DNA of 24,962 nucleotides from a virus. Positions 1 to 24,962 of the stretch are shown here, one piece after another; position 1 is the first letter of the stretch, and each line of letters begins with the position of its first letter. The notes below the pieces were generated by a model. It saw only the letters and a program-made list of their open reading frames with translations. It was not told the DNA's origin and searched no databases. Location of the stretch: positions 1 to 24,962 of the IMG/VR virus record IMGVR_UViG_3300042305_001027; one strand, given 5' to 3'. The position numbers and the translations under genes were made by a program.

Positions 1-1
1 T

Positions 2-589
2 TTATTAATATTTATATTAGGAATTAATATTACTCCTAGTATAGATTTTAGTAGATATACAAAAGAACCGTTAAAAAAGGTAAGTAACTTAGAAGATTTA
101 AAGACTACTCGTGAATATCAGGAGTACCTTGAATCTTTAAAGAAAACCATGGAAATTGTGAAAGCTAGAACTAATAAGCTTGAGCAATTTAAAAAGGCTA
201 AGAAGTTAACTGACGAAGACCTTGCTATTTTATTGTATTTAGTAGGCTTTGAAGGTAATGAGCTTAAGAAGGCCTGGGCTATCGCAAAAACGGAGTCCAA
301 TGGCCGCCCCGTGGCATATAATGGTAATACAAAGACTGGAGATAGTTCTTACGGGATCTTCCAAATCAATATGATTGGAAACCTAGGGCCAGAGCGTCTT
401 AAGAAGTTCGGGCTTGATAGCAATAAGGAGTTGCTAAATCCAGTTACCAATGCAGAAATTGCATTTCATATGTCTAAGGGTGGAGAAGATTGGTCCTCAT
501 GGATCAATTCAATCCAGAAAGCCAAAACATGGGTACTTAACTTCCCTAAAGTGGATCTAACCCCTTATAAAATACCAGTCGAAGCTTGA
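2..589 (+). CDS. Lytic transglycosylase/lysozyme-like protein, 5'-truncated
   Basis: The reading frame is open from the window edge, so the true start lies outside; the ATG at 149 is internal. The first visible residues (LLIFILGINI) look like the end of a signal peptide or membrane anchor, followed by a Lys/Glu-rich linker. The catalytic domain follows: an AKTESNGRP segment with the likely catalytic Glu at 293-295, then SYGIFQINM, the typical SLT/lysozyme-fold pattern. It should cleave peptidoglycan glycan strands, outside the membrane. It is separate from the holin-endolysin pair on the other strand, so a role in entry or a second lysin are both possible. The domain call is fairly firm; the role is inferred. 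Confidence 0.75.
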   Translation, partial: LLIFILGINITPSIDFSRYTKEPLKKVSNLEDLKTTREYQEYLESLKKTMEIVKARTNKLEQFKKAKKLTDEDLAILLYLVGFEGNELKKAWAIAKTESNGRPVAYNGNTKTGDSSYGIFQINMIGNLGPERLKKFGLDSNKELLNPVTNAEIAFHMSKGGEDWSSWINSIQKAKTWVLNFPKVDLTPYKIPVEA

Positions 590-621
590 CATTCGGTAAA
601 ATCAAATGATACAGTTAATCT
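586..621 (+). promoter_or_regulatory. Promoter with leaderless start for the 622 gene
   Basis: TTGACA at 586-591, an 18-base spacer, TACAGT at 610-615, then six bases to the ATG at 622. The -35 box overlaps the stop codon of the preceding gene. No Shine-Dalgarno sequence precedes the ATG, so the transcript probably starts at or beside it. Confidence 0.55.
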
Positions 622-834
622 ATGCAAATAGATAACACTGGGGTAATTGATATCAGAGTCGTAAGACAGTGGCTTGATACTCGCACAGACTTTTCACATA
701 ATGTTTCGTGTAGTGTCAAGCTACTATCTGGTTTTGACGATGACGGTGTATACCTATTTTGCCTAGAATGTAATGATAGAGTGTATGTAGGACTGGAAAC
801 ATATAAAACAATGGAACGAGAATTGAATGGCTGA
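622..834 (+). CDS. Small hypothetical protein with CxxC
   Basis: 70 residues, not recognised. The C-terminal half carries FCLECND, a CxxC pair that could bind metal. The ATG lies six bases after a -10-like hexamer and has no Shine-Dalgarno, so translation is probably leaderless. The next gene overlaps its end by 8 bases, which suggests a coupled three-gene unit ending at the terminator at 1188. Confidence 0.6.
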   Translation: MQIDNTGVIDIRVVRQWLDTRTDFSHNVSCSVKLLSGFDDDGVYLFCLECNDRVYVGLETYKTMERELNG

Positions 835-1012
835 AGAAAACGAAAATATTTTACTTGGAATCTATATACAACTATCAAGAGTGTATGATATGCTTATGAT
901 TATAGCCGACGGTGTTGGTAAGGGCGAAGAGGCCTTAGAGATTCGAAATCTTCATGCAGAAGGTAAGATCCTTACACCACCGCCATCACTAGTGGAGGAT
1001 GAAGATGCCTAA
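827..1012 (+). CDS. Small hypothetical helical protein
   Basis: 61 residues, not recognised. The N-terminal two thirds are predicted helical and hydrophobic/acidic (EENENILLGIYIQLSRVYDM); the tail is proline-rich then acidic. It overlaps both neighbours by 8 bases, typical of translational coupling. No metal or catalytic motif is visible. Confidence 0.6.
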   Translation: MAEENENILLGIYIQLSRVYDMLMIIADGVGKGEEALEIRNLHAEGKILTPPPSLVEDEDA

Positions 1013-1181
1013 ATATTTCGTAACATTGAATCTAGAAGTAGATATCAACAAAGTCGACAATATTGATTCCATCATCGATTCTTTCGATCTTCTCGGTTCT
1101 GCTGAAAACACAGAGGTGTTAGAGGTGTCAACTGAAAAGGCAGAAGAATACGAAGATGACTTCGAAGACGAAGAGTATTAA
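1005..1181 (+). CDS. Small acidic hypothetical protein
   Basis: 58 residues starting MPKYFVTLNLEV, not recognised. GGAGG at 994-998 lies six bases before the ATG at 1005, which favours this start over the in-frame ATG at 999. The N-terminus reads like a beta strand and the C-terminus is a long Glu/Asp tail. Phage proteins with such tails sometimes mimic DNA or bind basic partners, but that is only a possibility here. Last gene before the terminator. Confidence 0.6.
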   Translation: MPKYFVTLNLEVDINKVDNIDSIIDSFDLLGSAENTEVLEVSTEKAEEYEDDFEDEEY

Positions 1182-1187
1182 AAAATA

Positions 1188-1221
1188 ATCCCCCAGGATT
1201 TCTCCTAGGGGATATTTTTTT
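1188..1221. terminator. Bidirectional intrinsic terminator
   Basis: An 11-bp stem with one mismatch (arms 1188-1198 and 1203-1213, loop TTTC) is flanked by an A-run on the left and seven T on the right. It separates the plus-strand unit ending at 1181 from the endolysin gene ending at 1230, and could serve both. Confidence 0.85.
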
Positions 1222-1229
1222 AGAGCTTA

Positions 1230-2027
1230 TTAGCCCTTTAGAGCCTTGAATGTTTTTTGATCAACAATACCAGTCTCTGGAAGACCTTTGGCCTTCTGAT
1301 AAGCCTTTACAGCTTTTTCTGTTGCAGGACCAAACTCGCCATCAGCCTTAAGTTTTAGTGCAGTTTGAACAACTTTTACTTTTTGTCCTTTTGCACCAAC
1401 TTTAAGATCAACGAACTGTGCTGGCGCAGCAGGTGCTTTTGGTGCCGCTGGCTTAGCAGGTGCTGCTGGAGCGTCAGAAGATCCAACTTTAGATAGTAGT
1501 GGTAGGTTTTCTTCTCCAGCATAAACTGGACGTCCCCAACCAACTACAGCATTAATTAGCTTCTTCTTGTTATTCTTTACGTATGCACGAGTTTTCTCTA
1601 CGCACATTCCGCCATTTCTTTGATCTCCCTTAGCAGTTCCTGAAGTGTTACCTTCGATAACTTGAATTGTTCCATCACCGTTATTCTTGATGCAAAGTCC
1701 AACGTGTGAAATTCTGTTGACTCCATCATCTGGGAAATCGAAATAAATCCAATCTCCTGGTGTAGGATCATCGTTACGAGCATCTGCCCAACGATTATTC
1801 TTCTTAAACCAATCTGAAGCTGCAACAGTTGCTGCACTCTTTGGGTATTTCTTTGCGTCTAGGCCTGCAGTAAATGCACACCATGAAACGAAAGATTGGC
1901 ACCAAGGCAAGAAGTTTGCACCAGTCCATTTACCATACTTGGTTTCGTTATCTTTAGGTCCCTCGATAGTTCCTATTTCTTTTTTAGCAACCTCAATGAT
2001 TGCTTCTAAAGACCCTTTTGCTCCCAC
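1230..2027 (-). CDS. Endolysin: CHAP-type amidase/peptidase with peptidoglycan-binding domain
   Basis: 265 residues. Residues 1-150 form a CHAP domain: catalytic Cys43 in PWCQSFVSW, His108 in SHVGL and an acidic/amide partner in VIEGN (125-127). An Ala/Pro linker (about 175-205) leads to a PG_binding_1 domain (about 205-265) with the QTAL..DGEFGPATEKAVKAYQ pattern. It cuts the peptide part of peptidoglycan after holin release. The start is a GTG two bases after the holin stop codon; no strong Shine-Dalgarno is seen, so translation is probably coupled to the holin. No signal peptide is visible, consistent with holin-dependent release. Confidence 0.9.
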   Translation of the reverse strand: MGAKGSLEAIIEVAKKEIGTIEGPKDNETKYGKWTGANFLPWCQSFVSWCAFTAGLDAKKYPKSAATVAASDWFKKNNRWADARNDDPTPGDWIYFDFPDDGVNRISHVGLCIKNNGDGTIQVIEGNTSGTAKGDQRNGGMCVEKTRAYVKNNKKKLINAVVGWGRPVYAGEENLPLLSKVGSSDAPAAPAKPAAPKAPAAPAQFVDLKVGAKGQKVKVVQTALKLKADGEFGPATEKAVKAYQKAKGLPETGIVDQKTFKALKG

Positions 2028-2029
2028 TA

Positions 2030-2356
2030 CTACTTCACCGTCTTCTTAGCTGCAGTTTTCTTTGCTGCTGTCTTCTTTGCGGCTGAAGCAGTCGCTGCTG
2101 TTTCTAGCTTCTTAGTTGCTTCCGCAACTACAGATGTTGCTACACGTCCAAATGCTGGATCCTTCTTATTCGCCCAACGGATTAATGTTGGAACGGCGGA
2201 AGACCAAAGAGCATTTGCAACAAGTAGCCATTCAGATGAACCAAAATCAACTGGTGATCCGACATTTGCTGTTTGCATTACGATTACAATTGCACCGATT
2301 ACTTGACCTGCAAGGTTACGGGCATATGAATCTAGCATTGCTTTATTAATTGACAT
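2030..2356 (-). CDS. Holin, r1t-like
   Basis: 108 residues with two hydrophobic segments: about 15-30 (LAGQVIGAIVIVMQTA) and 42-62. The second ends WANKKDPAFGR, which resembles the conserved RW..K.P.FG stretch of r1t-type actinophage holins. The C-terminus is repeated Ala-Lys-Lys-Thr, a basic cytoplasmic tail. It forms membrane lesions that time lysis and release the endolysin encoded directly downstream. Start supported by AAAGGAG upstream of the ATG. Confidence 0.8.
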   Translation of the reverse strand: MSINKAMLDSYARNLAGQVIGAIVIVMQTANVGSPVDFGSSEWLLVANALWSSAVPTLIRWANKKDPAFGRVATSVVAEATKKLETAATASAAKKTAAKKTAAKKTVK

Positions 2357-2524
2357 ATATGTTTTCTCCTTTAAAATATCCTCAGTGGATATACCTCTAT
2401 TCTATCAGGAATAGAAAAATGAGCAGTTTACATGGCCATGCTCAGGGCCCTTATGCCCGCACTAAGCTATCCGCAAGAAAGGTAGAACGGAAAGTAACAC
2501 GGCGGTGCACATATTAATTATAGC

Positions 2525-2947
2525 CTACTTGATCTTAATTTGTCTAGGCTTTTTCTCTTCTGGAATCTCTCTTTTTAGAACTACATTGAGGATTCCATCC
2601 TTATAGTCAGCAGAGTCTACTTCCCAATACTCCCAAAGAGTAATAGTTTTGGCAAACTTACGAGTTGCAATACCCTTATGTAGGTATTTTGGCTCTTCGT
2701 CCTGCTTAGCTTTTTCTCCTGAGATTGTTACAACATCGTCTTCGATCTTGATAGCGATTTCGTCCTTTGCAAAACCAGCGGTAGCCAGTTCAAGCACACG
2801 AGTATCCTCATCAATTTCTCTGATATTAAATGGAGGATATGAATCCTGCCATGATGTTGCCGCAGATGCTACAGTTTGATTCCATAGCTGGTCTACGAAC
2901 TTGAATGGGTCATAAACGCTGACCGTTGAGTTGATATAATTTACCAT
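2525..2947 (-). CDS. Small heat shock protein, Hsp20/alpha-crystallin family
   Basis: 140 residues, usual length for the family. After a variable N-terminus containing YPPFNI, the alpha-crystallin domain spans about 38-140: ATAGFAKDEIAIKIEDD, ISGEK, then the DGILNVVLKREIPEE strand near the end. It is an ATP-independent holdase that keeps unfolding proteins soluble. Such genes occur in other aquatic phages, where a role in virion assembly or host stress survival has been proposed. AAAGGAG supports the start. A perfect CIRCE operator and a TATAAT box lie just upstream, so it is probably under host HrcA control. Confidence 0.88.
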   Translation of the reverse strand: MVNYINSTVSVYDPFKFVDQLWNQTVASAATSWQDSYPPFNIREIDEDTRVLELATAGFAKDEIAIKIEDDVVTISGEKAKQDEEPKYLHKGIATRKFAKTITLWEYWEVDSADYKDGILNVVLKREIPEEKKPRQIKIK

Positions 2948-2975
2948 TTTTGCTCCTTTATTAAGCGAGTTAGAT

Positions 2976-3002
2976 TTAGCACTCCCCGAAGCAGAGTGCT
3001 AA
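2976..3002. promoter_or_regulatory. CIRCE operator (HrcA site)
   Basis: TTAGCACTC at 2976-2984, nine bases, GAGTGCTAA at 2994-3002: an exact match to the CIRCE consensus bound by the heat-shock repressor HrcA. It sits between the -10 box (3007-3012) and the start codon of the phage Hsp20 gene, where bound repressor would block initiation. Confidence 0.92.
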
Positions 3003-3006
3003 ACCT

Positions 3007-3012
3007 ATTATA
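3007..3012 (-). promoter_or_regulatory. -10 box of the hsp20 promoter
   Basis: TATAAT on the minus strand, preceded by TTGA. The expected transcription start falls inside the CIRCE operator. No good -35 box is seen at 17 bases. Confidence 0.65.
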
Positions 3013-3025
3013 TCAAATTTGATAT

Positions 3026-4063
3026 TTACTCGCCAGAAGAGACTTCGGCTATTTTAGACTTGGCAATAGCAAGTACTGGTCCAACTAAAGGAGAGTATCC
3101 AGTAGCCACAGCCTCCTTATTACATTTAGTCACAGCAAATGATATAAATTCTTTAACTGCGTCATTTCTTGGCGTATTTTCCTTAAATGCAACTATATAA
3201 CTAAATGCTGATAAGTTATACGATAAAGGGTTTTTATTGTTATAGTTTGCCTTTATGAGTCCGTTAGCCAATGGCTCAAAATCACTAAGGAATTGAGATG
3301 CTGCTTTTGAAGTAGGGGCAGTAAATTTACCAGCACCATTTTCAATTAAGGCAAGTTTTAATCCACCCGCAAAGGAAGACTCTGCGTATGTTATTACGCC
3401 ATTCATTTGACGGGCTATCATTACGACTCCATGAGATCCTGACCCTGCCTGTGAAGTAAAAGACAATGTTCCAGGATAAGCAGTCTTAAAGTCTTTATTG
3501 CCTGCTTTAGTCCAAATCGTTGGGGCTACTGAATTTAAATATTCTGTAAATATCTGACTTGTTCCAGATCCGTCTGCACGATAAGCAATTCGAATAGCTG
3601 TTGCTGGAATCTTTGGTTTGACTCCCTTAATTGTGTTATCTGCAATAATCGACTTGTGATTCCACTTTGTGATCTTTCCTGCAAAGATGTTTGCCAATGT
3701 TTCTTTTTTAAGTTGTATAGGCTTTGAATATCCATCAAGTCTATAGATGACTCCGATAGGGCCAGCAATAAAAGGAATGTAGACTATACCAGATGGCTTT
3801 AATTCTCCTGGATTATATGGGGTATCTGTTCCAGCAAAGTCGATGATCTTATTGTTTAATTGTGATCTACCAGCACCAGATCCTAATGAAGAATAGGTGA
3901 TGGTGTTTCCAGTTACCTTAGCATAGCTAATTCTGCATGCCTCAAGGTAGTTCGCTATAAATGATGATCCCGATCCAACTACATCTTCTGATGCGGTGGC
4001 GGGATGTGATGTAAAGATGCCAGCAACCAATGCTAGCGTTATGACTATAGATTTATTTCTCAT
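3026..4063 (-). CDS. pstS: Phosphate ABC transporter substrate-binding protein PstS
   Basis: 345 residues from MRNKS; an ATG 39 bases upstream is less likely because MRNKS begins a clean signal peptide (KSIVITLALVAGIFTSHPATA). Phosphate-loop motifs are visible: GSGSSF at about 30-35, GSGAGRSQL, a TDTPY segment, and YRADGSGTS followed by IFTEYL. The protein would bind phosphate outside the host membrane and feed the host PstCAB transporter. No pstC, A or B is present, so it would supplement the host, as proposed for cyanophage PstS. A TATACT box nine bases before the ATG suggests a very short leader. It may be under host phosphate control, but no Pho-box was identified. Confidence 0.9.
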   Translation of the reverse strand: MRNKSIVITLALVAGIFTSHPATASEDVVGSGSSFIANYLEACRISYAKVTGNTITYSSLGSGAGRSQLNNKIIDFAGTDTPYNPGELKPSGIVYIPFIAGPIGVIYRLDGYSKPIQLKKETLANIFAGKITKWNHKSIIADNTIKGVKPKIPATAIRIAYRADGSGTSQIFTEYLNSVAPTIWTKAGNKDFKTAYPGTLSFTSQAGSGSHGVVMIARQMNGVITYAESSFAGGLKLALIENGAGKFTAPTSKAASQFLSDFEPLANGLIKANYNNKNPLSYNLSAFSYIVAFKENTPRNDAVKEFISFAVTKCNKEAVATGYSPLVGPVLAIAKSKIAEVSSGE

Positions 4064-4161
4064 AGTAACTCTAGTATACAATATGGGGCTGCTGGTATAC
4101 ACCCATATTTAGATAACTAGATATGAACATTATATGAATATACGCCGTACTGAAGTGCTAA

Positions 4162-4236
4162 CTATATTATATCATCTGGATAGAGATCTAGCCAGTCGGG
4201 TCCTTCTTCCCTATCACATTTACCATCATTCTTCAT
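4162..4236 (-). CDS. Possible 24-residue acidic microprotein
   Basis: A 24-codon frame (MKNDGKCDREEGPDWLDLYP...) that fills the gap upstream of pstS. TATAAT at 4240-4245 on the same strand lies only three bases from the ATG, closer than in the other leaderless genes here, and no Shine-Dalgarno is visible. Could be chance. Confidence 0.3.
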   Translation of the reverse strand: MKNDGKCDREEGPDWLDLYPDDII

Positions 4237-4293
4237 ATGATTATATTATCATATATAGTGATCAGTGCGCCGCCGACGATGAAGACACTCCTG

Positions 4294-4305
4294 TATAATA
4301 GCTAT
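4294..4305 (+). promoter_or_regulatory. -10 box with leaderless start
   Basis: TATAAT at 4294-4299 followed by six bases and the ATG at 4306. No Shine-Dalgarno and no good -35 box at 17 bases. Confidence 0.5.
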
Positions 4306-4656
4306 ATGAACCTATATGACCAATTAACCCCCGTTGAAAAAGCCTATCATGACGCCCTACTTGGAGTAGTCCAGAAATTCGGGCCCTTTGATAAAGGAAG
4401 CGGGAGTGTATGGGTCGGATATGAAGAAGGTTCAGATAATGAAAATGCATCCATAGGGGTAAAATGCGGAAATTGCTCTTTCCATGTAGAAATTCCTGGG
4501 AGTATGGAATTAGGATGTAAGATCCTATCGTTTAATGTAGAAGAAAATGGTATGTGTAGATTAGCGGCTATTCCAGATGGATTAGTGAACGCCGAAAACG
4601 ATACAGACGAAAATAACGATATGGATAAATTCTGGAATGGGAGCTTTATAAAATAA
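4306..4656 (+). CDS. Conserved-type phage protein with four-Cys motif
   Basis: 116 residues from the leaderless ATG at 4306; longer in-frame versions from 4237 would place the promoter inside the gene. The centre holds four spaced cysteines in CGNCSFHV, LGCKILSF and GMCRLAAIPDG. This spacing recalls small iron-sulfur (HiPIP-like) or zinc modules seen in several phage proteins; which metal cannot be told. The last 20 residues are acidic and Asn-rich. It overlaps the next start by one base, so it is co-translated with the nuclease. Confidence 0.65.
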   Translation: MNLYDQLTPVEKAYHDALLGVVQKFGPFDKGSGSVWVGYEEGSDNENASIGVKCGNCSFHVEIPGSMELGCKILSFNVEENGMCRLAAIPDGLVNAENDTDENNDMDKFWNGSFIK

Positions 4657-5036
4657 TGTACACATATTACACTAAAATCGAAAAAGTCGTCGATGGCGAC
4701 ACTGTAGATGTCTTTATAGACCTTGGATTTAAAGTATGGAGATCAGAGCGTATTCGCCTTGTAGGAGTAGATACAGCCGAAAAGAATACTCCGTATGGCA
4801 AGGCTACAAAAGCATACCTAACTCAACTTTTGGCGGGGAAGCTCGTAAAACTCGAAGTCTTTAAACCAGATAAGTACGGTAGATATCTAGGTAAGATCTA
4901 TATCAATAGTGATATTTCCATAAATGATCAAATGGTAGCCAAAGGAATGGCTAAGGGTTATATGGGAGATTCTAAAGTAGGTTTATGGACTCCCGCCGAA
5001 TTAGAGAGAACAACAGTAGATATTACTCTTGAGTAA
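4656..5036 (+). CDS. Thermonuclease-like nuclease (SNase family)
   Basis: 126 residues, a near-complete SNase OB-fold. Visible motifs: VVDGDTVDVFID, RIRLVGVDTAE with Arg34, Asp39 and Glu42 matching the catalytic/Ca-binding residues, and DKYGRYLGKIYI with Arg76 matching the second catalytic Arg. It should hydrolyse DNA or RNA with calcium. No signal peptide is seen, so it would act inside the cell, for example in host DNA breakdown. The TAATG overlap with the previous gene suggests coupling. Its 3' end overlaps the convergent gene at 5023 by 14 bases. Confidence 0.88.
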   Translation: MYTYYTKIEKVVDGDTVDVFIDLGFKVWRSERIRLVGVDTAEKNTPYGKATKAYLTQLLAGKLVKLEVFKPDKYGRYLGKIYINSDISINDQMVAKGMAKGYMGDSKVGLWTPAELERTTVDITLE

Positions 5037-5160
5037 AACTCTCTAAGGCAAGAAGAAGTTCTTGTGCTATCCCGTCGAAATTTATAGTACCGTTATCGAA
5101 GTACTTTCCTGACTGTATAAGCTTTTGTAGCGTATCAGCTAGATATTGCTGTTTTGTCAT
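5023..5160 (-). CDS. Small hypothetical protein
   Basis: 45 residues (MTKQQYLADTLQKLIQSGKY...), not recognised; mainly helical with an acidic C-terminus. AGGAGG lies seven bases before the ATG, the strongest Shine-Dalgarno in this part of the window. Convergent with the thermonuclease gene and overlapping its last 14 bases. Confidence 0.65.
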   Translation of the reverse strand: MTKQQYLADTLQKLIQSGKYFDNGTINFDGIAQELLLALESFTQE

Positions 5161-5235
5161 ATCCCGTCCTCCTAAATTATTAGACGTAGATAATCAATTA
5201 TAAGTTATATAGACATTATATGGCAAATATTCTTA

Positions 5236-5688
5236 TTAGCCCTGTTTATTTATGTATAATATAGCATTAGAGAGGTAATCAACATTATCTTCAAATAATC
5301 CTATACCAGCGTTACAATTCCTACAGAGAAGTCCTCTTACTTTATTACTAGTGTGACAATGATCTACGGCTGCAGACTCATCTATTGCTTTATGGCATAT
5401 CCCGCATTTATTTTTTTGGTTATCTAGCATTTCAAAAAAATCTTCTTTAGATATTCCATATTTCTTTTTTCTGGTATACCAAATTCTTGCATCCAAGGTG
5501 TCCTGCCATTTATCTGGATTGCTATCCCGCCATTTTCTATTAAGATCTAATTTGCATGGTTTACAGTATCCGCTTAAACCATCTTTTCTATCCCCAGATT
5601 TATGGAATTCTGATCTAGCTTTCAGCTCATTACAGATACTACACTTTTTATGGGTATCCGTATTATTTCCGTAGTAGTTAATGTTCAT
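5236..5688 (-). CDS. Endonuclease VII-like HNH nuclease
   Basis: 150 residues from the ATG at 5688. An N-terminal zinc-knuckle pair (C16xxC19 and C42xxC45, in KKCSICNELKARSEFHKS) precedes the recombination-endonuclease-VII core: C95xxC98, VDHCH at 108-112, VRGLLCRNCN with C122xxC125, then AGIGLFEDN. T4 endonuclease VII resolves branched DNA; free-standing actinophage relatives may resolve junctions or act as homing-type nucleases. An alternative ATG at 5706 is less likely because a TACAAT box lies exactly six bases before 5688. Monocistronic and divergent from the accessory region. Confidence 0.87.
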   Translation of the reverse strand: MNINYYGNNTDTHKKCSICNELKARSEFHKSGDRKDGLSGYCKPCKLDLNRKWRDSNPDKWQDTLDARIWYTRKKKYGISKEDFFEMLDNQKNKCGICHKAIDESAAVDHCHTSNKVRGLLCRNCNAGIGLFEDNVDYLSNAILYINKQG

Positions 5689-5700
5689 AGATATATTGTA
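5689..5700 (-). promoter_or_regulatory. -10 box with leaderless start for the HNH gene
   Basis: TACAAT at 5695-5700 on the minus strand, six bases, then the ATG at 5688. The region upstream is AT-rich and no consensus -35 box was found. Confidence 0.5.
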
Positions 5701-5809
5701 CCACATTTCTAATTAACATTTTAAAATTAGGATTTTTGTTAATATTTGTAATTTTTGTATGATGCAGCATTTTAAAATCGAACATCTGTTCTAATAATGA
5801 GCACATATT

Positions 5810-5825
5810 TGTGAGCAAGGTCACA
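5810..5825. promoter_or_regulatory. CRP/GlxR-type palindrome
   Basis: TGTGA-gcaagg-TCACA, a perfect match to the CRP/GlxR consensus. Centre 72.5 bases before the first base of the -10 at 5890. Confidence 0.7.
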
Positions 5826-5866
5826 AAGATTTTTTTCAATTTATCCCATATGTCCGAATTGTCCCC

Positions 5867-5895
5867 TTGAAAATGTCAGTGGTGTGTGTTAGTAT
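5867..5895 (+). promoter_or_regulatory. TGTC-type promoter 1
   Basis: TTGAAA at 5867-5872, TGTCAG at 5874-5879, ten bases, TAGTAT at 5890-5895. The -35 to -10 spacer is 17. Drives the gene at 5933; the leader has AAAGAAAGG. Confidence 0.75.
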
Positions 5896-5932
5896 TCTAC
5901 TATAACAAACTAAAGAAAGGTTGGTTCACTAA

Positions 5933-6133
5933 ATGAATGAACAAACACTACTAACTAAACTAGGGTTCTCTACCCATTCCGCTATCCCCGCTTCTATCGT
6001 CTCAGATGAATGGGATAGACACGCTACCTGCGCTAAATGCGGGTTAGATATCTCAGCCTTTTGGGTTGATGATGAAGACCGCCTTAGCGGTTGGTCAGCA
6101 TGGAAAGCCCTATCGGGCTCATGCCAAGCGTGA
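5933..6133 (+). CDS. Small zinc-ribbon-like protein
   Basis: 66 residues, not recognised. HATCAKCGLDISAFWVDDED contains a CxxC knuckle; a lone Cys near the end (GSCQA) could add a ligand. Trp-rich C-terminal half. First accessory gene, alone behind promoter 1. The stop codon overlaps the next CRP-type palindrome, so it ends where the following control region begins. Confidence 0.7.
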   Translation: MNEQTLLTKLGFSTHSAIPASIVSDEWDRHATCAKCGLDISAFWVDDEDRLSGWSAWKALSGSCQA

Positions 6134-6144
6134 TACAAATCACA
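6129..6144. promoter_or_regulatory. CRP/GlxR-type palindrome
   Basis: CGTGA-tacaaa-TCACA, one mismatch to consensus; overlaps the stop codon of the preceding gene. Centre 52.5 bases before the -10 at 6189. Confidence 0.65.
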
Positions 6145-6154
6145 CACGCCTAAC

Positions 6155-6194
6155 GGCGTGTCGACTTGAAAATGTCGGTCAAGTCTGATAGTCT
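6155..6194 (+). promoter_or_regulatory. TGTC-type promoter 2 with GGCGTGTCG element
   Basis: GGCGTGTCGAC at 6155-6165 runs directly into TTGAAA (6166-6171), then TGTCGG 6173-6178, ten bases, TAGTCT 6189-6194; spacer 17. This is the most complete arrangement of the shared elements. Confidence 0.78.
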
Positions 6195-6308
6195 TAAGAC
6201 ATAGAAAATTAAATAAGAATTAAAGGGTGTGAGCCTTAGCAAATAATCCGAAAGGTGAGCCTAAGCAAATAAAACCCTAAAAGACAAACTAAAAAGAAAG
6301 GGGACAAA

Positions 6309-6509
6309 ATGTCCGCAAATGTCTACTCAATCGAAAGCCTCTTAGTAGGAAAAACCTATCGCTCTAAAACCCTAACGGGTGAAATTGTATCCGCCGAAAA
6401 GCACCCTCATGCCGTATGGTATGAAAACGCTGAGGCGTATCTTGTAGAGGTTCGCAATCCGAACTCATTCCGTAATTCATTCCGCACAATAGCGGTTAGT
6501 GTGAACTAA
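6309..6509 (+). CDS. Small protein, paralogue of the 9638 gene product
   Basis: 66 residues. Shares with the protein at 9638-9853 the pattern YSI..LLV...Y....L...G.I..AEK, an EA..V..R segment and a TIAV/TVAV end, so the two are paralogues. Likely a small beta-rich domain; function unknown. AGAAAGGGG precedes the ATG. Its last codons form half of the next CRP-type palindrome. Confidence 0.7.
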   Translation: MSANVYSIESLLVGKTYRSKTLTGEIVSAEKHPHAVWYENAEAYLVEVRNPNSFRNSFRTIAVSVN

Positions 6510-6515
6510 ATCACA
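6500..6515. promoter_or_regulatory. CRP/GlxR-type palindrome
   Basis: TGTGA-actaaa-TCACA, perfect. Overlaps the stop codon of the previous gene. Centre 52.5 bases before the -10 at 6560, the same distance as at promoter 2. Confidence 0.72.
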
Positions 6516-6525
6516 CAAACGCTAC

Positions 6526-6565
6526 GGCGTGGCGGCTTGAAAATGTCGCCCCCGTAGTGTAGTCT
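6526..6565 (+). promoter_or_regulatory. TGTC-type promoter 3 with GGCGTG element
   Basis: GGCGTGGCGGC then TTGAAA at 6537-6542, TGTCGC 6544-6549, ten bases, TAGTCT 6560-6565; spacer 17. Drives the three-gene unit 6603-7111. Confidence 0.77.
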
Positions 6566-6602
6566 AAAGACATAACAAACTAAAAGAATAGGAAATAAAT
6601 AA

Positions 6603-6770
6603 ATGAAAATCACATACTCAATCTGGGATGGTGCTCAACTTCTAGGCACTGGCTTCACCGCTTCTTCACCTGAAGAAATGAACATTTTTGTAACTGAACT
6701 ACAAAAAGTTTCTAAGAATGTCGTAGCGCATATGCGTAAGGTCGAACAAACTAACGGAAAGGATAACTAA
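6603..6770 (+). CDS. Small hypothetical protein
   Basis: 55 residues (MKITYSIWDGAQLLGTGFTA...), not recognised. Begins with beta strands, then a helix rich in Glu, Lys and Gln. AGAATAGGAA precedes the start. First of three closely spaced genes; four bases separate its stop from the next ATG. Confidence 0.6.
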   Translation: MKITYSIWDGAQLLGTGFTASSPEEMNIFVTELQKVSKNVVAHMRKVEQTNGKDN

Positions 6771-6774
6771 TAAA

Positions 6775-6939
6775 ATGGAAATTCAAATAGAATTCTCAAA
6801 ATGGGGCTTCGGCTTCTATTCTGATTTTATTGCTCTAGATTTCACATGGGGATTTCTTGGCTCCGTTGTTGTAATTTATTTTGTAAATAAAATTCTAAAG
6901 CGTAATGATATCAAACTATTTAGAAAGCGTAATAAGTAA
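6775..6939 (+). CDS. Small single-pass membrane protein
   Basis: 54 residues with one hydrophobic segment at about 24-42 (WGFLGSVVVIYFVNKI) and a strongly basic tail (KRNDIKLFRKRNK), which predicts N-out/C-in topology. Not recognised. Second gene of a three-gene unit. Confidence 0.6.
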   Translation: MEIQIEFSKWGFGFYSDFIALDFTWGFLGSVVVIYFVNKILKRNDIKLFRKRNK

Positions 6940-6940
6940 A

Positions 6941-7111
6941 ATGATGACTAGAAAAGACTATATAACCGCTGCTGATATTTTGAATCAGGCTTATCCAGAA
7001 AATCCCGATTTGATTTTGGAAATGGCTTCGGATTTCTCTGACTATTTCGCAAAGGATAATCCTAGATTTTCCCGCCCTCGATTTTTTGAGGCAGTCAAAA
7101 AAGGCTGGTGA
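6941..7111 (+). CDS. Small hypothetical protein
   Basis: 56 residues from MMTRKDYITAADIL; an in-frame ATG 36 bases upstream lies inside the preceding gene and is less likely. Helical, with aromatic-rich end (FSDYFAKDNPRFSRPRFF). The pattern of a helix, then 'F..DNPRFSRPRF..A' is common in small phage proteins of unknown role. Its stop codon overlaps a weak CRP-type palindrome. Confidence 0.6.
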   Translation: MMTRKDYITAADILNQAYPENPDLILEMASDFSDYFAKDNPRFSRPRFFEAVKKGW

Positions 7112-7122
7112 GATAACTCACA
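7107..7122. promoter_or_regulatory. Weak CRP/GlxR-type palindrome
   Basis: GGTGA-gataac-TCACA, one mismatch, overlapping a stop codon. It is about 190 bases from the next -10, so if used it is not at an activating distance. Confidence 0.35.
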
Positions 7123-7131
7123 AAACTGATC

Positions 7132-7181
7132 GGCGTGTCGCCTTGACAAAAGCTGCGACACGCCCGACAGCGGCGGGCCTG
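7132..7181 (+). repeat. Inverted repeat and 27-base GC-rich block
   Basis: GGCGTGTCGC (7132-7141) and GCGACACGCC (7155-7164) form a perfect 10-bp inverted repeat around a loop containing TTGACA. The right arm begins a 27-base block (7155-7181) also found at 9406-9432 and 10691-10717; within it GCCCG/CGGGC can form a second small hairpin. It follows an operon end, so a terminator without a T-run is possible. Confidence 0.65.
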
Positions 7182-7226
7182 TGTCCGAAATGTCCGATTT
7201 AAGACGATTTGAAAAGCCCCCAGAAA

Positions 7227-7242
7227 TGTGGTGTAAATCACA
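7227..7242. promoter_or_regulatory. CRP/GlxR-type palindrome
   Basis: TGTGG-tgtaaa-TCACA, one mismatch. Centre 62.5 bases before the -10 at 7297. Confidence 0.6.
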
Positions 7243-7280
7243 AAAATAGTTTTGCGACACGCCCGAAAAACGGGTCAAAA

Positions 7281-7302
7281 TGTCAGTGGTCTATGTTAGA
7301 CT
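7281..7302 (+). promoter_or_regulatory. TGTC-type promoter 4
   Basis: TGTCAG 7281-7286, ten bases, TAGACT 7297-7302. The -35 position reads GTCAAA. Drives 7355 and 7540. Confidence 0.72.
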
Positions 7303-7354
7303 TCTAGGTATAGAAGGTTGAGAAAGGTTCTCAACAAGAAAGGTAGGTCAGAAA

Positions 7355-7537
7355 ATGACTACACTAATAAAAGAAATAACATTGGAAAATGTTTCCGTTG
7401 ATGAAGCAAACTTGATTGTTTGCGTGTTTTGCTCAGACTACGCAGGAGAAGTTTTCTGCGGTAAGTGTAATGAATACAAGGGAATAATGACCCTTGGTGA
7501 GTGGTTAGCATACACTCAAGAAAGTTGGGTGTTGTAA
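7355..7537 (+). CDS. Small zinc-ribbon protein
   Basis: 60 residues. Two CxxC knuckles, CVFC and CGKC, eight residues apart in the middle, are a textbook compact zinc ribbon. The rest is not recognised. AAGAAAGG upstream supports the start. Two bases separate its stop from the next ATG, and the next protein also carries a zinc-type motif. Confidence 0.7.
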   Translation: MTTLIKEITLENVSVDEANLIVCVFCSDYAGEVFCGKCNEYKGIMTLGEWLAYTQESWVL

Positions 7538-7539
7538 AA

Positions 7540-7755
7540 ATGGCTAACTTAGAAATTTTTGAAATGAATGAAAATGGTGCTGGTTGGGTATCATTAGAAA
7601 ATGCTTCCGCTTCTACTAAACTAGATTTGGAAATTGCTCTGCTAACTAAAGCAGAAGTAAAAATGTTATGCTTCAAGTGCCACATTGAAATTCCTCGTGG
7701 TAATGTTTGCGTAAATCATAAAAATGTTCGTGGTGCGGTTTATTTTTCAGAATAA
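7540..7755 (+). CDS. Small Cys/His protein
   Basis: 71 residues from the ATG at 7540; an in-frame GTG at 7501 lies inside the previous gene and lacks support. CFKCHIEIPRGNVCVNH provides four metal ligands (C-x2-C, C-x2-H) in the C-terminal third. The N-terminal part is acidic and helical. Function unknown. Confidence 0.68.
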   Translation: MANLEIFEMNENGAGWVSLENASASTKLDLEIALLTKAEVKMLCFKCHIEIPRGNVCVNHKNVRGAVYFSE

Positions 7756-7777
7756 AAAAAATAAAAAATAAATTAGC

Positions 7778-7847
7778 GGCGTGTTAGCTTGACATTTCGC
7801 TAAAAAGCGGCGGCCCTGTGGATAACTTTTTGTCAATACGACACGCC
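7778..7847. repeat. Opposed GGCGTGT..TTGACA elements
   Basis: GGCGTGTTAGCTTGACA at 7778-7794 faces its reverse form TGTCAATACGACACGCC at 7831-7847, making a large imperfect inverted repeat. A single reverse DnaA-box-like TGTGGATAA lies between them at 7817-7825. The stretch is non-coding. Confidence 0.55.
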
Positions 7848-7867
7848 GTGAAATCGCTGGAAATTTT

Positions 7868-7916
7868 TGTGATTTCGATCACAATGTGATGTAGGTCATA
7901 TGTGATGTGGCTCACA
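7868..7916. promoter_or_regulatory. Three tandem CRP/GlxR-type palindromes
   Basis: 7868-7883 (TGTGA-tttcga-TCACA, perfect), 7885-7900 (TGTGA-tgtagg-TCATA, one mismatch) and 7901-7916 (TGTGA-tgtggc-TCACA, perfect). Centres are 90.5, 73.5 and 57.5 bases before the -10 at 7966; the middle site has the usual phase. Confidence 0.72.
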
Positions 7917-7949
7917 ATGTCCGATTTGACCGATTTTTAGGGGTCAAAA

Positions 7950-7971
7950 TGTCAGACCCCCCTGCTAGAAT
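7950..7971 (+). promoter_or_regulatory. TGTC-type promoter 5
   Basis: TGTCAG 7950-7955, ten bases, TAGAAT 7966-7971. The -35 position reads GTCAAA. Drives 8006 and 8293. Confidence 0.75.
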
Positions 7972-8005
7972 AGTGGCATAACAAAAAGAAAGGTTAGGTA
8001 ATAAA

Positions 8006-8278
8006 ATGACTAACACTAAAGTAAATAAGTGTAAAGCAAACGATTGCTCACACTCTAAAAAATTCATAGACCGCTATGATGTAATAGATAACAAGGTTAT
8101 CCGTAAGGATAATCATAAATGGCACTTCTGCCAGACTTGCGATAAAGTAGTTCATAAAGACTACATAAATTATCACGAAATGCGTTGTAAAATCTTTCAC
8201 GATTTACAAAAAAATTGTATAGAAAAAAACCACTATGAACAAGGTGTTCATAGCACAGGCGTTGCCTGTAATCTCTAA
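8006..8278 (+). CDS. Cys/His-rich zinc-binding protein
   Basis: 90 residues, basic. Cysteines and histidines are clustered: CKANDCSHSKK near the N-terminus, then HFCQTCDKVVHKDYINYHEMRC, enough ligands for one or two zinc sites. Such an arrangement suggests nucleic-acid or protein binding, but no family was recognised. AAGAAAGG in the leader supports the start. Its promoter has three CRP-type sites, the most in the window. Confidence 0.7.
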   Translation: MTNTKVNKCKANDCSHSKKFIDRYDVIDNKVIRKDNHKWHFCQTCDKVVHKDYINYHEMRCKIFHDLQKNCIEKNHYEQGVHSTGVACNL

Positions 8279-8292
8279 GAAAGGAGAAAGTA

Positions 8293-8385
8293 ATGTCAGA
8301 TTATCTTGATTATCTTGATGAAATCTACGAGGAACTCGTAGAGGAATTTGGACACGAAATCGAGTCCAATTGTATCCACGAGTAA
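8293..8385 (+). CDS. Very small acidic protein
   Basis: 30 residues (MSDYLDYLDEIYEELVEEFG...), almost entirely a negatively charged helix. AAGGAGAAAG precedes the ATG, a good Shine-Dalgarno, which makes this frame credible despite its size. Could be a DNA mimic or peptide inhibitor; this is a guess. Confidence 0.55.
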   Translation: MSDYLDYLDEIYEELVEEFGHEIESNCIHE

Positions 8386-8388
8386 TCG

Positions 8389-8404
8389 TGTGATACAAAT
8401 CACA
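8389..8404. promoter_or_regulatory. CRP/GlxR-type palindrome
   Basis: TGTGA-tacaaa-TCACA, perfect. Centre 51.5 bases before the -10 at 8448. Confidence 0.72.
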
Positions 8405-8431
8405 CCCCGACACGGCGGGAAATCCCCAAAA

Positions 8432-8453
8432 TGTCAGCCCCCAATGCTACAAT
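8432..8453 (+). promoter_or_regulatory. TGTC-type promoter 6
   Basis: TGTCAG 8432-8437, ten bases, TACAAT 8448-8453; no recognisable -35 box (CCCAAA). Drives the five-gene chain 8479-9387. Confidence 0.72.
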
Positions 8454-8478
8454 TATTACCTAAAGAAAGGAAGTCAAA

Positions 8479-8661
8479 ATGACTTATCAAGTAAGACTAG
8501 AAACCTTCAATGGTTCTGTAAAAACTCTATCCCTGCCCTCTAAAGGTGCGGTTGCTCAATTCGTATCAACTTATCCCGACACTCTCCCTGTCGGTATCTC
8601 TGTAAAGTTTGATTGTGATGTGCTTTCAATTCGTGGAGTATTGAAAGGTCGTAAGAAATAA
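8479..8661 (+). CDS. Small hypothetical protein
   Basis: 60 residues, not recognised; alternating pattern of a small beta-rich domain (YQVRLETFNGSVKTLSLPSK) with a basic end. AAAGAAAGG precedes the ATG. First gene of a chain in which the next two starts overlap stop codons by one base. Confidence 0.63.
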   Translation: MTYQVRLETFNGSVKTLSLPSKGAVAQFVSTYPDTLPVGISVKFDCDVLSIRGVLKGRKK

Positions 8662-8849
8662 TGGAACTCTCAACACTAAACGAAATCGGAGATTTATTTA
8701 GGAAACTTGAGGAAAAAAAGTTTCCTAATAGTTCTCTAAACTCTACAACTTCAATGGCTCGTCAAATCGGCACAATGTCGGTTTTTATTTCTGAAAAGAA
8801 TGCTAAGAAAATTATCAAAATGCTACAACAAGAAATGGAAAATAACTAA
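8661..8849 (+). CDS. Small hypothetical helical protein
   Basis: 62 residues, charged and helical at both ends with a Ser/Thr/Asn-rich centre. Start codon shares one base with the previous stop (TAATG), as does the next gene with this one. Not recognised. Confidence 0.6.
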   Translation: MELSTLNEIGDLFRKLEEKKFPNSSLNSTTSMARQIGTMSVFISEKNAKKIIKMLQQEMENN

Positions 8850-9001
8850 TGAAAAAAAATATTCTAATCTCCTATGTCGTGGAAGCCGACACCGATTTAT
8901 CCGCTATCTTTGCCCTGAATAAATCTCTCCGCTATTTGCCTGATAGCGAACTAATCAAGTTTGACGCTTTCGAAGTTCTAGATGTTGAGGAGAATAAGTA
9001 A
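8849..9001 (+). CDS. Small hypothetical protein
   Basis: 50 residues (MKKNILISYVVEADTDLSAI...), not recognised. The beta-alpha-beta-like pattern resembles a ferredoxin-type mini-domain. Coupled on both sides by TAATG overlaps. A GGAG within its end serves the next gene. Confidence 0.6.
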   Translation: MKKNILISYVVEADTDLSAIFALNKSLRYLPDSELIKFDAFEVLDVEENK

Positions 9002-9270
9002 TGATAAGCACCGCTCTAAAAATTCAAGACGCAACTCAAGAAGCGTTTCAAGATGAACAAGTAATGCAGATGGCTGCTGCTATTTTTCAAATGCGAAATG
9101 ATGTTGATAATGACACAATGGCGAGAATGTTATTTGAATATTCCGCAACTCTTTCTGCGCTAACTGCAACTTTGGTTAGCCACGCAATTTTATCTGAAAC
9201 TCAAATGCACGAAATGATTTCAGAAATAAATGAAATTGAAAATATTTCTAAAGAAGTTTTAGGAGAATAA
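9001..9270 (+). CDS. Small hypothetical helical protein
   Basis: 89 residues, almost all helix, Met-rich and acidic (MQMAAAIFQMRNDVDNDTMA...). Hydrophobic stretch ATLSALTATLVSHAIL could pack in a helical bundle but is not a clear membrane segment. TTGAGGAG gives a good Shine-Dalgarno. Not recognised. Confidence 0.63.
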   Translation: MISTALKIQDATQEAFQDEQVMQMAAAIFQMRNDVDNDTMARMLFEYSATLSALTATLVSHAILSETQMHEMISEINEIENISKEVLGE

Positions 9271-9273
9271 AAA

Positions 9274-9387
9274 ATGACAACAAATAGAATTCTAACAACA
9301 CTCGTTCAAATAATTTTGGCGGGTGTAACAATTCCACTTTTAGTTTTAGCAATAAAAGATTTCAAAGCTGATCTAAAAAAAGAATAG
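9274..9387 (+). CDS. 37-residue membrane protein
   Basis: One transmembrane segment at about 6-26 (ILTTLVQIILAGVTIPLLVL) followed by a charged tail. TTAGGAG precedes the ATG. Last gene of the chain from promoter 6. Function unknown. Confidence 0.6.
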   Translation: MTTNRILTTLVQIILAGVTIPLLVLAIKDFKADLKKE

Positions 9388-9405
9388 TTCAACTTTCAAC
9401 TAATT

Positions 9406-9432
9406 GCGACACGCCCGACAGCGGCGGGCCTG
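9406..9432 (+). repeat. 27-base GC-rich block, copy 2
   Basis: Identical to 7155-7181. Contains GCCCG/CGGGC arms that can form a hairpin (9413-9429). It follows the operon end at 9387. Confidence 0.65.
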
Positions 9433-9463
9433 CCCGAAATGTCCGTTTTACGCATTATGTACG

Positions 9464-9484
9464 ATTACGTGGAATTGCCAGAAT
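9464..9484 (+). repeat. ATTACG..GCCAGAAT element
   Basis: ATTACGTGGAATTGCCAGAAT, a short version of an element also seen at 14495, 16237, 19306, 19372 and 19606. Confidence 0.4.
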
Positions 9485-9499
9485 TTTTTTGAAATTTAC

Positions 9500-9516
9500 G
9501 GCGTGTCGACTTGACA
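9500..9516 (+). repeat. GGCGTGTCG..TTGACA element
   Basis: GGCGTGTCGACTTGACA. TTGACA has no -10 at a usual distance here, so it may be a protein site or promoter remnant. Confidence 0.5.
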
Positions 9517-9525
9517 GCCAGATCT

Positions 9526-9541
9526 TGTGAGATTTATCACA
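9526..9541. promoter_or_regulatory. CRP/GlxR-type palindrome
   Basis: TGTGA-gattta-TCACA, perfect. Centre 72.5 bases before the -10 at 9606. Confidence 0.7.
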
Positions 9542-9589
9542 CGGCTGAGCGTCTTACTATTTGGAATTACTCGCTAGTAAGTAGAGAAA

Positions 9590-9611
9590 TGTCAGTCGGG
9601 TCGTGTAAAAT
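9590..9611 (+). promoter_or_regulatory. TGTC-type promoter 7
   Basis: TGTCAG 9590-9595, ten bases, TAAAAT 9606-9611; no -35 box. Drives 9638. Confidence 0.68.
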
Positions 9612-9637
9612 TGTAGGTATAAAGAAAGGAAAAACTA

Positions 9638-9853
9638 ATGAGAGCATATTCCATAGTTGATTTGCTAGTAGATACTTACTATGCCCCACAATCCCTATCC
9701 CGCCGTTTCAACGGAGGTATTATCAACCACGCAGAAAAGCGTGAAGATGTCTATCCACCCGAAGGCTATGAAGCCTTCGCTATTCGCTATCGCCCAACGG
9801 GTCGTCTAAATGACCAATGGGCAACAGTAGCCGTCAGAATAACCGACTACTAA
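9638..9853 (+). CDS. Small protein, paralogue of the 6309 gene product
   Basis: 71 residues. Aligns with the 6309 product through YSI..LLV, a G.I..AEK segment, EA......RP and the TVAV.I end, with an insertion of a few residues. As there, it is first and alone behind its own promoter. AAAGAAAGG supports the start. The stop codon abuts the next TGTC motif. Confidence 0.7.
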   Translation: MRAYSIVDLLVDTYYAPQSLSRRFNGGIINHAEKREDVYPPEGYEAFAIRYRPTGRLNDQWATVAVRITDY

Positions 9854-9854
9854 A

Positions 9855-9876
9855 TGTCGGTGGGTTCTGATAGACT
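9855..9876 (+). promoter_or_regulatory. TGTC-type promoter 8
   Basis: TGTCGG 9855-9860, ten bases, TAGACT 9871-9876; begins two bases after a stop codon. No CRP-type site nearby. Drives 9901-10655. Confidence 0.7.
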
Positions 9877-9900
9877 TTATTCATAAAGAAAGGAAATAAA

Positions 9901-10062
9901 ATGTCTGCTATAAAAAGACTTATTGAAAATATACTCGCTTGCGATACTTGCTACGGCAAAGGATTTACAGGTTGGGTTTCTCCAGACGGGGACTATGATT
10001 TTGAGTATTGTGAGTGTAATCCTCACAATCTTGTTCTAGAAGGAATGGAAGTGGTGTTCTAA
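9901..10062 (+). CDS. DnaJ-like zinc-knuckle microprotein
   Basis: 53 residues. CDTCYGKGFTG is the CxxCxGxG half-knuckle of DnaJ-type zinc fingers; YCECNP supplies the second pair. This makes a single compact zinc module, with no J domain. May bind RNA or unfolded peptide; not demonstrated. AAAGGAAATAAA precedes the start. Overlaps the next start (TAATG). Confidence 0.68.
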   Translation: MSAIKRLIENILACDTCYGKGFTGWVSPDGDYDFEYCECNPHNLVLEGMEVVF

Positions 10063-10172
10063 TGGAATTGTTCTTATGCGATAAATGCGATACCCTTGCC
10101 ACAGTAGAAATGCGTGGCGATACACTAAAGATAACTAAATGCGCTTGCCTTGCGCTAGAATGGAAAGACTAA
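10062..10172 (+). CDS. 36-residue zinc-ribbon microprotein
   Basis: LCDKCDT near the start and TKCACLAL near the end supply four cysteines. Start and stop both overlap neighbours by one base (TAATG), which supports translation as part of a coupled string. Confidence 0.62.
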   Translation: MELFLCDKCDTLATVEMRGDTLKITKCACLALEWKD

Positions 10173-10381
10173 TGGAATATAACTACTCTCTTACAGTTTC
10201 CTATGACGGAAAACTATTTGGTGCGTATCGCTATACCGATATGCTTGAAGCCGTAGATGCTTGGAATAAATGCGTAGATTTTGGCGATGCTAAAGAATAC
10301 GCAACCTATAACTTGTCAGACCCAATGGGTAAAATGTATACAAAGAATTTCTATCGAAATGGAGAAGTAAATGGGAAGTAA
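10172..10381 (+). CDS. Small hypothetical protein
   Basis: 69 residues from the ATG at 10172, which overlaps the previous stop; an in-frame ATG at 10139 lies inside that gene. Tyr-rich, alternating beta pattern (YNYSLTVSYDGKLFGAYRY). Not recognised. Overlaps the next gene by 11 bases; AAATGGAGAAG within its end is the next Shine-Dalgarno. Confidence 0.62.
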   Translation: MEYNYSLTVSYDGKLFGAYRYTDMLEAVDAWNKCVDFGDAKEYATYNLSDPMGKMYTKNFYRNGEVNGK

Positions 10382-10655
10382 TCTATCAACAGAATTAGCG
10401 GATAAGGATTTGTTTCCTGATTTAGATTTGGAGACTGCGATTACTATTCAATTGCGTTCTAATCATTACCCGCCCGTTCCCCATTCAATGGTGCCCGTTT
10501 GTATCGAAGCACTTGACGCATACAATTCAGGCGAACACGATAAAGAAATTTCATTACCAGACGGAGTAACTTGGAGAAATAAAATTACTGCGCCAGCGAA
10601 TGCGATTATTGACGCTCACCACTTGTGGGAATGGGTAATCGAAAGCGAATTGTGA
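10371..10655 (+). CDS. Conserved-type actinophage protein of unknown function
   Basis: 94 residues. The NHYPPVPHSMVPVCIEALDA segment, then EISLPDGVTWR and a HHLWEW ending, match my memory of a small family widespread in actinophages with no known role. The conserved His/Trp residues near the end are notable. Good GGAG before the start. Last gene of the operon from promoter 8; its stop overlaps a weak CRP-type half site at 10651. Confidence 0.68.
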   Translation: MGSNLSTELADKDLFPDLDLETAITIQLRSNHYPPVPHSMVPVCIEALDAYNSGEHDKEISLPDGVTWRNKITAPANAIIDAHHLWEWVIESEL

Positions 10656-10674
10656 TCTAATTCATAATTGCTGC

Positions 10675-10717
10675 GGCGTGTCGACTTGACACGACACGCC
10701 CGACAGCGGCGGGCCTG
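10675..10717 (+). repeat. Inverted repeat and 27-base GC-rich block, copy 3
   Basis: GGCGTGTCG (10675-10683) and CGACACGCC (10692-10700) are a perfect 9-bp inverted repeat around a loop ending in TTGACA. The right arm starts the third copy of the GC-rich block (10691-10717, first base changed). Confidence 0.65.
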
Positions 10718-10766
10718 TAATGTCCGATTTATGAGCTTTACGTAGAAACGCCGAAATTTTGTGGAA

Positions 10767-10788
10767 TGTCAGTGGGTTATGCTAGACT
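10767..10788 (+). promoter_or_regulatory. TGTC-type promoter 9
   Basis: TGTCAG 10767-10772, ten bases, TAGACT 10783-10788. No -35 box. The start codon at 10797 is eight bases away, so the leader is at most a few bases. Confidence 0.7.
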
Positions 10789-10796
10789 AGTTTATT

Positions 10797-10934
10797 ATGA
10801 GAACGAAAAAAAATGCTGAGGAATTACGGCGACTTATGGAGTTACGCCGTAGTAATGCAGCCACGCCTGTAAAAAATAAAAAGGCGTATTCTCGCAAGCG
10901 CAAGCATAAATGTCGCCCCTATGGTGTAGAATAG
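10797..10934 (+). CDS. Small, very basic protein
   Basis: 45 residues with about 17 Arg/Lys (LRRLMELRRS, KKAYSRKRKHK), likely to bind nucleic acid. No Shine-Dalgarno; the -10 lies eight bases upstream, so it is nearly leaderless. The last codons contain the complete next promoter. Function unknown. Confidence 0.55.
   Translation: MRTKKNAEELRRLMELRRSNAATPVKNKKAYSRKRKHKCRPYGVE
10911..10932 (+). promoter_or_regulatory. TGTC-type promoter 10
   Basis: TGTCGC 10911-10916, ten bases, TAGAAT 10927-10932, lying inside the 3' end of the preceding gene. Drives 10957-11871. Confidence 0.7.
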
Positions 10935-10956
10935 AATAAAGAAAGAAAGGTGCCCC

Positions 10957-11676
10957 ATGAAACTAAAACGCTCTAATGATAGAAAGGTTGCAAATGCAGT
11001 CTCCCCAAATGGAAAAACCCCAACAATCGCCAACACTTTCGGTCTACCTGCTGGAAAAAATTTCTCGTGTCCTGGTGCCACTAGTGTTTGTGAAAGCGTT
11101 TGCTATGCAGGAAAACTCGAAAAAATCTACAAGGGAGTAAAGGCCACTCTTCTTCACAATTGGGAATTACTAAAAGACGCTGACTATGACACTATGGTGT
11201 CTCTTCTTGATGAAATGATTATTGATTTCAAGGCTGACTGTGTAAAGCGTAATGCAAAACAATTATTCCGTATCCATTGGGACGGAGATTTCTTTAACGA
11301 TACTTACACAATCGCATGGGCCGAAATTGTCCGCCGTCATCCCGACATTCAATTTTGGGTCTACACTCGTGTAAAGTCTGCGGCGGAATTGCTTAAGGGT
11401 ATCCCTAACCTATCTCTTTATTTCTCTACCGACGACGAAAACGTATCCATTGCGGAAGACTTAAAAATTAATCATGGTGTGCGCCTGGCATACTTAGGCA
11501 AAACGTTTGCGTTAACCGAAAACAAAATGAAAGAATTAACTGGCAAGGTTGGTGCAAAGTGCCCTGAAAATGCAAAACGTATTCCATTAATTTCTACAAA
11601 TGGCTCTGCATGTGTATCATGCGGGCTATGTGTTTATGGTAAGGCCGACATTCGATTTAGCGCAACTAAAAAATAA
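10957..11676 (+). CDS. GP88-like Cys-rich phage protein
   Basis: 239 residues. The N-terminus has SCPGATSVCESVCYAGKL (Cys38, 45, 49) and the C-terminus ACVSCGLC (Cys219, 222, 225) with a further Cys202. Between them lie FRIHWDGDFF and QFWVYTRVKS. This is the pattern of the phage gene-product-88 family as I recall it, whose function is not established. The clustered cysteines suggest one or two iron-sulfur or zinc sites, and the central strands look like an alpha/beta barrel. GAAAGG supports the start. First gene of a three-gene operon. Confidence 0.75.
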   Translation: MKLKRSNDRKVANAVSPNGKTPTIANTFGLPAGKNFSCPGATSVCESVCYAGKLEKIYKGVKATLLHNWELLKDADYDTMVSLLDEMIIDFKADCVKRNAKQLFRIHWDGDFFNDTYTIAWAEIVRRHPDIQFWVYTRVKSAAELLKGIPNLSLYFSTDDENVSIAEDLKINHGVRLAYLGKTFALTENKMKELTGKVGAKCPENAKRIPLISTNGSACVSCGLCVYGKADIRFSATKK

Positions 11677-11685
11677 GGAGCTCAA

Positions 11686-11787
11686 ATGAAACTATACAAT
11701 GCATATATGGCCCTCTTCATGGGTAATGAAGAACAACAACAAGCTGCACAAGAGTACTTAGATTCCTTGGGAGAGGATCAAGAGTAA
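11686..11787 (+). CDS. 33-residue hypothetical protein
   Basis: MKLYNAYMALFMGNEEQQQAA...: a Met/Leu-rich start then an acidic, Gln-rich helix. AAGGAG lies eight bases upstream. The following TTG begins directly after its stop. Confidence 0.58.
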   Translation: MKLYNAYMALFMGNEEQQQAAQEYLDSLGEDQE

Positions 11788-11871
11788 TTGGGTTACTTAT
11801 TATTAATAGCAGGAGCTGGGATCTTCCTGGTCCCCGCTTTTGTTGTTTATATTTTATACCGTAAGAGCTGA
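11788..11871 (+). CDS. 27-residue membrane peptide
   Basis: Starts at a TTG immediately after the previous TAA; GAGAGG upstream could serve. The product is a single hydrophobic segment (GYLLLIAGAGIFLVPAFVVY) with a basic end, ILYRKS. The composition argues for a real gene; the non-ATG start lowers confidence. Confidence 0.45.
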   Translation: MGYLLLIAGAGIFLVPAFVVYILYRKS

Positions 11872-11926
11872 GGCCCGCCCCGCCGCAAGGCGTTTGTCAA
11901 ATTACGACACTGTGATTTTTCCCACA
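11871..11926. promoter_or_regulatory. GC-rich element, reversed TTGACA element and CRP-type site
   Basis: AGGCCCGCCCCGC, then TTTGTCAAATTACGACAC (reverse form of the TTGACA element) and TGTGA-tttttc-CCACA (11911-11926). The palindrome centre is 72.5 bases before the -10 at 11991. A closely similar block lies at 13200-13255. Confidence 0.6.
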
Positions 11927-11974
11927 AAAGTTTTTTAGAAAATGTCCGATTTGTCCGTATTTGGATTTGCGCTC

Positions 11975-11996
11975 TGTCGGTCTGAAATGCTAAACT
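11975..11996 (+). promoter_or_regulatory. TGTC-type promoter 11
   Basis: TGTCGG 11975-11980, ten bases, TAAACT 11991-11996; no -35 box. Drives 12027. Confidence 0.7.
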
Positions 11997-12026
11997 ATTA
12001 TTACCAACAAACGAAAGGAAGCAAAA

Positions 12027-12176
12027 ATGGCTAAGACACCAAAAATCGGTGAAACCATTACAACCGCTCAGAGCAAAGTTTCTGGCGTTGTAAAGGAAGT
12101 CGTAAAGAACCCATCTGGCTCGGTGCGTGTTCGTCTTGATGTAGAGGGCGAAACTCGCTGGACTACTATCAAGTAG
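12027..12176 (+). CDS. Small basic beta-rich protein
   Basis: 49 residues. Its second half (SGVVKEVV..P....VRVRL....RWTTIK) resembles the end of the 12789 product, suggesting a duplicated small-barrel domain, possibly a nucleic-acid binder. ACGAAAGGAAG precedes the start. Monocistronic behind promoter 11. Confidence 0.62.
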   Translation: MAKTPKIGETITTAQSKVSGVVKEVVKNPSGSVRVRLDVEGETRWTTIK

Positions 12177-12233
12177 TTTATCAGATGAAACTGACCTGAG
12201 CAAGTCAATCAAAACTGCTCACCAACTTTATTC

Positions 12234-12255
12234 TGTCGGTAAGGTCTGATAGAAT
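12234..12255 (+). promoter_or_regulatory. TGTC-type promoter 12
   Basis: TGTCGG 12234-12239, ten bases, TAGAAT 12250-12255; no -35 box, no CRP-type site. Drives 12284. Confidence 0.7.
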
Positions 12256-12283
12256 AGTAATACCAACTAAGAAAGGAAACAAA

Positions 12284-12706
12284 ATGGCAAGAGGAAAAGC
12301 GATAAATGTAAAAATCGCAACACCCAAAGTTATCAAGGCTTTGGAAACTAAGTTAGCAGAAATCAAAAATGATTATGCTAAGCAAGATGAGAACGAGGCA
12401 AAGTATCAGAAGTCCGTTGAGAAATGGAACAAAGAAATTGCTAAGTTTGCCACAGCGCAAATCGCTAAGGCTCAAAATGTTCGCACGAACTATCGTCATT
12501 GGAACAACACTCTCAATGTTGATTTTGACTTGATTGTTGAGGAAAAGGATTTTCCTAAGCAACCTGAGCGTGATTTTGAGCAAATCCACCGCCACTCTTA
12601 CAATGAGATGGTAGAGGAAATTGAGAACGCTATTCGTATTCTCAAGATGACCGATGAGGAAGTAGTTTCTACTTCTACTTACAACGCTATCGCCCGATAC
12701 TTGTAA
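12284..12706 (+). CDS. Hypothetical coiled-coil protein
   Basis: 140 residues, highly charged. Residues about 15-75 are a long helix with coiled-coil character (ETKLAEIKNDYAKQDENEAK); the second half is acidic with EEIENAIRIL. Not recognised; an oligomeric or scaffold-like role is possible. AAGAAAGGAAA precedes the ATG. Followed by a GC-rich hairpin. Confidence 0.68.
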   Translation: MARGKAINVKIATPKVIKALETKLAEIKNDYAKQDENEAKYQKSVEKWNKEIAKFATAQIAKAQNVRTNYRHWNNTLNVDFDLIVEEKDFPKQPERDFEQIHRHSYNEMVEEIENAIRILKMTDEEVVSTSTYNAIARYL

Positions 12707-12712
12707 AATTGT

Positions 12713-12737
12713 GGGGGAGGGGTATTTGACCTCCCCC
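12713..12737 (+). terminator. GC-rich hairpin after the 12284 gene
   Basis: GGGGGAGG (12713-12720) and CCTCCCCC (12730-12737) with a 9-base loop. No T-run follows. The TTGACC -35 box of the next promoter lies in the loop and right arm. Confidence 0.6.
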
Positions 12738-12755
12738 CAACACATCTGATAAACT
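12726..12755 (+). promoter_or_regulatory. Promoter for the 12789 gene
   Basis: TTGACC 12726-12731, 18-base spacer, TAAACT 12750-12755. No TGTCRS element. ACGAAAGG follows as the ribosome site. Confidence 0.6.
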
Positions 12756-12788
12756 AAATAGTAAGCAAACAAACGAAAGGAAAAACGA

Positions 12789-12971
12789 ATGTCCCCAGTA
12801 TTCGGAAATAACAGCGATAGTTTCTATCGCAAGGGTGATGTATTCACCACAGGCAAGTCAGGTATCACAGGTCGCTTGGAGGAGATTGTTTCAGTTAGAC
12901 CAAATCTAACTAAGATTGCTCTTCGCACACCTAATAACCAACTTCGCTGGGCAATGGTAAAAATTGGCTAA
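12789..12971 (+). CDS. Small basic beta-rich protein
   Basis: 60 residues. TGRLEEIVSVRPNLTKIALR....LRWAMVKI aligns with the 12027 product (G..KEVV..P....VR...RW..IK), so the two are probably distant paralogues. Function unknown. GAAAGG supports the start. Confidence 0.65.
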   Translation: MSPVFGNNSDSFYRKGDVFTTGKSGITGRLEEIVSVRPNLTKIALRTPNNQLRWAMVKIG

Positions 12972-13200
12972 TTGCTAATCGACACAGTGGCAGTTTCGGG
13001 AATGTTCTCGCCATATGTCGTAAGTAAGAATTCCCACCTAATCTTCGGGATGGTGTCAACGGTGCACACAACTAAATTAATGGCACGATCTGTTCACCAT
13101 CCCGACTTCCCGTCCATGGGACCGACTCATGGAGCTGCAGCACACGTACAGTAAATGAATGCACGGGCCCTGGTTACCTTTCTTTCCAGGGCCCGCTGCA
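12972..13200 (+). other. Structured, probably non-coding stretch
   Basis: Part of a 381-base gap between genes. It is visibly more GC-rich than its surroundings. CGGGATGGTG (13046-13055) pairs with CACCATCCCG (13095-13104), TCCATG pairs with a nearby CATGGA, and a strong hairpin closes it at 13161-13199. A 60-codon frame (12972-13154) opens with TTG but has no Shine-Dalgarno and an unlikely composition, so a structured RNA is the better guess. Confidence 0.4.
13161..13199 (+). terminator. Strong GC-rich hairpin
   Basis: CGGGCCCTGG (13164-13173) and CCAGGGCCCG (13186-13195) form a perfect 10-bp stem with a 12-base loop, extendable by three pairs past a bulge. No T-run follows, so it may be a terminator or a structural RNA end. 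Confidence 0.6.
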
Positions 13201-13255
13201 GGCCCGCCCCGCAAAACTCCGTTTGTCAAGTTACGACGATGTGATTTTGCCCACT
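13200..13255. promoter_or_regulatory. Second copy of the GC-rich/TTGTCAA/CRP-type block
   Basis: AGGCCCGCCCCGC, TTTGTCAAGTTACGAC and TGTGA-ttttgc-CCACT (13240-13255) repeat the order seen at 11871-11926. The palindrome is degenerate; centre 69.5 bases before a TAGACT at 13317-13322. Confidence 0.5.
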
Positions 13256-13316
13256 GAAAAATGTCCGAATTGCCCTAGTTTGCCAATCTAACTAGACATA
13301 GCCCACCTATGTGTGC

Positions 13317-13322
13317 TAGACT
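13317..13322 (+). promoter_or_regulatory. -10 box for the DUF932 gene
   Basis: TGTGCTAGACT gives TAGACT with an extended -10 like the TGTC promoters, but the sequence 16 bases before it is GCCCAC rather than TGTCRS. Confidence 0.5.
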
Positions 13323-13352
13323 TGATAAGTATCCAATAGAAAGGAAATAAAA

Positions 13353-14384
13353 ATGGCTACAAATCTCGCTCATAAGCAAGAAGTAGAAAACGGCGATGTG
13401 TCGTTTGCTCTTGTTGAATCCCGTTCAAATCCCGCTTGGCACTCTTTTGCCAATAAGGTTTTTGATTCAGAATCTGGAGATGTTTCAATCTCTGAAATTA
13501 TGGAGGGTGCTAAACTCTCTAATTGGAATGTTCGTCTTGAAGATGTTGCGCCACTTGCGCCTCATCACAATTTCATTACTGATTCATTCCTTGTTGTTCG
13601 TGATAACCCATACACCGCTGGCAATACCGATGTGTTGTCTGTTGTAGGCTCACGCTATAAAGTCGTTCAGAATGAAGAACTATTTTCATTCGCAGAAAAT
13701 CTACACGACGGAAATCCCGATGTGAAAGTTGATTCTGCTGGCTCTCTAAAGCAAGGTCGCATTGTCTATGGCTCTTGGGCGTTGCCTAATCAACTAGTCA
13801 TTGACCCTAAAGGCGTAGCAGATACAACAAAATTGTATCTAATCGTTTGGACATCACACGACGGCTCTGTTGCTGTTCAGGCAGCAATTACACCTGTTCG
13901 TGTTCGTTGCCAAAATACGCTAAACCTAGCGATGAAATCTGCTAAGCAATCTTTCAAGATTCGCCACACGCAGACCGCAGATGGAAAGATTCTCGCTGCT
14001 CGTGAGGCTCTTGGTCTATCTGTTGCTTATTTCGATGAGTTTTCTAAGCAGGCTAATGGTCTGTTTGAATCTCAAATCAACGATAAGCAATTCTCTGACC
14101 TTATCCGCAACCTTTACCCAAAGCCTGAAAAAGACGCTAAGGGTGCGCTAAAGAAGTGGGAAAATAAAGTCGTTCTAATTGACGAACTTTATCATAACTC
14201 ACCAACTAACGCTGGTATCAAAGGCACAAAGTGGGGTGCGCTAAATGCTCTAACTGAGCGTTTAGATTATTTCCGTTCTGCTCGCAAGGGTAATACGGAA
14301 TCTCTTTCCGCTTCTGCTTCAGGGTTTGACCCTGTTATCACCGCTGAGAAAAATAAAATTCTCAAAGCGGTTTTAGCAATCTAA
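13353..14384 (+). CDS. DUF932 (phage/plasmid-like) protein
   Basis: 343 residues, the usual length. Matches the DUF932/TIGR03299 pattern: PAWHSFANKVF near the start, WNVRLEDVAPL, SVVGSRYKVVQNEELFSFAE, then VRCQNTLNLAM and FKIRHT in the middle. The family is common in phages and plasmids, and its function is unknown; a DNA-metabolism role is often suggested. GAAAGGAAATAAA precedes the ATG. Monocistronic and closed by a strong terminator, the largest gene of the accessory region. Confidence 0.85.
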   Translation: MATNLAHKQEVENGDVSFALVESRSNPAWHSFANKVFDSESGDVSISEIMEGAKLSNWNVRLEDVAPLAPHHNFITDSFLVVRDNPYTAGNTDVLSVVGSRYKVVQNEELFSFAENLHDGNPDVKVDSAGSLKQGRIVYGSWALPNQLVIDPKGVADTTKLYLIVWTSHDGSVAVQAAITPVRVRCQNTLNLAMKSAKQSFKIRHTQTADGKILAAREALGLSVAYFDEFSKQANGLFESQINDKQFSDLIRNLYPKPEKDAKGALKKWENKVVLIDELYHNSPTNAGIKGTKWGALNALTERLDYFRSARKGNTESLSASASGFDPVITAEKNKILKAVLAI

Positions 14385-14398
14385 AAAATTGCTAACAC

Positions 14399-14430
14399 GG
14401 GGGCGCAGAAATGCGCCCCTGTTTTATTTT
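14399..14430 (+). terminator. Intrinsic terminator after the DUF932 gene
   Basis: GGGGCGCA (14400-14407), GAAA tetraloop, TGCGCCCC (14412-14419), then TGTTTTATTTTT. The clearest plus-strand terminator in the window. Confidence 0.9.
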
Positions 14431-14494
14431 TAGCTGATCGCATTTCGATTTGACAAAATCAGAAAAAAGGGGCGGGTCTGACTGTTTATTTTAT

Positions 14495-14533
14495 CATTAC
14501 GTACGTATATGAAAATGCCCTGGAATTTGCAGA
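14495..14533 (+). repeat. ATTACG..AAAATGCCCTGGAAT element
   Basis: CATTACGTACGTATATGAAAATGCCCTGGAATTTGCAGA; the same ordered parts occur at 16237-16270. Confidence 0.45.
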
Positions 14534-14534
14534 A

Positions 14535-14556
14535 TGTCAGTGCCGTGGTGTAGGAT
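14535..14556 (+). promoter_or_regulatory. TGTC-type promoter 13
   Basis: TGTCAG 14535-14540, ten bases, TAGGAT 14551-14556; no -35 box. Drives the whiB-like gene and followers. Confidence 0.7.
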
Positions 14557-14582
14557 AGTAGTAAAGGATAGAAAGGTAAATT

Positions 14583-14789
14583 ATGAGTTGGCAATTAGAA
14601 GCCAGTTGTAGCGCAGACCAACACGACTTGTTTTTCTCGCAGGCAAAAGGTAAAATGGATAGAGCAATACAAATTTGTGGTTCGTGCTCTGTAAAGGGTG
14701 AGTGTCTCAAGTTTGCTATTGATGAAAAAGTAGAGTTCGGTATATTCGGTGGTCTCACACCGCAAGAAAGGAAAAAGAAATGGCTGTAG
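14583..14789 (+). CDS. WhiB-family transcription factor
   Basis: 68 residues. Four cysteines at 9, 32, 35 and 41 (C-x22-C-x2-C-x5-C) would hold a 4Fe-4S cluster; GIFGG at 53-57 is the WhiB G[IV]xGG turn that contacts sigma region 4, and RKKKW at the end is the basic DNA-binding tail. WhiB proteins bind the principal sigma factor and alter promoter choice near -35. This phage member is short but complete. It sits behind a TGTC-type promoter, so it could regulate itself. GAAAGG supports the start. Confidence 0.9.
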   Translation: MSWQLEASCSADQHDLFFSQAKGKMDRAIQICGSCSVKGECLKFAIDEKVEFGIFGGLTPQERKKKWL

Positions 14790-15001
14790 AAATGTTCACA
14801 GATAGTCTTGGGGAACATATCATGGGAGCAATTCAGGTTGATATTGAAGAGCACCTGTTTGAACAATGGAATAACACTAACCTAGATGAGGGTGTAGAAT
14901 ATGCGGAATGGCAATTCTTACAATTTGCACCTGATAGTGTCAAACAATCTTATAATGAATACTATGGCTATACAGAGAAAGATGAGTATTACCTATGCTA
15001 G
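14780..15001 (+). CDS. Small acidic hypothetical protein
   Basis: 73 residues, acidic and Tyr-rich at the end (NEYYGYTEKDEYYLC); not recognised. AAGGAAAAAG before the ATG lies inside the whiB-like gene, with a 10-base overlap, so it is translationally linked to it. Confidence 0.65.
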   Translation: MAVEMFTDSLGEHIMGAIQVDIEEHLFEQWNNTNLDEGVEYAEWQFLQFAPDSVKQSYNEYYGYTEKDEYYLC

Positions 15002-15168
15002 GATATCAACAGGAAGACTTAGATAGGATGATTAATGCTGTTCATGATGCTAAGTTATTCTATCTTAGACACCCGTCCGATTTAATGGACAAGACTCAGC
15101 TCAGATCAGATCTAGAGGATACTGTTAGTTTTCTCCAGGGCTTATGGGCGGAGGGGTATTTTGACTAG
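14995..15168 (+). CDS. Small helical hypothetical protein
   Basis: 57 residues (MLGYQQEDLDRMINAVHDAK...), two helices with LRHPSDLMDKTQLRSDLEDT between. Overlaps the previous stop by 7 bases. Not recognised. Confidence 0.6.
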   Translation: MLGYQQEDLDRMINAVHDAKLFYLRHPSDLMDKTQLRSDLEDTVSFLQGLWAEGYFD

Positions 15169-15259
15169 ACATAAGCAGTGTAAGCAATGCTACAATGGTA
15201 AGTACTACTTTTACAATGGCAAAGACGAACTCGTTGCTATTCCGTGCCCGTTTTGTTAG
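15161..15259 (+). CDS. 32-residue zinc-ribbon microprotein
   Basis: Starts at a TTG with GGAGGGG a few bases upstream, overlapping the previous gene by 8 bases. QCKQCYNGKYYFYNG and the terminal PCPFC give two CxxC knuckles 17 residues apart, a complete zinc ribbon and little else. Confidence 0.58.
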   Translation: MTRHKQCKQCYNGKYYFYNGKDELVAIPCPFC

Positions 15260-15267
15260 GAGATAAT

Positions 15268-15369
15268 ATGAGTAAAGAGTTTAGAGAACTTGTTGGAAAA
15301 GGTGTCCTAGGATTTCTAGGAATAAGTGCCATAGTTATATTTATCCTGTATAAAATATTTGTGGCCTAA
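15268..15369 (+). CDS. 33-residue membrane protein
   Basis: Charged start (MSKEFRELVGK) then one transmembrane segment (VLGFLGISAIVIFILYKIF). TAGGAG precedes the ATG. End of the operon from promoter 13. Confidence 0.62.
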   Translation: MSKEFRELVGKGVLGFLGISAIVIFILYKIFVA

Positions 15370-15375
15370 ATCACA
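15360..15375. promoter_or_regulatory. CRP/GlxR-type palindrome
   Basis: TGTGG-cctaaa-TCACA, one mismatch, overlapping a stop codon. Centre 41.5 bases before the -10 at 15409. Confidence 0.6.
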
Positions 15376-15385
15376 CCTACCCTAA

Positions 15386-15414
15386 TTGAAATTGTCCGCC
15401 CCTACTGCTAGGAT
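15386..15414 (+). promoter_or_regulatory. TGTC-type promoter 14, leaderless
   Basis: TTGAAA 15386-15391, TGTCCG 15393-15398, ten bases, TAGGAT 15409-15414; spacer 17. Six bases then the ATG at 15421. It joins both promoter classes of this window. Confidence 0.72.
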
Positions 15415-15420
15415 AGATAT

Positions 15421-15618
15421 ATGAATAAATTACTAGAATATATGAATCTACATCTCATTAGTCTTATGCAAGACGCTGAGCAGGTAGAAGATGAAATGGA
15501 AAAACTCGACCCTGCCTCTAAGGATTGGGAGCATTTGGATATTGAGATGATTAGTCTTAATGGACAGATTATTGCTACCCGTCACCTAATGTCAGTAGCG
15601 AAGGGTATGATTGAATAA
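15421..15618 (+). CDS. Small helical hypothetical protein
   Basis: 65 residues: a Met/Leu-rich first helix, then a charged coiled-coil-like stretch (AEQVEDEMEKLDPASKDWEH) and a second helix. The ATG is exactly six bases after the -10, so probably leaderless. Overlaps the next start by one base. Confidence 0.62.
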   Translation: MNKLLEYMNLHLISLMQDAEQVEDEMEKLDPASKDWEHLDIEMISLNGQIIATRHLMSVAKGMIE

Positions 15619-15893
15619 TGATTGAATTAGAGACACTTGAACCACACCTACAACGTATGGTGGACCATGGCGTAAATGGTTTAGACATCATGCACGGGGA
15701 ACTCAAGAACCTCATGCTAGTTGCAGAAGCACAATTAGAGGAAGCCAAGCGTATTGAAGAAGAGAATGATTATTCAGACGCTATGGAATCTATGGAACGC
15801 AAATACTGGGAGGGTGTATCAGACGCATACACTAGCCTATACAAACTAACATATGACCTATCATTTGCGATTGGAGCACGTAATGAAGCCTGA
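15618..15893 (+). CDS. Helical hypothetical protein
   Basis: 91 residues, acidic, mostly helix (AEAQLEEAKRIEEENDYSDA). Not recognised. Coupled to neighbours by a TAATG overlap upstream and an 11-base overlap downstream. Confidence 0.63.
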   Translation: MIELETLEPHLQRMVDHGVNGLDIMHGELKNLMLVAEAQLEEAKRIEEENDYSDAMESMERKYWEGVSDAYTSLYKLTYDLSFAIGARNEA

Positions 15894-16185
15894 TGACAAA
15901 GACAAACTAAACCAATGCTTAGATATTCTGGATACAACAGACCTTGGATTGTCTCTGGTCTGGCTTTGGACATGGAGCACAATTAAAAACTTCATGGAAG
16001 ATGATGAATCATTTAAGATGAAATGTTCTGAGCAGGAAATGTGGGACAATCTTTGTGAGGCTGTTTCAGTAGGTCATGGATTCTCTTTAGAGTATGGAGC
16101 AGAACAACATCATGAAGACGTTATGGAATGGATGTTAAATCGTGACTATATGGTAGACACAATGTTTGAAGAAGACGAAGACTGA
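15883..16185 (+). CDS. Acidic hypothetical protein
   Basis: 100 residues from the ATG at 15883, with TTGGAG upstream; an in-frame ATG at 15853 lies deeper in the previous gene. Strongly acidic (net charge well below zero) with an EEDED end, and Trp/Met-rich. DNA mimicry is conceivable but unsupported. Followed by a UUCG hairpin. Confidence 0.63.
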   Translation: MKPDDKDKLNQCLDILDTTDLGLSLVWLWTWSTIKNFMEDDESFKMKCSEQEMWDNLCEAVSVGHGFSLEYGAEQHHEDVMEWMLNRDYMVDTMFEEDED

Positions 16186-16199
16186 TCTGATTTGACAAT

Positions 16200-16213
16200 C
16201 CCGCTTCGGCGGG
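16200..16213 (+). terminator. UUCG tetraloop hairpin
   Basis: CCCGC-TTCG-GCGGG right after an operon end, then more G/C. TTGACA lies just upstream (16192-16197). No T-run. Confidence 0.5.
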
Positions 16214-16236
16214 GCGGGTCTGTCTCAAAATTTGGA

Positions 16237-16278
16237 CATTACGTAGGATTTGAAAAATGCCCTGGAATCCTGTATGAT
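16237..16278 (+). promoter_or_regulatory. Promoter within an ATTACG element, leaderless
   Basis: CATTACGTAGGA at 16237, TTGAAA 16250-16255, AATGCCCTGGAATCCTG as a 17-base spacer, TATGAT 16273-16278. Six bases then the ATG at 16285. Confidence 0.62.
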
Positions 16279-16284
16279 TAAGAT

Positions 16285-16476
16285 ATGACTGAAACAACCC
16301 TGGAATATGTATTAACAAATAATGATAGATGTGATCGTTGCTCTGCCCAAGCTTTATTCTTATGCAAGGGTATTACGGGTGAACTAATGTTTTGCGGTCA
16401 CCATTTCAATTCAAATAAGGAATCATTAACTAACTGGGCTTACGAAATTATTGACGAGTCCTCCAAAATTTCTTGA
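16285..16476 (+). CDS. DUF7455-like zinc-binding protein
   Basis: 63 residues. RCDRCSAQALFLCKGITGEL and MFCGHHFNSN match the CDRCgAQA...LLFCGHH pattern of a small actinobacterial family (DUF7455 as I recall it). The C-x2-C and C-x-H-H ligands make one zinc site. Role unknown. Leaderless start; the next promoter overlaps its 3' end. Confidence 0.72.
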   Translation: MTETTLEYVLTNNDRCDRCSAQALFLCKGITGELMFCGHHFNSNKESLTNWAYEIIDESSKIS

Positions 16477-16507
16477 CAATCCGCCCTGTTTTTGCAATAA
16501 TTAATAT
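16473..16507 (+). promoter_or_regulatory. Promoter with leaderless start for the 16508 gene
   Basis: TTGACA 16473-16478, 17-base spacer, AATAAT 16496-16501, six bases, ATG at 16508. A near-consensus promoter overlapping the stop codon of the previous gene. Confidence 0.68.
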
Positions 16508-16651
16508 ATGGAACGAAAGGAGGGTCAAATGACAAAGCGTGAATATCTAGTTTCTCTTGGACAAAAAGTCGGAAAGCGTGGACGTTTTTCTAAAGAGCAA
16601 GTAGAATTGATTAGCAAGGCTGAAGCACAAGGCACAGTCTTTACCAAGTAA
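16508..16651 (+). CDS. Small Lsr2-tail-like DNA-binding protein
   Basis: 47 residues from the leaderless ATG at 16508, or 40 from the in-frame ATG at 16529, which has AAAGGAGG upstream. TKREYLVSLGQKVGKRGRFS resembles the C-terminal DNA-binding domain of Lsr2, where an RGR-type loop enters the minor groove of AT-rich DNA; here the loop is KRGRF. The Lsr2 dimerisation domain is absent, so it could act as a stand-alone or competing binder. The resemblance is by eye. Confidence 0.5.
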   Translation: MERKEGQMTKREYLVSLGQKVGKRGRFSKEQVELISKAEAQGTVFTK

Positions 16652-16678
16652 ATCGGCAACTAAAGAAAGGTTACCCCC

Positions 16679-17458
16679 ATGCCAAATTGGTGTTACAACA
16701 CATTGACAATCCAAGGCCCTAAGTCTGAGATTGACTATATCAAAGATAAACTAAATACTCCATTTACCGTTCTTCATGATTCTTGGAATCGTGAGACTAT
16801 GCAGATGGAAGTAAAAGAAACTCATTACTCTGCCCCTGTCTTCGCATTCTGGAATATCCATTCCCCATTGGAAGACGGTATCACAATGGAAGAGTATGTT
16901 CAGCAACCATCTCGCCTAGGCATTGATACAAATGACCCTGAGTGGTTTGCTAAAGAAGTCAAGCATGCAATGACTCAAAAAGACTGGTATAACTGGAACA
17001 CAACCCATTGGGGAACTAAGTGGGATGTGGCCGTGCAAGATAACGACGAGTATCCTGACACCGAACTGTTAGAGCACACATCTAATGGTGAGGACCAATG
17101 GCTGGTATATAAGTACAATACTGCGTGGTCTCCTGCCGTATCAGTATTGGTTACCCTGTCTAACATGGTTCCTAACTCCTTACTTACTCTCTCATTTGAA
17201 GAAGAGACAGGTTGGGGCGGAGAGTATGAAATTCTTCGTGGCAATGTAACGGAACTTGAAGAGTACGATAACAAATGTCGTGACTGTGATGAGATAAATA
17301 CATTAGAGTACTGCGACAATGACTGTGGAGAAATCTGCAATGCATGTCATTATATGGGTGAGGCAGACCTAGAGTTAGTTGCTGAATGCGAGGAGCATAA
17401 GCAGTACCTGACTGAAGAATTTGTTCCTGAGTATCGTCGGGACAAAATCAATGTTTGA
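16679..17458 (+). CDS. YubB-ferredoxin-like (DUF1281) protein with zinc ribbon
   Basis: 259 residues. MPNWCYNTLTIQGPKSEIDY is the signature start of DUF1281/YubB ferredoxin-like proteins; the WNTTHWGTKWD and FEEETGWGGEYE segments fit the same family. The last 60 residues add a Cys-rich tail (NKCRDCDE, YCDNDCGEICNACH), probably a zinc ribbon, a fusion not typical of plasmid members. Function of the family is unknown. AAAGAAAGG precedes the ATG. Overlaps the next gene by 8 bases. Confidence 0.8.
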   Translation: MPNWCYNTLTIQGPKSEIDYIKDKLNTPFTVLHDSWNRETMQMEVKETHYSAPVFAFWNIHSPLEDGITMEEYVQQPSRLGIDTNDPEWFAKEVKHAMTQKDWYNWNTTHWGTKWDVAVQDNDEYPDTELLEHTSNGEDQWLVYKYNTAWSPAVSVLVTLSNMVPNSLLTLSFEEETGWGGEYEILRGNVTELEEYDNKCRDCDEINTLEYCDNDCGEICNACHYMGEADLELVAECEEHKQYLTEEFVPEYRRDKINV

Positions 17459-18104
17459 CCCAGCATATACATCAACCAAGCACACATTTGTCTGCGACCC
17501 AGACGAATGTGATACCTTGGTGGAGATAACTACTAGTGATCGTTTTGGCTTTCCTTCTGGGGTAGTCCAAATGAAGTGCCCCTGTGGTAGACAGATGTCA
17601 CTGGTCTCTAGTACAATTGAAGATAACCCAACTATAGAAAGGCAACAACCCATGGAAACAACAAATCAGGTCCCCATGACCTATGATGCAAACGTTCTTG
17701 TCACGTACAAGAAGATTGAAAATGGCGAGACAACTTATCCTACCCTTAAGGTAAATGACCTTGAATGGACTCTGGAGCAGGCCCGCCGTACAACAGACCG
17801 TTTAAATAATCTGCAGTCTCAGGTTAATAAAGTAATTGACTGTCTGACTGAAGACCACTGGTTTAATCCTAACACTGAACTATCAGATGTTCTCGTGGAG
17901 CTCTGCGATATCCTTGGCCACAACCCTGTAAAGACTGTAACGTTTGAAGCAAGCATTACAGTTCGTGGTGAAGTCGAGGTCCCATTGGCTGAATTCGAGG
18001 ACTTTGATATTGACTCTCATATCTCTGAGAATCTAACTATTGACTCATATGATGGTAACACAGTTATTGATACATATGACGTTGACTATGTAACTGAGCG
18101 ATAA
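17451..18104 (+). CDS. Hypothetical protein with N-terminal Cys motif
   Basis: 217 residues from the ATG at 17451, which overlaps the previous stop. Residues about 15-50 hold a metal-type motif (VCDPDECDTL, MKCPCGRQM). A second in-frame start with GAAAGG upstream lies at 17652, after a linker, so a shorter product without the Cys domain is possible. The C-terminal 150 residues are acidic with a helical middle (EQARRTTDRLNNLQSQVNKV). Not recognised. Followed by a GC-rich hairpin. Confidence 0.68.
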   Translation: MFDPAYTSTKHTFVCDPDECDTLVEITTSDRFGFPSGVVQMKCPCGRQMSLVSSTIEDNPTIERQQPMETTNQVPMTYDANVLVTYKKIENGETTYPTLKVNDLEWTLEQARRTTDRLNNLQSQVNKVIDCLTEDHWFNPNTELSDVLVELCDILGHNPVKTVTFEASITVRGEVEVPLAEFEDFDIDSHISENLTIDSYDGNTVIDTYDVDYVTER

Positions 18105-18117
18105 CATGGGGATGAGT

Positions 18118-18144
18118 GGGGGAGGCTACTTGCCTGCCTCCCCC
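18118..18144 (+). terminator. GC-rich hairpin after the 17451 gene
   Basis: GGGGGAGGC (18118-18126) and GCCTCCCCC (18136-18144) with a 9-base loop; CTCTTATGTT follows, a poor T-run. Closely resembles the hairpin at 12713-12737. Confidence 0.6.
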
Positions 18145-18159
18145 CTCTTATGTTACAAT
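18130..18159 (+). promoter_or_regulatory. Promoter for the 18182 gene
   Basis: TTGCCT 18130-18135 in the hairpin loop, 18-base spacer, TACAAT 18154-18159, then GAGGAAAGG. Confidence 0.55.
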
Positions 18160-18181
18160 CGAATGAGGAAAGGTGTGGATA

Positions 18182-18478
18182 ATGGCAATAGGCGATAAAG
18201 ATATTGACGAAGGTAAATTGGCTGGCATCATAGAAGACTACTTGTCTGATGTCCGCTTTAGCAAACTCAACTTTGCTTGGCATATGGGGAACAAGTCCCC
18301 ACGTATTCAAGAAGAGTTTTGGGAAACGTTGTGGGCATTTATTCAGGAGATGTCTGAGTATTACAGGCGAGGCATGGTGGATACAAAACACTTTGCGGTA
18401 GCCAAAATGTGTCATGAGATTAGGGCTCACGTAGAAGGCGAAACGTGGGTAGATAATCAGATGACGCTGGAATTGTAA
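18182..18478 (+). CDS. Hypothetical protein
   Basis: 98 residues from the ATG at 18182; GAGGAAAGG upstream favours it over the GTG at 18173. Helical, Trp-rich (FWETLWAFIQEMSEYYRRGM); not recognised. Its stop codon overlaps the next -35 box. Confidence 0.65.
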   Translation: MAIGDKDIDEGKLAGIIEDYLSDVRFSKLNFAWHMGNKSPRIQEEFWETLWAFIQEMSEYYRRGMVDTKHFAVAKMCHEIRAHVEGETWVDNQMTLEL

Positions 18479-18501
18479 TCTGCCCTGGTTTTTGGTATAA
18501 T
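18473..18501 (+). promoter_or_regulatory. Near-consensus promoter
   Basis: TTGTAA 18473-18478, 17-base spacer, TATAAT 18496-18501. The best -10 in the window, in front of only a 32-codon frame. Confidence 0.65.
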
Positions 18502-18515
18502 AGATAGGATCATAA

Positions 18516-18614
18516 ATGATTAACAGATGGTGCAGCTATCAGGTGCCGACCAAGTTGTTAAATAAAGCCCGTCCTGGGGGTGTTGACGGAACAGCAGCCA
18601 TCTGCTATATTTAA
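18516..18614 (+). CDS. Possible 32-residue peptide or small RNA
   Basis: MINRWCSYQVPTKLLNKARP...; AGGA six bases before the ATG is a weak Shine-Dalgarno and partly upstream of the expected transcript start. The peptide is not recognised. Since the promoter is strong and the frame short, a non-coding transcript is equally likely. Confidence 0.35.
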   Translation: MINRWCSYQVPTKLLNKARPGGVDGTAAICYI

Positions 18615-18617
18615 TAT
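18583..18617 (+). promoter_or_regulatory. Promoter with leaderless start for the 18618 gene
   Basis: TTGACG 18583-18588, 17-base spacer, TATATT 18606-18611, six bases, ATG at 18618. Confidence 0.68.
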
Positions 18618-18866
18618 ATGGAACTAAACGACTATATCAGCAAAGCCAAGCAGGACTTCCCTAACGGGTTCTCTGACTATACCAAAGAGCACGGGGATAA
18701 GACTGAGTGGTGGTTTCAATTCTATAAGAGAAACAATCTTGTAGAACAAGTAAATGGCTATACATTTGATTATTCTGAGATGGCTATGATGAGCCATTGG
18801 GATAACGAAAAGTGGTGGACATTTATGGGCAATGTAGAGTATGATTTTAATATAACCAACAAGTAA
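18618..18866 (+). CDS. Hypothetical protein
   Basis: 82 residues, Trp/Tyr/Asp-rich (KTEWWFQFYKRN, DNEKWWTFMGNVEYDF); not recognised. Leaderless start as described for its promoter. Eleven bases separate it from the next gene. Confidence 0.65.
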   Translation: MELNDYISKAKQDFPNGFSDYTKEHGDKTEWWFQFYKRNNLVEQVNGYTFDYSEMAMMSHWDNEKWWTFMGNVEYDFNITNK

Positions 18867-18877
18867 AGGAGCAAGGT

Positions 18878-19231
18878 GTGGGAGCAAGATGTACGTTCGT
18901 ATTTAAAACAGATGAGGACCATGCAGTGGCGTTATACAGCCATTGGGGAGAAGACTCATTATATTCCGATTTAGCCGCTGCGCTAAATCACGCAAGACCA
19001 AGATGGCAAGACCCATCATATGGCACCCGTATGGCAATTAGTTATTTAATGCAGGATAGCATTCTGGATGAAACTGGATTCGGGATTTATGGCTGCGACC
19101 CGTCAGACCAAGGGTTTATGGATACACCAATCACAATTGACTTTACAGACCTGACCGTTGGGAGCGGGGAGGAATGGCATTCCTTTGATGAGTTTGTAAA
19201 TTATCATGGCAGTATATTAACAAAAGCTTAG
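18878..19231 (+). CDS. Conserved-type actinophage protein of unknown function
   Basis: 117 residues from a GTG with AAAGGAG upstream. GARCTFVFKTDEDHAVALYSHWGED, ALNHARPRWQDPSYGTRM and the ETGFGIYG segment match a small actinophage family I recall, with no known role. The ordered aromatic and acidic residues suggest a compact domain. Last plus-strand gene before the origin region. Confidence 0.7.
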   Translation: MGARCTFVFKTDEDHAVALYSHWGEDSLYSDLAAALNHARPRWQDPSYGTRMAISYLMQDSILDETGFGIYGCDPSDQGFMDTPITIDFTDLTVGSGEEWHSFDEFVNYHGSILTKA

Positions 19232-19446
19232 CATACGCTAACCTCACCTGGGACATGTGAAGGATAAACTGTCCCGTAAGGCCCTAAACTTATAAAAATA
19301 TCTACCATTACGAAGATCTATAAAAAATGCCAGAATATTTTGAGAATCATATCTCTAAATATCTAATAAGACATTACGACGATACTCAAAAAATCGCAGA
19401 AGTTTAGCAGATATGACAGAAACTGTCAAGAGCTATATTCTGCTTA
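19232..19446. other. Gap between convergent gene ends
   Basis: No gene. It holds a 6-bp hairpin (GGGACA 19250-19255, TGTCCC 19270-19275) that may end plus-strand transcription, and two ATTACG elements, at 19306-19338 (with AAAAAATGCCAGAAT) and 19372-19405. Confidence 0.5.
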
Positions 19447-19596
19447 TTATCCTTTCTTCTGTGGTTTATTTACTCTTCTAGTGTTAGTAGATCCTTTAGA
19501 CTTCCCGCCTTTAAAATCTCTACCAAACTTATTATTCTTCTGTGGTCCCCGCTTCGGGGCGGCGGAATCAGAAGTAACTACATTATCCTTGCTCAT
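19447..19596 (-). CDS. Small basic disordered protein
   Basis: 49 residues, about a quarter Lys/Arg, Gly/Ser/Asn-rich, no hydrophobic core (KRGPQKNNKFGRDFKGGKSK). AAAGGAGG eight bases upstream is an excellent Shine-Dalgarno, so the gene is credible. It lies directly beside the AT-rich origin region and could bind nucleic acid there, but this is inference. Confidence 0.65.
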   Translation of the reverse strand: MSKDNVVTSDSAAPKRGPQKNNKFGRDFKGGKSKGSTNTRRVNKPQKKG

Positions 19597-19599
19597 ATA

Positions 19600-20031
19600 A
19601 CCTCCTTTACGAAGCATATCATAAAATCCCAGAATAATCCATATAATATATATAAAATATATAATAATAATGTAAAATAAGATTAAAATACATTAAAATA
19701 TCCCAGAATATGGTCAAAATTTATGCCATAAATGTCTCATATAATGAGAATATATTGGCATTATATTGACATTATCGATCATATTTGGTATACGCATTAT
19801 ATGCCCTGATTATATTATGATCAATTTTTATAAATTTGTTATATAAAAGCTATTGACATTACGAACGGGTTATGATAGTCGCTCCAATACCCATATAATT
19901 TATCTTATACTATATAGCACTGTTTAAATCTATATTGCCCTGTATATACTATAGTTATCCACAGATTTATAGTAGTTATCCACAGGATATCCACATAGTT
20001 ATCCACAGGATGTGCATAATATTGTGGATAA
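19600..20031. other. Putative replication origin: AT-rich region plus DnaA-box cluster
   Basis: A 460-base gap without genes. 19620-19850 is extremely AT-rich and could be the unwinding element. Six DnaA boxes follow: TTATCCACA at 19955, 19976 and 19999, ATATCCACA at 19987 (one mismatch), and reversed TTATGCACA (20011-20019) and TTATCCACA (20023-20031). The last five starts are 11-12 bases apart, one helical turn. Two plus-strand promoter-like sequences point at the cluster: TTGACA 19766 with TATACG 19789, and TTGACA 19853 with TAGTCG 19876. No dnaA or dnaN is near, so host DnaA would be used. Confidence 0.72.
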
Positions 20032-20056
20032 GTGGAGCGGGGGGAAATAAAAGCTT

Positions 20057-20326
20057 TTACCTTATTGGTCCTATAAAAGGTGTTATTGGACCTTTGTAGT
20101 CATCATCATCTGACCATTTGCCTGTAGCAAAACCTACCTCTTGCTCTTTAGGCTTATATCCTCCTATATGGGGATTCATCATATCTTTGCCAACCCGCCG
20201 ACCTTTGGGATAGATAATATGAACTACCCTAGGATCTGAGTTATCCACAATTGGTTTCTTGGATTCTCTATTCCATAGATATAATAAAAACAGGGCATAT
20301 AAGCATGCAAAGAATAGCTCGATCAT
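20057..20326 (-). CDS. Small membrane-anchored protein
   Basis: 89 residues. An N-terminal transmembrane segment (ELFFACLYALFLLYLW) is followed by a hydrophilic Pro/Gly/Lys-rich domain (IIYPKGRRVGKDMM...). Not recognised. Overlaps the methyltransferase gene by 4 bases (ATGA). It is the last gene of the long minus-strand operon; a lone TTATCCACA lies within it at 20241. Confidence 0.65.
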   Translation of the reverse strand: MIELFFACLYALFLLYLWNRESKKPIVDNSDPRVVHIIYPKGRRVGKDMMNPHIGGYKPKEQEVGFATGKWSDDDDYKGPITPFIGPIR

Positions 20327-20853
20327 GAAAAGATACCTATAAAGTGATCATCGATTGGATTGTTAGGATCCCTAACATAATCTATCGATACCACGCTAAA
20401 GTATTTATTGACGATATCTAATACCTGAGTATTGGTATCATCCATCCATAGTCTACTATGTAAGATAAGTTTATTAGTCTTTAGATCCTTAAGATATTCA
20501 TGCAGTTCATCATCGTGAATATGTTGAAATACTAGGCTAGCTAATACTGTATCAAAGGATATCTCTTTTACCTCCGCCCATTCTGAGCTATAGGTAATAT
20601 TGGAAGCCTTATTCTCATCTGGCACAAGTTCGATCATATTGGGCAAATCAAACCCTATAACCTTATCGTATCTCTTAGATAGGGCTAGGGTGTTTCTGCC
20701 TACCCCGCATCCAAAATCTAGTGCGTATGAGCCACCTGTGGCTAAATCTAGGACCTCAGCATATACTGGCATATCCTTAAATGCACCCTTATATCCTGTA
20801 AGAATGGCATCAGCGGCATTATTTTTATCTAGCGATTGCCAGAATGATTTCAT
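20323..20853 (-). CDS. Class I SAM-dependent methyltransferase
   Basis: 176 residues. Motif I is LDFGCGVGRNTLAL (about 45-58), motif II ends VIGFDLP, and FDTVLASLVFQHI is the motif IV region, typical of type-11 small-molecule methyltransferases. The C-terminus (YVRDPNNPIDDHFIGIF) may complete the fold. Substrate unknown; a nucleotide, lipid or peptide modification cannot be told apart. Overlaps both neighbours by 4 bases. Confidence 0.78.
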   Translation of the reverse strand: MKSFWQSLDKNNAADAILTGYKGAFKDMPVYAEVLDLATGGSYALDFGCGVGRNTLALSKRYDKVIGFDLPNMIELVPDENKASNITYSSEWAEVKEISFDTVLASLVFQHIHDDELHEYLKDLKTNKLILHSRLWMDDTNTQVLDIVNKYFSVVSIDYVRDPNNPIDDHFIGIFS

Positions 20854-20924
20854 GGGGTATCACTTTTCGGTTCACTTTTTCGCCCGCATATAACTTTATA
20901 TGTATCTAGTAAATCAATATTCAT
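20850..20924 (-). CDS. 24-residue linker gene
   Basis: MNIDLLDTYKVICGRKSEPK...: the ATG overlaps the adenosyltransferase stop (ATGA) and the stop overlaps the methyltransferase start (ATGA). Exact fit between two coupled genes suggests it is translated, perhaps only to carry ribosomes across. Confidence 0.5.
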   Translation of the reverse strand: MNIDLLDTYKVICGRKSEPKSDTP

Positions 20925-21448
20925 TTAGTATCCTTTAGTGGTTGCCATAGTTTTTCCCCGCCCTTGTTATAGTATCTAGCCATGACAAATAGCAGGTCTG
21001 AAAGTCTGTTTAAGTATTGTGGGATTAAATCGCTAATGTTTAGATTATCATTAAAATTATGTATCTCTATGGCCATCCATGACCACCTCTCTGCTCTACG
21101 GACAATTGTTCTTGCATTGTGCACCGCTCCAGTTGGCAATACAAATGAATTAAGTGGCTCTAGATATTCATTCATATCGTCTATGACGGCCTCTAGCCAC
21201 TCAATACGCTCCTTAGTAATCTTAATTGTTTCTGATCCAGCAAGGTCTGCGCCAAGATCAAACAGGTCGTTTTGAATTCTATCCACAATATCATTATGGA
21301 TACCCATCATACCGATAGCTGAGTTTGCCTCATCTACTACTCCGATAGCCTCAATCAGTGGACTTATCTTAGGTACTCTCAAGTTGTTTGCAACTGATGT
21401 ACTTCCATCGTCGCCCGTTTTTGTATAAATCTTTGTTAATTTAACCAT
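20921..21448 (-). CDS. Cob(I)alamin adenosyltransferase, PduO type
   Basis: 175 residues, full length. KIYTKTGDDGSTS is the N-terminal ATP-binding motif, VVDEANSAIG follows, then VRRAERW and the YLNRLSDLLFVMAR helix of the active site. It transfers the adenosyl group of ATP to cob(I)alamin, making coenzyme B12 for mutases or class II ribonucleotide reductase. The gene may support nucleotide supply or host B12 use during infection. Neighbour encodes a secreted transcobalamin-like domain. TAATG overlap with the upstream gene. Confidence 0.9.
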   Translation of the reverse strand: MVKLTKIYTKTGDDGSTSVANNLRVPKISPLIEAIGVVDEANSAIGMMGIHNDIVDRIQNDLFDLGADLAGSETIKITKERIEWLEAVIDDMNEYLEPLNSFVLPTGAVHNARTIVRRAERWSWMAIEIHNFNDNLNISDLIPQYLNRLSDLLFVMARYYNKGGEKLWQPLKDTK

Positions 21449-21573
21449 TAGTGTCCTGTCATTGATCGCCAGATGTCTATACCTATTCTATTTGCAGCAT
21501 AAAATGCAAATAAGGTAAATACCATCTGGACTAATATTTCTAAAGAAAGTTTATTTTTGGTTTTTAAGGCCAT
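21448..21573 (-). CDS. 41-residue membrane protein
   Basis: One transmembrane segment (LEILVQMVFTLFAFYAANRI) between charged ends. Overlaps the adenosyltransferase start (TAATG) and the secreted-protein gene by 10 bases. It could be a partner of either; not recognised. Confidence 0.6.
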   Translation of the reverse strand: MALKTKNKLSLEILVQMVFTLFAFYAANRIGIDIWRSMTGH

Positions 21574-22013
21574 TGCAATTCTCCATTTACTGATAATACT
21601 ATACCAAGACTATCGCCGTTTGAAACCTGCAACTCATTTATTGCTTTTTGTGCCCAACCCCACTCATTTGTAAATAGCGGAATGGAGCTCTTTTCCTTAA
21701 TTATAACTGCCCAAAAAGCGTCTTCTGGCGGCATTGATTTGCAAGACTCCTGGTTTTTATCTGGAAGTCCGTTTAGTCTGCATACAACTGCTTCTCCATA
21801 TTTTTCAGTGCCTTCTATTTTGTAACCAGCGGTTTTTAATAACTCTAATCCAGTAGTTTTACCCACCACATCAATACACTCTATTACTTTTTTATTATTA
21901 TTTAATGATCCATAGTCTACGTATAAATCAACACATTCTTTAGTATTTCTAATACTATTGAGTCCACCTAGAACTAATGCTACAAGCATTACGTATCCAA
22001 TTACTTTTTTAAT
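21564..22013 (-). CDS. Secreted DUF4430/transcobalamin-C-like protein
   Basis: From the ATG at 21989 the protein is 141 residues but lacks a basic signal-peptide start. Reading on upstream adds IKKVIGYV, giving a proper signal peptide, from an ATT at 22013 with GAGAGG upstream; no ATG, GTG or TTG is available. The mature part has GLELLKTAGYKIEG, VVCRLNGLPD, a paired-Cys stretch and WAQKAINELQVSNGDSLGIVL, resembling the DUF4430/transcobalamin C-terminal-like domain of actinobacterial surface proteins. It may bind a corrinoid or similar ligand outside the cell; the neighbour is a B12 enzyme. Confidence 0.55.
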   Translation of the reverse strand: MKKVIGYVMLVALVLGGLNSIRNTKECVDLYVDYGSLNNNKKVIECIDVVGKTTGLELLKTAGYKIEGTEKYGEAVVCRLNGLPDKNQESCKSMPPEDAFWAVIIKEKSSIPLFTNEWGWAQKAINELQVSNGDSLGIVLSVNGELQWP

Positions 22014-22177
22014 GATTCGTCCTCTCGCATTCCGTCCCTTATCTTATCTAGGTCCATGTTAATCGTAATGACATATGGATATTCTTTCCTAAATCCTATT
22101 ATCCATGCAACTGTTCTTAATACATTGGCTTTCCATCTGGGCATCTCCTGTATCTTTAACAGGTTATCTTGTGACAT
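22001..22177 (-). CDS. Small hypothetical protein
   Basis: 58 residues. KIQEMPRWKANVLRTVAWIIGF then REYPY-type strands and an acidic/basic end. The weakly hydrophobic VLRTVAWIIGF could touch the membrane. TAATG overlap with the SpeD-like gene upstream. Not recognised. Confidence 0.6.
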   Translation of the reverse strand: MSQDNLLKIQEMPRWKANVLRTVAWIIGFRKEYPYVITINMDLDKIRDGMREDESLKK

Positions 22178-22560
22178 TACGACTCTATTCCTGAAGCTTC
22201 TTCTACGAACCCGTTTTCTCTATCGAACAAAACAAATTCTAGAGTTTGGACATCAAATGTCTCTTTAAATATAGATAGAACTTTATCTAGTTCTAGCTTG
22301 CCGCATGTGTATAGATCGAACTGTACCAAGGATGGGTCTGCCTCATCCCAGATATGGAAGGCAATATGGCTAGTCTCTATCATGACGACAGCCGTTAAAC
22401 CCTTGTTTCCGTCCTTATCCACATAGCTTGCAAAAGGCCCCTTAATAATCTTCATATCAATCTGATTGACTAGATTGGTAAGAAAGTCGATGCCTTCTTG
22501 CTCAGTCTTTATTGGGTTATGCACTTTGGCATTTACCAATAGGTGTTTGTGAAATATCAT
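22177..22560 (-). CDS. S-adenosylmethionine decarboxylase-like (SpeD family) protein
   Basis: 127 residues from the ATG at 22560 (AAAGGAGG upstream; a frame from 22599 is longer but unsupported). IETSHIAFHIWDE supplies the self-cleaving Ser64, which becomes the pyruvoyl group, and His69; FDLYTCGK supplies Cys86. These match Ser63, His68 and Cys83 of bacterial AdoMetDC. The usual Glu before the Ser is Thr here. AdoMetDC makes aminopropyl donor for spermidine, but some phage SpeD homologues decarboxylate other amino acids, so the substrate is open. No spermidine synthase is present. Confidence 0.82.
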   Translation of the reverse strand: MIFHKHLLVNAKVHNPIKTEQEGIDFLTNLVNQIDMKIIKGPFASYVDKDGNKGLTAVVMIETSHIAFHIWDEADPSLVQFDLYTCGKLELDKVLSIFKETFDVQTLEFVLFDRENGFVEEASGIES

Positions 22561-22700
22561 TTCTTTCCTCCTTTGCTGTTTTCGTAATCTTTGAAGCATT
22601 TACCGCATACAAAGAATATCTTTTCTTCTACCGCCACAATCTGCATTAGGTTCTGTGGGAACTGCTTTAAGCAATCGTGGCACCTACCCTTTAGGCTCAT
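22557..22700 (-). CDS. 47-residue zinc-ribbon protein
   Basis: CHDC (7-10) and CGKC (32-35), 21 residues apart, with a basic Lys-rich tail. Overlaps both neighbours by 4 bases (ATGA). Its end carries the Shine-Dalgarno of the SpeD-like gene. Confidence 0.65.
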   Translation of the reverse strand: MSLKGRCHDCLKQFPQNLMQIVAVEEKIFFVCGKCFKDYENSKGGKK

Positions 22701-22900
22701 TCTTCAAAAAACTCCTGGCTTTCTATAAGGTCGTTGACCTGTGGTTTTTGTGTGCCGTACTTGTATTCTTCTGACCCTAGCCATTCCATTCTAGATTTAC
22801 CGCATAGGCATGGTGGAACCATGTGTACTTTTTCTGGCAATCCCGTCTCTATAACCATGATGGTCTTACAAGACTTACACTTAAATATAAACTTATCCAT
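22697..22900 (-). CDS. Zinc-ribbon protein
   Basis: 67 residues. FKCKSCKTI and PPCLCGKSRMEWLGS give C-x2-C and C-x-C knuckles, similar to regulatory-type zinc ribbons. Acidic tail. One base shared with the upstream stop; ATGA overlap downstream. Not recognised beyond the fold. Confidence 0.68.
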   Translation of the reverse strand: MDKFIFKCKSCKTIMVIETGLPEKVHMVPPCLCGKSRMEWLGSEEYKYGTQKPQVNDLIESQEFFEE

Positions 22901-23322
22901 TAAAACAAAGGGAGTTGATCATCATAATTCGGCTCACTTTCGACCTCTATATATCTTACTTCATCTATGATCTTAGAACTTAAAGCAGTACTAATCATTT
23001 GATCTGAAGATCCTCCAGGTCTGGGCTTAGATGAGAAATAAACTATGTAATAAGCTTCTGGCTTTACTGCTTTTAGCAGAGCACCATTGGCTATAGCCTT
23101 CTTTACACTGTCTGTTCTCTTGGCCCCTGGCCGTTTTTTGTCTCCCTCATATCCTCCCTTCGCTTCAACATATTGCTCGTTTGCGTAGAAATCTATTTCT
23201 ATCCCAGCACCTGGAATAAAAACATTTTTTTCAACATCAATGAATCCCAGGTCATTTAGATCTTGTAAGACTAACCCTTCAAAATCATCACCAGACTTTT
23301 TAGATTCTGACTGAAAACTCAT
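22900..23322 (-). CDS. PD-(D/E)XK-like nuclease
   Basis: 140 residues. DFEGLVLQDLNDLGF is a typical leading helix, GIEIDFYANEQYVEAKGG gives the spaced Asp and E-x-K of the catalytic core, and a conserved-looking KRTDSVKKAIANGALLK helix follows. It may cut or nick DNA, as host-degrading or repair-type phage nucleases do. The C-terminal QLPLF resembles sliding-clamp binding peptides (QLxLF), which would recruit it to the replication fork. Both ideas rest on motifs only. Confidence 0.6.
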   Translation of the reverse strand: MSFQSESKKSGDDFEGLVLQDLNDLGFIDVEKNVFIPGAGIEIDFYANEQYVEAKGGYEGDKKRPGAKRTDSVKKAIANGALLKAVKPEAYYIVYFSSKPRPGGSSDQMISTALSSKIIDEVRYIEVESEPNYDDQLPLF

Positions 23323-23552
23323 TTCTTTTTCTTAGCTGGTGCTTTCTTCTTAGGTCTATCATTCTTTACTTCAGCAATGATATCTGCAATTGTCTTTTCA
23401 TGCTTGGCTGCAATTGCAATGTCTTCCTTGGTCCAGATTTCAAATCCTACATACCAATGTATGAATCCTATAGTCAAGCCCTTGTACCAATGGCAGTATG
23501 AGACTTCAAAGCCCCATGAATCCCATTTACCTGCAAATACTTTTAACTTCAT
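23319..23552 (-). CDS. Small hypothetical protein with basic tail
   Basis: 77 residues. Trp/aromatic-rich beta pattern (WDSWGFEVSYCHWYKGLTIG), then a helix and a Lys/Pro tail (PKKKAPAKKKK) that may bind nucleic acid. Overlaps both neighbours by 4 bases. Not recognised. Confidence 0.65.
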   Translation of the reverse strand: MKLKVFAGKWDSWGFEVSYCHWYKGLTIGFIHWYVGFEIWTKEDIAIAAKHEKTIADIIAEVKNDRPKKKAPAKKKK

Positions 23553-23743
23553 TTTTCCTCTTTCATAATAAATGATGCAGCCTCTTCATAGCCTGAGCTA
23601 TGTAACAGGTCTGCTATTCTTTCCCGCTCTCGCTTAGCCGCTTTTTTACAGCCGTTGCAAGGGCACTGCCAATCAGTTTTCTTGTAGGTTATCTGGTCTC
23701 GTGGATCCCGAAGATGTGACGTCTCCGCTGCTTGTAGGTCCAT
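23549..23743 (-). CDS. Small Cys/Arg-rich protein
   Basis: 64 residues. WQCPCNGCKKAAKRERERIADLL: three cysteines lead into a basic helix. It overlaps the upstream gene by 71 bases in another frame, and no later ATG, GTG or TTG is available before the Cys motif. The first 22 residues may therefore be read from a region used twice. Confidence 0.55.
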   Translation of the reverse strand: MDLQAAETSHLRDPRDQITYKKTDWQCPCNGCKKAAKRERERIADLLHSSGYEEAASFIMKEEK

Positions 23744-23918
23744 TTATCCATATCCATTTCCCATAGCCAATGCCCCTTGGAGAGCCTTGGTACATTCTTC
23801 CATTCTCCATATCAATAAGCACCCATTTAGCTGGAGCCTTTGTATGAATAGTTAATTCAACAACATCGTCAAGCTCTGGAACCTCTCCACCGCTTGCTAG
23901 CTTTCTACTTTTTGCCAT
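23673..23918 (-). CDS. Small hypothetical protein
   Basis: 81 residues: a basic start (MAKSRKL), an acidic/beta middle (VELTIHTKAPAKWVLIDMEN) and a Gly/Ser/Trp-rich end. Not recognised. The last 71 bases overlap the next gene in another frame. Confidence 0.6.
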   Translation of the reverse strand: MAKSRKLASGGEVPELDDVVELTIHTKAPAKWVLIDMENGRMYQGSPRGIGYGKWIWINGPTSSGDVTSSGSTRPDNLQEN

Positions 23919-24000
23919 ATTTCATTTGAATGAAGCATACAATCCAACCAGCAGCAAAACCTGCTAGCAACCACAATGGGTGTAGGTATGTAACGTCCAT
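23905..24000 (-). CDS. 31-residue membrane protein
   Basis: HPLWLLAGFAAGWIVCFIQM is a single transmembrane segment with a KYGKK end. AAAGGAG lies eight bases before the ATG. Overlaps both neighbours. Confidence 0.62.
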   Translation of the reverse strand: MDVTYLHPLWLLAGFAAGWIVCFIQMKYGKK

Positions 24001-24110
24001 TACTTGTGCTCCTTTGTTATATGATTATTTAAAGTCATGTGTGCAAATCCAGATCGAACCTCTATGTCACGCTTGCACGTTGGGCATACTACTATTCTAT
24101 TGCTAGCCAT
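24000..24110 (-). CDS. 36-residue C2H2-type zinc finger protein
   Basis: VVCPTCKRDI then HMTLNNHITKEHK: C-x2-C and a His cluster spaced as in classical C2H2 fingers. A stand-alone single finger. Start two bases after the previous stop; stop overlaps the next ATG (TAATG). Confidence 0.6.
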   Translation of the reverse strand: MASNRIVVCPTCKRDIEVRSGFAHMTLNNHITKEHK

Positions 24111-24112
24111 AT

Positions 24113-24256
24113 CTACCATTTCTCTAGTGGACAACTGTTATATATATATTGTACTAGATATTCACCAGATTGTCTACACCTTCCATCCTTCAACATGAAT
24201 AATGGACACTCTAAGCATATCTCTGTACGCCTATCTAGTTCGTCAAATTTGATAAT
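24113..24256 (-). CDS. Four-Cys protein with no ordinary start codon
   Basis: About 47 residues: DELDRRTEICLECPLFMLKD, RCRQSGEY and SCPLEKW, with four or more spaced cysteines, probably a metal site. No ATG, GTG or good TTG precedes the conserved-looking part; an in-frame TTG at 24310 lacks a ribosome site and would read the wrong frame of the upstream gene. Either an ATT at 24256 is used, or the upstream gene runs into it by a +1 frameshift at ATT-TGA-C. Confidence 0.45.
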   Translation of the reverse strand: MIKFDELDRRTEICLECPLFMLKDGRCRQSGEYLVQYIYNSCPLEKW

Positions 24257-24404
24257 CGTCGTCTTCTTCTTCTGAGAAATCGAAGTCGACTTCTTTGAAT
24301 GCGTCTGCAATAGACATTACGACGTAGTATATAGCTCCCCCAAATGCTGCAAGTATGCTACTTACTACTGCGAACTTCTTCAGTCTTTTCCCAAACAATG
24401 ACAT
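24243..24404 (-). CDS. Small membrane protein with acidic tail
   Basis: 53 residues: basic start (FGKRLKK), one transmembrane segment (FAVVSSILAAFGGAIYYVV) and a very acidic tail (FDFSEEEDDDYQI). GGAGGG five bases before the ATG is strong. It overlaps the upstream gene by 47 bases. It ends ATT TGA C, very like the RF2 frameshift site, with the four-Cys frame opening at that point. Confidence 0.6.
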   Translation of the reverse strand: MSLFGKRLKKFAVVSSILAAFGGAIYYVVMSIADAFKEVDFDFSEEEDDDYQI

Positions 24405-24543
24405 CCTTACCCTCCGTCCAAGCTTGCTTATATTTGTCTCTCTGGTTCTTTAAATCTTTAATTATTTTGTTTGCTGTCATCCAGCGGTTTGTGTTCCACC
24501 ATACTGCCAAGATTAGGTAGAATATGATGATCTTTTCAATCAT
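24358..24543 (-). CDS. Small membrane protein with charged tail
   Basis: 61 residues from the ATG at 24543, which overlaps the previous stop; a longer frame from 24588 lies inside that gene. N-terminal membrane segment (IIIFYLILAVWW), then a charged helix (KIIKDLKNQRDKYKQAWTEG) of coiled-coil character. Resembles small phage spanin- or holin-like proteins only in outline. Confidence 0.6.
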   Translation of the reverse strand: MIEKIIIFYLILAVWWNTNRWMTANKIIKDLKNQRDKYKQAWTEGKDVIVWEKTEEVRSSK

Positions 24544-24844
24544 TAGGTCTACCAGCGTCTTCCCAGAACTTCTCCCGCCCCATGGCATCTGTGACCATCA
24601 TTGGGCTAGATTCGTACTCTGCGGTGTCTGGATAGTCGCTAAGTATTTGATTGCATAAAAGTAAGATAGCTTTGTTAGACTTTCCCAACTCCATAATTGC
24701 TGGCATGGTATTAAGATCTTCTGAATAATTTCTCAGAAAGTTTACAAGAAGCTCGTCAAACTCTGTGTTGATTGGATGTGCTTCCGCTGCAGCAAGCACA
24801 ATGTTGGGTAGCCCAAATGGTGGTGGCAATGGAATGTCAGACAT
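24536..24844 (-). CDS. Hypothetical protein
   Basis: 102 residues, acidic, Pro-rich start (DIPLPPPFGLP) then helical (FDELLVNFLRNYSEDLNTMP). Not recognised. Start overlaps the thioredoxin stop (TAATG), and its end overlaps the next gene. Confidence 0.65.
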   Translation of the reverse strand: MSDIPLPPPFGLPNIVLAAAEAHPINTEFDELLVNFLRNYSEDLNTMPAIMELGKSNKAILLLCNQILSDYPDTAEYESSPMMVTDAMGREKFWEDAGRPND

Positions 24845-24962
24845 TAGAACAACTTTCTGATCTCTGGTAGTGGCAATGCGCCGATGTTCTTCTTTACTTC
24901 ACCGTTTGTATATGCCATAAGGGTAGGCACAGACTTAACATCCATGTCGATTGCTAGAGTTC
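24844..24962 (-). CDS. Thioredoxin-like protein, C-terminal part
   Basis: Only the last 38 residues are in the window; the rest lies beyond 24962. AIDMDVKSVPTLMAYTNGEV has the cis-Pro of the thioredoxin fold in SVPT, followed by NG and a GALPLPEIRKLF helix. The CxxC redox site is outside, so redox activity cannot be confirmed. It would reduce disulfides, possibly for a ribonucleotide reductase. First visible gene of the minus-strand operon. Confidence 0.78.
   Translation of the reverse strand, partial: TLAIDMDVKSVPTLMAYTNGEVKKNIGALPLPEIRKLF

Follow-up and report, generated by a model that had tools for sequence, protein, structure and literature searches.

A host protein of the CRP/GlxR family, acting with host RNA polymerase in a class-I-like manner, probably activates the phage promoters described here. 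Upstream of these promoters lie palindromes that are putative targets of a host regulator from the CRP family, of the actinobacterial CRP/GlxR type. Sitting 42–84 bp upstream of the -10 element and facing the same side of the DNA, this protein would activate host RNA polymerase through a flexible contact, as in class I CRP activation. Within one block of small genes, such sites would control about one TGTC promoter in two, giving the phage one set of genes that follows the state of the host and another that does not. The virus appears able to sense the metabolic state of its host with no sensor of its own; a host protein, activation, cAMP dependence and early or host-takeover timing are what we infer from the sequence features below. 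If this reading is correct, a widespread group of actinobacterial viruses senses host metabolic state via the CRP-family regulator of the host, with that regulator in control of about half the promoters of a single gene block.

Palindromes and TGTC promoters

The window is the whole stretch of DNA analysed (24,962 nt; positions 1 to 24,962 of IMG/VR record IMGVR_UViG_3300042305_001027). It contains 13 copies of the palindrome TGTGA-N6-TCACA when up to one mismatch is allowed, six of them perfect, where 0.76 are expected, and no shuffle of the window reached 13. The 108 non-redundant related phage loci contain 519 perfect copies, compared with at most 15 when the half-site letters are reordered and at most 12 for gap lengths other than 6. 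This directly computed enrichment, in the window and in the 108 loci, rules out chance or base composition as the source of the palindromes. The logo of the sites in relatives, TGTGAtnTwnaTCACA, agrees with the published GlxR motif, GTG-N8-CAC (PMC10033298), which the window sites also fit; the first-pass annotation had likewise claimed this consensus for GlxR of Corynebacterium. Identity in relatives is 92% in the palindrome arms, 79% in the spacer and 72% in the middle six bases.

The promoters consist of a weak -35 element, a fixed TGTC just 3' of it and a TGnTANAAT -10 element, the core element being TGTC(A/G)G and not the GTGTC (GACAC) motif of WhiA/WhiB-controlled promoters. The pattern TGTC-N12-TANNNT is present 17 times on the plus strand of the window and once on the minus strand, for an expected total of 3.6; other spacer lengths occur 1–3 times each. 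Plausible promoter positions are occupied by 14 of the 17 plus-strand copies, nine of which have a palindrome at 41.5–73.5 bp (Table 1). A recount reproduced this proportion, and all coordinates and distances, from the first-pass annotation; the sites listed there are real, but those at 7107 and 10651 are missing from its list. The palindrome observation is stronger than was reported there. The -35 element matches at 2.69 of 6 positions in promoters with a site and at 1.95 in those without, a difference in the reverse direction to what activator dependence would most simply predict.

For two window promoters that have no palindrome, most orthologues have none either (75 of 81 for promoter 9855, 84 of 85 for promoter 12234). 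Promoters orthologous to that of the DUF932 gene usually carry a site at 62.5 bp in relatives. The cassettes 6127–6213 and 6498–6584 are duplicates, 74% alike, and a degraded copy of site 11911 lies at 13240, so the nine window promoters are not fully independent. In two relatives analysed over their full length, direct computation shows the promoters gathered in a single block and sites to be rare elsewhere. The block consists of small genes and measures 10–16 kb, and about one in two of its TGTC promoters has a site.

Table 1. Palindromes, TGTC promoters and the WhiB-family gene in the window. Distances run from the palindrome centre to the first -10 base.
Feature	Position	Strand	Distance to -10 (bp)	Remark
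Predicted CRP/GlxR-type palindrome TGTGAGCAAGGTCACA	5810..5825		72.5	to promoter 5874
TGTC-N12-TAGTAT promoter	5874..5895	+		ahead of ORF 5933
Palindrome CGTGATACAAATCACA	6129..6144		52.5	1 mismatch; to promoter 6173
TGTC promoter	6173..6194	+		ahead of ORF 6309; preceded by GGCGTGTCG and TTGAAA -35
Palindrome TGTGAACTAAATCACA	6500..6515		52.5	cassette duplicates that of 6129
TGTC promoter	6544..6565	+		ahead of ORF 6603
Palindrome GGTGAGATAACTCACA	7107..7122		182.5	1 mismatch; to next -10
Palindrome TGTGGTGTAAATCACA	7227..7242		62.5	1 mismatch
TGTC promoter	7281..7302	+		ahead of ORF 7355
Palindrome triplet (7868, 7885, 7901)	7868..7916		90.5, 73.5, 57.5	abutting
TGTC promoter	7950..7971	+		ahead of ORF 8006
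Palindrome TGTGATACAAATCACA	8389..8404		51.5	
TGTC promoter	8432..8453	+		ahead of ORF 8479
Palindrome TGTGAGATTTATCACA	9526..9541		72.5	
TGTC promoter	9590..9611	+		ahead of ORF 9638
TGTC promoter	9855..9876	+		no palindrome; ahead of ORF 9901
Palindrome TGTGATCTAATTCATA	10651..10666		124.5	1 mismatch; to promoter 10767
TGTC promoter	10767..10788	+		ahead of ORF 10797
TGTC promoter	10911..10932	+		no palindrome; ahead of GP88-family gene 10957
Palindrome TGTGATTTTTCCCACA	11911..11926		72.5	1 mismatch
TGTC promoter	11975..11996	+		ahead of ORF 12027
TGTC promoter	12234..12255	+		no palindrome; ahead of ORF 12284
Degraded palindrome TGTGATTTTGCCCACT	13240..13255			2 mismatches; ahead of DUF932 gene 13353
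TGTC promoter	14535..14556	+		no palindrome; ahead of whiB-like gene 14583
Phage WhiB-family protein	14583..14789	+		PF02467, E 2.3e-18
Palindrome TGTGGCCTAAATCACA	15360..15375		41.5	1 mismatch
TGTC promoter	15393..15414	+		ahead of ORF 15421

Helical register of the sites

In relatives, the palindromes lie 42–84 bp upstream of the -10 element of a rigid TGTC-N12-TANNNT promoter, and 421 of the 519 perfect sites are found 38–100 bp upstream of this pattern. The distances peak at 42.5, 52.5, 62.5, 72.5/73.5 and 83.5 bp, with near-empty valleys and a period of 10.3–10.4 bp, and the peaks fall at identical places when relatives are retrieved by DNA pattern alone. The first-pass annotation had staked its reading on enrichment and phasing in relatives; both are present. 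The window taken alone gives R 0.78 at 10.4 bp when only the site closest to each promoter is used (n=10, p ~0.001, the 124.5-bp site of promoter 10767 included) and R 0.585 at 10.4 bp for all 13 palindromes (p ~0.009). Phasing is thus suggestive in the window and overwhelming in the relatives, where the steps of about 10 bases described earlier hold; the "nearest or best-phased" sites from which those steps had been read are a selection, to be set against the lower R of the full set. Promoters without a scored site contain 92 sites with two mismatches, versus 28 for a control palindrome, and these too are phased (n=76; R 0.73, period 10.25 bp).

Some window cassettes are duplicated, as would be expected if the pattern were due to chance or to repeated copying of cassettes, the spacing being inherited and the phasing a by-product. 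Against this, the phase persists with a single modal distance per downstream-gene family (R 0.745 at 10.25 bp, n=70) and with one value per dissimilar spacer (R 0.70–0.76 at 10.05–10.4 bp, n=45 to 344), which exceeds every null; single-linkage clustering of spacers was discarded because it chained all of them into one. Distinct family-distance pairs give R 0.53, versus a null maximum of 0.198. The spacing within one orthologous promoter also shifts by whole helical turns: between orthologous promoters, differences of 9–11 or 19–21 bp are commoner than those of 4–6 or 14–16 bp. This origin is therefore highly improbable, and cassette duplication, though real for some pairs, is largely refuted as a general cause of the phasing. 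The natural promoters whose spacing changes by whole turns number in the hundreds and provide a test set for the interplay of CRP-type activators with actinobacterial RNA polymerase.

Not all sites are in phase. In the triplet at 7868–7916 only the 73.5-bp site is, those at 90.5 and 57.5 bp being out of phase, as had been noted for this fifth promoter. A minority class at 57.5/58.5 bp, half a turn off, comprises 51 promoters, in most of which it is the sole site; the 57.5-bp class is largely one promoter family, a circumstance that favours cassette copying.

CRP and GlxR are also able to repress, and the host protein might repress from these sites, or merely bend or organise the DNA, with no activation; several sites at one promoter, as in the triplet, and the out-of-phase class would suit such a role. 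The core promoter is nearly free of sites, with a single one below 32 bp in the 108 related loci by direct count, so that activation fits and repression does not. For M. tuberculosis CRP, upstream sites go with activation and TSS-proximal ones with repression (PMC4117774), and TSS-proximal positions are empty here. Furthermore, strict phase to the -10 element is kept, of which simple occlusion has no need. Repression or bending is accordingly judged quite unlikely, and activation by the host protein is preferred.

Candidate regulator

The 19 near-full-length relatives encode neither a cNMP-binding domain (PF00027) nor a Crp helix-turn-helix (PF13545), and class III cyclase (PF00211) and sigma-70 region 2 (PF04542) are absent from them; the positive controls were detected, with PF00027 and PF13545 found in the C. 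glutamicum control. In these relatives, then, neither a CRP nor a sigma-70 factor of phage origin was found, nor a class III cyclase. A phage-encoded protein unrelated in sequence to CRP might still bind the same palindrome and activate the phage's own promoters later in infection. These phages have many small ORFans, and 105 of 119 pattern-selected stretches carry early genes of the phage family of the window, so sites outside this family are very few. The nearest cultured relatives, the Streptomyces phages Samisti12 and Phredrick (Stanwilliamsviridae; terminase 57–67% identical, DUF932 ~50%, WhiB present), do not have the CRP-site array of the metagenomic lineage: in the 118 kb of Samisti12 there are four one-mismatch palindromes and no perfect one, together with five TGTC-N12-TAGNNT-like promoters on the minus strand. 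It is the metagenomic lineage that has the predicted CRP layer, either through gain in that lineage or through loss from the cultured phages. Nevertheless, half-site, 6-bp gap and inner consensus all match those of CRP/GlxR, and independent evolution of just the motif that a global regulator of actinobacteria uses is a less economical explanation, which, with the domain results, makes a phage-encoded binder unlikely compared with a host CRP/GlxR protein.

The hosts of the virus family are probably freshwater actinobacteria. A host search via the PstS gene was uninformative, giving one match (32%), in a Bdellovibrionales genome, and none in an actinobacterial genome. Named phage DNA gave no match to the window, nor did named phages match the lineage-specific protein. 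A literature search covering mainly freely available papers found no report of GlxR/CRP sites in actinophages, and nothing useful on Nanopelagicales and CRP.

Comparison with known systems

The GlxR/Crp proteins of Corynebacterium, Mycobacterium and Streptomyces share the consensus of the sites, and upstream binding accompanies activation in M. tuberculosis (PMC4117774); the predicted targets here differ in being phage promoters. The closest precedent is provided by the NtcA sites of cyanophages. T4-like cyanophages have 1–16 predicted NtcA sites per genome, 8.9 on average, which are suggested to tap the nutrient-stress response of the host (Sullivan et al. 2010, PMC3037559); a helical-register analysis is not known to be part of that study. 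Both cases involve lytic phages that infect an abundant aquatic host and carry many predicted sites for a global regulator of that host from the CRP family, but regulator, signal, motif (NtcA, 2-oxoglutarate, GTA-N8-TAC) and phage group are different. The sites described here are, in contrast, limited to one small-gene block and one promoter type.

Class I CRP promoters of E. coli, which need the alpha C-terminal domain of RNA polymerase, share the palindrome and activation-compatible upstream positions ~10.4 bp apart; their series lies 49.5, 60 and 70 bp from the -10 element (positions -61.5, about -72, -82.5 and -92.5). The positions estimated here are -54.5, -64.5, -74.5 and -85, ~3 bp farther from the -10 element than in E. 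coli. The promoters of the window family also have the extra conserved TGTC between -35 and -10, and their host would be an actinobacterium. Whole-turn upstream spacing is shared with class I whereas the absolute E. coli register is not, so these promoters are described as working like class I and are not filed as members. The earlier proposal that host CRP/GlxR activates phage promoters is partly supported: activation from phased upstream sites is the reading with the best support, against which stand the register offset and the phase-breaking 57.5/58.5 class. The comparative data provide a concrete register, unlike that of E. coli, that can be tested.

The T4 middle promoters (MotA box, AsiA) resemble those described here, as an analogy only, in having a short element ~12 bp upstream of the -10 and a poor -35. 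WhiB family members bind sigma region 4, and WhiB is encoded in 19 of 19 near-full-length relatives, a parallel to AsiA that is likewise only an analogy. Rather doubtfully, the promoters might be composite switches, with host CRP/GlxR upstream, WhiB from either the phage or its host at sigma region 4, a TGTC-binding factor in place of the -35, and fixed inputs (GGCGTGTCG, ATGTCCGA and DnaA-box pairs). If so, a lytic phage would integrate the carbon, redox and replication state of its host at each promoter without a sigma factor of its own. The element GGCGTGTCG is strongly enriched, and in some promoters it is fixed ~29 bp before the -10.

Palindromes and TGTC promoters

The 24,962-bp virus record contains 13 CRP/GlxR-type palindromes (TGTGA-N6-TCACA, at most one mismatch), against 0.76 expected. 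Their phased placement upstream of TGTC promoters, as claimed in the first-pass annotation, is borne out, the phasing passing four controls for relatedness. Perfect sites number 519 and near-perfect ones 1,020 across 108 non-redundant loci; any other arrangement of these letters yields 15 at most, and gap lengths other than six give at most 12 copies. The inner consensus, TGTGAtnTwnaTCACA, is CRP/GlxR-like by its sequence. Nineteen near-full-length relatives carry 6–20 sites per genome; two relatives were read end to end, and their promoters are gathered in one block, with few sites beyond it, mostly one-mismatch copies. Early genes of this phage family are present in 105 of 119 stretches picked by DNA pattern alone, and the design is therefore almost exclusive to it.

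The promoters (TGTC-N12-TANNNT, gap exactly 12 bases) number 17 on the plus strand of the window and one on the minus strand; other spacings occur one to three times each. The consensus across relatives is TTGaaA-a-TGTC(A/G)GT...TGnTAnAAT, with a pyrimidine-A step, likely the start site, 12 bases past the first -10 base. Across homologous regions the TGTC element shows 99.7% identity. It is located, nearly invariant, between the -35 and -10 of phages without sigma-70 region 2. On the minus strand of Samisti12, a cultured relative that infects Streptomyces, five such promoters occur, and no CRP palindromes were found there.

Helical register

Distances from palindrome centre to first -10 base peak at 32.5 (few), 42.5, 52.5, 62.5, 72.5/73.5 and 83.5, with near-empty valleys; the same peaks appear in the pattern-selected stretches mentioned above, a separate set drawn from the viral collection as a whole. 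Phasing strength (R) is 0.745 at a period of 10.25 when each downstream-gene family contributes its modal value (n=70), 0.53 for distinct family-distance pairs (n=251; null maximum 0.198), about 0.70–0.76 for one value per dissimilar spacer (n=344 down to 45, all above null maxima), and 0.73, with unchanged phase, for two-mismatch sites in promoters otherwise counted as lacking a site (n=76). The strongest point for the register is that orthologous promoters keep the helix face at varying distances, the ORF 12027 family having 42.5, 52.5, 62.5, 72.5 and 83.5. From the inferred start, the register is about -54.5, -64.5, -74.5 and -85.

A class of 51 promoters, half a turn off, has a site at 56–59 bp, mostly as sole site, and needs its own explanation. 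Many come from one or two promoter families in which paired copies of DnaA-box-like TTATCCACA lie upstream and GCGACACGCC separates the site from the promoter. Of the three palindromes in the window's triple site, one is in phase and the other two are not.

Predicted activation by the host

In E. coli class I promoters, a CRP-family protein bound upstream of the -35 activates through flexible contacts, which therefore allow displacement by whole turns. The phage register is some 3 bp off that series and the -35 is slightly better in site-bearing promoters, so activation details may differ from E. coli. CRP sites of M. tuberculosis are associated with activation when they lie upstream and with repression when they are TSS-proximal (PMC4117774); TSS-proximal positions are virtually site-free in these phages. 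No CRP-type protein, class III cyclase or sigma-70 region 2 was found in the 19 near-full-length relatives, all of which have WhiB, a family with members that bind sigma-A region 4 (PMC6282962). Together, these features suggest that host CRP/GlxR and host polymerase would drive the phage promoters, perhaps with WhiB. The activation by host CRP/GlxR predicted earlier is supported in part: phased upstream sites and the failure to find a phage CRP in the 19 relatives favour it, and the E. coli offset and the 56–59 bp class count against it. The regulatory reading as a whole is likely; by analogy with GlxR, cAMP or energy state may be the signal.

Cyanophages likewise carry predicted sites for a CRP-family host regulator, in their case NtcA (PMC3037559). 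The literature searched, with few subscription journals in it, yielded no mention of actinophages carrying CRP/GlxR sites.

Relatives, host and other elements

IMG/VR is rich in relatives of the window, with a GC content of 35–40%. Streptomyces phages have DUF932 genes with about 50% identity to that of the window; in G006, a close relative whose DUF932 protein is 94% identical to the window's, the terminase reaches 67% identity to those of Stanwilliamsviridae. From WhiB, GC content and published whiB-bearing freshwater actinophages (PMC6802176; PMC10202952), we infer that low-GC freshwater actinobacteria may be the host.

Positions of features in the window
Feature	Position	Strand
TGTC-N12-TANNNT promoter block (type also in relatives)	5874-15414	
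Triple palindrome site	7868-7916	
GGCGTGTCG copies	6155, 7132, 7156, 7255, 7839, 9407, 9500, 10675, 10692	
AATGTCCGATTT-like repeats upstream of promoters	7182, 9440, 10720, 11939, 13258	
28-nt repeat TGCGACACGCCCGACAGCGGCGGGCCTG, three copies	7154-7181, 9405-9432, 10690-10717	
Small whiB-like gene within promoter block	14583-14789	
DnaA-box cluster	19955-20031	
PstS-like phosphate-binding protein (host-like)	3026-4102	minus
Hsp20 (host-like)	2525-2947	minus
Cobalamin adenosyltransferase (host-like)	20921-21448	minus
S-adenosylmethionine decarboxylase (host-like)	22177-22599	minus

The longer WhiB is in all relatives; the short whiB-like copy is shared, among those searched, with the relatives G005 and G006 only. 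The DnaA-box cluster lies between genes and may be a replication origin or a region bound by DnaA; it comprises four perfect TTATCCACA, which face both ways, and additional near copies. Four relatives (L009, L013, L014, L034) likewise have four boxes inside 150 bp. The TGCGACACGCCCGACAGCGGCGGGCCTG repeat is possibly a hairpin or terminator-like element. In relatives, ATGTCCGA is most frequent 36 and 45 bp upstream of the -10 and has a 10.4-bp periodicity of its own. GGCGTGTCG, with nine copies in the window against 0.05 expected, lies across relatives at fixed places about 29, 37.5 and 70.5 from the -10, and it contains GTGTC, complementary to the GACAC motif of WhiA.
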